Positions 1-64,000 of a stretch of DNA of 64,000 nt are shown in pieces. The notes below the pieces were generated by a model that saw nothing but the letters and a program-made list of their open reading frames with translations, made no database searches and was not told the DNA's origin. The stretch comes from Ipomoea triloba (taxonomy: Eukaryota > Streptophyta > Magnoliopsida > Solanales > Convolvulaceae): the NCBI RefSeq assembly GCF_003576645.1, contig NC_044925.1, positions 3,674,551 to 3,738,550 of the forward strand, given 5' to 3'. Position 1 is the stretch's first letter; every line of letters starts with the position of its first letter. The position numbers and the translations under genes are program-made.

Positions 1-1290
1 TTTCTTGAGTCCATGCTCCACTTTCGTCTTTTGGTAAAAGTTACTCTTTTTATATTCCCATTGTTCCTTGTTTGTAGGGAATCAGACCACTTCAGCATTG
101 GTGCACCTTTCGACCGTTTGTGGTGGAAATCTGACGTGTCCTCCATTTCCGTCCATTTTGAAATCTTCACGTTCGGCACCTCTTCATTATTTTATCTCCA
201 TGATATTTCTTCTTTTCCAAGCTTTAAGTATGCTTCCTGACCGTCATTCAGCTTTGTTGGAGAATTGTTAGTGTATCGAGACCAAGGTTGATATCTTGAT
301 TGCTTGATGTCTCGTACTCAAATATCGAGAGGTCTATCTCTCGAACTCTGTTTATGTCTCGAACTGGATGACTGTATCGAGAGGTCCTACCTCTCGAACT
401 CTGCTTATGTCTCGAGACTTAGTTGATGTCTCGCAGACCCTTATTCCTCCAGTGTTGTCCCATGCTTTCTTCTGATCTGTCTATATGATTACAACACGAG
501 ACTTCTAAGGTGTTCAAACAAATTTACCTCAAGCTTAAATGTTTTCCGAGTTGAGCTCAAAGTTACCCGGTTGTATTTTCGCTCTTGGTTTACTTGTCGA
601 ACTTACAACGTTTTGCCTATGCATCGAGACTTGGGGATTTCTACTTAACAGTTAGTATCATCAAAACCTATTACATGATGTTCCTAACAACTTCATCAAA
701 GATAATCTGATTTTGACAAAGGTGCAATATAATTGCTCTAAGAAAAATTGTATTTTCAAAGCTCACTTAACATGTTGGGAATGATTCACATCTTAGAGGG
801 AAATTTGCTGTCTCTGCCTGTGTAATTTTTTTTTTTTTTTTTTTTAAGAAAACGCCTAGAGTTTTTTCATTATTATTATTTTGTATGTAAAATTATTACA
901 AATATATGAATCTTATTTCAAGCTAAGTTATTTGACATTATTATTTTTTTCTTTATATAATTTATATTTTAATTAAAGAATTATATGTTAATTTCATGTA
1001 ATGCTTTTTTTTTCTTTTTTTTTTTGCTACACCTACCCTCTAAAATGTTCATTTAATGTGCTCGTTAAATGCGTGAATTGTATGAGATTCATAGCAGACA
1101 AATCGGGCATGATGGACATGGAGGGTTGGTAGTTGCTTGTCTTTATACTGGTGTTAGAGAAATCGTGGATGATGAACATAGATAGTTGGTTGTTGCTTAC
1201 TTGCTTTTGTCTTCACACAGATAAAACGTGCATAATCAACATAGAGAGTTCGTTGTCACTTACTGCGAACAAGAAAATCTGAAAGATATA
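1..1290. other. AT-rich intergenic stretch, no gene seen
   Basis: No open frame here resembles a protein I know. Between about 265 and 440 there are imperfect repeats built on TCTCGA(G/A) words (TATCGAGAGG, ATGTCTCGAACT). T-rich runs lie at 828-846 and 1005-1024. It may be old transposon sequence, but no ends are visible. Confidence 0.5.
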
Positions 1291-1360
1291 TGTATTCAAA
1301 AGCAAAAGGTGCAAGTATAAAATCTCTATCAAAAAAATCTTTTGATTCTTCACTTATAGC

Positions 1361-1575
1361 ATGTTTGGTTCACCGAATGAATCTTAAGGGAATAGATATA
1401 GTATTCCAATGTTTGGTTCACCGAATGAATTTTAAGGGAATAGGAATAGTATTTCAAAGGGAATGGAATAAGCTAGGAATAGAATACAAATTGTATTCTA
1501 TTGTTTGGTTCGCGAAAGGGGTAGACTTTAAGAATGTAATTTCGGTGTTTGGTTAGTAAAAGGAATATAAATGAA
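1361..1575. mobile_element. MITE-like segment with a 48-bp direct duplication
   Basis: The 48-bp unit at 1361-1408 (ATGTTTGGTTCACCGAATGA...) is repeated at 1409-1456 with few changes. The segment also has GGAATAG/CTATTCC-type words and a closing GTGTTTGGTTAGT. GTTTGGTTC words at both ends are typical of plant MITEs. No clear target-site duplication was found. An (ATT)n microsatellite follows at about 1614-1646. Confidence 0.4.
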
Positions 1576-1612
1576 AGGTGTTTAAAAGACACAAATACCC
1601 CTATACAAAAAT

Positions 1613-1650
<38 letters not shown>

Positions 1651-1820
1651 GAAAAAAAATATAAATTATATATGAAAATATAGAATTTGTTTATTTGACT
1701 TGGTTGATTTGTTGTTTAATCTTCATTGAAGGACCTCTAGTCTTAAATTGGCTTGATCTTTAGACCAAGTTAGTCTTTAGCTTGACTCAATCTTTAATCC
1801 ACTTTAGCTTGGTCAGATCT

Positions 1821-2205
1821 CAGTCATTATACCGTGGACCATGGATCATGATTGATACTGTAATTGTGTTGAACTGATACTGCAGTTGTGTTGAACCGAT
1901 ACTGCAGTTGTGTTGAAAGAGAACTGTAGTTGCGCGGAACAGATGACGTGTCATCTGTCTGGAACTGTAGTTGTGTTGAACTGATACTGCAGCTGTGTTG
2001 AACGGATACTGCAGTTGTATTGAAAGGATACTGCAGTTGTGTTGAACGGATGAACGGTCTCTGTTCCGCGCAACTGCAGTTTCCTTTCAACACAACTACA
2101 ATATTTTTTTAACACAACTGCACTATCCGTTCAACACAACTGCAGTATCAGCTATGATCATGACCACAATGCATTGCGGACTATGGTCCACAATATAATT
2201 TGCGA
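1821..2205. mobile_element. MULE-type MITE, GTGGACC family, copy 1
   Basis: The element is 385 bp, with imperfect terminal inverted repeats around TTATACCGTGGACCATGG (left) and AATTATATTGTGGACCATAG (right, reverse complement). TCAGATCT flanks it at 1813-1820 and 2206-2213, an 8-bp target duplication. The interior is about a dozen copies of a ~23-bp unit, AACTGATACTGCAGTTGTGT. Units in the left half point one way and those in the right half the other, so the whole element can fold into a hairpin. It codes for nothing. Confidence 0.8.
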
Positions 2206-3547
2206 TCAGATCTTCAACCCTGGTATGTAGAGCGCTTCAGGATGAATTCTGACTTTTCAAGCATGTCTTGAACTCTTCAAAGTGTGATCTTTTAAATGAA
2301 TTGATGGATGGCTTGGGAGAATGTGAGAGACTTCCGTTGGAACTCAAACTCTTCAATATTATCCTTATATTATCAATTAATATTTAGAATAATATGAATA
2401 TTTATCCAAAGTGTATCTAGCCATAATTTCATTCAGGTTCATGATCTTATCACATATTTCAATTAAATAATTAATTTAAATATATGAATATCTTATCACA
2501 TATTTTAAATTAAATAATTAATTTAAATATTTGAATATTTACTTGATGGGCCAAATATGGATCATTTCATTCTCATTATTTGTTGATTTCAATTAACAAG
2601 CCCAATAAACATAATTTGGGCCTGCCAACCTTTAATTTTGAGTCCACCAGTCTTCAATTATATTTAATCGATCAATTGGGTTAGTTTAATTGAATAATTT
2701 AATGAATCCAAATACATCAACAACGAGCCCAATTACATCAAGACATGGCCTAAAACACATGATTCAGCCCATCCTTGCTATTAAATTTTCACTTTAATTT
2801 TTACACTTCTTTTTATTTTTATTTATGATGAAGGAAACCTCCAACGCTTTTGAGTGTATGTGTGTAAACCCCGTCTTGTGATCTTAGTTAGTAAATAACC
2901 ACAAAGAAAAAAAGTAAACTAATTTAATCTAGGTTACTACTTATGCCTGACCGGCTCAAATTAAAGGGACAAAAATTTAAATTTGATTGTAACATTATAA
3001 TTACAAGTGTGGATTGCCTACCATTTTGAGTTGGATTAGCCTTCGCTTACTTGCTTTTGTCTTCACACTATTTGTCAAGCCGCTTGATATTCAGGTGGGA
3101 TCTAATTAGTGCTGTTTTGTTTATGCCTAGAAATAAGAATGGCTAAAAACCTACTTAAAATTGAGAGTTGAAAATTGAAAATTGAAAATTGAGAACAGTT
3201 AAATATTTTTTTTTAAAAAAATATTCTGATTTTTTATCAAATAATTGTATTAAAAATTATTAAATATGATTTATTTCTTCTTTTTTTTTTGTCTGAAAGT
3301 TTCCTAACATTTTAAAAAATTATAATTATTATTTTTAATATTAGAAATAATTATGAATACAAGATAATTCTCTAAAAATAATTATAATAATTTTTTTAAG
3401 AAGTCATTAATTAGATAATTCTCATGTAATCATGTTTAATTTATTATCATTATTAACACAAATCAAATATATCTTTTAATTGCGAAGCACCTTGTGCTTA
3501 AATGTCATGAAGTGATTCTCTTATATGGAAAGTCATGAATCGAGCCT
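2206..3547. other. Intergenic, no gene seen
   Basis: AT-rich sequence with no credible coding frame. A short direct repeat (CTTATCACATATTT plus AATTAAATAATTAATTTAAATAT) occurs twice at about 2445-2540. TTGAAAATTGAAAATTGA microrepeats lie near 3170-3192. Confidence 0.5.
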
Positions 3548-3790
3548 CGGGGCAACTCTGAAGCAGAAAATTTCAAATTCTATACATACTATTTCTTGTG
3601 TGTTTTCAAGTCCGATCCACAACTTAATATGGTAGGGACAACTCTGAAGTAGAAAATTTCAAATTTTATACATACTATTTATTGTGTGTTTTCAAGTTCG
3701 ATCCACAACTTAATATGGTAGGGACAACTCGGAAGTAGAAAATTTCAAATTTTATACATACTATTTATTGTGTGTTTTCAAGTCCCATCC
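3548..3790. repeat. Three tandem copies of an ~86-bp unit
   Basis: Units begin GGG(A)CAACTC(T/G)GAAG at about 3550, 3636 and 3721. They end with TTTTCAAGT(C/T)CGATCC and the AATATGGTAGG that joins to the next unit. Copies 2 and 3 are nearly identical, which suggests recent local duplication. Confidence 0.8.
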
Positions 3791-4437
3791 CCAACTTTGA
3801 TTTTGAAACTACACCACAAATGTCATTGTTTCGTCACTTTCGTGCCTTGTCAACAACCTATTTTGCTAGAAACTAAAGGGGGTGTTTGGTAAGTGGCTGA
3901 TAGCTGGTAGCTGGTAGCTGATCGAGTTAGTTGATAATTAATAGTTGATTGGTTAGCTGGTTTGACCAGTTGATAGTATTAGCTGATTGTAAAAATGTGT
4001 TTGGTAAATTAGCTGTTTACTATTAGCTGATTATATGTAAAATGACCTTTAAGGGTATGGGTATATTATGTTATTTTAAGTTTAAATTTATTAGGAAGTA
4101 TAAAATCTTAATTTTGATAAATGCTTCTAAAATTTGAGTCACCATTTATATTTACAAGTGTATTATTTTTATTTACATAAGTGTATTAGGGAGTTTTTTT
4201 TTTTTTTGTCTTTTTTTTTTTACTTCACTATTATTGAAAATAATTTTAAATATCTAAAATGTAAAATGATTTTATTGTAAACATTATTATTATTATTATT
4301 AAAACTTAATTAAGCCCATCCACAGATCCACTGATACACAAATCCACAATCCGCAAGTCCAAAATCCAAATCCCTAGTTCCCCCTACCCATTTGTTTTCC
4401 CTGCAACGATGACGAGGAAGACGGCGGCGTCAATAAG

Positions 4438-4647
4438 GTGATGAGGAAGACCGGCGATGGCGAAGAAGGTGATGAAGACGGGACCAGCGATGGCGAAGAA
4501 GGTGATGAAGACGGCTTTTTAGTGAAGATCGAAGATGAGGAAGATGGTGACGGCGATGAAGATGAGGAAGACGACAACAACGATGGCGATGAAGATAACA
4601 GGGATGGTGAAGAAGACGACGATGGACAAGAATACGGTATGGGTTAA
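4438..4647 (+). other. Acidic low-complexity open frame, not clearly a gene
   Basis: A 69-residue frame made almost only of D, E, G and N (DGEEGDEDG appears twice) comes from GATGAAGA/GGCGAAGAAGG microrepeats. The other frames and the opposite strand are also open and repetitive (poly-serine on the - strand). That is expected from a purine-rich repeat, so I do not call a protein. It could be a captured exon of an acidic protein. Confidence 0.35.
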
Positions 4648-4984
4648 CTCGTTTTTTTACTCGAATATGCAGTGTTTTCCGTTCTTGTTTTGTTTGATTG
4701 TTTTTTGTTTTTTTGTTTTTTTTTCTTTGTGAAATAAAAAATCTAGCTTTGTTGTGTATTTTGACTTTTGAGGATGAAGATGAACATGAAAAACTTGAGG
4801 GGTAATCCATTTGAAACACTACTCTAGTTGGCTCTCTGTAATTGCAAATGTAGAACTGGATCTAAACGCGAAAAACTTGAATTGTATATATTCAAAATTC
4901 AAAGTATATCGGTTACAATAAGTAGTGTGTATCAAACGAAAAAGGGTACAATCTCTGTGTAGAAGTCCTCTGATTCTCTACTAG

Positions 4985-5770
4985 AAGTATGCCGACTTGA
5001 AGTGTGTCGAATTCGGAATATGCCGAATTGGAAGTGTGCCGAGTTCAGAGTATGCTGAACTGGAAGTATGCCTTGTTGTGCCGAGTTCGGAGTATGCCGA
5101 ACTAGAGGCGTGCTGAGTTATGCCGGGCTATGCCGAGTTATGCCGGGCTATGCCGAGTTCTGCCGAGCTATGCCGGGTTCTGCCGAGCTATGCCGAGTTA
5201 TCCCGGGCTATGCCGAGTTCGGGGTATGCCGAACTAGAAGTAGGCCGAGTTCAGAGTATGCTGAACTGGAGGTATGCCGAGCTATGCCGAGTTCGGAGTA
5301 TGCCGAACTGGAAGTAGGCCGAGTTATGCCAAGTTCAAAGTATGCTGAATTGGAAGTAGACTGAGTTCAGAGTATGCTGAACTGGATGCGTGCCGAATTA
5401 TGCCGAGTTCGAGCTATGCCGAACTGGAAGTAGACCGAGTTCAGAGTATGCTGAACTGGAGGCGTGCCGAGTTATGCCGAGTTCGGGGTATGCGGAACTG
5501 GAAGTAGACTGAGTTCAGAGTATGCTGAACTGAAGGCGTGCCGAGTTATGCCGAGTTCGGGGTATGCCGAACTGGAAGTAGACCGAGTTCAGAGTATGCT
5601 GAACTGGAGGCGTGCCGAATTATGCCGAGTTTGGGGTATGCCGAATTGGAAGTAGACCGAGTTCAGAGTATGCTGAACTGTAGGCCTGCCGAGTTATGCC
5701 GAGTTCGGGGTATGCCGAACTGGAAGTAGACCGAGTTCAGAGTATGCTGAACTGGAGGCGTGCCGAGTCC
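4985..5770. repeat. 74-bp minisatellite (ATGCCGAGTT array)
   Basis: Units of 74 bp start G(C/A)GTGCCGAGTTATGCCGAG at about 5463, 5537, 5611, 5685 and 5759. The proximal part (5100-5220) is degenerate and built of shorter GCTATGCCGAGTT words. All forward frames stay open and give repetitive YAEFGVCRT-type peptides. A repeat explains these better than a gene does. The array is GC-richer than its surroundings. Confidence 0.85.
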
Positions 5771-6649
5771 TTCGGTGTAAATAATTGCAGGTGCTCGGTG
5801 CAAGTAAATTGCAAGCGAGTCTTTCGTGCAAATAAATTGCTGGCGTGTCCTCCCGATGAGATGCAGATCTTCGGAGCTTCGAAGTCTTCTGATCTTCAAT
5901 GCCTTCAATGCTTTTAACCTCCAAAGTGAACCCATTATTTATAGTGGTAGGGGGTAGAGAAAATCTAACAAACCTCATCCTTCGAATTTAATTTAATATT
6001 TTGAATTAAATTCAAGGAATGTACCTGGACATCATCATGTCCAGGTTCATGATTTTATAATTTTGAACCAATTTATAATGTCCACAACTTCTTCAAAATT
6101 ATATAATCCACATATATTCTTCGTGGGCCAAACCAAGTCCAAGCCCGTCAATTTGAGCAGTCCAATTGATAGTCTTGTCCAACTCAATTAAATATATTCT
6201 TTGAATTCGGGCCAACAACTCAACAATAATTAATTTAAATTAATTAAATAGGCCAACCAATTATTTATTAGGCCATTTAATCAACCCAATTAAATAAATA
6301 TCAGCCCAATTTAATTAATTAAAGCAATTAATTTAATAATGAATTATCAGTCACGGCCCAATAATATTATTTAAATTTTCAGTGCTAACACTAGTGACTT
6401 GGTGAAACTGCAGAGGGGATAGGGGTTAGAGATACAAGGCTAAAATAGTAATTTAATAAATATATTCAAGCAGCTATTCATAAACGCTACTCAACCCAGC
6501 GTTTCATTTTTTGGCTGATTGGCCCAATCAGCTAAGGGCAATCAGCCATTTACCAAACACATAAAAACAGCTTATTGACTAGTCAATCAGCTATTTTTGG
6601 TCAAAACAGCCAAATTTTGGCTGATAAGCCAATAACCAAACACCTCCAA

Positions 6650-7249
6650 AATCAGCATCATCTCCTTTCTGTTTATATTATTTTAGGGCAAACCTAACAT
6701 ACGTACAATTACTAAATTTTATCAGATTTTTTGACAACTGGAAAACAGATATAGCGACAAGAGTAAAAAAAAAAAAAAGAAAAAAAAAGAAAGAGAAAAT
6801 AGAGAAAACCTAATAGATAATACAATATTACCCGTGGGCTAGGCCCCAATGTACAATGCCCGACTTGAGATGACGGCTCAAACTAGCGACCCAAAGAATA
6901 AATAAATAATAAATACAAATTATAGCCCAAGTAATAATATAGATTAGTAATAATGATGCTATTATTAGGAATTAGGAATCAAACTTTGGTGATCCTGCTA
7001 GAAGTTAGGAACACATTCCACTAGACTAGGAATGATTGTAAGGACTAATGGAGGACTAATGGAGGATGTCTAAGGCTATTCTTATCCCATAAAAAATCTC
7101 TCATTTTTTCAAACGTGTCCCACTTTCACATCATTAAATTTACAAATTCTTATCTATTTATTTTACATCCCTACAAATTTCTCACTTTCAAAAATGAGTC
7201 TCATTTTCATATTATATTATAAATATAATAATAAAATAATATTAAAAGA

Positions 7250-7286
<37 letters not shown>

Positions 7287-7640
7287 CAAAACAAAAAAAA
7301 AAAAAGAGAACAAAATGTGTGCAGCGTTAGTTTTGTGGCAGCTTTTGCAATTTAGCCAATTCTCTCTCCATTTGCTAATTTTGCCAATTCTCTCTCCTCT
7401 TATAATACCCGGTTGCTTTAATTTTTTTTTTTAAATATCTCTCTCTTGTCATGTAAGCTTGTCAATTCCAGACTTGCAGGGATAATGGCAGCCTAAAGGA
7501 GGCATCAAGCCCCCTTATATAATGCAAAGAACCACCCAGATGCTTTGCCTTCAATCTTGACGATACATGTGTTTCACACTGCTTTGGTGCCAGCGCTCTT
7601 CACATAGATAAATAAAGTATCTTGCCTTTTGGTATATGAG
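6650..7640. other. Intergenic, microsatellites only
   Basis: No coding frame of note. It contains an A-rich/GAAA tract at 6767-6800, an (AAT)n run at about 7253-7284 and a poly-A run near 7290-7304. Confidence 0.5.
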
Positions 7641-7725
7641 ATGTGAGTACCTTGGTTAGTTGGTGGGGCGTCATGTGATGTTAAAGGTTGTGGGTCCGAA
7701 CCTTGTAGATAGTGCATCTTTACGA
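7640..7725 (+). mobile_element. tRNA-derived SINE-like fragment
   Basis: A box-A-like stretch (TTAGTTGGTGGGGCG, about 7657) is followed about 40 bp later by a box-B-like stretch (TGGGTCCGAACCTTG, about 7690). This is the internal RNA polymerase III promoter layout of tRNA-derived SINEs. It cannot fold as a full tRNA. No poly-A tail or flanking duplication was identified. Confidence 0.4.
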
Positions 7726-7802
7726 TTATGATTACTCCTATCGAGACACCATGCTTCTTTCCTTCCTATCTAGCCCATCAAAACCTCTTCATTGGCAAAT
7801 TT

Positions 7803-8300
7803 TACTGTGGACCATGGTCCATGTAATAGTATGGACCATAAAGCAAAAAGATGTTGTATCATTTTAATGACACTTTAGTTTCATTTGACAATATTGCTCT
7901 GTTTTTTAGTTTCATTTTCCACACACACTAGTTTCATTATAGCAACACTAAAGTATCATTTTAATTTTACTACAGTTTCATTTGACAATATACGTTATTG
8001 CATGCTCTCTGTTCTTTTAGTGTCAGTTTTGACACACATTAGTTTAATTATAATAACGTTGAAGTATAATTTTAATTACACTTCATGTTCATTTGACAAT
8101 ATATGTTATTATACGAGTTTTGTTTTGTAGTTTCATTTTTCACATAAATTAGTTTTATCATAGCAACAAGTATTAAAGTATCATTTAATTCTACTACAGT
8201 TTCGTTTGACATTATATGTTATTGTATGACCTCTGTTTTCTAGTATCATTTTTCACAAACACTAGTTTGATTTTAGTAACACTACAGTATCATTGAACCC
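7803..8300. repeat. Degenerate ~110-bp repeats, possible GTGGACC-family member
   Basis: Four diverged units carry TAGTTTCATTTGACAATAT, then TTATTG, TAGTTTCATTTTTCACA and ATAGCAACACTAAAGTATCA. The left edge (ACTGTGGACCATGGTCCATG at 7805) carries the same terminal core as the MULE-type MITEs elsewhere in the window. No matching right terminus or target duplication was found, so this copy may be truncated. Confidence 0.5.
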
Positions 8301-8317
8301 AGAACCCCATGATATAA

Positions 8318-8320
<3 letters not shown>

Positions 8321-8375
<55 letters not shown>
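8321..8375. repeat. (TA)n microsatellite
   Basis: An uninterrupted TA dinucleotide run of about 55 bp, directly next to the LTR-like block that begins TGTAACAC. Confidence 0.95.
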
Positions 8376-8378
<3 letters not shown>

Positions 8379-8988
8379 AACACTTTTAAGAGTTTATTGG
8401 ATGAATATTTAGTCATTATTTGTGGTTGACAGGGATATTGGGTATGAGTTGTGACTCATTGGGCTCGTGTTATTGGGTCGGGGTGCGGGAGTACAAGTAG
8501 AAACCCGAGGGGGGCCGCTGGCCTGGTGACTGGCCGCCGCCCACGCCCGACCGAGGCGCGGCCAGCGCACTCGGGGCATAGTCTCGTCATGGCCTGGCGC
8601 CCCCTCGCGCCAATGGTTGCAGGTGCGACGGTGTGCAGGGGGCTGGTGCGGCATGGGGCGGCATGTGTGATGGTGGTGCAGGGTGTGGAGACGTGGACCA
8701 TGTGGCAAGAGGTGATGGAGTAGGGCCGTGGAGCGTACACGTGGACGACTTAGGGAGAGAAGGGACTACTATATATAAGAGGCATGGCTTCTCATCAAGA
8801 CATCATCTGAACACTATAAGCACTATAGCCTAGTGGTCCTTAGTTCTTACTTTCAACCCATCTGTCTGGGTTCGAGATTCCTGCTTTCAGTATAGCTTAT
8901 CGCTTGGGCCTTAGTCCTGGGTCCTTTTTCCTGTTGGGCTCATCAACCCCATTATGTACCTCTATACTCGGTACCAATAAAACCATCA
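8376..8988 (+). mobile_element. GC-rich solo-LTR-like or TRIM-like block
   Basis: This 613-bp block begins TGTAACAC and can be read to ACCATCA, as an LTR would (TG...CA). Inside are a TATATATAAGAG promoter-like box at about 8770 and an ACCAATAAAACC polyadenylation-like site near the end. Positions 8450-8720 are strikingly GC-rich compared with the AT-rich surroundings. Open frames on both strands there are explained by base composition. A tRNA-like box B (GGGTTCGAGATTCC, about 8868) suggests a SINE alternative for the last 170 bp. No 5-bp target duplication was found, so the call is tentative. Confidence 0.45.
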
Positions 8989-9245
8989 GTGGTGATCTTG
9001 ATGTATATTGATGGAATTTTTTTTTACATAAATAGTGCTCATAAGGTTATTATTATTTTTTAATCTTTTGAACAGGTGTAGTAATCTGAATAATTTTAGA
9101 TTAAATTTTGATAGGACACTCAAAAGTTAAATACGAAATAAAAGTCGTAGATAAGAATTCAATTTGCTGGTCCAAAATGAGTAGTACACATGGAGAGTTG
9201 GTAGTTGCTTTTGACTTCTCATTCTGTCTCTCGTCGCTTTATATG

Positions 9246-9644
9246 TAGGCGTTATATCGTGAACCAAGGTCACAAAACGACGTCGTTTTAATAAGTAAGA
9301 GTTTGAGAAAAACGACTCCCGTAAATCTTCGTAACTGATACTACGGTTCATCTCAAATGATACTGCAGTTGTATTAGACTGATACTACTGTTGTGTTGAA
9401 AAGGAACTGTAGTTGCGTGGAACGAAGGACGTTTCATCCGTTTGGAAGTACGGTTGTGTTGAACTGATACTGCAGTTGTGTTGAGGCCGTTTCATCCGCC
9501 TGGAACTGCAATTGTGTTGAAAGTGAACTATAATTGTGCGGAACGAAAACCGTTTCATCGGTCTATTTTCATTAATCAAAACGACGTCGTTTTGTCACTT
9601 GAACCCCAATGCTTGGTGAACCGCGATCCAAAGTAAAATTTGCA
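9246..9644. mobile_element. MULE-type MITE, GTGGACC family, copy 2
   Basis: The element is 399 bp, bounded by a perfect 9-bp duplication CTTTATATG (9237-9245 and 9645-9653). The ends are the diverged GTTATATCGTGAACCAAGG and, on the other strand, ATTTTACTTTGGATCGCGG. Near both ends lies the palindromic word AACGACGTCGTTTT. The interior holds the ~23-bp GATACTGCAGTTGTGTTG units also found in copy 1. Confidence 0.8.
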
Positions 9645-9678
9645 CTTTATATGCATGCGGCTTTAAGTTTTGTTTATG

Positions 9679-9908
9679 CGTGTTGGAATAACATTCCATT
9701 ATATTATATTATCATTATATTATATTAGTTTTTTTTTTATGAAATCCTATTAGATTATCATTATTATTTATGAAGAATGATAAACTCAAAGATAAAAGAT
9801 TCAAGATAAGAGAATAGGTAGATTGTTTGACCTTGATATTAGAAAAAATTATGGACGGAGCTATTATGGGGCTGTGGGGACAGCTACCTCCACTCCCCTA
9901 CCTCACTG

Positions 9909-9960
<52 letters not shown>

Positions 9961-11330
9961 CATTAAATGATATATAAAATCTATATTTATCCATAAAATA
10001 TTAATAGTTTGAGTAGTTTAGTCAGTTAAAATTTTAATTTGATAATATAAAAAATGTATGGTTATAGGTTCAAATCTCAATAACAACATTTTCTCTTATC
10101 TTCACTTGTTTAAAGTTGATCTAGTTAAAAAATTAAAATTAAAATATATTTATGAATATAATGTTATTCAAATTACTATCCTGTAATCTATCAAAAATAT
10201 TCTTTTTTGAGTTCTACTGACTCGGTTACAATGTAGTATCTGTTCATAGCTACTTTCTCAACCTACTGAAGCACAAAGAGTCAACAGATGCCTCCACTGA
10301 GGCTCGAACCCACTCCCTTCCATCGTCGGTTATAATGTATTTTTTATGTTAACCTTATTATGGCTGTTTGATATTTTGTAATTGACATTTCTATCGTCAT
10401 TTAACTTCGCCCCATCAAATAATTTTCTGGCTCAGTCCTTGAAAAAAAGTCATAACTGCATATAAATACTTTATATAAAAGAGTATGGAAATCAAACAAA
10501 GGAGGCACGCGGAGGACTCTTACATAAAATATTTTCTTTCTCCTTTGTACTCCATTGTTATGGCTGCTTATGTACATATAATGTATAAATTATATAGTGA
10601 ATTTTGGCTTGGCTATTAATCTGAAAAGACTTTTGATTTTTACCATTATGGTTTCCACCTTAAATCATTGTGTTTTGATTATTTATTAATTCGCTGCAAA
10701 CACCTTATATCATTCATTTTATTTTATCTATGGAGAAATCATTTTTTCTAGCTCCATTAATGGTGATCTTGTTGAGAATTGATTAAACACTCAAATTTAC
10801 TCTCCATCTCATATCTCATAACAGCAAAATAAATTATTTACAAGAACCTCATTTCAATTTATTACCATTGAAACATGCAAGCTAGGTTCTTTCATTTTTA
10901 ATTTCGTGGCCAACTTCGATCGTTTTGCAACATCTTTATTTCCAGTAATATATACTTGGTTTTGTCATTGTTACTCCAAAATTGATGCACTATGAGTGTT
11001 ATTGTTTTGATATGCTATTTGGTTTCACATGAACTAATATTTTCTACTTTTTTCACCCACAAACATTTTGCAGCTAAAAAAGTGGAAGGCTTATGATGGA
11101 ATAATATTTTATTATTACATTATTATTATTTATGAAAAATGATGTAGTCAAAGAAGAAGGATTCAAGACAAGAGAATAGGGAGGTTATGTCACCTTGATG
11201 TTAGAGTAAGTTGTAACTGCATGAAAATATCTTATATAAAGGAGCCTGAGAACTATCATACATTCGACCCGTCTCACTAATGAAGATGGTCTTACATTTC
11301 TATTTAAATATTTATAAGGGAGCAAATGTT
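9679..11330 (+). mobile_element. Possible small retroelement with duplicated termini, interrupted
   Basis: A segment starting TGTTGGAATAACATTCC (9679) and another starting TGATGGAATAATATTTT (about 11094) share about 150 bp of similar sequence: AGAGAATAGG(T/G)AG, CACCTTGAT(G/A)TTAGA, GTCATAACTGCAT, TTATATAAA. The first copy is split at about 9850-10447 by another insertion that contains a (TA)n run at 9910-9959 and a SINE. The pair could be LTRs of a non-autonomous (TRIM-like) element. No primer-binding site was seen, so the call is weak. Confidence 0.35.
10207..10330 (-). mobile_element. SINE family 1 fragment
   Basis: It shares ACTGACTC...GTAGTATCTGTTCATAGC, TTGAAGCACAAAGAGTCAAC and box-B complement GAGGCTCGAACCCAC with copies at 19.6, 25.4, 44.5, 53.0 and 57.8 kb. 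The tRNA-like head (box A) is missing or diverged in this copy. Confidence 0.6.
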
Positions 11331-12037
11331 TTGTATTTGTATTCGTTTTTTTAATCATAATATGTTGGATTTGTGGTTTGCCAAAAAAAGATGATTGATT
11401 TTTGTTATATTTTACGAAACAATTAAAATTTTAATCATTCATCTATTCTCGTTTAATTGTTTTAGTATAACTACAAATTACAAAATATTCTGTTGTTAAA
11501 TATGTGCACTTTAAGGACCTTTGCTATCATTTACCATCAACTACTATTTCTTTCTCTCTTTAATTTCTTCTTCTTTTTACAATAAAAAATGGTTGAATTA
11601 TTATATTTTTATACTAATCACCAAAAGTTAAAAAGAAATGACAATTGATGCTAAAAAAAAGTATAATAGAGGGACCAAAGTTACACATAATTGACTACAT
11701 TAAAATGTATATCCTTTTACCTTTTCTTCTTTAATTCAAGACAAAACTACATGTCACTTTTCGTAGATTATTGTTTTTTCATTGTATTATTTGTTCCTTT
11801 GTGGTTTAGAGAAAAAAAAATGACAAAGTATAAAGAATTTTCAAAACAGGGTGCCACTTGCAATGAAATGATTGCCAACAAACTAAATTTCACTGAGCTC
11901 TAGAAGCCTCCAAAACCATCGACGACTTCCGATTGCGTGCGCTTCTTGACTTCTTGTCGATCCGATAAGATTTTGACGAATCATAGGGCATGATTTCGAT
12001 GCTTATCACTATCAAGATAACCCCCTTTTTGACCCAC

Positions 12038-12115
<78 letters not shown>

Positions 12116-14934
12116 TCTTCTAAGAAAAATAATACAAATATAAAATATTATCATATTTATCATTACAAATAAAAAAGAGTGTGATATTTATTTGATACTA
12201 GTTTTTTATGTGTATTGCGCGGATGAGATAATGTTTAATGATTATTTTTGAATAAGTACTTCAAAGTATATATCATTCTATAAGACATGTTCAGCATATG
12301 TAATTGAATGTTAAATTCGTTTATTTAAATCGGTAATTCAAAGTATATGAATGCAAGATAATAGAGTTAAAATATCCAAAATGGTTCATTGACTATAGCG
12401 AAATTTACAAATTGGTCACCGAATATCAAGTTTAGCAAATTAAGTCATCAACTATTCAATTCTTACTCAATAAGGTCCTCAACGAATGATTGGTTTGTTG
12501 ATTATTGGGTAAGAATTGAATATATGATAATTAATTGGTAAAATTAATAGTTGAAGACTAATTTGTGAATTATGACATATATAGTTGAGAGACCATTTTG
12601 GGTATTCACGCCAAGATAATATATTAGGGATTGATTATAATTGTCACTAAAATAAATGTTTGCAATTTTGTAAAGACGCTAGTCTAAATATTTAGTCTAA
12701 AAATGATAGTATAAATAAATACTATTTTTAGTTTGAATTTATCTAAGTCTTTTTAATTATCTTTCGGGTATCAATTGTCTTCATCTTCACGTACTACTTG
12801 ATTTTTTTTTTTTGGTAATGTGTCATGTACAATTAGATTACTAGTGGTATTGTCACTATTGTGGTAGTATAAAGAGCAATGTCATGCAATGAGATTATAG
12901 TGTAAGAAGCTGTGGATTTGCCTCAGCTCATTGTTTGTATATATGACTGAGATCTTAGTTGTACTATGAACTCATGATCTTGCAAGCGCTTGTTGATATT
13001 TAGCAGTGATAGTATTTTCTCTACATGTTTCATGTGTTGTGAGATTTGTGTCGTACAATTTCCTATGAAAGTAGTATTGAACAAAATATTAATATTTATT
13101 ATATTTGTAGAAGGTTAATGAGTAGTATCTTTTGTTCTAGTTTCATAACTTGTTTACTTGATAGTAACAACAATGACTTTGGAGGTAATCCGAATACTGA
13201 TACCTCAATATGTCCAGTTTCATCAACAGTTTCTACATCCATTTTGCACATGTTCATTTTGAAGTGATATTTTTAGAATTAGTATGAATGAGTTTAGTAC
13301 TTGATTTTGTGTGCATGTGTGCGTTTTATTTGTAAATTTTTTTTGGAATTGTTACCAATCTTGGAGTACCCATTGCTGTCTTTTCACCATAATGCATGCA
13401 GTTAAATAGTTTGTCACTTTGTACATAAACATTTTTAAACTATGGCTACATTCAATATACCAATTATTTTTGTTGTCAAGATTGATGCTGATTTTTGCCT
13501 TTAAGCAAAGCAGGTTGAGCATAGAAAATGAAATGAATTGTAAATTTATATTAGTTCTAATATATTTAAAGGATGCACAATAAGTATTTTACATACATGA
13601 TTAATGAATGTTGCAACTGTAGCTATTTTTAAAATTTCTTCATTTTCAGGATTTGAAAGATTGATTCCAGCAATGTTGTAGTTTCAACATCTTTTCAATG
13701 CGTCAAGTGTGTCACAATGTTCTATTGCCCTACATTGACATTTTTAATAATGAGTTTTAAATATAGCTACATAAGATAATGATCTAATTACCCTTTACAT
13801 ATTATTATTAGCATAAAAGCATACCAGTCCTTTAGGTGTTCTATTCGAGGTACTTTTGGTTCAATCATTATGGTTGAATGAATTCTTTTAGATAAAAAAA
13901 TTCCTAGTTTATTTAAGGTATGGGATTAGATATGGTGGGAAAAATTTATACATTTTAAATCATATTAATAAAGAAATACAATTTACCTTTAAAGTGAACA
14001 ACTGTGATATAGTCCAAAGATATTACAGGGTAGTTTCCCACTTCAATTTATTGAGTTATTTGAATGTCTTTGTCAACAAATCCTCCCCAAGTAGTTAATA
14101 TGATTGGCTTCAAATTGTTTTTTTTTCATGTTATTAATAGAATACTTGTTAAATAAATATATAACATTATTTTGTATTATAACTTTTATATTTAATTACA
14201 AGATAATGTAAAACGAATACAATAAACAATGTAGTGAATATGATTAATTAATTAATTTGAAGGTGAGGAACATTTGCATTGTACGTAGAAAATAAAGACA
14301 ATATAACTAATGAAATTATATCTCTTTTTAAATTTTTTGATAATGAATAATTTTTTTTGAATAAAGGCATTGTAGATATTAAATTCTAAATTAAAGAAAT
14401 GCATATGTATTTTTTTTGTAGCTACTAATTTATTTCATTTAATAAGAGCAATAAAGTGTGGTACTTACTTTTTAATAATATACTCTAACATATTTGTAGT
14501 ATATGTTCAACAATTATGTCAACTCTGATTGGGATGGGTTCGGACCTAAGACCTTTCTTATAAAAATTAATGACAAATTAAAAGTTAACGGAATATTCCG
14601 CTACTAAAGTTTATACTAATGGAATATGGAGTTATTTTAGTGTAAAAATAATATAATAGAGCGTAACGAAGGAAAATCATAAAACATACTAAAATTAAAA
14701 TAATTTCAACCATCATGTGCCTTTAGTAAGTATGGTGTTCTTCACAAAAAATATTCCAAACTGATTTTAAAACTGCATGAGTATATAATATCAAATACAC
14801 AAATTTATACTAATGCATAGTTTTATACTACAAAGTTTTAATTTTTTTAAAGCAGTAGATTAATGGTTCAGATCTTACCTTATTTTTTTTATTTGGACGC
14901 CTATTCTTCTTTCTCCCTCTCCCTCTCTCCCTCC

Positions 14935-14936
<2 letters not shown>
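11331..14936. other. 3.6-kb AT-rich stretch without a recognisable gene
   Basis: No frame resembles a known protein. There is a (TA)n run at 12039-12112. At 12199-12230, ACTAGTTTTTTATGTG followed by TTGCGCGGATGAG would read on the - strand as a Helitron-like 3' end (CTAGT). A MITE-like block lies at about 12366-12606 with the related edges ATATCCAAAATGGTTCATTG and AGACCATTTTGGGTATTCA, one the inverted match of the other. A 73-residue frame at 13046-13267 has no recognisable motif and lies in low-complexity sequence. Confidence 0.4.
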
Positions 14937-14968
<32 letters not shown>

Positions 14969-15440
14969 AAAGCTAAGATTCAGGTGCAAGGAAAGGTTTC
15001 ATGCGGTTGTGCGGTGAATTATTCTTAAAAAAAAAAATCGGTGCACCTTAAGCTTCTAATCTAAGCACCTTACATTGGATTAACATAAATATGACTTTGT
15101 AGATAAAATCTTATAAAAAATATTGTTTATATTTTGAAACTGAGAAAAAAAAACGCAAGTTAAGAAGGAAAAACCACACAACTAAATCCTTAGAGCGTCG
15201 CATCTTAAGTTTCAAACAACTGGCGCAGCTTAAGTACACAAACTACGCACCTTAAGAAGGAAAAACACGCACCAAAAGCTCTAGACCGACACACTTTTCA
15301 ACAACTAATTAACGTATCTTACGCTCAAAACCTCGCACATTGATTGAAAAAATCACACATTTTAAGTTTGATCTATATATAAAATGGCTAAATCGGTACT
15401 ATTTTTTTTAAAGTTAATTTTGACAAAATTAATGGCTCTC
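14937..15440. mobile_element. Repeat block bounded by CCCTCTATATATATA
   Basis: The left edge (CCCTCCCTCTATATATA... to ATAGGGAAAGC) and the right edge (CTCCCTCTCTATATATATAC) carry the same microsatellite-type sequence. Between them is the recurring word (C)GCACCTTAAG. It looks like an old non-autonomous transposon upstream of dioxygenase gene A. No target duplication could be resolved inside the TA repeats. Confidence 0.35.
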
Positions 15441-15529
15441 CCTCTCTATATATATACACATCCAAACAATATCTTTAGGTAGTGCTCTCTAGCAGTTTCT
15501 GATAAACTTGAGTTGGCCGTCATCATATC
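15441..15529 (+). promoter_or_regulatory. Proximal promoter and 5'UTR of dioxygenase A
   Basis: A TATA-like TCTATATATATACAC at about 15446-15460 lies 70-85 bp before the start codon. The leader ends TAAACTTGAGTTGGCCGTCATCATATC just before ATG. Almost the same leader precedes the exon-1 relic (21.7 kb) and gene B (22.9 kb), so the three copies share an ancestral 5'UTR. Confidence 0.6.
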
Positions 15530-17209
15530 ATGGAGAAAACACTCGGGGGCACTTTGCAAGTACCATGTGTTCAAGAATTGGCCAAACAATCGCCGGAAAT
15601 TGTCCCGCCACGTTACTTTCGTGATGATCTCGACCCTGCGGCACCGGCGCAGAGAGAAATTCCGGTGATCAACATGGCAAATTTGCTTCAAGGAGACTGC
15701 GAGGAGCTGAAGAAGCTGGATATTGCTTGCAAAGAATGGGGCTTTTTTCAGGCATGTCTTCAATTCAACAAGAATTAATATAAAAATTAACTTTTGAATG
15801 TCACAAGATATATACCTTGTTCGATTTTACACTAGATGTTGGGATTACTAAATATTTATTTGTATTGCAGCTAATAAGCCATGGAGTGAGTTCTTCATTG
15901 ATTGAGAAAATGAAAAGTGATACAAAAGATTTCTTTAATCTCCCGATGGAAGAGAAGAAGAAGTTTTGGCAAGAGACCGGAGATCTCCAAGGCTTCGGAC
16001 AGGCTTTTGTGCATTCTGAGGAGCAAAAACTTGACTGGTGTGACTTGTTTTATATTATCACTTCCCCAACTTACTTGAGGAAATCAAATCTATTCCCAAA
16101 TCTCCCTTTGCCATTCAGGTCTTTTTCCCCCCTTTTCAGAGTCTTTTGTTTAGCTAAAGCATATTGGGAGTGTTTGGTAAATAGTTGCTAGTTGATTGGG
16201 TTAGTAGGTTTGACTAGTTAATAGCTTATAACATTAACTAATTATAGAAAGGTGTTTGGTAAATTAGTTTACTGACAACTGTTTACATACAAAATGACTA
16301 TCAAAAAGTTGCTTTTAAGCCGCTTTTTGAAATTTAGCTTTTTGGAGAAATAAACAGTTACAAAAAGCTAATTAATTAAATACTTATATTGACTTTTAAT
16401 CAATTCAAATAATTAATAGTGGTTAAATAAGTCAAAATTGACTGATAAGCTGATTATGTTACTAGGACCAATGAGATAGAAATAATTGTGAGTTATACGC
16501 ATGCAGAGAAACAGTGGAAATGTATGCAGAGGAACTCAGAAATCTGGCCCTCACAATCATTAATTATTTAGCAAAAGCTCTGGGGATTGAGCAAGAACAT
16601 GTACAAGGATTGTTTGAGGATGGGTTGCAAGGTATGAGGACAAATTACTATCCTCGTTGTCCCCAACCCGACAAAGTCATAGGAATTTATCCTCACTCAG
16701 ATTCAGTTGGGCTTACAATCCTGCTCCAACTCAATGAAATGGAAGGTCTCCAGATCAAGAATAATGGCAAGTGGATCCCTGTTAGACCCATCCACGATGC
16801 CTTCGTCGTCAACATTGGGGATATTTTACAGGTTATTCATCATGAATTTATAAATTATTTTCCAAGACTGAAAATCAATGAAAGAATAGTTTGATTAATC
16901 AGTAGTTTTTCTTTGGTTTATTTGCAGATACTCACAAATGGAATTTACAGCAGCGTTGAGCATCGAGCAGTAGTGAACTCGGAAAAAGAAAGGATGTCTC
17001 TTGCAACATTTTTTAGCCCCAGACTTGAGGCAGAATTTGGTCCTGCTCCAAGTTTGATCACCCCTCAAAATCCAGCCAAGTTCAGGAACATGGTAGTTGC
17101 AGATTATTTCAGAGGCTTCTATAGTAGAAAGCTGGATAGTAAATCTTATATAGATGTTATGAGGATCCAAACAGAAGAATGTCCTCAATCTGTTGATGGA
17201 ATGGCTTAA
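15530..17209 (+). CDS. SRG1-like 2-oxoglutarate/Fe(II)-dependent dioxygenase, gene A
   Basis: Four exons join in phase: 15530-15751, 15871-16118, 16507-16831 and 16928-17209, giving 358 aa, the usual length for this family. Residues ~52-150 form the DIOX_N region ([20 protein letters not shown]). The C-terminal oxygenase domain has [10 protein letters not shown] (203-212), the iron ligands H220-x-D222 (YPHSDS) and H277 (VEHRAV), and the 2-oxoglutarate-binding R287-x-S289. All key residues are present. Such soluble enzymes oxidise small molecules in specialised or hormone metabolism; the substrate cannot be read from sequence. Intron 1 starts with GC (CAG|GCATGT) instead of GT. The 388-bp intron 2 holds a MITE and has no counterpart in gene B. 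The start codon is the first in frame and agrees with gene B. Confidence 0.9.
16166..16466. mobile_element. MITE in intron 2 of dioxygenase A
   Basis: It begins GGGAGTGTTTGGTAAATAG and continues with GTTGATTGGGTTAG and AAAAAGCTAATTAATTAAA, matching the element at 23281-23605 along its length. The right end (ATGTTACTAGGACC) has decayed compared with GTTACCAAACATGCC in the better copy. Confidence 0.65.
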
Positions 17210-17215
17210 AGGGAA

Positions 17216-17260
17216 AAGAAAATAGTGGAAATTGTATGCAGGTGAATTGAGAAATCATGA
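17216..17260 (+). pseudogene. Relic of dioxygenase exon-3 start after the stop of gene A
   Basis: The segment GAAAATAGTGGAAATTGTAT plus GCAGGTGAATTGAGAAAT closely resembles the start of exon 3 of gene A (GAAACAGTGGAAATGTATGC...AACTCAGAAAT) and the same stretch of gene B. It carries small indels and is out of frame. It lies seven bases past the stop codon, so it falls in the 3'UTR. It points to unequal exchange or insertion of a paralogous fragment. Confidence 0.65.
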
Positions 17261-17757
17261 ATTGCCAATAAAAAAGCAATGAATAAGAGGCAAATTTGCC
17301 ACTTACCCACCACTCTATGATCTGCCAATTGCATGTGTAGGTAGATATGTTGAAAATTGAGGGAATATATTTACACCACCGATAATTCAGGAATCACATT
17401 GATAATTGACCGTATTATGGAGGGATATAAATTACAAAATTTTCACAATAAAAATAAACATTATGTTACTTAGCAGAAAACATATGCCTATTGTTTGTTT
17501 GAAATTTAAAATACGCCTAAAGGCCAGTTTTTGTTTGCAACCGTTTGTTGTAGAACAAATGTCTTTTCTCTTCTACAACAGATGCCAATGAACGTTTTTG
17601 ATCTGCACTTGTGCCATGAAGTGTCCAATTTTATAAAAATGAGAATGTCTAATAGTTGCTTTAATTTTACCTCTGAGGGATTTAAATAGAAATGCGTTAA
17701 ATAAATATATTAATTGAGTATATGATTTATTTGTTATTGGCATATATATATGTTGGT
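17261..17757. other. 3' flank of dioxygenase A, nothing recognised
   Basis: AT-rich sequence, probably the 3'UTR and terminator region of gene A (AATAAAAAAGC at 17268 and AATAAATAT at 17700 are possible polyadenylation signals). Short open frames on both strands have no motif. Confidence 0.4.
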
Positions 17758-17767
17758 CCAAAGTAGT

Positions 17768-18017
17768 CGGTTGTTATGCAATGGACCCGGGTCTCAATAT
17801 ACAAAATTATACTATTCAACATTCACAATTTTTGAACTCTATATTCACAATTTTATTATATAGATTCAAATATTGTGTTATACTATTGAATATAGAGTTC
17901 TGAAATTGTGAACAAAGAGTTCTGAAATTATAAACATAGAGTTCTAAAATTGTGAACATAGAATTTTAAAATTGTGAACATGGACTTGGGTCCACCCGGG
18001 TCTCTAGCTTAATTTGC
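17768..18017. mobile_element. MULE-type MITE, GTGGACC family, copy 3 (variant interior)
   Basis: The element is 250 bp, flanked by the 10-bp direct repeat CCAAAGTAGT (17758-17767 and 18018-18027). The ends are GTTATGCAATGGACCCGGGT and, reverse complemented, AATTAAGCTAGAGACCCGGG. The interior is a different satellite from copies 1 and 2: AATATAGAGTTCTGAAATTG units, inverted in the two halves. Confidence 0.8.
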
Positions 18018-18246
18018 CCAAAGTAGTATAGTCTGTGTATTATTGTTATTTTGTAAATTATGGAGCCTACTTTTGAAGAGCAATGAGTCCTAAATGAGGT
18101 GAAAGTAGATGCAAGATTTTCTCAAATATGTGGTCGACAATTTTCTCAAATATGTGGTTGAAAATAGAATAAGATATTTTCTCAACAATATGTGGCTGAC
18201 TTTCAAAAAAAAAAACAATATGTGGCTGAAAATAGAATAAGATTAA

Positions 18247-18348
18247 GGCTCTGTTTCGCAGAGTTTATTTAGGAGCTTATAACTTTTCAGTTTTCAACTA
18301 CTTTTCAGCTTTCAGCTACCTTTTCAGCTAGGTTTGCCAAACATAGCC
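18247..18348. mobile_element. 102-bp PIF/Harbinger-type MITE
   Basis: The termini are GGCTCTGTTTCGCAGAG and, reverse complemented, GGCTATGTTTGGCAAACCTA. TAA flanks both sides (18244-18246 and 18349-18351), the 3-bp target type of PIF/Harbinger elements. Both ends match those of the 1.5-kb element at 28591-30135, so this is an internally deleted relative. Confidence 0.8.
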
Positions 18349-18393
18349 TAACTCCACAACTACACTACGTGAAACATGCGTAAAGTTGTAGTC

Positions 18394-18556
18394 GTTATAC
18401 CGTGGGCCATGGTCCACAATGCCTTGTGGATCATGGGTCATGACTAATACTGCAATTATGTTAAACTGATACTGCTGTTGTGTTGAACTGATACTGCAAT
18501 TGTGTCGAAAGGGAACTGCAGTTGTGTTGAACTTATACTGCAGTTGTGTTGAACGG
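18394..18556. mobile_element. Truncated GTGGACC-family MITE
   Basis: The left terminus GTTATACCGTGGGCCATGGT is followed by CACAATGCCTTGTGGATCAT and four ACTGATACTGCAGTTGTGTT-type units. The element stops at about 18556 without a right terminus. Confidence 0.6.
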
Positions 18557-19158
18557 ATGAAAGACCTCTGTTTTTGAAGAGTTTTTGTAGGCTTGACTAG
18601 GAAAGAGAAAATGTAGGGAAAAAAAGAAAAAGAAAAAGAAAAAACAAAAACAAAAACAAAAATAATTTTTTTTTAAAAAGTAAGGATTTACGCGTCGACT
18701 AGGCACGAGATTTGGCCTCATGCGAGGCAGCTTTGACTTTTGTATTTCATGGTGGGGCGCACATATCTGACAAAATCCAAGGTGCTTCAATTGTGAAAAA
18801 TCACCAAAAAACTCATCCCCATTTTTAAAAAAAATACTCCATTTGTCTCATTTTACCTGTCCTACTTACTATTTATTGGCCAAACCAACACTTTGTTCTT
18901 TGTTTATTTTCTTTAGTATTTTTTATTTATTTTTAAATTTAATTTTTTGTGTTTAATAGTACTTTTAGTGTAGTTTCTAAATATATAAATTTTTTATATT
19001 AATACTAAACTTAATATTATGAAAAATTGGATTAAAACTAACTTCAGTCAAGCCTCGTTAACCGAACCAGACACATAAAATGGGACGGAGGGAGTAATAT
19101 TTTAGTTTTTAGCCAAGCAAAAACCCCATAAAATAATCCACTATTGTGGATGCCCTAA
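18557..19158. other. Intergenic, no gene seen
   Basis: Contains an A-rich GAAAAAGAAAAAGAAAAA tract (18627-18662) and otherwise AT-rich sequence. A CTCCATTTGTCTCATTTTACCTGTCC-like start (18838) and AATGGGACGGAGGGAGTAAT end (19079-19098) recall a Stowaway-type MITE with CTCC...GGAG termini. Confidence 0.4.
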
Positions 19159-20158
19159 GGGGGCGTTTGGTTCACGAAATCTTGGATTACCCCAGGTAAT
19201 AGGATTACCTTCAGGAAGGTAATGTGAGATTTTGGGAATGTAAGATTACCTGATGTTTTTGGTTTGGATTGTGGAATATAGTATTACTTTGTTTGGTTAA
19301 AGGTTATATTTTAGGTTATATGAGACAATTTACTGTAATGTCCTTATATATGGGGGAAAAAACAAAGTATTGTAGGGACATATTTGATAATAAACTAGTA
19401 ATCTAATAAATATTACAAGATAATGTAATAATGGCCAATTCCCTCCAAATGCTGAATTGCAATTCATGGGGTACCCCCCATAAATTGCAATTCGGTGGAG
19501 AGGAGGGGCAATTTGTTGGTGTAAAGACAATTTTGCCCCTCCTCCCATACTCTGTCTCTTTTTTTTTTCTTTTTTTTTTTTAAATTTGAAAGAATTATTA
19601 TTATTATTTTTGAATACTACTAACTCTATTAGAATGCAACCTATTGCCGGCTCGAACCCACCACCTCATAACTACTTTCTTAACCTAACCTGTTGAAGCA
19701 CAAGAGTCAGAATTGCCTCCACTGAGGCTCGAACCCACCACCTCCCGTATAAAGGGAAGGGTTTGATGCCACTAAACCACAAGGTCCTTGGCATTATTAT
19801 TATTATTCTTATTGAATGAATTATTATTATTATACTTATTATTATTATTATTATTATTATTATCAATATTTTTTGAAAGAATAATTATTATTACTACTAC
19901 TACTACTGTTGCGGCTGCTACTACTGCTGCTACTACTGCTACTACCCTACTCTACTACTGCTACTACTGCTGCTACCCTACTACTGCTGCTGCTGCTACT
20001 ACTACTACAATGTCGCTTCTTACCTTTCAATTCCTTGTACTCCTATTTCTGCGTACCAAACACTGTAATTCCAAGTCATACTTTATTCATTGAATTGCAA
20101 TTCTACCGAATTACAATTCTTTTCCCCCCTAATTCCCTCCTCCCAACCAAACGCCCTG
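19159..20158. mobile_element. 1.0-kb PIF/Harbinger-type element with nested SINE and trinucleotide arrays
   Basis: The termini are GGGGGCGTTTGGTTCACG and, reverse complemented, CAGGGCGTTTGGTTGGGAGG. TAA lies on both flanks (19156-19158, 20159-20161). Inside are a SINE (about 19606-19790), an (ATT)n run (19790-19865) and an unusual TACTGCTGC/CTACTACTG trinucleotide array (19888-20008). There is no transposase, so the element is non-autonomous. Poly-leucine or poly-isoleucine frames over the arrays are artefacts. Confidence 0.75.
19606..19790 (-). mobile_element. SINE family 1, near full-length
   Basis: Read on the - strand it starts TGCCAAGGACCTTGTGGTTT and has box A (TTTAGTGGCATCAAA) and box B (GGTTCGAGCCTCAGTGG), then GTGCTTCAACAGGTTAGG. 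It ends with TAGTAGTATTCAAAAA. A second box-B-containing partial copy lies within it. ATTATTATTATT on both sides is consistent with insertion into the ATT array. Confidence 0.75.
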
Positions 20159-20299
20159 TAAATATATGAGAAGATGTAAGGGATGAATTCTTGTAATGAA
20201 TTGATGATATAAGAAATTATTACAATGACCATATTTATACAACATGTGATGTATATAGAGTTTTGATTTGAGCGCTATCACAGTCGTCATTCACTTTAC

Positions 20300-20570
20300 T
20301 AGTCCGATGTCGAGGTATCCAATGATTTGTATCAGATTGTTGGCAATGGAATCTTGCATGATTTTCTTGTGCCTCTTTAATTTGTACCGCGTGACTGTGA
20401 CTCTCGTGACTTTGTATATATGCACGTGGGATCAAATTATTGAAGTTCAAATTAATACGGAGTGTTGATTTAGGATAATGCCGCGTGACTGTGACTCCCG
20501 TGACTTTGTATATATGCACGTGGGATCAAATTATTAAAGTTCAAATTAATATTGATTTAGGATAATGCCT
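20300..20570 (+). promoter_or_regulatory. Duplicated dioxygenase promoter with a 93-bp tandem repeat
   Basis: TTGTATCAGATTGTTGGCAA, GGAATCTTGCATGATTTT and GTACCGCGTGACT match the promoter of gene B at 22655-22740. Here the unit from CCGCGTGACTGTGACTC through GATTTAGGATAATG occurs twice in tandem (about 20388-20478 and 20481-20570). It belongs to the degenerate copy whose exon 1 lies at 21798. Confidence 0.7.
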
Positions 20571-20880
20571 CATGGACCCGGGTCCACCTTACAGAGTGGA
20601 TCCAGGTCTATTTTCATAATTTTAGAATTATATATTCATAATTATATAACTGTATATTCACAATTATATGATTCTATATTCAAAAATTCATAAGCTTATA
20701 TTCAACAGTATAACACAATTTTTAAATTTATATAACAAAATTGTGAATATAGAATTCACAAATTGTGAATATTGAGTAATGCAATTTTGTATATTTAAAT
20801 CTAAAATTATGAATATAGAGTTCTAAAATTATGAACATGGATCCGGGTCTACCTTGCAAGGTGGACCCTAGTACATAGCA
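20571..20880. mobile_element. GTGGACC-family MITE, variant interior
   Basis: Left ATGGACCCGGGTCCACCTTA and right ATCCGGGTCTACCTTGCAAG ... ATAATTTGC correspond to the termini of the 17768 and 32410 copies. The interior is AATTATATATTCATAATTAT units, inverted in the two halves. The target duplication is uncertain. It sits inside the promoter of the dioxygenase relic, at a point where gene B has uninterrupted sequence. Confidence 0.6.
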
Positions 20881-20931
20881 TAATTTGCCCCTCACAAAAG
20901 AACAGCGGGAGGCAAATATATATATAGCCAC

Positions 20932-21248
20932 CACTTGTTATACCGTGGACCATGGTCACAAAACGAAGTCGTTTCAATAAGTGGGAGAAACGACTCCCGT
21001 AACTCTCTGTAACTGATACTATAGTTCATCGCAAATGATACTACAGTTGTGTTGAACTGATACTGCAGTTGTGTTGAACTGATACTGCAATTGTCGGAGG
21101 CCGTTTCATCTGTCTGGAACTGCAGTTGTGTTGAAAGGGAACTGCAGTTGTGCAGAACGGAGACAATTTCATCCGTATATTTTTATTAATCAAAATGACG
21201 TCGTTTTGATGCGCGGTCCACAATGAATTGTGAACCGCCAAATTTGCG
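20932..21248. mobile_element. MULE-type MITE, GTGGACC family, copy 4
   Basis: The element is 317 bp, flanked by TATAGCCAC (20923-20931 and 21249-21257), a perfect 9-bp duplication. The corresponding site upstream of gene B (TATATATATAGCCGCGTAG, 22836-22854) is empty, which confirms the boundaries. Ends are GTTATACCGTGGACCATGGT and AAATTTGGCGGTTCACAATT. The interior carries the GATACTGCAGTTGTGTTG units and the AACGACTCCCGT block shared with copy 2. Confidence 0.9.
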
Positions 21249-21326
21249 TATAGCCACGTAGTTAGAATTTATAGTATACCAATTACCATATTTGTAAGCC
21301 TATCCATTATATACATTGGAATGATA

Positions 21327-21722
21327 AGTCTTTGTTAACATAACTTATGAACTAATTTTGGTTAGTTTGATCACTATTGATTATTTGATTTGGTCAAATT
21401 AACTAACATCTAATATAAGTGTTTGATTACACAACTTTTTACAACAATTTATTATTTTAAAATGCTAAAATTAAAAAAGATACTCATCAAAATAACTTTT
21501 TCGATCAGCTTTTTGAGAAAAATAAATTATTTTTTTCTAAAACACCCCAAATATTATTATAGGTTAAAATAACATAATACACTAATATTCTTAAAGGTCA
21601 TTTTACATATAATTAGCTACCTGCTAACAAATAATTTAATTTACCAAATTCCTTTCTACAAACAGCTAATGCTATCAGCTGGTCAAATCCGCTAACAACT
21701 ATCAATTATTTACCAAACACCC
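21327..21722. mobile_element. MITE in the promoter of the dioxygenase relic
   Basis: Inverted relative of the element at 23281-23605: it ends ATTTACCAAACACCCGCAAG and begins GTTAACATAACTTATGAACT, with GTCAAATTAACTAA and TACAAACAGCTAATGC words between. Gene B has no insertion at the equivalent position (ATTGGAGATAACAAGGTCTT). Confidence 0.65.
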
Positions 21723-21797
21723 GCAAGAACCCGCAAGATCTTTTGGAACTGCAACGGACTGAGTATTTTTTGCTAAACTTGAGTTGGGCATCATAGC

Positions 21798-21870
21798 ATG
21801 GATAGAAGTATATCAGCAAAACTTGGAGGATCTATGATAGTACCTTGCGTTAAAGAATTGGTCAAAGAAA
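21798..21870 (+). pseudogene. Dioxygenase exon-1 relic
   Basis: After the same leader as gene B, the frame reads MDRSISAKLGGSMIVPCVKE then LVKE, matching gene B residues 1-25 with few changes. Similarity stops at about 21870 and is replaced by unrelated AT-rich sequence. No later exon is present before gene B. It is a third, truncated copy of the dioxygenase locus that keeps its promoter. It could still be transcribed but cannot encode an enzyme. Confidence 0.85.
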
Positions 21871-22226
21871 ATAGTTTTCTAAAGCTGTTGTCATTGAAGT
21901 ATTATCTATTTTCAAAATATTAAATTTCGGTTCAAGACAATACATAAAGACAACAGATGAATGAATTGAAAATCATTGTCTTTGCAAAATTGTACGCTTA
22001 AAGACATTAATTTTTTAACATCCTTGTAGTTGAAGTTATGTCTGTTTACAGAATATCAAATTTTGCTTAAAAACAACACTCCAAAGACAATGGATTGATT
22101 AAAACAGTTATCTTTGAAAATAAATCTATGTTAAAAAATAACGATTTTTTAAAGCCGTTGAAGTATTATTTATTTATAGAATATCAAATTTTACACACTT
22201 AAGGGTATAGCTAGTATGGTGTCACA
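21871..22226. repeat. Diverged internal repeats replacing the rest of the relic
   Basis: Words such as AAAGC(T/C)GTTG...GAAGTATTAT and AGAATATCAAATTTT recur three times at roughly 120-bp spacing (about 21886, 22030, 22155), alternating with AAAGACAA(T/C). It resembles a non-autonomous transposon interior. No ends were resolved. Confidence 0.45.
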
Positions 22227-22235
22227 ATCATTCAC

Positions 22236-22568
22236 GGCAAATTATACCGTGGACCATGATCATAACTGATATTGCAGTTGTGTTGAACAGATACTACAGT
22301 TGTGTTGAAAGGAAACTCTGGTTGCACGGAACAAAGGCCGTTCATTCGTTCAACACAACTGCAGTATCCGTTCAATACAACTGTAGTATCCGTTCAACAC
22401 AATTGCAGTTCCAGATAGATGACACGACCTCTGTTCCGCGCAACTGCAATTCCCTTTCAACATAACTGCAGTATCCTTTTAACACAACTGCAGTATCAGT
22501 TTAACATAACTGCAGTATCAACCATGACCCATGGTCCACAATGCATTGTGTCCACGGTGTAACAACTT
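22236..22568. mobile_element. MULE-type MITE, GTGGACC family, copy 5
   Basis: The element is 333 bp, bounded by a perfect 9-bp direct repeat ATCATTCAC (22227-22235 and 22569-22577). Termini are AATTATACCGTGGACCATGA and, reverse complemented, GTTACACCGTGGACACAATG. The interior is inverted arrays of the ACTGCAGTATC(C/A)GTTCAACA unit. It lies about 410 bp upstream of the gene B start codon. Confidence 0.9.
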
Positions 22569-22649
22569 ATCATTCACATCTAATTAGAGTACGTAACACT
22601 GAAGTTGACGTTCTCCATACTGAAGTTGACTTCATTCACATTTACTCCC

Positions 22650-22979
22650 CGGGAGAATGACTTGTATCAGATTGTTGGGAAAGGAATCTTGCATGATTTT
22701 GTTGTGCCACTTTAATTTGTAGTTTTGTACCGCGTGACTTTCGTCGCTTTATATATATAAGCACGTGGGATTAAATTGAGGTTCAAATTAATAATGATTT
22801 AGGGCATTGCAAGCCTCGCAAAATAATAGCTATATATATATAGCCGCGTAGTTAGAATTAGTATACCAAATCTGTAAGCCTATCCATTATTATATATATT
22901 GGAGATAACAAGGTCTTTTGGCACTGCAACAGAATAAGTACTAAGTAGTTTCCGTTAAACTTGAGTTGGGCATCATATC
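22650..22979 (+). promoter_or_regulatory. Promoter and leader of dioxygenase B
   Basis: Shares a 330-bp block with the relic promoter at 20.3-21.8 kb: TTGTATCAGATTGTTGGGAA, CACGTGGGATTAAATT, CCGCGTAGTTAGAATTAG and TTAAACTTGAGTTGGGCATC. CACGTG at 22763-22768 is a G-box core. TATA-like runs lie at 22749-22759 and 22832-22842. Because these words survive in both copies, they are candidates for functional sites. Confidence 0.55.
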
Positions 22980-25174
22980 ATGGATAGAAGTATGTTAGCA
23001 AAACTTGGAGGATCTATGCAAGTACCTAGCGTTAAAGAATTGGCCAAAGAATCGCCGGAAACCGTCCCGCCACGATACCTTCGTGATGACGTGGACCCTC
23101 CGGCACCGGCGAAGAAAGAAATTCCGGTGATCAACATGGCTAACTTGCTCCAAGGAGAATGCGATGATGAGCTGAAGAAGCTGGATTTTGCATGCAAAGA
23201 ATGGGGATTTTTTCAGGTATACCAACCACTTTCCTACAAGAAATTCAAATTTGGTAGCTCTTTTTTATGGAAAATGCTAATGGGTTGTTTGGTAAATAGC
23301 TGTTAGCCGTTAGGGAATTGGGTTAGTGTGTTTGATTAGTTGATAGCATTAGCTTATTATAGAAATATGTTTAGTAAATTAGTTGTTAACTGATAGTTGA
23401 TTACATGCAAAATGACATTTTCAAAAAGTTGATCGAAGAAACTGTTTTAAGTAGATTTTTGAATTTTAGCATTTTGAAGCGATAACCTATTACAAAAAGC
23501 TAATTAATCAAACATTTATATTAAATATTTAACCAAATCAAACAACTAATAATAGTCCAATAAGTCAAAATTGACTTATAAACTAACTATGTTACCAAAC
23601 ATGCCTAAGTAGACTCTCATTCTCTACTCTCATACTCAAAATTCTGATTTAAACACTCTTACCTGGGTTCACATGAAAAAATAACTTATCAATGTCTGTC
23701 ACAGGGAATAAGAATTGGAAGTACATGTAGTAGAACTTATGAGGTGGGATAGGGGAAGGGGCAACTCGCCCATTACCCGTCCTGTGTGTAAATTGATTTT
23801 CAAGTAACCATGTTTAATTTGCTTTTAAACTAGATGTTGAGAATACTAAATATTTGTGTTACGTTGCAGCTAATAAACCATGGAGTGAGTTCTTCATTGA
23901 TCGAAAAAGTGAAAACTGATACAAAAGATTTCCTCAATCTCCCAATGGATGAGAAGAAGAAGTTTTGGCAAGAGGCAGGGGATCTTCAAGGCTTCGGACA
24001 AGCTTTTGTGCATTCTGATGAGCAAAAACTTGACTGGTGTGACATGTTTTACATTATCACTTCCCCAACTTACTTGAGGAAACCAAATCTTTTCCCAAAT
24101 ATCCCTTTGCCATTCAGAGAAACAGTGGAAATGTATGCAGAGGAACTGAGAAATCTGGCCCTCACAATCCTTGATTATTTAGCAAAAGCTCTGGGGATTG
24201 AGCAGGAACATGTACGAGGATTGTTCGAGGAAGGGATGCAGTCTATGAGGATGAATCAATATCCGCGTTGTCCCCAACCAGACAAAGTCATAGGACTCTA
24301 TCCTCACTCAGATGCTGTCGGGCTTACAATCCTGCTCCAACTCAATGAAATGGAAGGCCTCCATATCAAGAAAGAAGGCATGTGGATTCCTGTTAAACCC
24401 ATCCCTGGTGCCTTCATCGTCAACATTGGGGATATTTTAGAGGTTATTCACTAATTCAAATATTATTTTCATGACCGGAAATCAATGAAAGTTACAAAAA
24501 TCCCGTCTAGGCAATGATTAATCGGCGTCAAGGCGCTGGCCGGCCGCCTAGCATATCATAATAATCCTGACTGTCCAGGCCTCTTAGACACCGACTAGGT
24601 CGCCTAGTTGGCCAATTAGCTATTTTTTCATTCTTTTTTAAACAGGTTATTTCACTTAAAAAGACATAGTTTTGAACGAAATAATTCTAAATTGTTCCAA
24701 CTCTGTTTGTAGGTTAATATTTAATATTATAGTATTAACTAGTAAACAAATTTTTAATAAATAAAAAATAAAATAAAAAAATACACAGATGCCTTGATGC
24801 CGACTAATCGAGTAATCGCTGCCTAGACGCCCCGAGCGTCCGAGGAGCGCCTAGCGATTTTTTCTTCCATGATGATATCATACATACATATATATAGGTT
24901 GATTAGTGAGTTTTGTTTGGTTTATTTGCAGATACTGACAAATGGAATTTACAAAAGTGTTGAGCATCGAGCAGTAGTGAACTCGGAAAAGGAAAGGCTT
25001 TCGGTTGGAACATTTCTGAGCCCCAGACTTGAGGCAGAACTGGGTCCTATTCCAAGTTTAATCACCCCTCAAAATCCAGCCAAGTTCAGGAGCGTGGGAG
25101 TTACAGATTATTACAAAGGATTCTATAGTCGAAAGCTGGATAGTAAATCTTATATAGATGTTATGAGGATATGA
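22980..25174 (+). CDS. SRG1-like 2-oxoglutarate/Fe(II)-dependent dioxygenase, gene B
   Basis: Three exons, 22980-23216, 23870-24442 and 24932-25174, give 350 aa in one frame. It is very similar to gene A along its length. It keeps WGFFQ at the first exon end, QYPRCPQPD, the iron ligands in YPHSDA and VEHRAV, and R-x-S in ERLSVGT. The second exon reads through PFRETVEM without the intron that splits this R codon in gene A, so that intron was lost here or gained in A. Compared with A the C-terminus ends at VMRI, eight residues shorter. Introns carry a MITE (first) and a GC-rich insertion (second). A copia LTR starts 38 bp after the stop, so the 3'UTR and poly-A site may be retroelement-derived. 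Substrate unknown. Confidence 0.9.
23281..23605. mobile_element. 325-bp MITE in intron 1 of dioxygenase B
   Basis: Ends TGGGTTGTTTGGTAAATAGC and, reverse complemented, GGCATGTTTGGTAACATAGT. TAA lies on both sides (23278-23280, 23606-23608), the PIF/Harbinger (Tourist) target type. Related copies sit in gene A intron 2 and in the relic promoter. Confidence 0.8.
24500..24870. mobile_element. GC-rich inverted-repeat insertion in intron 2 of dioxygenase B
   Basis: The left part (CCCGTCTAGGCAATGATTAA, GGCCGGCCGCCTAGC) and right part (GACTAATCGAGTAATCGCTG, AGGAGCGCCTAGCGATTTTT) are rich in GCCTAG(A/G)CG words in opposite orientations around an AT-rich core. The same vocabulary occurs at 30762-30845. 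It is probably a foldback or MITE-type transposon of unknown family. Gene A has a short intron (96 bp) at this site. Confidence 0.6.
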
Positions 25175-25211
25175 TCCAAATGGAATAATGTCCACAAGTT
25201 GTTGCTGGAAC

Positions 25212-26340
25212 GTGTTAGAATAGAATATGTGGTCCAAATTCTGCAGACCATTTCATTTTTCAACTTCCACGTATTGCATGCATATCTCATGATTTCCTAT
25301 AATTTTGTATTAACCTCTCATCCTCCTATGTAATATATTTGTTATTTCCTATATTTTGTATAAATAGGGCCTCCTAATAGTTTCTAAAATCATCAATCTA
25401 GCTTTTTTTTCTATTAGAATGTAGTATCTGTTCATAACAATGTTCTCAACCTGCTAAAGCACAAAGAGTCAACAGTTGCCTCCACTGAAAATCAAACCCA
25501 CTCCCATCATTTATGTGGAGTGTAAACCGGAACACCGGGTGCCACTAGCTTATTACAATCTTCTATGTAATATTCTTACATTTATATCCATTATAGTACT
25601 AATCTCTCATTTTTTCTTTTTCTTCCTTTATTGAATTTCTCTTTCATTTTCTATAATTGAGAAATTGATATTTGCCCCAAAACTTTTTGTCACTTTTATA
25701 TTCTCGCATGTTATTTTAACTTTCCTATAATTCTTAGTTTCAAACTTTCGCTTCCATAGTGCTTGTTAATTATCCTAACTAGCGGTATTAGAGCGGTTTA
25801 ATTGAAAATTATTTTCAAAGATGTCGACTGTCACCAAGTTCGATATCGAGAAGTTTGATGTGAAATTAGTTTTTCTATCTAGAGGGTTCAGATGGCCGCC
25901 ATTCTAACTTAAACGGTTTGAAGAAAGCACTAGATGAGAAGAAGAAGAAGAAGAAGCCAACTGCAATGGAAGAGGAGCAGTGGAGAGATTTGGATGACAA
26001 GGCAAGTTCAATCATTCAACTGTGCTTGTCTAAAGAAGTTATACGTGAGGTGATAATTAAGTGATGAGAAGACTACATAAAAATTATAGTTCAAGCTGGA
26101 ATCACTTTATATGACCAAATCTCTGGCAAACAAATTGCGCCTAAATGAGCAGTTGTACGCAACCCGTATGACGAAATGTACTTCTATTAAGTCTCACTTG
26201 GATGTTTTGAAAAAAAGGTCTATAAGTGGATTGCCACATATAAATTTAGGACCGAAAATGGAATTAATTCTTTATATATTTATAAATTATCTTTATATTA
26301 CTAACTCTTATTTATATTTGTTATTTTTCCCCCCCTAAAT
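25212..26340 (+). mobile_element. 5' part of a Ty1/copia retrotransposon (LTR, PBS, gag)
   Basis: An LTR-like region starts TGTTAGAATAG at 25212 and includes TATAAATAGGG (about 25359). At about 25782 it reaches GCGGTATTAGAGCGG, a decayed copy of the usual initiator-methionine tRNA primer site TGGTATCAGAGC. From 25821 a broken gag frame is readable: MSTVTKFDIEKFD, AAILT, LKKALDEKKKKKPTAMEEEQ, WRDLDDKASSIIQLCLSKEV, then SLANKLRLNEQLYATRMT. These are copia gag (UBN2-type) residues. Stops and frameshifts interrupt it, and nothing downstream (protease, integrase, RT) is present. An inactive remnant directly behind dioxygenase B. Confidence 0.8.
25408..25557 (-). mobile_element. SINE family 1 nested in the copia LTR
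   Basis: Contains GTAGTATCTGTTCATAACAA, CTCAACCTGCTAAAGCACAA, AGAGTCAACAGTTGCCTCCA and a decayed box B (GAAAATCAAACCCAC). It continues to the diverged head GGTGCCACTAGCTTATTA. It is inserted within the LTR and is therefore younger than the copia element. Confidence 0.65.
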
Positions 26341-27257
26341 GCTATCACATTCTAATGGATGTTCACTGCCAGAATGGTAATAAAATTCTTTATATACATT
26401 GGTTGTTCATTAATTCGTAAATCCTACAACAAATTTAAAAAATGAATCTACTCAATAATCAAATACAAATAATATTCAATCAAATATTACCACATAAGGA
26501 GATGAATATTATAAGGTAAATTTAAAATGAGAGTGTAGTGTTAATAATTTATTATTTGTGAAAGGGTTTTTTAAAACTTGGGTATTAAACTTCAGTGGTC
26601 AACAATATAATACCTTGTAGTTTTAAATTTTCAAAATAAGTATTTATTTATTGTAATTTATCAGTGTATACTATCAATTACGTTAAACTTCCAACATGAT
26701 ATAATTACATAAAAAATACTAATTGATCTTAAATTGTTGTACAAGCTCAAGATAGGCACATCATCATGTGCATTAAAGTTTGAGTTCTACTACATATACT
26801 CCCAAATCTTACTCCTTCAAATTACTCCATGATGTGCGAGGCACCAATATGTTATTTTCTTCATGTGGACCCCTGTAAATGTGTTTACACCAAAATTTTA
26901 AGTGTGTAAGTAAAAAGTTGAGAGTAAAGAATGCGAGTACTGAGTACATATAGTATTTTCCTTAGCTTAAAGTTTAAACAAAGCATTTTCTTAACATTAT
27001 CAATGGAAATATGGAATTCAAGTTACAAATACTTGTCAAATGAAATTAATTAATTAATTAATTAATTATTTATTTATTTATTATGGGGTTCTATCAACAT
27101 TATCTCAATTAATAAATATTTATTCCGTAATAATTAAAGGATTAGTGTAGTAATTACATTTACCTTCATACTTCATAGCAAAACAAATTAATTAATAGAG
27201 AAATACTTCTCAAGAGGGATACGGTTAAATATGTTTATGATAGAATAAAAACTCAAA
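26341..27257. other. Intergenic, no gene seen
   Basis: AT-rich. (TTAA)n/(TTAT)n runs lie at about 27045-27082. Nothing coding was recognised. Confidence 0.5.
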
Positions 27258-27329
27258 ATCAGAGTGGCGTATCGGAAGCGTGGTGGGCCCATAACCCACA
27301 GGTCCCAGGATCATAGAGTGGCTTCCGAA
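27258..27329 (+). pseudogene. Initiator tRNA-Met (CAT) pseudogene
   Basis: The sequence from ATCAGAGTGGCG through GGAAGCGTGGTGGGCCCATA and ACCCACAGGTCCCAGGATC matches the plant initiator methionine tRNA. The anticodon arm with CAT (27290-27292) is intact. The D-arm has changed (GTATCGG for GCAGCGG), and the 3' half (CATAGAGTGGCTTCCGA) no longer pairs as a T arm or closes the acceptor stem. Dead gene, or the head of a tRNA-derived SINE. Confidence 0.8.
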
Positions 27330-27394
27330 TTCTTTTTCTAATAGATCACTGTATAGTATACCACATATTCGTGTGACTATAAGCCTAGCGTTTG

Positions 27395-27500
27395 GTTACT
27401 TGGTTCAAGTGGTAGAGACTTGACTTAGAAAATTGGGAGGCATTGGGTTTGATCCCTCTTGGCTCCTGCAGAAGTTCAGGGGTCGTTTACTCCATTCCTC
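27395..27500 (+). mobile_element. tRNA-derived SINE-like head
   Basis: Box A (TGGTTCAAGTGGTAGAG, about 27402) and box B (GGGTTTGATCCCTC, about 27446) are 45 bp apart. They are followed by TTGGCTCCTGCAGAAG, a T-rich stretch and long AAT arrays instead of a poly-A tail. Confidence 0.5.
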
Positions 27501-27540
27501 CAGTTTTTTTATTTCTCTAATTTTTTTGATTTTATTAAAT

Positions 27541-27542
27541 AC

Positions 27543-27601
<59 letters not shown>

Positions 27602-27822
27602 CAACAACGGCAAATCCATGTGTATAAGGAAGATGAAAAAGGAAAAAAGATCATAATAATAATAGTAATAATAATAATAATAACAATTTAATAATAATAA
27701 GAAGAAGAAAAATAATAAAAATTAAATAAGAAGAATTTAATAGCAATAATAATAATAATAATAATAATAATAATTTAATAATGATAATGATAATAATAAT
27801 AATAAATAAATAAATAAATAAA

Positions 27823-27869
<47 letters not shown>

Positions 27870-27872
27870 TTA

Positions 27873-27904
<32 letters not shown>

Positions 27905-27923
27905 TAAATAAATAAATAAATAA

Positions 27924-27965
<42 letters not shown>

Positions 27966-28030
27966 CATAATAATAATAATAATAATAATACGTAAGGAGA
28001 GCAGAAGGACCAAATTGATAAATTCATAAT
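27541..28030. repeat. AAT/ATG microsatellite field
   Basis: Runs of (AAT)n, (GATAAT)n, (AAATA)n and (AATG)n cover almost 500 bp. At least three blocks repeat the order AATTTAATAATGATAATGAT, AAT run, AAATAAATAAAT (27745, 27855, 27930), so higher-order duplication has occurred. A smaller AAT run lies at 28205-28236. Confidence 0.9.
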
Positions 28031-28204
28031 AGTCGAAGGACCATTTCGATAATAAACTCTAATAATAATAATAGAAAAGATATATATATATGATGTTCTT
28101 AAAAATAATTTCATTTCATCACATTATAATTATTTCAATCATTTTAGTACATAACAAAATATGCAAAACCTCATTAAATAAAATCATCTCATATAGCATT
28201 TGTA

Positions 28205-28236
<32 letters not shown>

Positions 28237-28238
<2 letters not shown>

Positions 28239-28590
28239 GAAAATAATAGAAGCTGCGCATAATAATAATAAAAGTATTGGTTGCGCATAAGAAGAAAAAA
28301 TCAACAGAGAAACACACCTAGTAGGATTTGAACAAGCGACCTCCTAAACTAAGAGTACTATTCACCCACATTTTCTCCATTCTTCCATTTTGGAGAAGGC
28401 TGAAAAGCACTTCTCCAAATTTGTACTAGAAGATGGAAAATGGAGAAGAGATCTCATTGGAGAGATTATTTTAGTAAACAACCTTTCCTTTTTCCATTCT
28501 CCCACTTCTCCAATTCTCTATTTTTTTGAAAATTCTCCATTTTTCCATTTTAGTAAACAACCCTTCATCTTTTTAAACCACAAATATTTT
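28237..28590. other. Intergenic, no gene seen
   Basis: Contains inverted TTCTCCATTTTCCATTTT-type words (28365-28445 and 28485-28560), probably an old MITE. The 73-residue frame over it is a by-product of this repeat. Confidence 0.4.
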
Positions 28591-28840
28591 GGCTATGTTT
28601 GGCAAACCTAGCTGAAAAGGTAGCTGAAAGCTGAAAAGGAGCTGAAAGCTGAAAAGCTATAAGTTAGGAGCTGAAACTGGTGAGCTGTTAAACTAGCTGT
28701 TATGCTTAAAAGTGTTTGGTAAAATTAGCTTTTTGATAAGCTGATAAATGTAAAAAGACTAAAAAGAGCATCTTCATAAAATTTAAATTTGTTTGTTTAC
28801 ATATTAAAATTTAACGTTTCAAAATAAAACTATTAGCAAA

Positions 28841-29170
28841 TCATGATCTAGCATCCCATAATGAAGTAGCAATATTGTTGCGAATCTCCTTCATCTCAGT
28901 AGATGTATGACTTAAACTTTCGTTGGTGGAGGTATTACTACTTGAATCTTGAAGTTCATCGGGCGGTATGTAATCTGGATGCTGCTCAAACACATTAAAC
29001 ATCATGTCATCTTGTGAATTCTTCCGAATATAATTATGTAAGGCAAATGTGGCCATAATAACATCAATTTGGGTCTCCACACTAAATTGTGGCATTTTAG
29101 CAAGTATCCTCCATCTCTTCTTCAATACTCCAAACGACCTCTCAATACAACTTCGAAGAGAAGAATGTGC
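28841..29170 (-). pseudogene. HARBI1-like transposase, C-terminal remnant
   Basis: The - strand frame reads SSLRSCIERSFGVLKKRWRI, LAKMPQFSVETQIDVIMATF and ALHNYIRKNSQDD, then an acidic/serine-rich tail to a stop at 28841. IERxFGVLKKRWRIL...ALHNYI is the end of the DDE_Tnp_4 catalytic domain of PIF/Harbinger transposases (it carries the last acidic catalytic E). The domain's upstream part, with the first two D residues, is missing: the frame runs into the tandem repeats at 29174. Not functional alone. Confidence 0.85.
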
Positions 29171-29173
29171 ACG

Positions 29174-29590
29174 ATTGATAAAACTTGGGTAGAATCCTAC
29201 AGATTACAAACACTGCAGAAACTTACTTTAATTATTCAAATTACATTATATCAAAAACACTGCAGATTTCATTAATATATATTATATCAAAAACAAACAC
29301 TGCAGATTACATTGATAAAACTTGGGTAGAATCCTACAGATTACAAACACTGCAGAAACTTATTTAATTCTTCAATTACATTATATAAAAAACACTGCAG
29401 ATTTCATTAATATATATTATATCAAAAACAACACGGTAGATTACATTGATAAAACTTGGGTAGAATCCTACAGATTACAAACACTGCAGAAACTTACTTT
29501 AATTCTTCAAATTACATTATATAAAAAACACTGCAGATTTCATTAATATATATTATATCAAAAACAAACTGCAGATTACATTAATATATA
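29174..29590. repeat. 137-bp tandem repeat, three copies
   Basis: Units begin ATTGATAAAACTTGGGTAGA at about 29174, 29311 and 29449. They contain CACTGCAGAAACTTA and ACACTGCAGATTTCATTAAT. The third unit is partial. The array sits exactly where the transposase coding sequence breaks off. Confidence 0.85.
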
Positions 29591-30135
29591 TATATATATA
29601 AAAACAATGTAGATACATGAAATATATATCATATACACGCAGTCCAACCATTCAAGTAATACAAGTAATACAATGAAATATATATCATATACAAGCTTAC
29701 GGATATACGAGATGCAATAGAAAAAAAAATATACAAGTAATACAACAAAATAAATATATACATACCTACAGACCGATGATATTGCGATTGGCCGGTTGCA
29801 GACTGCGGAGCGAGGTGGCTGATGGGCGATGCTTCTGCGGAGAGTGAATGAAGATGAAGTGATTAGCGTGAAAATTGCGAATAAATAAGAATAGAAAAGG
29901 GTTTTAATTGGGAAGGGTAAATGATGTCATTTCTTTAAAATAATAAGGTTAAAGATGGAAAAAAAGTTAGGAAGCTAATAGCTTATTTTGAAACGCTATC
30001 TTAGATAGCGTTAAAAAATAAGCTCCTATTTTAAGCTACTAGCTTATTTTAGGAACATTACCAAACACAGCTTATAGCTTATTAGTAGCTTAAAATAAGC
30101 TATAAGCTCCTAAATAAGCTCTGCCAAACAGAGCC

Positions 30136-31920
30136 TTTATCTATTAAAACTTCATAAAGATTTGTAGTTACATTACTTCTTTTTAAACCACAAATATTTC
30201 ATCTATATTTCATAAAGATCTGTAATAACATCTATTAGTTATCTACGGAGTATTAAAATTTCATAAAGATTTCTAATTACATCTATTTGAGAATTATATA
30301 GCAACATATAATTAATTTAAAATATTAGTAAAAATTAATTTAATAAATAAAAAAATTTACCACAAGTAGTCATCTATTAAAATTTCATAGAGATTTATGA
30401 TAACATCTTTTAGAGAATTATATTGCAACATAATTAATTTCAAATATTAATAAAAATTAAGTTAATAAATATAAAATAATATTGTAGAATGTAAAGTAAA
30501 ATTATTATAAATATATAAATTATTGTCATATTGTTAAGTTAAAATATTATTTTTCTTAGGTTAAAATCTCCAAAAGATAATTATTTACCATTATTTTAAA
30601 AATACAGTTATTTGCTCGTTATAGTATCAAACAAATTCATAGATGATACAATTTTATAGTATATGTTGATGAATTATAATAATAAATACTTATTTTGAAA
30701 ATTTATAAATAGAATTTATTGTTGACCAATGAAGTTTAATACCACTGTTGTAAAAATGAACCTAGGCAGCCGCCTAGGCACCCTTACGCCGAGCCGAATT
30801 GCTCCTTAGGCGGCCGCCTAGCGCCTAACTCGGCTGAGTCGGCCGTGTTAATTTTTTATTAACAGTCCGTCTCTTTCATAGTCCCATTCGAGTCTTCGAC
30901 GCGTTGTGGTCTTTGGTCTGGTCGTCTGGACTTGGGTCAGCGTCGTTGCCCCTCGCAAAGACGCTGTTGTTGGTTGTTGCCATTCTAGACTCTTGTTATT
31001 CGTCGGTGGAAGCCTGAAGTTGATATTTGAAGCCCTAGTTCTCATATGGAAAATTTGAGAAAATAAGTAAATCTGAATCTTTTATATGTGTGTGTGTGTT
31101 TGTGTGTGTGTGTGTTCTGTTAGTCTGTCCCACTAGGGTTCCAAATGTTAGTCTATGTTATTGCATGAACCCTAACTGTAGACCTACTTAGACGGCTTAG
31201 TGCTTACTGTTGGCTGTTGAAGATTGAAGTAGAACAATTGAACAAATTTCATATTTGTTGAAATTAAAATTAGATTTTTGGTCTAAAATTATTAGATATT
31301 TCTGTTCAGAAATTGTAAATTTGTAAATTGTAATAGCAAATTAGCTATGATTGTAACTTGTAAGTTTTATTATTTTGTTTAATTATTTTGGCTAGGATAG
31401 CTCTATAGTAAACTATTTGTAAATTAAAATACTAAAATAGTATTGCATTTTGATTTGTTTTAGTTTTCATTAACTTTTTCTTAAAAAGTATTTTAATAAT
31501 ATACTAATACAATTCAAAATCCGAATTGAACTTTCATATCCGTAATCCGATTTTAAATATCTGATAGGATATAGCATATAAAAATTGAAGGGTTTCATCT
31601 ATCCGTAATCTGATTTTAAATATCCGATAGGATATAGCATATAAATATTGAAGGGGCGTGTAACGAAAATCTAATCCGATTATCCAATCCGTCCGAATCC
31701 AACCAATGTACAAGCCTAAGTATCATTGTATTATTACTTTTTTCTTTTTTCTTTTTTTTTTTTGGTAAATTTATGTGTTCATTTAGAAATTTTTCAATTC
31801 AAATAGGCAATTACTTTTTTCGTAAAAAATAGAAATTTTATTTGACCTTATTTCAAAAAATTATTTAGTTAATATTCATTGCGCGCTGATGAGTATATTT
31901 GCTACAAGACACTATAATTT
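30136..31920. other. Repeat-rich intergenic stretch with a GC-rich island
   Basis: 30150-30420 has diverged ATTAAAATTTCATA(A/G)AGATTT repeats. At 30762-30845 a GC-rich cluster of CCGCCTAGGC/GGCCGCCTAGCGCC words resembles the insertion in dioxygenase B intron 2. A GT-rich run lies at 31088-31116. Two ~80-bp repeats (CCGTAATC(C/T)GATTTTAAAT, CCGATAGGATATAGCATATA) occur at about 31540 and 31600. No credible gene. Confidence 0.5.
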
Positions 31921-32142
31921 GGCAAATTATTGCATGGACCAAGGTCCACACAGTTGTGTGGATCAAAAATAAAAATTACATTATTTTTGTACTGAAGGTA
32001 CATTATTTTGTACTGTAGTACCTTCAGTACAAAAATAATGTACTTTAAAATAATATATTTTATATACAAAAATAATGTACTTTTAGTATATTAAAAATGT
32101 ACTTTTTATTTATGGTCCACATAGTCCATGCAATAATGATTG
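31921..32142. mobile_element. MULE-type MITE, GTGGACC family, copy 6 (third interior type)
   Basis: The element is 222 bp, with termini GGCAAATTATTGCATGGACC and, reverse complemented, CAATCATTATTGCATGGACT. The flanking direct repeat is CTATAATTT (31912-31920 and 32143-32151, 9 bp). The interior has a perfect 18-bp palindromic arm (TTTTGTACTGAAGGTAC / GTACCTTCAGTACAAAA) and AATAATGTACTTT units, unrelated to the interiors of other copies. Confidence 0.85.
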
Positions 32143-32409
32143 CTATAATTTGCGCCCCAAATTAAAGGCCAATACATATATGGTATCCAAAATTTGGAGA
32201 TTCCATAGCTTAACATCTCAATCAATTTCTTCATCAAATCTCTTCAACTTATAAATTTATATAATATCTTCAATCTATTAAGCTATTTTTTCTACGTGGC
32301 TCCCAATACAAGTATCGACGTTAAAATTTTGTGTCTCGAACTAAAAGTAAGAGTAGAAAATAGAAGTAGAGATAGCATTTTTCTTTTTGAAATACTTGGA
32401 CCACTAGCT

Positions 32410-32905
32410 AGGATGGGTTGTTATGCCGTGGACCCAGGTCCACCTTGCAAGGTGGACATGGGTCTACATTCACATACACTATACTCTACATTCACAATTT
32501 GTAAACTCCACATTCACACATTACAGGATTATATGTTTAGTAACTATACTCTACATTCACATACACTATACTCTACATTCACAATTTGTAAACTTCACAT
32601 TCACACATTCAAAACTCTATATTCACAGGTCCTATACTCCACATTCACAACTTGAGAACCCCCCATTCACACATTACAGGGCTACAAGTTGCAAGAACTT
32701 CTTAACTCTATTACAGGTTCACACATGCATAACTCTACATTCACGATTTCTATACTCTATATTCACAATTTGAAACCTCCCCATTCACACATTTCTGGGC
32801 AACTCTACATTCCCACAATCATAAATCTACATTCACGATTTCTATACTCTACATTCACACTTTGAAACCTCTACATTCACACATTTTTGGACAACTCTAT
32901 ATTCA
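32410..32905. mobile_element. GTGGACC-family element with ACTCTACATTCACAATTTG array
   Basis: The left terminus GTTATGCCGTGGACCCAGGT plus CCACCTTGCAAGGTGGAC matches the family. It is followed by about 15 units of (T)CTACATTCACA(A/C)(T/A)TT(G/C) up to 32905. It ends at a poly-A run (32916-32939) without a right terminus, so it is probably truncated. Frames over it are repeat translations. Confidence 0.65.
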
Positions 32906-33056
32906 GCGATATGTTTAAAAAAAAAAAAAAAAAAAAAAAGAGAGTTTGTGTTAACTTATTGAGTGTAACCTAAGTATGTACGATGGAACATAGTAACTAA
33001 TCATTTCATTAAATATAAGAACCTCTAACAATGAAATAGTTGTTAGTTCGTTTGTG

Positions 33057-36000
33057 CTAACTTGCTTTCACATGAAGTGCAACTAAAGAAGCATAAACTC
33101 CATCAACAATATCCATAAGCACCTCATGTCTTCCCTTCTCTATAATCACTCCATTCTTGACCACACCAATCAAGTCCGCTCCTCTAATCGTTACTAATCT
33201 ATGAGCAATGACCACGGTAGTCCGGCTCACCATTACTCGGTCCAACGCCTCTTGCACCACGTGCTCCGACTCAGTATCTAGCGCGCTAGTCGCCTCGTCT
33301 AGCAACAGGATTTTTGGATCCTTCAAAATCGCCCTCGCAATGGCTATTCGTTGCTTCTGCCCACCCGATAATTGAGTCCCCCGCTCTCCCACGGCCGTGT
33401 CATAGCCTTGAGGCAGTGAGGAGATAAAGTTGTGAGCATTTGCTAATCTTGCAGCTTGGATGATCTCTTCTTCTGTTACCTCCCCATGTTTGCCATAGGC
33501 TATGTTGTCGCGAATCGACTCGTTGAACAAGATTGGCTCTTGACTCACTAACCCCATCTGTTGCCTCAGCCAACTCAGTTTTAGATTCTTGATGGGAACT
33601 CCATCCAAAAGTATTTCTCCAAAGTCAGGATCATAGAATCTCTCTATTAAACTAATCACTGTTGATTTCCCACTTCCACTTTCTCCCACAAGAGCACAAG
33701 TCTATAAAGAACATATAGATGTTTGATTAGTTAGTTGTAAAGCATGAATGAAAATGGAAATATAAACACCGCCTTGGGGTGGCCTTAACTGGTAAAAGAC
33801 TATTAAGAGATAAACCAGTTTAGGCTACCCATAACTGGTCTTACTCAAAACTAAGAAGGCCAATTTTATTGAGAGTCGAATTTGGTACTTTGAGGTTACT
33901 AAGCCAACAGATGAAAGTTTTGTTAAATACCTTTCCAGCAGGCATGGTTAGGCATAGATCCTTGAATATTTGGATGTCGGGCCGAGTTGGGTACTTGAAG
34001 CTCACATGTTTCAACTCGATATCTCCCCGGACAGCTGACAATGTTGTGCCTTGTTCACTACTAGAATCAATCTTGGGGTTTCTATCGAGAATGTCGAAAA
34101 TAGAAGCAGTAGAATCCTTAGCCTTGTTAAGGTCCGGTGCTAATCCGGTGGCTTGAGAAATCCCCATGGCCGACATCGTCAATGCGAAGAAAACCTGATG
34201 AACACAGATGAAAATGTGTTTAAGATTTGACAAGGAAACTAAAACTTAAAATCAGACCTGTCAAATGTAGTTTTGCCTGTTTTTTTTGAGAATATAGTTT
34301 TGCCTGTTTTAGTACCCTGAAAAGCTCTGTAAATGTTGCTTTGTTGTGATGAATGAAAAATGCCCCAATGTAGAAACAAAAGGCATATGTAAGGTAGAGC
34401 GCTAACGAGCCAAAACCCAAACTCGCTCCGCTAACAACACCAACTTTAACGCCTTGCTTCACCGCCCCTTCGCATTTCTTCTCGTACATAGCCATCACCT
34501 TCTCTTCAGCACAGAACGAAGCCACGGTTCTTATGCTGCTCACAGCATCGCTTGCAACTTGGCTCGCTTCCTCGTACACCACCTGCGAATTGTGGGAAAA
34601 ACATTATCAACACAGCACTGTGAAATCATATGTTAAAAGAAGGATTTTTGTTTTTAAGAAATTAAACCTTAGCATTTGCACTGAATCCCTTGTAAAACTT
34701 GTTCTGGAAGAACCATTGCAGTCCCATTAGTGGCAACAAAACCAGGATTATAAGTGCCAAAATCCAATTGGCAACAAAGGCTATAACAAGCCCTGCCAAC
34801 ACTGTTGCTGTGTTTTGTACAATTAATGCTAAGGCATCTCCCACAAGGCTCCTCATAGTGGAAGCATCCGCGGATAATCTTGCCCCAATCGCGCCACTGC
34901 ATTAGAGGAAAAGAGAAATTCTTGTTAACCTAGAAAGTGAAACAATGATTGCAATTGGTTACGTTCAGGTCAGAGGCCAGTGAAGGGTCAAATCCAGTAC
35001 CTAATGTTATGGCAGTATAAGAAAATAAAGTTATACCTTCACTACGAGCTCTAACTTTTGGCATAGTGCTGGGAGGAAGCTAGGTAAGCGCTTGATCCTA
35101 AAACAGTATTAGTAACGTACCTTGAGTTTTCCGGCTCATCAAACCAGCTGATTTCATGGTAGACTACTTTCTTGAATGTCAGCGATCGAATTCTCTGAAT
35201 CAACTTCCCTCCAGCGACTCCAAAGAAAAAATTCTGTATCGAGGCAACTACCAGACTAACTAGACCGAGGCACACGTACATGGTTGCCCAAAACCTGGAA
35301 TCCTTTTGCAGCTCAGCTCGAGGCTCGAAGAAAATTTTAATTGCTGCGGAGAGCAGCAGTCCAAATACGGGGAAAATCAGGCCATGGATGCCTGCAGCAA
35401 TTGCTCCAATTACCAAATAAGGCCACTCCGGTTTGTTTAGGGAGGCAAGCCGCCTAATCGAAACTCTTTTCCTTTTCTCCAGGGTTCTTTCGTCGGGCTC
35501 TTTGTCATCGGCCTCATCATTTCTGGTTTCATATTCATGAATAGTGTTAATTAGACCTGGAATGGGATAGTTGAGTGAGAATGAATGTCTTGATGATGAT
35601 CCATGGCTCAAAGATCTTCTCACTGCAGATGATCTGTGGCTTGATGACCTAATCAAATCATCTGAATCTGTAGTGATTTCTACTGCATCACCATCCTCTT
35701 TCGTTACCTTCTCGTCTTGCTTATTACTTCCTTGCTGCATTTGGACTAGCTGCGAATACGCCCCATTAGGATCTCGGATCAACTCATCATGAGTTCCTAA
35801 CATTCAGTTAAGAGAATGAATATATAATATCAGATGATTGTTTTGTTTCCAAAAGATTAACTGTTAGTACTTATTGAGCTCCATACCTTGCTCCACGAGT
35901 TTGCCGCTTTGCACCACTGCTATTAGGTCAGCATTTCGGATAGTTGTTAAGCGATGAGCAACAACCACAGTCGTCCTGTTCGACATGACCCTGTCGAGTG

Positions 36001-39000
36001 CATCTTGCACGATTCGTTCTGATTCTGCATCCAAAGCACTCGTGGCTTCATCGAGGAGGAGGATTTTCGGGTTCTTTAGAATCGCCCTCGCAATTGCAAT
36101 CCTTTGCTTTTGTCCACCTGATAGCTGAGTTCCATGTTCACCAACCATGGTATCAAGCCCCTACTAAAACATGACATCTTACATTAATTCCTTAAATTCG
36201 CGAGCACGATTGTTACATAAATGGTTAATGGCTAAACCTTAAACAAAAACAAACAAACAAAAAGGTTACCTTGGGGAGCTTATCAATAAATTTGGCTGCA
36301 TTTGCAAGCTCAGTAGCTGTTCTAATCTCCTCTTCAGTGGCATTCTCCTTACCATAGATTATATTCTCTCTTATTGAAGTTGTGAACAACATTGGCTCCT
36401 GGCTCACCAATCCCATTTGCTCTCTTAACCATTTGAGTTTTAATTTCTTTAAATTGATGTTGTCTAAGAGTACTTCCCCGGCATCAGGATCATAAAACCT
36501 TTCCAGTAAACTGATAACAGTAGACTTGCCACTTCCACTTTGACCCACCAGTGCTACAGTTTCGCCACTCGGGACACGAAGCGAAAATCCAGCAAAAATC
36601 TGCACATCTGGTCTTGCTGGATACCTAAAATACACATCTTTTAGTTCAATCTCGCCCTTGATGTCTTCCAACTCGACCCCGCTCGTGTCTGATGCATCGA
36701 TTGAGGGCTCCCGGTTTATTGTCTCGAACATTTTGTATGCCGCCGCCTGCCCTGATGCAAATGCATTCAGAGATGGAGATGTTTGGCCTAGTGACCTGAA
36801 AGGTTTCAAAATTGATGGTGAATCAGTGAATTCAAAGTGATTATATTGAAAATCGTATAATCCAATTTAGGCTTTTAGTTGAAATGGAACACATGCTTCA
36901 ATTGAAATGGCAGTTAAATTGTGCTACTTACATTCCTCCCATCATAATGGATATCATGACATTGATCACATCTCCCCCTCTGTATCCCTTCAGCAATATA
37001 AATTTGGCTCCACACCAAACAGCTAACCCATAACTGCTAAACAGAACAAGCAATATAGTACCAAGTCCTAAACCAGAAGCCAGCCCTAGCTGTATTGTAG
37101 ATTTATATGCAACATTCAGCTCCCCGTCGTACTTATCTATTGCTCTCTTTTCTCCATTGAATGAGGCAACCTAAAACAGACACAACCAAATCAAAGCCAA
37201 GAAATTTAGAAACTTGAAAACAAGTAAACAATAAGCAGAAAGTCTTTAGGTAACGAGGAAACCCGCAATCACTATTTGGTAGTGTGCACCTGGTAAATCC
37301 TATTTTGTCACCCTAGTCAGCAAAAATCACAAGGAGATAAATCAGTAGTAGGTGGTGTGCACTGGGTAAACTCAGTTTGTGACTCTAGCCCACAAGGACC
37401 ACAAGAGGTAAACCAGCTTAAACTAGGTTGTTCATAATTGATCGGCAAGTCAACAACATAACCAACTTGGCTGAGTTGCTCACAAAATGTTTTTAATTTT
37501 AGAGTGTTTTACCGTTCTGATCCCTCCTATAGTCTGTTCCACTACATTCCCAGCTTTTGCATAAGCAACTTGTCCGCGGCTTGACATTCCAGTCATGATC
37601 TTCGCCGTTGTTCCTGCGGCGATGGCGACGACAGGGATGCATAGACACAGAACCAATGCAAGAAGCCATCCTTTTATGAAGGCAATTATGAAGCCTCCAA
37701 TGAATGTTGACATGAACTGGATGAACTTCCCAACCTACAAATGATCTGTAATTAGGACACAAAAGGGGAAACCATTCTTTTTTCTCTTCTTCCTATTAAA
37801 AGTACCCCATTAAAAATAATAGAGAAACATACGAGTTTATAAGGAAAAAAATATACCACTGACCTGGTTCAAAACAATATTCAGATTGTGTGCTTTCAAT
37901 TAACATAACATAATACGTTAACCCGTATATAATATGTTAATTGCGGGTCCACAATGCAAAATGCAAGGTCAAACACACAAGTTTTGGGCCAAAGTCAACA
38001 ATGCATGATCCATAGTATAACAATTGGTGTATAAAACCATGTGTTAGACTGGCACAATCTTAGATTACTTAGTGGAGTCCAAACTTTCGTTTTAGGGAAT
38101 CTTAGATTACAACACTTCATGCCAAGGACCTTGTGGTCCAGTGACATCAAACCCTTCCCTCCTTTATACGGGAGGTGGTGGGTGCATTGTAATAGAGTTA
38201 GTAGTATTCAAAAAAAAAAGATTACAACACTTCGTTAAAAAGCTCACCTTTTCACCCATAGCTTCTTGGATGAGAATGGTGTCACCAGACATTCGACCAA
38301 TCACCTCTCCGGCTGTTGTTTCAGTGTCAAAAAAGGTAATGTCTTGTCTCAGAATTGCTTTCAGATACATCCCTCTAATTCTAGCAGCTTGCCTTTCTCC
38401 GGTAACCACCCAACAAGACATTTCTGTAATGTCACCATATCCATTATTTCAGGTTAGAAACCTTGAACCTCTAGTCAAAGAACATAGTGAAGATGAGAGG
38501 TGAGAGATAAATGCACTTACGTAAAAATGAGGCAATGCCCGAGCCAATAGCAAGGTACACAAAATTGAGGGATAGCTGAAAATCAGATCAAATGTTATGC
38601 TCACATTCATAAACAAACACATAACTTTTCTGCTCAAATCACTGCTAAAGATATTAAAATTTTACTACAAGAAGAATACACATTAAGAAAAATTACTGAA
38701 AATGAGCAAATCAGAAGTCAAAGACGTTAAGCCTAATATATATATATATATAAGCATAAATTTGCACTACGTCTTGCCCCTTAGACTTTTAGAGTTTTAG
38801 TTGAGATGTACCATATTTTTCTATAGTGCCTTTTCAGCAGTTTTTTGCATGAAAAAATAGAGATTATTATTTGCTTGATTCTCCAGCATGTTTATTAATT
38901 TGGAACAATATATTCTAGCACAGAAAACTTATTTAGATCAAATTAAAATTTACCAATTATTTAACTAATTTATAATGTGATAGTTGTCACAACATTTTAT

Positions 39001-40163
39001 GATCATTTAACTAATTATAAATTGCCAAAGACGCTGCATAATTGTGAGTTGTGACTCTCCCAATAGAAGTTCACAGGTTCCAACCACACTAAAGGCATTG
39101 ACATACAGATACTACGCTTTAACAAAGTTAGTAACCAACAAACTACCCAGGGAAATAAATCGTGTTGTAGATTTTCCTCATCATTCCAAAAATAAAATAA
39201 AAAAGAGGATAAACTGCATCTGTGCAGAATCGAACTAGTAACTTCTATGTATGATTTTATATTCGAAAATGATGTTTACCCATATTTCCCCTTATGATGT
39301 GAGTTTTATTTATTGGGTGTCATGAAATGACTGACCCACGTATACTTAATTAAATACTAAATAATCCCATTATTAGATGCTACCACATAGGAGGGGAAAT
39401 TGGAAAGAAGTTTTTAGGATGGATGTCTAGCTAGCATTACTCTTTTATATTAATAGATGCATTAAACACAAACATATCTCTTCTTCTTCTTTTTTTATAT
39501 ACTCCGGTATTTTTTAATTTACGAAGTATATAACTATAAATTATATAAAAATAAATAAATTATGATATTATAATATTTTGTTGTTTTAGATGTTTATCAA
39601 TTAATTTGAGTAAACAAAGTCTCCTAAACAAAATTGATGTTATGCATACGCCATCCAAATATCCAATATTCCAGACTCAACCCACAAATTTGACTAAATT
39701 TGACTTTTACTGGGGGACAAAAAAAAAGTTTGACTCATAGTACTGACCAAATTTTCTAACAACATAACTCTAAACGTGGCGGTATTTGATCGGAAAGGCT
39801 AAAAAACTTAAGATTTTCCGATGAAGGTTTCGCCGGAAATTCATTAACATAAAGATAAGATAAACAGAACAAAATTATTATTGCATGCACATATATAAAT
39901 ATAATGCGTACCTTAGAGATGACAGGGACAAGATGAGGTGAAGCCACAGTGCCAAAAGAATTGATAAGGTCGCCGAAGATAACCGTCATAAACGGCTGCG
40001 ACATCCCGACGGCGACGGCGGCCAGCGTTCCGACGACCATTAACGCAACATCCACCCTGTCTGCTAAGGAGAAAAGCTTGTAAAACCCCACTTTCGTCGT
40101 CTCATCATCTTTGCCTGAAACTAATTTCTTACTTTCTCCTCTCTCTTCACTATTATGATTCAT
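33057..40163 (-). CDS. ABCB9: ABC transporter B family protein, ABCB9-like full-size P-glycoprotein
   Basis: Twelve exons join in phase on the - strand: 40163-39912, 38575-38521, 38423-38248, 37734-37513, 37170-36932, 36795-36270, 36160-35887, 35796-35121, 34896-34668, 34582-34316, 34194-33931 and 33701-33057, giving 1,274 aa, the normal length. Layout is TMD1 (~35-310), NBD1, acidic/serine-rich linker (~600-690), TMD2 (~700-990), NBD2. NBD1 has Walker [10 protein letters not shown] (399-407), LSGGQ (503-507), Walker B ILLLDEA (523-529) and switch H559. NBD2 has GESGSGKST (1066-1074), LSGGQ (1171-1175), LLLDEA (1192-1197) and H1227. Both ATP sites look competent. The family sits in the plasma membrane and exports auxins or lipophilic compounds; ABCB9 itself has no firm substrate. 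The linker and NBD2 match ABCB9 better than ABCB11/21. A SINE sits in intron 3. Confidence 0.95.
38119..38218 (+). mobile_element. SINE family 1 in ABCB9 intron 3, with 15-bp target duplication
   Basis: It begins ATGCCAAGGACCTTGTGGTC, has box A (CCAGTGACATCAAACC) and ends in an A-run. AGATTACAACACTTC flanks it perfectly (38104-38118 and 38219-38233). Compared with the 19.6-kb copy, most of the segment from box B on is deleted. The clean duplication suggests a fairly recent insertion. Confidence 0.9.
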
Positions 40164-40260
40164 GCTGCGCTTGGTAAAATTTACGTAAACTCTCTCTCTC
40201 TCTATATATATATATCTCTATCTATATATCTGTTTTGTGGCTCCAAATTTATTTACGTGA
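40164..40260 (-). promoter_or_regulatory. ABCB9 leader and core promoter region
   Basis: Reading towards the gene, TATATATATATAG (about 40203-40216) is followed by a GAGAGAGAGAGAG tract (40191-40203) and the leader to ATG at 40163. GA/CT tracts near the start are common in plant promoters. The exact start site cannot be set from sequence. Confidence 0.5.
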
Positions 40261-40640
40261 GATTATTATGAAACCTAGTAGTGATCAGACAAAGAGATGA
40301 GAGAGTCATAACAGGAGTTTAATTAAGGATTTGTTTACGTGAGATAAAACCTAATTATATTATATATAGTCAGACAAAGAGAGTCGCCGTTAAAGTTGCA
40401 ATTCTCTTCGCGTCTGGAAGCCGATTTGTTATCAGCCTGCCCACCCTTTTTAAAATTTTTATAAAATCCATATTTTATGTCTTATAATTTGTATTCGAGT
40501 AATATTTCAACTAATCCAATTAAAATAATTTTATTTTACAAACTAGTTACCACACGCCCACGAATAATCCGATGCTCCATGTTTTTATAAATTAGTGTTT
40601 TAGAATTTATCAAAGTATCATCCAGTGGCGACAGGCCTGC
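40261..40640. other. Upstream flank of ABCB9, nothing recognised
   Basis: Holds a short repeat (TTTACGTGAGAT(T/A)A and ACCTA, at about 40250 and 40336; AGACAAAGAGA at 40289 and 40374). No gene was seen. Confidence 0.4.
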
Positions 40641-40731
40641 CAAAGTGGATCGAAACCCGCGGGCTGGCCCGCACCCGCCCCGCGATGGGACGGGTTAGGG
40701 CCACACAAAAAATAGATGTGGCAATCATGAC

Positions 40732-42679
40732 TTTTCATCCCACATAATTTTGAACATGTTGAATCAACACAGTTACTTATATTTGAAGAAAATCCATCAG
40801 GTAATTTTAGAACTTTTAACCACTCATAAACTGCAATATGCTGATCTCGGCTCAAACTGTAGCTCGCCTTTGGCATAAGATATCTTCCATTATGTTCCAC
40901 CAATTCCAACTGTGGCCTATCACATACTTCCTTTATATCCAAACGAGTAGTAGACGTGTCTTTGTTTTTTTCTTATTCCTTTAACATCCATAACTGTGTA
41001 GAAGATGTTATCAAACACATTCTTCTCTATATGCATTACATCCAGGTTATGACGGAGGAGGTTATCTTTCCAATATGATAAATCCCAGAATATACTTCTT
41101 TTCTTCCAATTATGTGAACATCCAAACCCTTCAAGTCGACCGATTGGGCCATCGGTAATCTTTGGGAACATCAGCACATTAGCCAGCAATTCTTCCCCTG
41201 TCCAAATTCTCGGGGGTCTTGACTTTTCTACCCGTTGTTTGATGAAAGACTCACGATTTTTTCTAAAGGGATGATCCATTGGAAGAAATTGTTGATGACA
41301 ATCAAACCAATCAAACCAACATGTCTTACGCCCATTCTTTAAATAAAAAGATTTAGTATAATAATTGCAATAAGGACATGCTAGTTTTCCTGCAGTTTGC
41401 CATCCAGATAACATATCGTAAGCAGGAAATTCATTGATAGTCCACATCAACATAGCTCGCATCATAAAGTTTTGTTGTAACGAGACATCCTAGAGATGGA
41501 GAGCCCCTTGCCTCGCCCTTTTGCACCTCTCCTTCTTATAAGTTAAAACTCCCGTCTCCCATAACAGTTGAAGCTCATCGATTAAAGGTTGTAGATACAC
41601 ATCAATATTGGCCTTTGGGTTGTGCTCCCCAGGAATAATACAAGTTAAGAATGTATATGGGGGAGTCATGCACATTGAAGGTGGAAGATTATATGGAACA
41701 ACCATAACTGGCCAACAAGAATATGATTTAGCATTTAAACCAAATGGAGAAAAGCCATCAGCACACAAACCTAGTCTGACATTACGAGGATCTGCTCCAA
41801 AGTCAGGATATTGGCTATCAAAGTGTTTCCATGCCTCACCATCAGAAGGATGACACATAACACCGGTTGGCGACGATTTTCATAATGCCATCTCATGTGC
41901 TCAGCAGAACTGGGAGATGCATACAATCGCTGCAATCTAGGGATGAGAGGCAAGTAATGCATCATTTTCTTTGGCACTTCTTTTCCACGAGTACAATTAG
42001 GTGAACGTGGTTTAAAACGAGGCTCACCACAAAACTTACACTGTCTATCATTGATATCAGACTTATAGTATAACATGCAGCTATTAATACAACAATAAAT
42101 CTTCTCATGAGCAAGACCAAGCTTTGAGATCAATTTCTCTAAATCGTAATACCTAGACGGTACTCGAATATTCATCATCTTAAGTGCATATGACAACTCT
42201 GTTTCCTCAACACAAGAAGGGGATAAAGGTTGTCTAGCAGTGCTTAATAAATCATAAAAGTCTTTTGCACTTGTATGTGGATCTTCTTCTTGGTTATTCA
42301 ACACATTAAATGGAATAAATGATGAACCACCTACATCAAACACCATTGTTTCATACTGATTGTTTTCGTTACGTGTCTCTGAAAATTGTTCATTTACTGT
42401 GGGAATAGGCTCACCGTGACATGTCCATACCTAATAATACGGTTCAAATCCCTTCTTATACAAGTGAACACGAACTTCATCAGTAGATAAGTGTACTCTA
42501 TTCTTGCATTTACTACATTGACACCTAATTGTATTTGTCGACTCGTATACTGGAAGTGTGCATGCATAATTAACAAATTCCTCAACACCAGCTAAAAACT
42601 CATCAGTGTATCCTCTCTTTCCAGGCAACAATCGATTATACATCCATTTTCGATGTTCTAGTATACTATCCATATACAC
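40732..42679 (-). pseudogene. TNP2-like CACTA transposase, broken
   Basis: Collinear fragments on the - strand: 42679-42431 (RKWMYNRL...CSKCKN...HLYKKGFEPYY, the transposase-associated domain), 42346-41771 (SRYYDLEKLISKLGLAHEKI, CKFCGEPRF, PLIPRLQRLYAS, MRWHYENRRQP), 41858-41490 (GEAWKHFDSQYPDFGADPRN, VRLGLCADGFSPFG, PYTFLTCIIPGE), 41465-40920 (TMRA-like MMRAMLMWTINEFPAYDMLS, GKLACPYC, LLRHNLDVMHIEKNVFDNIF) and 40942-~40732. The frame changes between pieces 2 and 3 (about 41870). A stop and extra residues interrupt before piece 4. More breaks follow at about 40920. The C-terminal part is missing. Order and motifs identify the transposase_21 family. Confidence 0.9.
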
Positions 42680-43129
42680 CTAGTATAAAAATACAAATTA
42701 AATATCTCACAATCACAATATATATATATATATATATATGAACACCAAATAGATATACCTCATACCTAAATAAATAAATATGTAAATATAATATGCAAAC
42801 TTAATACACATTCCTCATACGCAGTGTAGTGAATACATACATAAATAATTAAATAATAAAAATAAATATATATAATAACATTGCAAGTGTAGTATATCTA
42901 TATACACAAACACAAATAATTAAAAGCTATTATTTTTAATTCATATCTGAATTTGGAATATACTTTGCAACTCTATATGTTGTTACCCATGCTAATTGCG
43001 AACCAAGAACCAAATTTTACAGTAGAAAAGAGAGTAAAAGGAGAAAGAAGTTGAAGAAAATGAGTTGAAATACGCAGCAATGCTTAAATGAGCTGAAATA
43101 CGCAGCAATGCTTAAATATTAAAATTTCC

Positions 43130-43391
43130 GTCCTACATTGACACGTTGGACGGTAATTAATAATACCTACCATTTTGTATTTCACCTACCAGTCAACTCG
43201 GATTTCCGTCCAACGGGCAACCGTTGGACACAAATTCCGACCAACATTTAGTGGTGGACGGAACTTCCGTCCAACGCGTGATAGTTGGACGGACGTTCCG
43301 TCCACTTCTATTTGCGATGGAAAGTTGTGATTTTTTTCAAATTACCATCCAACATTATTGTTGGACGGAAATAGCGAAATTTCCAGCCGTG
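43130..43391. repeat. CACTA subterminal repeats
   Basis: At least eight TTGGACGG(A/T)/(A/T)CCGTCCAAC words in both orientations, spaced 20-40 bp. These are typical transposase-binding arrays next to a CACTA terminus. Confidence 0.8.
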
Positions 43392-43547
43392 TAAGCTAAG
43401 GGTGAGGTGAGGGTGAGGTGGGGAGGGGCAGTTGCCCTTACTGCCCCATATTTGCTCCGTGGCTCAGACAGTTTTTCCTAGGAGGATGATATCAATGGTA
43501 TTGTTCTTTTTTTTTCCTAATGATTTGGTGCTATATTTTGTGCTCAC

Positions 43548-43742
43548 TTGATTCAGAATGAAAGATTAGTATTTGATGCAGCTTCTATTTGTTGCATGTA
43601 TGTAGGAGCGAGGTCACTAATTTCCCCAAAAGGCTATAAAGGATCAGGCTCGTCTGGGTGGGTTATAGATGCCATGTTCAGTATATTTGTGGTTAACCAG
43701 ATCCAAGACGAGATGACAGCAAACGAATGTAAAATTATATAA
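43548..43742 (+). other. 64-residue open frame, possible captured peptidase fragment
   Basis: The frame contains ARSLISPKGYKGSGSSGWVI, DAMFSIFVVNQIQDEM. It lies 150 bp outside the CACTA terminus. The GWV-D-x-x-F/I spacing faintly recalls Ulp1/C48 peptidases often carried by plant CACTA/MULE elements, but no catalytic motif is present. Function not assigned. Confidence 0.3.
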
Positions 43743-43869
43743 TTGATTGCATTAATGATTCTAACAATAGTTGCTACTCTAACATCTTAGCTTGTCAATC
43801 AGTGTCATTTTATGTTTACAATTTTAATAACCTAACTGGAATAAATTATGAAATTTAAAGGTTCTTGGA

Positions 43870-44485
43870 ATTCCTATGGAGAGCAACAGAAACATCCTTC
43901 GCACTACATCTTTACTCACCATGAGAAGAATGGAGGTTCACAATATTTGGCCTATTTATAGATTGGAGGAAGAGACCACCTCTCAACACAATTGGACTGT
44001 GGCTGCACCACCTACTCCAACATGTAATTCTCATTTTGTGGGTTTGTTGAACCATATATATCATACAATTTCATGCATTACTTTCATGCAATTTGGAATT
44101 GATAACAGCACTACTTTCATGCATTTTGGAAAGCTAGAAACCTTGCTGTCTTTTGAGCATAGAATTCCAAAAAAGGTCTCCATGGTATTCGTATTGAAAT
44201 GGATTGTGAAGTGTTGGTCCAAGCCTTGTCTAATAATTTTGTGCCTTATTCGTATTTTGGTCTTGTCTTGAGTGATTGCCGAAAGCTATTAAATTCTATA
44301 GGGTCTTATTCCGTCCATTTCACTAATAGATCGAACAATCATTTAGCTCATGAGCTAGCTAAAGCGGTTTGTCTGGTAGTGATCTTTCAGTTTGTAATTC
44401 CTTTCCTCAGCTCCTATATGTATTCAACACTTTTTCCATTGATATATTTATCTGATGGTTTGGTTTTCCAAAAAAAAAAAAAAAA
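43870..44485 (+). mobile_element. LINE (L1-type) 3' relic: zf-RVT and RNase H pieces
   Basis: 43876-43985 reads NILRTTSLLTMRRMEVHNIW...YRLEEETT, the zf-RVT region that follows plant LINE reverse transcriptases. 44190-44400 reads MDCEVLVQALSNNFVPYSYF, GLVLSDCRKLL and RSNNHLAHELAKAVC, the end of the RNase H-like (RVT_3) domain with its HxxAHxxA motif. The frames are broken between them. The relic ends in a poly-A run (44470-44485), as expected for a LINE 3' end. Confidence 0.8.
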
Positions 44486-44496
44486 CAATGAGAATA

Positions 44497-44674
44497 TTCT
44501 TTTAAATACTACTGACTCTGTTACATTATAGTATCTGTTCATCTATACTTTCTCAATTTATTGAAGCACAAAAAGTCAATACTAAAGTCAATACGGTCCG
44601 TCTCACTGAGGCTCAACCTCATAACCTCCCATTTAGGAAGTCACTATATGCCACTTGACCACAAGGTCCTTAGC
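44497..44674 (-). mobile_element. SINE family 1, full-length, inserted behind the LINE tail
   Basis: On the - strand it starts TAAGGACCTTGTGGTCAAGT and includes GTTGAGCCTCAGTGAGACGG (decayed box B), TGTGCTTCAATAAATTGAGA and the end AGTAGTATTTAAAAG. The direct repeat ACAATGAGAATA (44485-44496, 44675-44686) flanks it. Confidence 0.85.
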
Positions 44675-44999
44675 ACAATGAGAATACTTCAAGGTTCCAA
44701 GGTTCCAAGGAAGACATTTGTGAAAGCATAAAGAAAAACTCATGTAGTTCAACTCTCTGTATCAGTTTCCAACAAATCATTTACAACTCGATCTCAAATG
44801 GGTAAAAATTCTTTAATGAATTTTTTATGGCTATGCGAGCAAGCACTGGTCTGAGGATGAATATAAATGAATTCAGTTTAGTAAATCATTAGAATACAGA
44901 GAGAGGCACTAATATCCAGTAGAAAGTAACTGGTTTTGAATCAACACGGGATGTCATCGGCATTGTGCAGAGAGATAAAGTACACGGAGGGAGCGCATC

Positions 45000-47900
45000 T
45001 CAATAGACTTCAGCGGCTGTATAATTGTTGGGTACTCTTTGGCGCCTCTCCACATATGTAGATGGAAACCAGCCCGCCCTACCTTGGCATTCTCCTTCTG
45101 ACCATCCAGATGGTGCCACCTGAGCATATCACAATGTCAAACTAATTCGATAAGCGGATCTTCAGAGTTGGGAAGAAAATGACGGTTATGCATCAAGTTC
45201 ATAGTGAAAAGTAGAGAATATAATAAGCAACCTTCCGAACAACAATGAAATCCCCCTTAGACAAGCTCAGTTCCTTCTCTGTTTCAGCTTCAAAACTATG
45301 AATTACCTGCAAAAAGAACATAACTGATAGTCTAATAGGCTGAAGTAGAACCACATAACATGTGCCCAGTGTCCAACAAGATAAATACTTCTATAGTTGG
45401 TGCTACCTAAAGGTCTTCTATACTTGGTATGAAAGGTGAATTAGAAGTTACCTCAGCCAAAAAGTACTTTGTTTTCTCCGAGGAGTGAATGATTGGGGTT
45501 GCAGAAGGAGCTACAATAGGAGGAGTTGCCTCTTTCCGTTGTTTCTCCGAGACCATCTACCATCACAGGCTACATGTCAGGAAAATTTCCATTGAGGTAT
45601 GAAAGAATATTTCCAAAACTAAGTAGAAACCCACCTCAGCTTCAATATTGCCCAGAATAACAGCAACTCTTTCGTGATATTGCCTCTCTCCTTCAACCTT
45701 CAGAAAATATAAGTCAAAATGGAGACACGGTCCTAAAAATGATTAAGTAAAAATAGGACGCTATAAAATACCATTGCTACAAGTCTCTGATATGTTAGCC
45801 TCTGCTGTTGTGATTCCACAGCAGACAATGCAGCTGCTGCTTCTTTACCTAGTACTGCCATATTTGCCCGTAGTTCCTGCATTTTAGCTTCTGCTGCATG
45901 CAGTTTTGCCACATTTTCTGGAATAGGAGCTTCTTTTACCCGTGCCTGTCTTCTAGAAACTTCAACCGCCTGCTTGTTTCAGGTGATCAATTAAATCAAG
46001 TTATTATGAGCTCAAAAGTAGAAACTCACTACAGTAAATCAAAATATATTGACCTTAAAATATTTCTTTAAAAAAAAGCTGTCATGTTACCTGAGTCTCT
46101 GCCTCTTGCCTCATACGGCTATAACGTTGAGCAAGATTACGAGCATCTTCTAAAGGAGATCCAGTTATCATTGCTCTCAAAGGCTCTAGGACCTAAAAAT
46201 GCCAAATCTACAAGTCATACTTCAACACTTGCAAAGCATTGTGTTTGATCACAAATAGACACCAGCTTGGTTGGCGTGAGTGGCCGTGCACTCTCGTCCT
46301 TTAAGAGAGGTCGGGAGTTCAAAACCCCTTCTTGTATGGAAAAACCAATATGGCGCCTTTTAATTGGGGCGGGCCGGTGCCCGGGATACCTCGTGATCTA
46401 ACCAAAAAAAAAAATAGACACCAGAGATACCTTGATGTATCTCCAATGCCAACATCTTAGCCCAAATTCTGATTATCCCCTTGTTCACACAGTTTTAAAA
46501 ACTAAGAAAACTATACTTAGTTATGAAACTAGATTTTAGGAGACAACACAAAAGATTGAACTTAGAAGCATATACTTTCTGTGATAAACACCGCAAGTGA
46601 AAATTAACAGTTCGAAAGATACTTCGTGTCTGTGTGTGTGAGCGAGATAAATGTCACTCCTTATCTACACAGGCATGCAACTATTAGGTTTGATTTCGAA
46701 CTCAAAACACCAACATCAGAATTGAACCCAATCAATCAAAATCTAGACTTGAAGGAATTATTTGACCTCGCAGTTCCAAAAGACAAACAAATTATAATGT
46801 ACAGTTAGTGTCTCTCTCTAATAGAAAGCTGTAAACAAGTCTAAAACTCATACTCTCAAAAGATACATCAAAATCAGATAACAAAGGATTCACCAACCTG
46901 ATTATACAATAGTCTATTCAGGTCTTCAACCTCCTTCTCCACATGTTTTCGAGCATCTCCATAGATAGATGCAGATTTAGATAGAACTTCATCGTTGACA
47001 TTTTCGACACCATATTTGCAGCAATCTTCAGACAGCTTGGTTCCTTGATACCCACAAAGTTCAAAACATTAACCAACCACATAAATAAAGTAGTGCCAAA
47101 ATAACATTTTAGCACATAAATAAACTTTGTAACATATTACGCTGCAACTAGTGTGAACATGGTGATTGGAACTTGAAAGAAATAGTAACTGTTACCTGCT
47201 TCTATATGCTTATATCCAATAGCTGTAAATGTTTCGGTTGCCTTTACAAGTTCTTTCTGAAAATCCTGTACACATCAGATGTTGAACTTTCATATGAGGA
47301 CCAAAATTTAACAAGATTGAGTTAATAAACAGCAAAATCATGAAACATAATTCCATAATTGTTTCGTTGAGGAGTTTAGGAAGATATACAAGTTTTTTAT
47401 TTTTATATTTTTTATCGCAATCCACAGTTTGTCTAATCTGATTTCAGTTTGAAAATGTAGCCAAGATTTCCTAATGATAGTTTCTAAGGACCAGGACTTA
47501 AAAATATTCTTTCACCTTAGGTTTCCCAACAAGCAATCAGATACTCCGTATTTTGAAGCTTCACTCACAAAATAGCAAAGGTTTATGTCATTGTAGAGAA
47601 GTGATAACAGGAATAGCATTCTTACCCTTCCAGAACGGGTAGACCGATACAATTTTTCCAAATGCTGATGCATTTGCATCTCGACTTCATCAATAACCAC
47701 GACATCAGAGCTTTCATAACCACTTGCACTGAACTGCTTAATTACAGCCTGAATTCCAATCACCCACATTAAGATTAACAAAGAAGCCCAGTTAAGCTAA
47801 AATAGGGCCTATTCCTAAAAGCTGACAAATCTTTAAGCCTCAAATTCAGATTTCTAAAAATATCAACAAATTTATCATGCACAACTCTGCAACTTATCCG

Positions 47901-48231
47901 GAAAAAAAAACTATCAAAAGTTTTAAAGTTTTTGCCACATTTCTATTCATAATTCCCAATCTATCATTTCCATTGCAATTCTAGGATTCTGTCATCACAA
48001 GTTTTAAATCCCCACAATTTCAACTTATAAACTCAATTATCTCACTCCCCATTCCCCAGCAGCAATTCAATAAACAAATAATCGAAAAAGAAATCCAAGA
48101 ATTTATAACACATTATGTAAGGCCCATAGGAAAACATCTTTAAATAAGGGAAAAAGAAAGGAATGATAGACCTGTTGTTGTTTGGCAACTTGTTCTTTAA
48201 ACTTGCTCGCTTGCTTCCTCAGAGCATCCAT
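45000..48231 (-). CDS. SH3P3: SH3 domain-containing protein 3 (BAR-SH3 membrane-trafficking protein)
   Basis: Ten exons on the - strand: 48231-48172, 47748-47626, 47265-47196, 47043-46898, 46192-46091, 45969-45772, 45697-45635, 45556-45452, 45306-45232 and 45119-45000, giving 353 aa. Every junction is GT-AG and in phase. The N-terminus MDALRKQASKFKEQVAKQQQ and residues up to ~250 (ESSDVVVIDEVEM, GTKLSEDCCKYG, YGDARKHVEKE, SPLEDARNLAQRYSRMRQEA) form the BAR-like coiled coil. Residues ~285-345 are the SH3 domain (YFLAEVIHSF, ELSLSKGDFIVV, SGWSEGECQGRAGWFPSTYV), with the usual W, P and Y ligand-binding residues. It matches Arabidopsis SH3P3 far better than SH3P1 or SH3P2. Family members bind curved membranes and act in clathrin-mediated traffic, cell-plate and autophagosome formation. 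Intron 4 has a SINE. Confidence 0.95.
46266..46411 (+). mobile_element. SINE family 2 in SH3P3 intron 4
   Basis: A 146-bp insertion beginning CTTGGTTGGCGTGAGTGGCC, with box-A-like TGGCGTGAGTGG, box B GGGAGTTCAAAACCCC, a GGGGCGGGCCGGTGCCCGGG segment and an A-rich tail. The perfect 13-bp duplication AAATAGACACCAG (46253-46265, 46412-46424) flanks it. Unrelated to SINE family 1. Confidence 0.9.
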
Positions 48232-48445
48232 CTCTCCTTTCCTCACTCTATCTCCCTCTCTCTCTCTCTCTATATGTGTGTGTGTGTGTACTGTTAATTG
48301 TAACTGGGTTTGACTCTTGAGGTAGATGAGTGAACACAGAAGGAACAGAGCGATGCCCTGGAGAGTTTCGATCGGAAGCGAGATGTACAGATCTGGAAAA
48401 GCAGCTGCCACTTGCAGTCCAATTTCCACTTTTTTTTACGGGGGC
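48232..48445 (-). promoter_or_regulatory. SH3P3 leader and proximal promoter
   Basis: A CA/GA microsatellite (TACACACACACACATATAGAGAGAGAGAGAGGGAG, here split by strand at 48250-48290) lies about 30-60 bp before the start codon. A Harbinger MITE at 48446-49078 begins only 215 bp upstream, so the native promoter must be short or include transposon sequence. Confidence 0.45.
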
Positions 48446-49078
48446 GGTGTTTGGCATAGCTTATTTATGAGCTTATAGTTTATTTTAAGCTACTAATAAG
48501 CTATAAGCTTTGTTTGGTAATGTTCTCAAAATAAGCTAGTAGTTTAAAATAAGAGTTTATTTTGAAACGCTACTTCAAGTAGCTTTTCAAAAATAAGATA
48601 GTAGCTTCTTAACTTTTTTTCATCTTTATCCTTATTATTTTATATAAATGACATCATTTATCTCTCCCAATTAAAATTCTTTTGGCCTTTTTTCTTCAAT
48701 ATGTTTCGTTGTAATTTTAAATAGATATTTATGTTTAAACAATAATTTTCGTATGAACTAATTTTATGAATTATAAACATCTTGTTTTACTTTATATATT
48801 TTCAAATATATGTTCTCACTTTATATTTTATTAAATTATATTAATTTCATTATTTTATATTTTAATATGTAAACAAACCTATTTAAATTTAAAACTATTT
48901 AACTTTTATGAATATGTCCTTTTTAGTCTTTTTACATTTATCAACTTATCAAAAAGCTAATTTTACCAAACACTTTTAAGCATAACAGCTAGCTTAACAG
49001 CTCTTCAGATTTCAGTTTCGAGTTTATAGCTTTTCAGCTTTCAGCTACTGTTTCAGCTAGGTTAGACAAACATAGCCA
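48446..49078. mobile_element. 0.63-kb PIF/Harbinger-type MITE upstream of SH3P3
   Basis: The left end GGCGGTGTTTGGCATAGCTT and right end (reverse complement) GGCTATGTTTGTCTAACCTA match the two ends of the 28591-30135 element in inverted order. It keeps AAGCTACTAATAAGCTATAA and TTTTGAAACGCTA words, but has no transposase. Confidence 0.75.
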
Positions 49079-49206
49079 AGGTGTCAACAATCAATAGTCA
49101 TGATTCAACAATTCTTTTTCTTCTTTTTTTTTTTCTATTTTCTCTCTTAATTTTCTTTAGACGGTAACGAGAGTTGCAAAATTGTTTCTTAATATTAGGG
49201 TTTTGT

Positions 49207-49305
49207 GGTCTTGTGGTCCAGTGGCATCAAACCCTTCCCTTTATATGGGAGGTGGTGGGTTCGAGTCTCAGTGGAGATAGAGTCAGTAGTATTCAAAAAA
49301 AACAG
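49207..49305 (+). mobile_element. SINE family 1 copy
   Basis: Starts GTGGTCTTGTGGTCCAGTGG and has box A (CCAGTGGCATCAAACC) and box B (GGTTCGAGTCTCAGTGG), then GATAGAGTCAGTAGTATTCA and an A-run. It has the same short form as the ABCB9-intron copy but with box B kept. Confidence 0.8.
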
Positions 49306-49313
49306 GAATAACT

Positions 49314-49910
49314 TTTTAACTACACACGAAATTGCAATTGAGTCATCCAACTAAAAGACCTGCAATTGAGTCTCTAAACGACTACACACGAAATACTAAA
49401 AGACCTGCAATTGAGTCTCTAAACGACTACACACGAAATTGCAATTGAGTCATCCAACTAAAAGACCTGCAATTGAGTCTCTAAACGACTACACACGAAA
49501 TTGCAATTGAGTCATCCAACTAAAAGACCTGCAATTGAGTCTCTAAACGACATAAAATCATGTAATTGAACTAATAATGACATGTTTACTTGTTGATAGC
49601 TGACGTGGCGGTTATCGGATTAAAAGATATTTTTTAAATTTTTATTTTAATAATTTTAAATTTTAAAAAATAAAACCTCCTGCAGCCTGGAGACGAAGGT
49701 CTCTTCGTCTCTGGGCTGCCGGAGACGGGGTCAATCTCGTCGTCTTCGGCAGCTCGGAGACGAAGGGGCCTCTTTTAATCCGATGGAAAACATGTCATTA
49801 TTCGTTCAATTGCATGATTTTGTGTCGTTCAGTGACTCGGGATTTTTTAGTTCAATGGCCCAATTATAATTTTGTGTGTAGTTCGATGACCTATTTAACC
49901 CTTATTCATA
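49314..49910. mobile_element. Element with ~62-bp tandem repeats and a GC-rich core
   Basis: Left: four units of ACTACACACGAAATTGCAAT ... GAGTCTCTAAACG at 49319, 49381 (with a 17-bp deletion), 49426 and 49489. Right (49800-49905): the inverted counterpart, AAATCATG/CATGATTTTG, GTGACTCGGG and AATTTTGTGTGTAGTTCGAT. The core 49675-49770 is GC-rich with CGGAGACGAAGG words. This is a common layout of plant non-autonomous elements. Target duplication not resolved. Confidence 0.6.
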
Positions 49911-50249
49911 AATTCTACTCTTGCATTATCACGTTTAGTCATTCAATTAAATTTTAATCATTCAAGCATTTTGTTTCAACATGCAATTTCTTGTTACCTC
50001 TCCTTATCTTGTTAACTATTTGAATTGAATGATAAAATTATATTTCATCATCTTTATTAAATAGTTAAATGATAAAAAATATTTTAAAAAATTGTGACAA
50101 AGAAATGAAAGTCAATGATTTAATGCGATTAAGGGTTACTTTGGAAACCAAAAAAATATTTTTCAGAAATGGCTCTTTTTTTTTTATGAAGATGCTCTCA
50201 TTCACGCTATATCTAAATGTAAGGAACTCGAGTTCAATCAATAGCGTTT

Positions 50250-50441
50250 GATAATGACATTGGAATGTATGATATCACTTTACAAACCAGTAAATGGTAC
50301 ATCATCTCAAATGCCATTGTCAAATATGTCCGGACAAACTATAAAGTACTTGATCACAAATACAATTACACATGGATTTTAAATGCTCGGACCGGTGTCC
50401 AAATAAGTGACGATGATGACACGCCATTTGCTCCCATGTAA
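50250..50441 (+). pseudogene. Helitron-type RPA/DUF223 OB-fold remnant
   Basis: The frame reads DNDIGMYDITLQTSKWYIIS, NAIVKYVRTNYKVLDHKYNY, TWILNARTGVQISDDDD, then TPFAPM and a stop at 50439-50441. This resembles the replication protein A-like single-strand DNA-binding domain that plant Helitrons carry. ATGTAAGT at its end could be a splice donor. The upstream part is not readable. It lies 210 bp before a Helitron-like 3' terminus. Confidence 0.65.
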
Positions 50442-50609
50442 GTGGTTTATTTGTTTCTACTTACTTTAGTTGCAATTTAGCTATTTATAATTTCGTTATG
50501 TTTTATTAAAATATATAAGCATCGAGATTATTTCTTTGGTTTTTATTAATTTAGCATTTTTTTCTCTCTCATTATTATATGACTACTTGCTTTAACCAAT
50601 TAAGGAACG

Positions 50610-50655
50610 CATTAGGTATTGGTTTAATCGCGAAACGCGCGTGTGTGATAACTAG
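50610..50655 (+). mobile_element. Helitron-like 3' terminus
   Basis: The short stem TCGCGAAACGCG (50628-50639) is followed by GCGTGTGTGATAA and CTAG at 50652-50655, next to a host T. A hairpin about 10 bp before CTRR-T is the Helitron 3' signature. Together with the RPA-like fragment upstream, it marks a decayed Helitron. Confidence 0.65.
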
Positions 50656-50659
50656 TAAT

Positions 50660-51305
50660 AATAATAAGTGGTGTTGGTGTTGGTGGTAGTGGTGTGTTGT
50701 GATGGTGGCGGCCACAATAATAATCTATAAATTAGCATGAAGAAAGATGAAAGAGAAAAGAGAGATAGGAAAATAAAGAATTTTAAAATGTTTTTCATCT
50801 AAAAACCACATTGTCTGTAAAATTGAATTTTTTTCCGTTTATCATAATAAATATTTTCCTTTTTTAACTCTATTTTCTTTGAATACTTAAACGAGGAAAT
50901 AAAAATAACTTCTGCCTGTCATTTTCTAGATTTTCAAAAGGACCCTAAATGTAGGGATGACAATGGAGGTGCAACAGAGAGTAGGGTCCTCGCCTTGCCC
51001 CAAATTCGATCCACATTCCCCAAACCCGGCCAGTTTTTGGTGTAATGTGCATCTTTTCGTTTTAAGCATCCTTGTTCTTGGGTTGTTCCTATGACAACTA
51101 AAAGTCTGAGCTAATAGATGAAGTACGCAATTATGTTTTATATATTATTATATGCTCAACATTTTGTACAATTCCAATGGATAGAACGTTGGCAAAATGG
51201 AAATGGAGAAAAGAAGAAAAAGAAAAGAATGCAGAAACAAAGGAATTATAATAAGATACTATCTATGCACACAATCTTTGATACAATTCTGAAATTCATC
51301 TTCTT
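50660..51305. other. Intergenic, 3' flank of the AWPM-19 gene
   Basis: AT-rich. A GGTGTTGGTGTTGGTGGTAG run lies at 50669-50690. 50940-51030 has GC-richer sequence of unknown origin. The frame 51118-51423 on the + strand overlaps the last exon of the - strand gene and is a shadow. Confidence 0.4.
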
Positions 51306-52117
51306 TTATCTCCTGGTTTTGCCGGAGGCGCCACAGATGACTGCTATGTACACCAGTTGTGTAACAGTTAGGATAATCAGAAAGGCTTCTGCTGTTCTCT
51401 GTGTATTTTTGGTCCACATTTAGCAAGCAAATTAAACCTTATTAGTATTGCCATTATATTGTCATCAACTTTCAGGGATTTAATTAACAAGTTGAACACT
51501 CACCAGTTTGGCGTTTCTACTTTGGAGTTCAATCTCTTTCCAGGCAAATCTGCAAAACGTGATTTTGCAGGTTAATCCGAATGACACGAAATTTGGTGCA
51601 AGTAACATTATTCATTCGAGAGCTCGAGAGAGTTACCCCATGGCAAGGGCAGTAAGACTCCAGGCAACAGCGGCAGCAGAAGTAGCAGAAGGCAAGCTGT
51701 CAAAGTCCCAATGGCGGATATGGTCGATGCCAACGAGGACAGATACAACTCCAACCAACCCGGCTATCAGAGAAAACACGGCCAAGAATCCCGTGGCGGC
51801 ATTCCCCATGGAATAACATATCGGAGAGAATTGTGGGGGAAAACTCAATCCTGGAGCTGTATGTTAAGCATATAATATATAAACATAAATGTGCAATGCA
51901 ATTATTAGCTTAGACTTTTAGTTGAGGTGGAGCACATAAGAATGCAGGAGTGTATGTAAAGCAATAGAATAGGAATATGGGGTTTACCAATGAAGAAGCC
52001 TTCATTAATGGCATTGTTAGTAGCCCAGCTAGCAATGGCCACAACTATAACATACATGCAGAAATTTAGCCCCAAAAGCATTGATGCTACAGATCTAAGA
52101 TCCCCATTATTAGCCAT
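51306..52117 (-). CDS. AWPM-19 family membrane protein (PM19-like)
   Basis: Four exons on the - strand, 52117-51988, 51856-51637, 51549-51504 and 51398-51306, join in phase to 162 aa. It has four hydrophobic spans (about 12-33, 64-86, 101-120, 135-155). AWPM-19 landmarks are present: an N-terminal LNFCMYVIVVAIASWA with ATNNAINEG, then GFLAVFSLIAGLVGVVSVLV, GIDHIRHW, AVAWSLTALAMGFAWKEI, and RTAEAFLIILTVTQLVYI in the last helix. Family members are small plasma-membrane proteins tied to ABA, cold and desiccation responses; some transport ABA. Length is close to normal (~170-180). Last exon ends GKTRR, stop at 51306-51308. Confidence 0.9.
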
Positions 52118-52965
52118 TCTTGAATCTGGTTTAATTTCTCTGTGAAGATGGCAAATTTTGGATACACAAATCTTGTGCTAATGCTATAGGGTAATAGGGG
52201 TTTATAAGATCCAATGTGAAAAGGGGTTTTGGTTCTTTTCTTGTAAGGATGTTCTCTCTGTTAAGTTCTGTGGGGTTGAGAAATTAATCCCTGGAGGCTA
52301 AGGCAAGGATGCTTTCATGCCTCAAGATTCCTTCCTGCCCGGCTAACTAATAATTGTAAACCTTTCTTTTGGATGGTGCATTCTTTAATTACAAAATGAT
52401 CATTTCACCCATGGGGAAGAATTGCTTTGCCACTTTCGAGGTTATACCAGTTTGGACTTTGGAGTTTGAGCTTAAAAGAGGGGTTCGATACTTTTTAATC
52501 AATTAAATTCTCAAAAAATATTTTCAAGAAATATATTTGATGAAAATAACTTTACTGGAAAAATTAATTAGGGAGTAACATATTTGGTGTTACAATGAAA
52601 CATAACAATTAAATTACTTGAAAATATTACACCAAATATAAAAATAATTTTCCACAATTTAAATTTTCAGGGAAGTTAGAACTTTAATTTCTTGCTACCA
52701 AGCCTCCTCTTAATAGATTTATCACCTACAAAAAGTCCCAATGAACATAAATAGGGATTAATTTTGATGTGTGGACCGACATAGGCTGTTATGACAACAA
52801 TTTTATGTTATTTGTAATTCTAACAAATGATAAATTATGTGGTTTTTTTTTTTTTTTTTTTTGTAATGAAATAATACATTGGATTACAATTGGATCTAAT
52901 TTCATACGTGCTCAGCATAATATAATTAAGTATTTTGTAAAATGGTACAAATAGCCTTATTTATT
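52118..52965. other. Intergenic between AWPM-19 and the PPR gene
   Basis: The first ~200 bp presumably hold the promoter of the - strand AWPM-19 gene. The rest is AT-rich with a T-run at 52842-52862. No gene seen. Confidence 0.4.
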
Positions 52966-53076
52966 TATTTTTTGAGTACTATTGACACGTAATATCTGTT
53001 AATATATACTTTCTCAACCAATTGAAGCACAATGAGTTAATATCGCTTCCACTCAGACTCGAATTCATGAACTCCC

Positions 53077-53079
<3 letters not shown>
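52966..53079 (-). mobile_element. SINE family 1 fragment upstream of the PPR gene
   Basis: TTTTGAGTACTATTGACAC, TTCTCAACCAATTGAAGCAC and CTCAGACTCGAATTCATGAA match the 3' two thirds of SINE family 1. The head is replaced by the TA array that follows. Confidence 0.65.

Positions 53080-53149
<70 letters not shown>
53080..53149. repeat. (TA)n microsatellite
   Basis: About 70 bp of uninterrupted TA, ending 100 bp before the PPR start codon. Confidence 0.95.
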
Positions 53150-53152
<3 letters not shown>

Positions 53153-53249
53153 TCAATTATATTTTCAGGTTTTCTTAATAATTATTAACCTATGGGGTAT
53201 TTATTGGCCATTTAATTTGTTGTCATGCTTAGTGGAATAGTAGATCGCC

Positions 53250-55358
53250 ATGCAAATATTTCCCGTTTTGATTAAAGAATTCAAATTTCGACCCTTATAC
53301 TTCGCCATTCCAACCCTCTCAAGATCGCTCACTTCTGATGCAAAGCACTCAAATGCAGTCCCTCGCACTTGCTATTCAATCCTCGTTAACTTTCTCTTGA
53401 ACCGAAAAATAGATGAAGCCGAAAGGCTTTTCGGCAAAATCCCGTCTCCCAGCATTTACCTGTGCACCAAAATGATTGGTGGGTATGCAGAAAACGGGAG
53501 ACTGAATGACGCACTGAATCTGTTCGATAGAATGCCGGTGAAGGACGTAGTCATGTGGAATTCCATTATCAAAGGGTGCGTAGAATGCGGGAATGTGGAG
53601 ATGGGCATGAAGCTGCTCGATGAAATGTCTGAGAGAAATGCTGTTTCGTACACGACTGTGATCAATGGGTTGTTGAGGTTTGGGAGGGTCGAGAAGGCGG
53701 AAGGTCTGTTTCGGGAGATGCCAGAGAAGGATGTAGCAGCCTGGAATGCAATGCTGTATGGGTATTTTGAGAACGACAGAGTGGAGGAGGCGCTGAGGTT
53801 GTTTGAGATGATGCCAAGAAGGAATGTGATTTCTTGGACATCCATGGTTAGCGGACTTGACCAGCATGGAATGAGTGAGGAGGCCTTGGTGACCTTTAGG
53901 AAGATGTTGGGGTTTGGAATTAAACCAAACTCAAATACTTTTGCATCTGCTATAACTGCTTGTGCTACCATGGAGGATCTTGTTTTAGGGAGTGAAATTC
54001 ATGGCACCTCCCTGAAGGCTGGTTTTGGTTTTGATGCATATGTTGCTGCTTCACTCATCACATTTTATGCCAATTGCATGAAAATTGATGATTCTTGGCG
54101 GGTTTTTAACGAAAAAATGCACATGAATGTAGTGGTATGGACATCTCTACTAACAGGCTATGGTTTGAATCATAAGCATGAGGATGCATTGACTCTTTTT
54201 GCAGATATGATCAGAATTGGGGTATGCCCTAACCAGTCTTCCTTCACCAGTGCCTTGAACTCGTCCTCTGAAGTCGAGTCTGTTGATCTAGGGAAAGAGA
54301 TCCATGGTGTGGCAGTCAAACTAGGTTTCAATACTGACGCCTATGTGGGTAACTCCCTAGTCGTGTTGTACTCGAAATGTGGAAATATGGATGATGGACT
54401 ACTTATATTCAAGGAAATAGCAGAAAAGAACACAGTCTCCTGGAACTCGGTTATAGTTGGATGTGCACAGCACGGGCATGGCAAATGGTCACTTGCATTA
54501 TTTGCCCAAATGGTAAGAACGGGTGTTGGCATTGATGATATCACCTTCACCGGGTTGCTTTCTGCCTGTAGCCATTCTGGTATGTTGCATAAAGGAAGAA
54601 TGCTATTTCATTATCTTTGTGAGAACATGTCGATGCAGATGAAGATTGAGCATTATGCGTGCATGGCGGATATCTTATGCCGGGGTGGGAAATTAGATGA
54701 AGCAGAGAATTTAGTGAAAACCATGATGCCTATGAAGCCAAATCTTTCAATTTGGCTAGCCCTGCTTAGTGGCTGCAGGAAACATTCTAACATAGAAATA
54801 GCCGAAAGAGCTGCAGAAAACATTTTTCGTCTCGATCCAAACTGCAGTGCAGCTTATGTTCTGTTGTCCAATATGTATGCTGCTACGAGTAGGTGGAATG
54901 ATGTTGCAAGGATTAGAGTGAAGATGAAGAGAAGAGGGAACATAAAACAACCGGGATGCAGTTGGGTAAATCTAAAGGGAACCCGGCATGAATTTGTTTC
55001 TGGTGACAGGTCCCATCCTCTGTGTGATCAGATATATGAAAAACTTGAGTGGTTGGGAAAGAAATTAAAGGAAATAGGTTATGTCTCCGATCAAAGATTT
55101 GCATTGCACGACGTCGAGGATGAACAGAAGGAAGCCATGTTGTCACATCATAGTGAGAGGCTTGCTATTTGCTTTGCACTAATTACTACTGTGGAGGGCA
55201 GCACCATTATAGTTATGAAGAATCTAAGAGTTTGTGGAGACTGCCACTCTGCCATCAAACTTATAAGCAAAATCGTTTGCCGTGAGATTGTATTGAGAGA
55301 TTCAACCCGTTTTCATCACTTTAGGGATGGGTTTTGCTCTTGCTCAGATTATTGGTAG
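53250..55358 (+). CDS. Pentatricopeptide repeat protein, PLS-DYW class (At5g46460-type)
   Basis: One uninterrupted frame of 702 aa; most plant PPR genes are intronless. Residues ~40-530 are PLS-type repeats (DVVMWNSIIKGCVECGNVEM, KDVAAWNAMLYGYFENDRVE, NVISWTSMVSGLDQHG, NTVSWNSVIVGCAQHGHGKW). E/E+ motifs follow (~535-600), then a complete DYW domain ending CSCSDYW. The deaminase motif H634-S-E636, the C662-x-x-C665H zinc ligands and the final C696/C698 are present, so it could catalyse C-to-U editing by itself. Overall it resembles Arabidopsis At5g46460 (PCMP-H49), a predicted mitochondrial protein. The N-terminus is basic and hydrophobic (MQIFPVLIKEFKFRPLYF), compatible with an organelle signal. 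The RNA target cannot be read without decoding each repeat's 5th/35th residues. Confidence 0.95.
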   Translation: MQIFPVLIKEFKFRPLYFAIPTLSRSLTSDAKHSNAVPRTCYSILVNFLLNRKIDEAERLFGKIPSPSIYLCTKMIGGYAENGRLNDALNLFDRMPVKDVVMWNSIIKGCVECGNVEMGMKLLDEMSERNAVSYTTVINGLLRFGRVEKAEGLFREMPEKDVAAWNAMLYGYFENDRVEEALRLFEMMPRRNVISWTSMVSGLDQHGMSEEALVTFRKMLGFGIKPNSNTFASAITACATMEDLVLGSEIHGTSLKAGFGFDAYVAASLITFYANCMKIDDSWRVFNEKMHMNVVVWTSLLTGYGLNHKHEDALTLFADMIRIGVCPNQSSFTSALNSSSEVESVDLGKEIHGVAVKLGFNTDAYVGNSLVVLYSKCGNMDDGLLIFKEIAEKNTVSWNSVIVGCAQHGHGKWSLALFAQMVRTGVGIDDITFTGLLSACSHSGMLHKGRMLFHYLCENMSMQMKIEHYACMADILCRGGKLDEAENLVKTMMPMKPNLSIWLALLSGCRKHSNIEIAERAAENIFRLDPNCSAAYVLLSNMYAATSRWNDVARIRVKMKRRGNIKQPGCSWVNLKGTRHEFVSGDRSHPLCDQIYEKLEWLGKKLKEIGYVSDQRFALHDVEDEQKEAMLSHHSERLAICFALITTVEGSTIIVMKNLRVCGDCHSAIKLISKIVCREIVLRDSTRFHHFRDGFCSCSDYW

Positions 55359-56599
55359 AATTGCAAAAGATGACCTTTTAGCAGAGCCAACTACATTTCT
55401 GCATCTACCATGCATCCTGTTTCCAGGCAAGATCATCTGATACTGTGGGTTTGAATAGCCTAATTGGGCGGAGGCCGGTGAAAAGCCAAGCCCAACACCG
55501 GTGAGGTTGGGGTGGCCGAGAGAACTGTTGGGTGGAGATCGGTGAAAGGTCAAGTCTAACACTATGTCTCTCGAAGCTTTTGACCTAATGGTAACTGGTA
55601 AATGTTTGATCCTAAGGACCTAAGCAACCTCAAGCATCAACAAAGCTCAAGATTCCATTGTACTGCCCACAATTGGATGGACATAGAAATCAACGAAAGC
55701 AAAGAAATATTTATTAGCAATTAGTATAGTAAATGGATGGAGTTTACTGTTTCCTTATTTGGCTTAGAACTTAGTTCTCTTCAAAATAGATATGGCAGAA
55801 ATTAAATGAGGGAGATGAATTTTGATTAAACATATATACACATGGTTATTAATAACATTTTATTGTTAATATATTACTCTAGTTTTTTTTGTTTTTTTTA
55901 AAAGGATAAAATATTGAGTATTACTTAAGATTTCGTAAATTATCAGCACTACTTGAGTATTAATTTATTGTTATACACATTACTTAGCCATTCCATTTTA
56001 TGCCTTGGTTTGCTAAATCATAAATGCAACTTTATTCAAAATATTTATAATTAAACTTTGTTGTGACATTTTCTGTTTCTTAAAAGTAAAAAATGACATA
56101 TGACAAGAAGGTACTGACGCTCCACCATTATAGATCTTCAAGATAATAGTGATAAAGCTCATGAATCTTGAGAATAGCATCTCTCAAGCTCCAAAGGTAT
56201 ATCTTCTACAAAGTAATATGTATACATAATACATTTGTGCTTTATGTACTCTGTTTGAATTCATGAGGTGATTCAAGCATAAGTCAATAACCGACTAGGC
56301 ACTATTCGCCAATATTTGGATGAAACTTTAGGTATATACGATTAAATCTTTGTGGATGTTTATGTATACTTGATAAATCTTGGCAGTATTCGCCAATATT
56401 TGGATGAAATTTTAGATATATACGATTAGATCTATGAGGATGTTTATGTATACTAGATAAATCTTCTATGATTGTATTCAATCTCTTGATTCAATAATAA
56501 AAAGGATTTAATTGTAACAACTTACTTTTAATATATTTGATAATGTAGGGTTTTTTTGGTTTTCTCTAATATTTCAATTAAGTTCCATATTTTACTTGG
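55359..56599. other. 3' flank of the PPR gene, no further gene seen
   Basis: 55445-55560 has a self-similar (G/A)GCCGGTGAAA(A)G and CCAACACCGGTGAGGTTGGG segment. A ~75-bp duplication (CGCCAATATTTGGATGAA(A/A)(C/T)TTTAG, ATATACGATTA, GGATGTTTATGTATACT) occurs at about 56307 and 56389. Nothing coding. Confidence 0.45.
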
Positions 56600-56835
56600 A
56601 GAGCCTTGCATAATATCCTGCCTAGTGCCTACTGCTACCAGCTTAAGGAAACAAAGATACGTTGGGTGCATTATGGCACTGTGGGTTGGATCATTTACAG
56701 CAGAAGTGAATGGCCCTTTGCAGTGTATACAAGACCCTTTAATGGCGGAGGCATGTGCTTTAGGGATCAAAGACTATGGTTTTTCATGCAAATAAGACTT
56801 GGGAAGCTATTATTAGCCATTGAAATGTTGTGAAA
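56600..56835 (+). mobile_element. LINE RNase H relic
   Basis: Across two frames, pieces such as IMALWVGSFTAEVNGPLQCI and QDPLMAEACALGIKD resemble the middle of a plant L1 RNase H-like domain (xAVNGPL...DPLMAEALAL). Frameshifted and short. The rest of the LINE is not visible here. Confidence 0.45.
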
Positions 56836-57120
56836 AACTTCACATCTTTAACTAATAAAATTTTGTTTAGAAAAAAATCACGCCTTTCAACTTATATGGA
56901 ACATTAGGTAAGCTTTTCATACAAATAGCATGACGCTACTATTAGCATGCAATTAAAATTTTTCACAAAATTTCATACTTTTCAACTTATGAAACTATGT
57001 GTGAATACAATTTTTTATTTTGAAAACAGGAAATAGTTTTTCAGTTTTCTAGAGCGTCGTTAAAATTTTCGTCGGGAAATAGAAGATTTTTTTGTATAAA
57101 AAAATGTTATTGATTTCATG

Positions 57121-57330
57121 TGTTTGTCCTTTGCTTTGCCTTGAATAGATGCCACTCAATATGCTCATCATGTTAATTATAAGAGCCTCCTTCAACAATA
57201 TGCACAAGAAGCACGACAATTTAGAACTACAGTCTCAATAGACGGAGAAGTTTGCACAACCGAAGGTTGCAGAGCATGATGTTGCCCCAGATATACAATG
57301 TAAAGTACGTACACTATGCTAAGTGTTACT
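57121..57330. repeat. Segmental repeat X, first copy
   Basis: TGTTTGTCCTTTGCTTTGCC, TTGAATAGATGCCACTCAAT, ATAAGAGCCTCCTTCAACAA and TATACAATGTAAAGTAC recur at 60866-61060 and from 63920 to the end of the window. It marks the start of a repeating multi-kilobase unit that contains the U1 genes. Confidence 0.75.
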
Positions 57331-57473
57331 AATGAAGATCGAGTATGCAATCTCAAATAAAATACTCCAATAAATAAAAGCTAGATCAGCCAATTTATGT
57401 TCAAGTGCAAACCCCCCGTAACATTTAGAACAAAGACATCACATCTAAACTAAAACTTGAACTGAAGTTTGGT

Positions 57474-57608
57474 GGGGGCTGCACGAACGCAATCTCTCTC
57501 TACCACAAATTACAAATTATGACATAGGCTCTCCCATTTAGGGAGGCCTTAGGCTAGCACCCCACCAATAGTGCAATGGAGGTCACTAGTCTAGGCCATG
57601 ACTCTTCC
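57474..57608 (-). pseudogene. Truncated U1 snRNA pseudogene
   Basis: Reads on the - strand from AGGAAGAGTCATGGCCTAGA through stem-loop 2 (CCATTGCACTATTGG), stem-loop 3 and a changed stem-loop 4 (GAGAGAGATTGCGTTCGTGC). The first ~36 nt of U1, including the ACUUACCUG splice-site-pairing end and half of stem-loop 1, are missing. The Sm region is duplicated (AATTTGTAATTTGTGG). No upstream sequence element is present. Non-functional. Confidence 0.85.
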
Positions 57609-57734
57609 TTTATTTTACTTTTACACTTGGAACCATGCATTCTCATAATTTTATGATTTCTATAATCTTGAAAAGAGTCCCACCACCACCACCTCTGCTT
57701 CAATTTTCATTTTGTTGAAGGCGTATCTATCACC

Positions 57735-57897
57735 TCTTATCTGTTATATGTAGTTTCTGTCCATATACTTGCTCAACCTACTGAAGCCCAACAAAGTCAA
57801 CATTGCCCCGACTGAGGCTCGAACCAATGACCTCCCACTTGGGAGAATCACTTCATGCCGTTTGATCACAAGGCCTTTGGCCTTGTTAAGAATACCA
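57735..57897 (-). mobile_element. SINE family 1, near full-length
   Basis: On the - strand it starts AACAAGGCCAAAGGCCTTGT and has box A region (GATCAAACGGCATGAAGTG) and box B (TTGGTTCGAGCCTCAGTCG), then TTGTTGGGCTTCAGTAGG and ACAGAAACTACATATAACAG. Confidence 0.7.
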
Positions 57898-58149
57898 ATA
57901 AGTTCTTTCCTCTTCTCCGCATTGAAATGCATTTCTTCTCTGGATTGGAATTAAACATTGAAATGCATTAGTTCACAACTAAATTAAAGCAACATATATG
58001 ATACTAGTGACTAATGGAACTAATCAGTTGGACAATATTTCAAAACTCCTATTTAATTAACTCGGCAAGTATTAGAATGTATTGAATAATATAATGGAAA
58101 ATAATTAGGTGTACTGGGTAACACATCAATCAATCACAGAGCTTAAACG

Positions 58150-58320
58150 TCCCATTTTGGTAAATAGTTGTTAGTTGATTGGGATAGAGAGTATAACTAG
58201 TTGTGAGATAGAGAGTATAACTAGTTGATAACATTATTTGATTGTAGAGAGCGTTTGGTAAATTAATTGTTTCGTATATATAAAATATAACATATACCCT
58301 CATGAGTCATGAATGCATGT
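58150..58320. mobile_element. MITE fragment (GTTTGGTAAAT family)
   Basis: TTTTGGTAAATAGTTGTTAG, TTGATTGGGATAGAGAG and GCGTTTGGTAAATTAATTG match the left half of the 23281-23605 element. A 29-bp stretch (GATAGAGAGTATAACTAGTTG) is duplicated. The right half is absent. Confidence 0.55.
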
Positions 58321-58490
58321 ATTCAATGTTTAAGTCAATACCATACTTAACTATAGGAGGCACCTTTAAATCCATACCATACTTAAATTAATTTTCATTC
58401 GCACCAAGCTGACCAAATTAATTATTAAGGGATAAAGTGCTGACAAAGTTAATTTTTTCATCCAAACTAAAACTTGAACTCAAGCTTAGT

Positions 58491-58649
58491 GAGGGCTGCG
58501 CGAACGCAATCCCCTCTGCCACAAATTATGACATAGGCTCTCCCATTTAGGGAGACCTTAGGCTAGCACCCCTCCAATAGTACAATGGAAGTCACTAGTC
58601 TAGGACATGGCTCTTCTTGATCAACCATTGACCCTGTCCAGGTAAGTAT
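58491..58649 (-). ncRNA. U1: U1 snRNA gene, copy 2 (variant)
   Basis: About 159 nt from 58649 down. The 5' end ATACTTACCTG pairs with 5' splice sites. Stem-loop 1 (ATGGTT-GATCAAGAAG-AGCCAT) binds U1-70K. Stem-loop 2 holds loop ATTGTAC, where plants and animals have ATTGCAC for U1A binding, so this copy has a C-to-U change in a key base. Stem-loop 3 (CTCCC-TAAAT-GGGAG), Sm site AATTTGTGG and stem-loop 4 with a TTCG loop complete it. The 3' flank CACTAAGCTTGAGTTCAA fits the plant snRNA 3' box CA(N3-10)AGTNNAA. A promoter element lies upstream. Nuclear, splicing of pre-mRNA; possibly a weakened variant. Confidence 0.9.
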
Positions 58650-58713
58650 GTTTCAAGTTGTTATAACTTATCTATTTGTAATACTTTTTTACCTTTCCGG
58701 TTTTATGACCTTT

Positions 58714-58724
58714 CAATGTGGGAC
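58714..58724 (-). promoter_or_regulatory. Upstream sequence element of U1 copy 2
   Basis: GTCCCACATTG on the - strand, 65-75 bp before the U1 5' end, differs from the plant snRNA USE (RTCCCACATCG) in one base. A TATA-like TTACAAATAGATA lies at -20 to -31, giving the USE-TATA spacing used for RNA polymerase II snRNA genes. Confidence 0.85.
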
Positions 58725-58849
58725 AACAATCTTAAATAATCTATATATGTAACTCCAACAACAACGTAACCATCAGTAGATGGACAAACAATACGTATGT
58801 AAGCAAAGGAATAAAAAGAAATTCAATTTGGATTTGGTTAGGCTTAGGC

Positions 58850-59880
58850 ACCTGCAAATAACTACCACAAATTATGACATCAACACTTCTTCCACTGCAC
58901 ACGCATGCATAAATGTATGTTTATACAGACTGCAGCGCTAAAACCAAATTGGAATTACATCTTCATATACATGCATTTGGCATCCCTATGTAAATCAAGC
59001 ACGCAACTTTGCGGAATTTACAATGCAAAAATGAAGGCCGGAAAGTGAATTAACTTTCCGGTTTTACCTTTTGGTTCTTTACTTTGCAGAAATAATTTTT
59101 CGCTTTTTACTTCTAGTACATCTTCTGAAGAATTAAGCTGAGACTTCTATAGCTACACATGTGAGCACAATAACGAATGGTAATAATGCAAAATGAAGGT
59201 TTTGGTGCCACGAATGTCATTAACACCGTCATATCCGAGGTTACGATTCAATTTCCAAATAAAGCAATTCTCGTTGATGCTTTCATATGTGATAACAGTA
59301 AATAAAAGTCTAGGACAAACAATTTCGCATGTGGGTTTGTTCTTGAAGAAGTCTTGTTTTTAATCATGGACAGATGTACGTAACAATTTCGATGGTAAGT
59401 AGTTCAAGGGTTTTAAAAAATTTTAATTTGCAGTGATAATGGGGAATAAATGAGTACGACTAAAAAAATGTTGTTTGTCATTAATTTGTAATAGTTACAA
59501 GTTCTAATCGTTTTCATTACTACAATTTATGATTATATTATTGTCTTATTCTATTTTATTTATTGTCTGTGCATCGGACAGTGCAAATACTAGTTTGCAC
59601 AACGAAAAGTTGCAGAACAGGATGCTGGTGTTACTAGTGAAGATCGAGTATATATGTAAGCCTATGTAATAAAGGGAGAGAAGTGTTTGGTTGCATTGTG
59701 GGGACGGATGAAAATTTTGATGCTTCCCTAGCTGATGCATCAGAACAAAAATTTATTCTGCAGTATAACATGCAAAACTAGGAATGAGATTTGCAGTATC
59801 GTCCATCAAAGCTAAAAGCTTAAGCCAATTGATTAGGAAGTGCAAACCACATAACTTTTACAGCAAAGACAACATCACAT
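58850..59880. other. Intergenic between U1 copies 2 and 3
   Basis: Starts with segment Z (GATTTGGTTAGGCTTAGGCA, CTACCACAAATTATGACATC) that also follows the U1 copies at 60.29 and 61.68 kb. Then unique AT-rich sequence. From 59590 (CGAAAAGTTGCAGAACAGGA, TGTTACTAGTGAAGATCGAG) it again matches the end of segment X. No gene seen. Confidence 0.5.
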
Positions 59881-59909
59881 CCAAATTAAATCGTGAACTG
59901 AAGTTTGGT

Positions 59910-60069
59910 GGGGGCTGCGCGAACGCAAGCCCCCTCTTCCACAAATTATGACATAGGCTCTCCCGTTTAGGGAGACCTTAAACTAGCACCCCTCCAATAG
60001 TGCAATGGAGGTCACTAGTCTAGGCCATGGCTCTTCTTGATCAGCCATTAACCCTGTCCAGGTAAGTAT
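59910..60069 (-). ncRNA. U1: U1 snRNA gene, copy 3
   Basis: 160 nt from 60069 down. It starts ATACTTACCTGGACAGGG and has an intact stem-loop 1 (ATGGCT / AGCCAT), the canonical ATTGCAC U1A loop, stem-loop 3 (CTCCC-TAAAC-GGGAG), Sm site AATTTGTGG and stem-loop 4 (GGGGGCTTGCG-TTCG-CGCAGCCCCC). The long-range helix region has changes (GTTAATGG, GCTAGTTTAAGG for GCTAGCCTAAGG). The 3' box is close to consensus (CACCAAACTTCAGTTCAC). Promoter element at 60133. Likely functional or nearly so. Confidence 0.92.
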
Positions 60070-60132
60070 GTTTTAATTGTTATAACTTATCTATTTGTAA
60101 TACTTTCCAACCTTTCCTGTTTTATGAACTTT

Positions 60133-60143
60133 CAATGTGGGAC
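60133..60143 (-). promoter_or_regulatory. Upstream sequence element of U1 copy 3
   Basis: GTCCCACATTG on the - strand, 64-74 bp before the U1 start, with the same TATA-like TTACAAATAGATA downstream as in the other copies. Confidence 0.85.
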
Positions 60144-60353
60144 AGCAACCTTAAATCATCTATATGACTATCTATGTAACTCCAACAAAAACGTAACCAT
60201 CAGTTTAAGCCCAAATCTCAAACGCATATATAGATGGATAGGCAATACGTATGTAAGCAAAGGAATAAAAAGATATTGAACTTGGATTTGGTTAGGCTTA
60301 GGCACCTGCAATTCTGCAAATAGCTACCAGTCTACCACAAATTATGACATCAA

Positions 60354-60398
60354 TAAATCCTCATCCGGTTCCTCTTCATCAGTATTCCTAAAGGCATT
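60354..60398 (-). pseudogene. Fragment of the lysine-rich gene's exon 2
   Basis: AAATCCTCATCCGGTTCCTC and TTCATCAGTATTCCTAAAGG match 62054-62100, the part of exon 2 coding for RNIDEEESDEDL. The rest of the gene body is deleted, and from about 60485 the sequence resumes with the gene's upstream flank (as at 63416). It shows that U1 and the protein gene were duplicated together. Confidence 0.75.
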
Positions 60399-60484
60399 GC
60401 ATAGGAATCCAAAACTGCTATTTCTCTAGAATTTGCTTCAGAGCTAGCCATGGATCAACTGCAGTTGACCCTGCGCCTCAAGGA

Positions 60485-60860
60485 TTGCCATAGTATATTT
60501 TCTTTTAGAAATGATATTCTTCAATTGTAGTTCTATTTGTCTGGTTCATTTGTGATCAAATGTCTTATTTCCACTCCTATTGTAAGTCTAGAATATTCAT
60601 GTTTTTGCACAAATATTGCATATTAGGATTTTTAGGTATTTGTTATGTGTTTTTTTAGCTACTGAATAACAAGAGATATTTGTGATGTTATATTGTTGTT
60701 GTAGGCTTTTTAGTTAAGATCTCAGTTTTTGGCTCAATAACCCTTGAATCAAGCTTATAAATAAATTAATAAATGAATTTGTTTAGTGCTCTTATTAAGA
60801 TTTGTGGTACTCATATGTGATGCATATATGGCAAAACTGAGTCTTTGAATAGATACCACT
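60485..60860. repeat. Segmental repeat W, first copy
   Basis: TTGCCATAGTATATTTTCTT, GTAGTTCTATTTGTCTGGTT, GTAAGTCTAGAATATTCATG, TATTAGGATTTTTAGGTATT and AATCAAGCTTATAAATAA match 63416-63760 in order. Not coding. Confidence 0.8.
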
Positions 60861-60865
60861 CATAT

Positions 60866-61060
60866 GTGTTTGTCCTTTGCTTTGCCTTGAATAGATACCA
60901 CTCAATATGCTCCTGTTAATTATAAGAGCCTAGAGAAGAACAGGATGCTGCTAGATATGCAATGTAAAGTACACTAAGCTAAGAATCGTTACTAATGAAG
61001 ATCTGGTATGCAGGCCCATGTTAAGTACACCAATAAATAAAAGGAGAGAAGTGGTTGGTC
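60866..61060. repeat. Segmental repeat X, second copy
   Basis: TGTTTGTCCTTTGCTTTGCC and TGAATAGATACCACTCAATA through AATGTAAAGTACACTAAGCT and ACCAATAAATAAAAG match 57121-57385. Confidence 0.8.
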
Positions 61061-61315
61061 AAGTTTGGAGTTTGGACTGCATGACAGAGTAATGTTTCTA
61101 GATTCACTCAATCATATACTACTAAGCTGATCAGAATCAGAACAAAAATTTATTATTCCACAGTAGAACATGCAAAACTGGGAATGAGATTTGCAGTATC
61201 ATCCACCAAAGCTAAAGGCTGAAGCCAATTTATGTGCAAATGCTAACCACTTTAACTTTTAGACCAAAGCCAACATCACCTCACATCCAAATTAAAACTT
61301 GAACTCAAACTTGGT

Positions 61316-61475
61316 GGGGGCTGCGCGAACGCAAGCCCCCTCTGCCACAAATTATGACATAGGCTCTCCCATTTAGGGAGACCTTAGGCTAGCACCCCTC
61401 CAATAGTGCAATGGAGGTCACTAGTCTAGGCCATGGCTCTTCTTGATCAGCCATTGACCCTGTCCAGGTAAGTAT
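61316..61475 (-). ncRNA. U1: U1 snRNA gene, copy 4 (best preserved)
   Basis: 160 nt from 61475 down: ATACTTACCTGGACAGGGTC, perfect stem-loop 1 (ATGGCT-GATCAAGAAG-AGCCAT), stem-loop 2 CCTCC-ATTGCACTATT-GGAGG with the U1A site, stem-loop 3 CTCCC-TAAAT-GGGAG, GCCTATGTCATAATTTGTGG with the Sm site, and stem-loop 4 with a TTCG loop and GGGGGC/GCCCCC stem. The 3' box CACCAAGTTTGAGTTCAA fits CA(N9)AGTNNAA exactly. Promoter element at 61540. It would form the U1 snRNP that recognises 5' splice sites. The best candidate for a functional gene in the cluster. Confidence 0.96.
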
Positions 61476-61539
61476 GTTTCAAGATGTTATAACTTATCTA
61501 TTTGTAATACTTTCCTACCTTTCCTGTTTTATGAACTTT

Positions 61540-61550
61540 CAATGTGGGAC
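61540..61550 (-). promoter_or_regulatory. Upstream sequence element of U1 copy 4
   Basis: GTCCCACATTG on the - strand, 65-75 bp before the U1 5' end. The TATA-like TTACAAATAGATA is at about -21 to -33. Confidence 0.88.
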
Positions 61551-61980
61551 AGCAACCTTAAATCATCTATACATGTAACTCCAACAAAAACGTAACCATC
61601 AGTTTTAGCCCAAATCTCAAACACATATAGATGGACAGACAATACGTATGTAAGCAAAGGAATAAAAAGAAATTGAACTTGGATTTGGTTAGGCTTAGGC
61701 ACCTGCAGTTCTGCAAATAGCTACCAGTCTACCACAAATTATGACATCAACACTTCTTCCACTACTTGAGTAGACTAATCCTCTTGACACTTTTTCCAAG
61801 AGTTACAAGATTGCCACTTCAGAAGCAAAATGGTAGGACACTTTGAACATAACTCTCAATGATAGAGCAGTAAGGTGCACAGATGGCAATTCTTGTTTAG
61901 AATTACAGAATATATTTTGTCAGGGCCAATATTAGTACGTACTTACACTTATACCTCCATTTTCGATTTCTTATTCAAAG

Positions 61981-63098
61981 CTAAAGTTGAAGATATCTGT
62001 TATTTTGGTGAAGACTCAGATATCTCATCTTCAATAACTGCTCTGCAATTCCAACTAAATCCTCGTCTGATTCCTCTTCATCAATATTCCTGAAGGCACC
62101 CACCTTTTCTCCAGTGCCACTTCCTTTTGCATCAGAACCAGACTTAATCAGTAGAGTAGTCCTCTCTTTCACTTTGGCATTAACATCATCACCTTCCTTG
62201 GCTTTTGCCTTACCATTTTTACTCACAGGAAGCAACCCAGCCATATCGCTCAGTTTATCAACAAACTCTTCAAATAAGTTGGCAAAAGTTTTAGGGTCAG
62301 CGGACTCGGAAGCCACCATTGATTCGTCAACAAAGGTATCCACTGCTACTGTCTCATCAGATGAATATGCAGATTGCAAATTCTCATCAGATGAATATGT
62401 AGATTGCAAATTAAAGATATACTGATCACCAGTAATGGCCTCAGCATACCCTGTATATGCTTCTGCAATTAAAACAACAACGATTCAAGTGACTAATGGA
62501 ATTAATTAAACTGAAATTAATCTATCATTTCAACAAGATTTTGGAAAGTACTGAACAATGGAAGATCATTAGGTGTGGATCAAACACACGCATTCACAAC
62601 TCGAACTTGAATCCATCGCAGCCTACAAAAGATGAATTCCCACAACAACACATACCTAGCTACCAACTGTATTATACGCTAAACCTAAACACCGATGATA
62701 TAAAATTAAATTGCATCCGCTCACAGAAACTTTTAAGAAATTGAATACATTCGGATCGGAATATATAAGCATAAACACAGTCGAATTATACACAGCGGCG
62801 AACTAATAAATTGCATGTGTATTCAATTCGCGGATTCAATCGTATACACTACAGATAACTAGAAAAGGATCGGAGATATACCTATGGTTGCCGCACATTC
62901 GCGAAGTGCTTGTTTCTGTCGTTCGGGATCTCCGTACATTTCAACCAGATAGTCCATCATAGTTTGAATCTCATCAAGTCGATGCCGACGATCTTCATCA
63001 TCTCCGTATCTGGCGAAGCTTCTCTCGTTCGGGAATTCCTTCTTGTTCTTCTTGCTCTTCTTGTTCTTCTTGCTCTTCTTGCTCTTCAAGCCCGCCAT
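61981..63098 (-). CDS. Unrecognised lysine-rich protein, two exons
   Basis: Exon 1 63098-62882 and exon 2 62462-61981 join at a GT-AG intron in phase (…ATIG donor, EAYTGYAEA) to give 232 aa. The N-terminus is a lysine/serine repeat (SKKSKKNKKSKKNKK), a likely nuclear or nucleolar signal. Residues ~33-85 (RLDEIQTMMDYLVEMYGDPE, RQKQALRECAATIG) look helical and charged. Next comes an imperfect repeat NLQSTYSSDE/NLQSAYSSDE, an amphipathic stretch (KTFANLFEEFVDKLSDMAGL), an acidic EEESDEDL segment and a stop after RYLQL. I do not recognise the family, and further splicing at the 3' end cannot be excluded. It lies about 500 bp upstream of U1 copy 4 on the same strand and has a truncated duplicate at 60354. 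Confidence 0.65.
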
Positions 63099-63199
63099 TT
63101 GTCACCTCTGAGAAACAGCAAAAAAGTTATAATAGAAGGAACACTTTAAACAAGAACCAATGAAATTCAAAGCTACAAGTTATTGAATTGGCGAGATGA

Positions 63200-63415
63200 A
63201 ATCACATACAGTGAATTTTGAAGTGTATTGCTTGAAGAAGAACTGCAGTTTGTGAGGAAGAGCATAGACGTCCTTTCTTAAAGAGGTTTTATTAGGGAAA
63301 AAGAAATGGCGCTAAAAAGCGGCTAAATAAATATCGGCCGCCATAACCGCATAAATAACTAAGCAAAAGTCAATTGCAGCGTGGAGCGCTAATTTGACCT
63401 TGCGTTGACTATAGA
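63200..63415 (-). promoter_or_regulatory. Probable promoter region of the lysine-rich gene
   Basis: Upstream (- strand sense) of the start codon at 63098. A possible intron or leader separates them. GCGGCCGATATTTATTTAGC at about 63325-63345 contains a TATTTA box, and the GC-richer words GCGCCATTTC and CCGCTTTTTA lie nearby. No sharper motif. Confidence 0.3.
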
Positions 63416-64000
63416 AATATTGCCATAGTGTATTTTCTTTAAGAAATGAGATTATTGTTTTTCAAAAAAAAAGAAAAAAAAAAAGAAATGAGATTCTTTG
63501 ATTGTAGTTTTATTTGTCTAGTTCATTTGTGATAAAATTCCTGATTTTAATTCTTATGGTAAGTCTAGAATATTTATGTTTTTGCACCAGCATTGCAGAT
63601 TAGGATTTTTAGGTATTTATTGTGTTTTTTTTAGTTAGTGAATAATAACATACAAGAGATAATTGTGTTGTTATATTGTTGTTTTAGGCTTTTTATTTTT
63701 GGCCAGCTTCCTGTCCATAACCATTGAATCAAGCTTATAAATAAGTAAATAAATTTTTTAGCTCAATTTCTAATTCTTCAATTATGGTATTGGTTCTCAA
63801 GAATATCACACTTTAGCATTATTATTATATTAATTTATGAGTTGATGCATATATGGAAAAAACTGAATCTTAGTTGTACCTTTAAAAAAAAAATAATGTT
63901 CTTGATTTCATGTGTTTTTCCTTTACTTTGCCTTGAATAGATGTTACTCAATATGCTGATGTTAGTTATAATTAAAAGCCTCCTTCAACAATATGCACAA
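63416..64000. repeat. Segmental repeats W and X, last copy (runs off the window)
   Basis: 63416-63760 matches repeat W (60485-60860). 63915-64000 matches repeat X (57121-57210), ending AGCCTCCTTCAACAATATGC. In the earlier copies X is followed by a U1 gene, so another unit probably continues beyond the end. Confidence 0.8.

Follow-up and report, generated by a model that had tools for sequence, protein, structure and literature searches.

The U1 gene array

The window, i.e. the whole 64-kb stretch of Ipomoea triloba DNA analysed here, carries four U1 snRNA copies on its minus strand, three of them matching the Rfam U1 model (RF00003) over its full length. U1 is one of the standard RNAs of the splicing machinery. 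When all Rfam families were searched against the window, the three full copies gave E-values of 5.4e-36 to 2.9e-32 and scores above the gathering cut-off of 69.5 bits, and their 5' ends (61475, 60069 and 58649) agree exactly with those of the first-pass annotation, which had expected high-scoring U1 matches there:

61314..61475, minus strand: U1 snRNA gene copy 1, 162 nt, intact; RF00003 141.7 bits, full model; 44/45 pairs standard
59908..60069, minus strand: U1 snRNA gene copy 2, 162 nt, intact; RF00003 137.6 bits; 45/45 pairs standard, a self-referential count, as the reference structure for pair counts is this copy's own centroid fold
58489..58649, minus strand: U1 snRNA gene copy 3, 161 nt, suspected to be divergent or decaying; RF00003 128.8 bits; 41/45 pairs standard
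57474..57607, minus strand: copy 4, a 5'-truncated U1 pseudogene; RF00003 45.8 bits (match 57473-57616), under the cut-off

Besides these three matches nothing in the 64 kb reached an Rfam gathering score, ARAGORN found no tRNA in the window, and one pattern scan of viral contigs gave no match. U1 genes escape protein-based annotation; the Rfam scan picks up the three full copies at once.

All three full copies have ATACTTACCTG, the GATCAAGAAG loop, ATAATTTGTGG and a TTCG-capped SL4, and the 5' end that pairs with 5' splice sites, ACUUACCUG, is present and unchanged in them and absent in copy 4. The claim that four copies carry every landmark stands for copies 1 and 2, which have the SL1 U1-70K loop, the SL2 U1A loop, the Sm site and SL4. 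It falls for copy 4, which resembles copies 1-3 only from 57607, or about U1 position 34, onwards; this copy has neither ATACTTACCTG nor the 5' half of SL1, its Sm site is interrupted by a 7-nt insertion, SL4 is altered, and no USE-like site was found at it. Judged by its sequence, copy 4 is a truncated pseudogene, a dead fragment. Copy 3 lacks ATTGCAC: a C to U change at position 68 makes its U1A loop ATTGTAC (AUUGUAC) where the other copies have ATTGCAC (AUUGCAC), and the C is kept in the other 41 of the 42 genomic copies compared. Four of its 45 stem pairs are non-standard, and a one-base deletion breaks the stem of SL4. The MFE z-scores are -4.01, -4.03 and -2.52 for copies 1, 2 and 3.

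Promoters and 3' boxes

The plant-type USE that had been reported for three copies was found: GTCCCACATTG, one mismatch away from RTCCCACATCG, begins at -75, -74 and -75 in copies 1, 2 and 3, and in each of them the TATA-like TACAAATA lies 33 nt after the USE (44 nt start to start):

61540..61550, minus strand: USE of copy 1, GTCCCACATTG, one mismatch to RTCCCACATCG
60133..60143, minus strand: USE of copy 2, one mismatch likewise
58714..58724, minus strand: USE of copy 3, one mismatch likewise
61499..61506, minus strand: TATA-like box TACAAATA of copy 1, 33 nt after the USE
60092..60099, minus strand: TATA-like box TACAAATA of copy 2, 33 nt after the USE
58673..58680, minus strand: TATA-like box TACAAATA of copy 3, 33 nt after the USE
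61299..61316, minus strand: 3' box of copy 1, strict consensus
59893..59910, minus strand: 3' box-like sequence of copy 2, one base off consensus, read by eye
58474..58491, minus strand: 3' box of copy 3, strict consensus

According to the available text of PMC9845283, USE and TATA box are four helical turns apart in plant Pol II snRNA genes and one turn fewer in U6/U3 genes; the USE near -70 and the TATA spacing match this published Pol II rule in all three full copies. The earlier reading, that these are U1 genes under snRNA promoters of the plant Pol II type, holds for copies 1-3, the third being suspect and the fourth a truncated pseudogene. The 3' box consensus for plant snRNA genes, CAN3-10AGTNNAA in the available texts of PMC5079582 and PMC545797, is fitted strictly by copies 1, 3 and 4, while copy 2, ending in AGTTCAC, misses it; of the three 3' boxes first proposed, those of copies 1 and 3 are upheld by the strict consensus and that of copy 2 is not.

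The U1 family across the genome

At least 42 U1 loci in the Ipomoea triloba genome exceed the RF00003 cut-off, 28 of those 42 in clusters; the number is a lower bound, as a direct scan of one C12 locus (L023) adds two matches (104.9 and 74.8 bits), which were left out of the 42-sequence comparison. The other clusters are:

C2 13.31-13.32 Mb; C7 14.84-14.88 Mb; C10 4.36-4.38 Mb
C11 12.16 and 12.22 Mb; C12 24.55 Mb

Like the window, these hold several U1 genes close together, with a USE at -73 to -77 in 23 of the 25 listed loci; they differ in subfamily, that of the window occurring among them only on C10 and C11. The window's genes belong to a genome-wide family that comprises subfamilies, clusters and broken copies.

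A USE is present at 33 of the 42 loci and absent at nine, some of which have an A-rich tract directly after the U1 sequence. The 33 USE-bearing loci have standard pairs in 97.0% of pair cells, where 500 shuffles average 91.1% and reach 92.2% at most; double changes among standard pairs occur at 23 of 45 pairs, a count without its own control. The nine USE-less loci still keep 94.8% of pairs standard, and therefore an intact fold alone is no proof of function.

Our cluster is real but ordinary biology, since the genome holds several such U1 clusters, and its interest is lower than the first-pass annotation held, because clustered snRNA genes are known in Arabidopsis (PMC545797, available text) and at least 42 U1 loci exist here. 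The Arabidopsis U1 family, as described in that part of the source, has 14 copies, 10 of them judged likely active, and resembles ours in being multi-copy and partly clustered, with USE, TATA and 3' box and likely pseudogenes among its members. The two differ in order: seven Arabidopsis clusters pair U1 with a downstream U4, 180-300 nt between them (PMC545797, same text), whereas in the window array U1 follows U1. An Arabidopsis-type U1-U4 cluster was rejected here, as the Rfam scan of the 64 kb gave no U4 at gathering score and the nearest U1-U4 pair among the matches listed in the genome is 326,820 bp apart, with that U4 below its cut-off and both genome lists being lower bounds. A literature search mostly outside subscription journals found nothing on topic for Ipomoea U1 snRNA; for plant U1 genes PMC545797 was the sole find, with no other survey among the matches listed and older papers possibly missed.

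Array anatomy and older U1 remnants

Two observations go beyond the first-pass annotation: U1 3'-end remnants lie upstream of the full copies, and the array is a duplicated block to which a protein gene belongs. That gene, which has Ipomoea homologues, lies upstream of copy 1 on the same strand:

62883..63098, minus strand: exon 1 of the upstream LOC109166660-like protein gene; exon limits conceptual
61984..62463, minus strand: exon 2 of the same gene; exon limits conceptual

A piece of exon 2 is repeated at 60351-60425, before copy 2. The repeated blocks pair 61125-61750 with 59730-60353, 63484-63754 with 60507-60774, 63890-64000 with 57098-57207 and, as a piece of the gene, 62056-62098 with 60354-60396. 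On this repeat anatomy we regard the array as a local duplication that includes the protein gene. The gene as a part of every subfamily cluster was rejected: no match at E 1e-3 was found within a few kb around the fetched U1 loci.

Copies 1 and 2 are 96.9% identical in the U1 body and 96.1% in the promoter, against 74.0% in the first 50 nt and 86.8% in the next 140 nt of the 3' flank (gap columns excluded). For the block that precedes the promoter, identities between window copies are 96.3, 95.9 and 93.4% without its 9, 41 and 50 gap columns, and for the U1 body 96.9, 96.3 and 93.2%; as block and body are about equally alike between copies, much of the copies' likeness is explained by recent duplication or conversion.

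Each full copy is preceded, at a distance of 225-275 nt, by the decayed 3' end of an older U1:

61673..61747, minus strand: remnant upstream of copy 1, Sm site to 3' box; 19/20 nt match to the U1 Sm region
60276..60350, minus strand: remnant upstream of copy 2, corresponding to that of copy 1
58822..58880, minus strand: corresponding remnant before copy 3, with its middle part deleted and the 3' box match lost

Chance as the source of the Sm-like stretch was rejected, because it scores 35 upstream of copy 1 (at most 27 in 2000 dinucleotide shuffles) and because in a paralogue at C10:5.73 Mb (L036) the SL4-like stretch after the Sm site scores 40.5 (2000 single-base shuffles reach 34.5 at most). 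None of the other 39 listed U1 loci has the exact 10-base Sm string between -225 and -275. The paralogue has the same upstream block, with Sm remnant and 3' box, before a U1; it differs in that this U1 is degraded (52.4 bits, below the cut-off) and its TATA region altered, while the USE remains. It is 69.1% identical to copy 1 over 307 columns compared, with a 45-nt identical run over the 3' box of the remnant; in column shuffles the longest run averages 13.4, and none of 5000 reaches 45.

An independent small RNA gene is not favoured for the remnant, as the fold of the copy 1 remnant is no better than that of shuffles (z 0.08) and the remnant has no USE of its own, the only sites in the cluster within two mismatches of the USE being those of the three U1 genes. 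We consider it extremely doubtful that Sm site and 3' box form a working, promoter-independent 3'-cleavage signal that would cut read-through from the same-strand protein gene and insulate the U1 promoter: the 45-nt run and the independence of plant snRNA 3' processing from the snRNA promoter (PMC5079582, available text) speak for it, the damaged copy 3 remnant and the z-score of the copy 1 remnant against it, and gene conversion or clustered indels could produce such a run.

Interpretation

The U1 spliceosomal snRNA genes of the locus very probably form a degenerate tandem array that arose by repeated block duplication, in which copies 1 and 2 are most likely working genes, copy 3 is divergent or decaying and copy 4 is dead. 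Sequence, fold, promoter layout, subfamily and repeat anatomy support this reading. It is favoured by the full-model matches and USE/TATA spacing in all three full copies, the strict 3' box in two of them, the standard pairs above shuffles with double changes at 23/45, and the repeated blocks together with a U1 body and promoter more alike than the 3' flank in copies 1 and 2. The weak points of the promoters (USE mismatch, imperfect TATA box) count against it, as do the one base off in the copy 2 3' box, the well-paired USE-less loci and an upstream block as alike as the U1 body. For copies 1 and 2 we infer transcription by Pol II, which would start at the A of ATACTTACCTG under the USE and TATA promoter; the 3' box would direct 3' cleavage of the RNA, which would then join the U1 snRNP that pairs with 5' splice sites. 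The array would have arisen by repeated local duplication of a block in which the protein gene stood together with a U1 gene and the 3' stump of an older one, and deletions would have followed.

A specialised role as a U1 variant, e.g. with altered U1A binding or expression, is quite improbable for copy 3 or for the subfamily as a whole. The U at U1A-loop position 68 is found in copy 3 alone of 42 and would fit such a role, but the same copy carries the stem-breaking deletion, and none of the three full copies in the window has a change in the end that pairs with splice sites. The subfamily itself is distinct: 12 of the 42 loci, on contigs C10 and C11 and including the window's copies, group together (support 100/98) and differ from the 21 other USE-bearing loci at five alignment positions. 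Four of these positions, however, form two stem pairs with compensatory changes that keep pairing (26-39, G-C against C-G, U-G or U-A in 11/12; 98-108, A-U, G-U or G-C against C-G or U-G), which drift under structural constraint would give as well.

That all window copies are untranscribed U1 pseudogenes, spread by retroposition or DNA duplication, is very improbable: the broken copy 4, the damaged copy 3 and the USE-less loci elsewhere, some with their A-rich tracts, are what it would predict, but copies 1-3 have a USE and TATA-like box at fixed spacing, expected to be absent from retroposed copies, their U1 body and promoter are more alike than the 3' flank, and copies 1 and 2 retain the fold and all motifs looked for.

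Read as a degenerate U1 gene array, the locus lets one follow how copies of an essential RNA gene arise, die and drift with their structure preserved. Copy-specific bases, at U1 positions 20, 88, 89, 105 and 132 in copy 2 and 26, 45, 60, 68, 140, 141 and 159 in copy 3, would allow reads to be assigned to single copies.

U1 gene copies in the window

A scan of the window with Rfam release 15 at gathering score gave three matches, all U1 (RF00003, cut-off 69.5 bits), on the - strand and covering the whole model. A permissive scan of 54000-64000 added one U1 match, copy 4.

U1 copies and their RF00003 scores
61475-61314, - strand, U1 copy 1, 141.7 bits
60069-59908, - strand, U1 copy 2, 137.6 bits
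58649-58489, - strand, U1 copy 3, 128.8 bits
57616-57473, - strand, U1 copy 4, 45.8 bits, below the 69.5 cut-off

The 5' ends named in the first-pass annotation (61475, 60069, 58649) are those of the RF00003 matches. Its claim that all four copies bear every U1 landmark holds in copies 1-3 for the 5' end ATACTTACCTG, the loop GATCAAGAAG, the Sm site ATAATTTGTGG and a stem-loop 4 (SL4) with a TTCG cap, and fails for copy 4, where the 5' end and the 5' half of stem-loop 1 are absent, likeness to the other copies begins only at 57607 (U1 position 34), the Sm site is interrupted by a 7-nt insertion, and SL4 is altered. The U1 loops are the binding sites of U1-70K and U1A.

With the centroid fold of copy 2 as reference cloverleaf, which biases the count towards that copy, standard pairs number 44/45 in copy 1, 45/45 in copy 2 and 41/45 in copy 3; fold z-scores are -4.01, -4.03 and -2.52, respectively. 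At position 68, in the U1A loop, copy 3 is alone among the 42 genomic copies in having U instead of C, and its SL4 bears a deletion; from its sequence we read it as a divergent or dying copy.

Promoter and 3' box

The plant-type upstream promoter element (USE) reported for three copies was recovered: GTCCCACATTG begins at -75 or -74 in each full copy, with one mismatch to RTCCCACATCG. Window-wide, sites with at most one mismatch occur only at these three copies, and four sites with two mismatches lie elsewhere. TACAAATA follows 33 nt after GTCCCACATTG in 3/3 full copies. According to a review (PMC9845283), the USE-TATA spacing of plant Pol II snRNA genes is four helical turns, with one turn fewer in U6 and U3. 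The plant 3' box consensus (PMC545797, PMC5079582) is CAN3-10AGTNNAA. Copies 1, 3 and 4 match it; of the 3' boxes ascribed to the three promoter-bearing copies, those of copies 1 and 3 are strict and that of copy 2 deviates at a single base.

The layout of the promoters, the fold and the comparison across the genome's U1 family are direct observations. Copies 1 and 2 are most likely ordinary Pol II U1 genes feeding the U1 snRNP pool; by analogy with known plant snRNA biology, they would be transcribed, 3' processed and assembled into snRNPs. Such clusters are already known, and this array adds another member: Arabidopsis snRNA genes are likewise clustered and carry the same signals (PMC545797). 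There, however, U1 clusters with U4, whereas in this genome 326,820 bp separate the closest listed U1-U4 pair, whose U4 match scores below its cut-off. Elsewhere, four U4 matches form a tandem array on one strand, ~1.5 kb apart (G000:C4:1265079-1269895), with none of the listed U1 loci within 3 Mb.

Duplication of the array

Segment 61125-61750 (copy 1) matches 59730-60353 (copy 2) at 90.4%, and shorter blocks are common to copy 1 and copies 3 (58459-58896, 86.5%) and 4 (57388-57607, 83.3%). Farther out, 63484-63754 recurs at 60507-60774 and 63890-64000 at 57098-57207. Upstream of copy 1 lies a - strand protein gene (exons near 62883-63098 and 61984-62463; 16 protein matches, all with Ipomoea names), a piece of which, 62056-62098, is repeated at 60354-60396, directly before copy 2. 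On the evidence of these outlying blocks and the gene piece, the repeated unit seems to have been a block with the protein gene and a U1 gene, later cut by deletions, an order of events that we infer. Between copies 1 and 2, identity (gap columns excluded) is 96.9% in the U1 body, 96.1% in the promoter, 74.0% over 50 nt of 3' flank and 86.8% over the next 140 nt; the U1 body and promoter are thus better conserved than the 3' flank, but the block above the promoter, at 96.3%, matches as closely as the U1 body does.

The U1 family of the genome

The window occupies C10:3674551-3738550 of the genome. The genome search with RF00003 (462 Mb, 17 contigs) found at least 42 U1 loci above the cut-off, and direct scanning of one cluster gave two more; the comparison set is all 42, with the two extras left out. 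A USE (at most two mismatches, -80 to -70) is present in 33/42 and absent in 9/42. In a midpoint-rooted tree of the 42, whose bootstrap had not settled, 12 loci group with support 100/98, from contigs C10 (3.73 and 4.36-4.38 Mb) and C11 (12.16 and 12.22 Mb); the three window copies form no group of their own. Members of this subfamily average 91.4% identity to one another and 79.3% to the 21 USE-bearing loci outside it, and at five alignment positions the two sets do not overlap. One might regard copy 3, or the whole subfamily, as specialised, a reading we do not favour. Four of the five positions make up stem pairs 26-39 and 98-108, which are standard in 11/12 and 12/12 subfamily members, respectively, and both in 21/21 outside.

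Standard pairs fill 97.0% of the pair cells in the 33 loci with a USE; sliding the partners lowers this share to 38.6-47.1%, and none of 500 shuffles, which do not preserve relatedness, gives more than 92.2%. Double changes occur in 23/45 pairs, a count that has no control of its own. Because the nine USE-less loci keep 94.8% of pairs standard, this share is a weak discriminator between live and dead copies. That all window copies are silent pseudogenes is likewise not favoured; the three full copies are USE-bearing.

The strict 3' box occurs in 11/42 loci, 10/12 in the subfamily and 1/30 in the others, and within 45 nt it was not found in 20/21 USE-bearing genes outside the subfamily. The published consensus may understate how much the plant 3' box varies.

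Two further observations concern USE-bearing genes. CCAATTT, read by eye, directly follows the RNA in 10/21 outside the subfamily (e.g. the fetched stretches L009, L011 and L014). U1 position 11, which on pairing would lie opposite position -3 of the exon at the 5' splice site, is G in 31/33, A at L019:7809-7970 and U at L023:1463-1624.

A probable U1 stump upstream of the full copies

A second Sm string lies at -266 (copy 1), -275 (copy 2) and -225 (copy 3). The stump of copy 1 matches the U1 Sm region at 19/20 positions, and in copies 1 and 2 a 3' box-like AAGTTCAA follows the Sm string. At 35, the match score of the copy 1 stump lies above the ceiling of 27 seen both in 2000 shuffles and among the 2587 - strand stretches tested below 57000. 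Seven genomic matches to the stump block were found: three are the window's own, three cover only its promoter-side part and adjoin subfamily U1 genes (C10 and C11), and the seventh, at C10:5.73 Mb, spans the whole block (79%) and is followed by a decayed U1 (52.4 bits). In this last relative the stretch past the Sm site still aligns with SL4 and 3' box (40.5, reached by 0/2000 shuffles). Taken together, these matches make it most likely that the stump was once the 3' end of an older U1 gene.

Among the 39 listed U1 loci outside the window, the interval -225 to -275 contained no exact copy of this 10-base Sm string. Three of them have it at another place within 600 nt: two on C2, close to -522, the place of a neighbouring listed U1, and one on C12 at -344, the place of a further U1 match from direct scanning.

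Other features

57735-57880, - strand, tRNA-like repeat with A- and B-box-like motifs
53244-55358, + strand, uninterrupted PPR protein reading frame (E, E+, DYW domains)
33057-40217, - strand, ABC transporter-like reading frames that look like one gene (ABC_tran; domain scan covered 33057-33701)
15784-16894 and 22965-25174, + strand, two similar tandem 2OG-Fe(II) dioxygenase-like genes (reading-frame likeness; domain scan covered 23834-24454)
41490-41879, - strand, transposase piece, tnp2 type
28841-29203, - strand, transposase piece, DDE_Tnp_4 type
L034:1548-1629 (fetched stretch, ~1 kb past the window's right end), + strand, tRNA-model match, 49.6 bits

The tRNA-like repeat is probably a SINE, and five partial relatives lie in the window, near 3490, 10231, 19687, 44517 and 53004.
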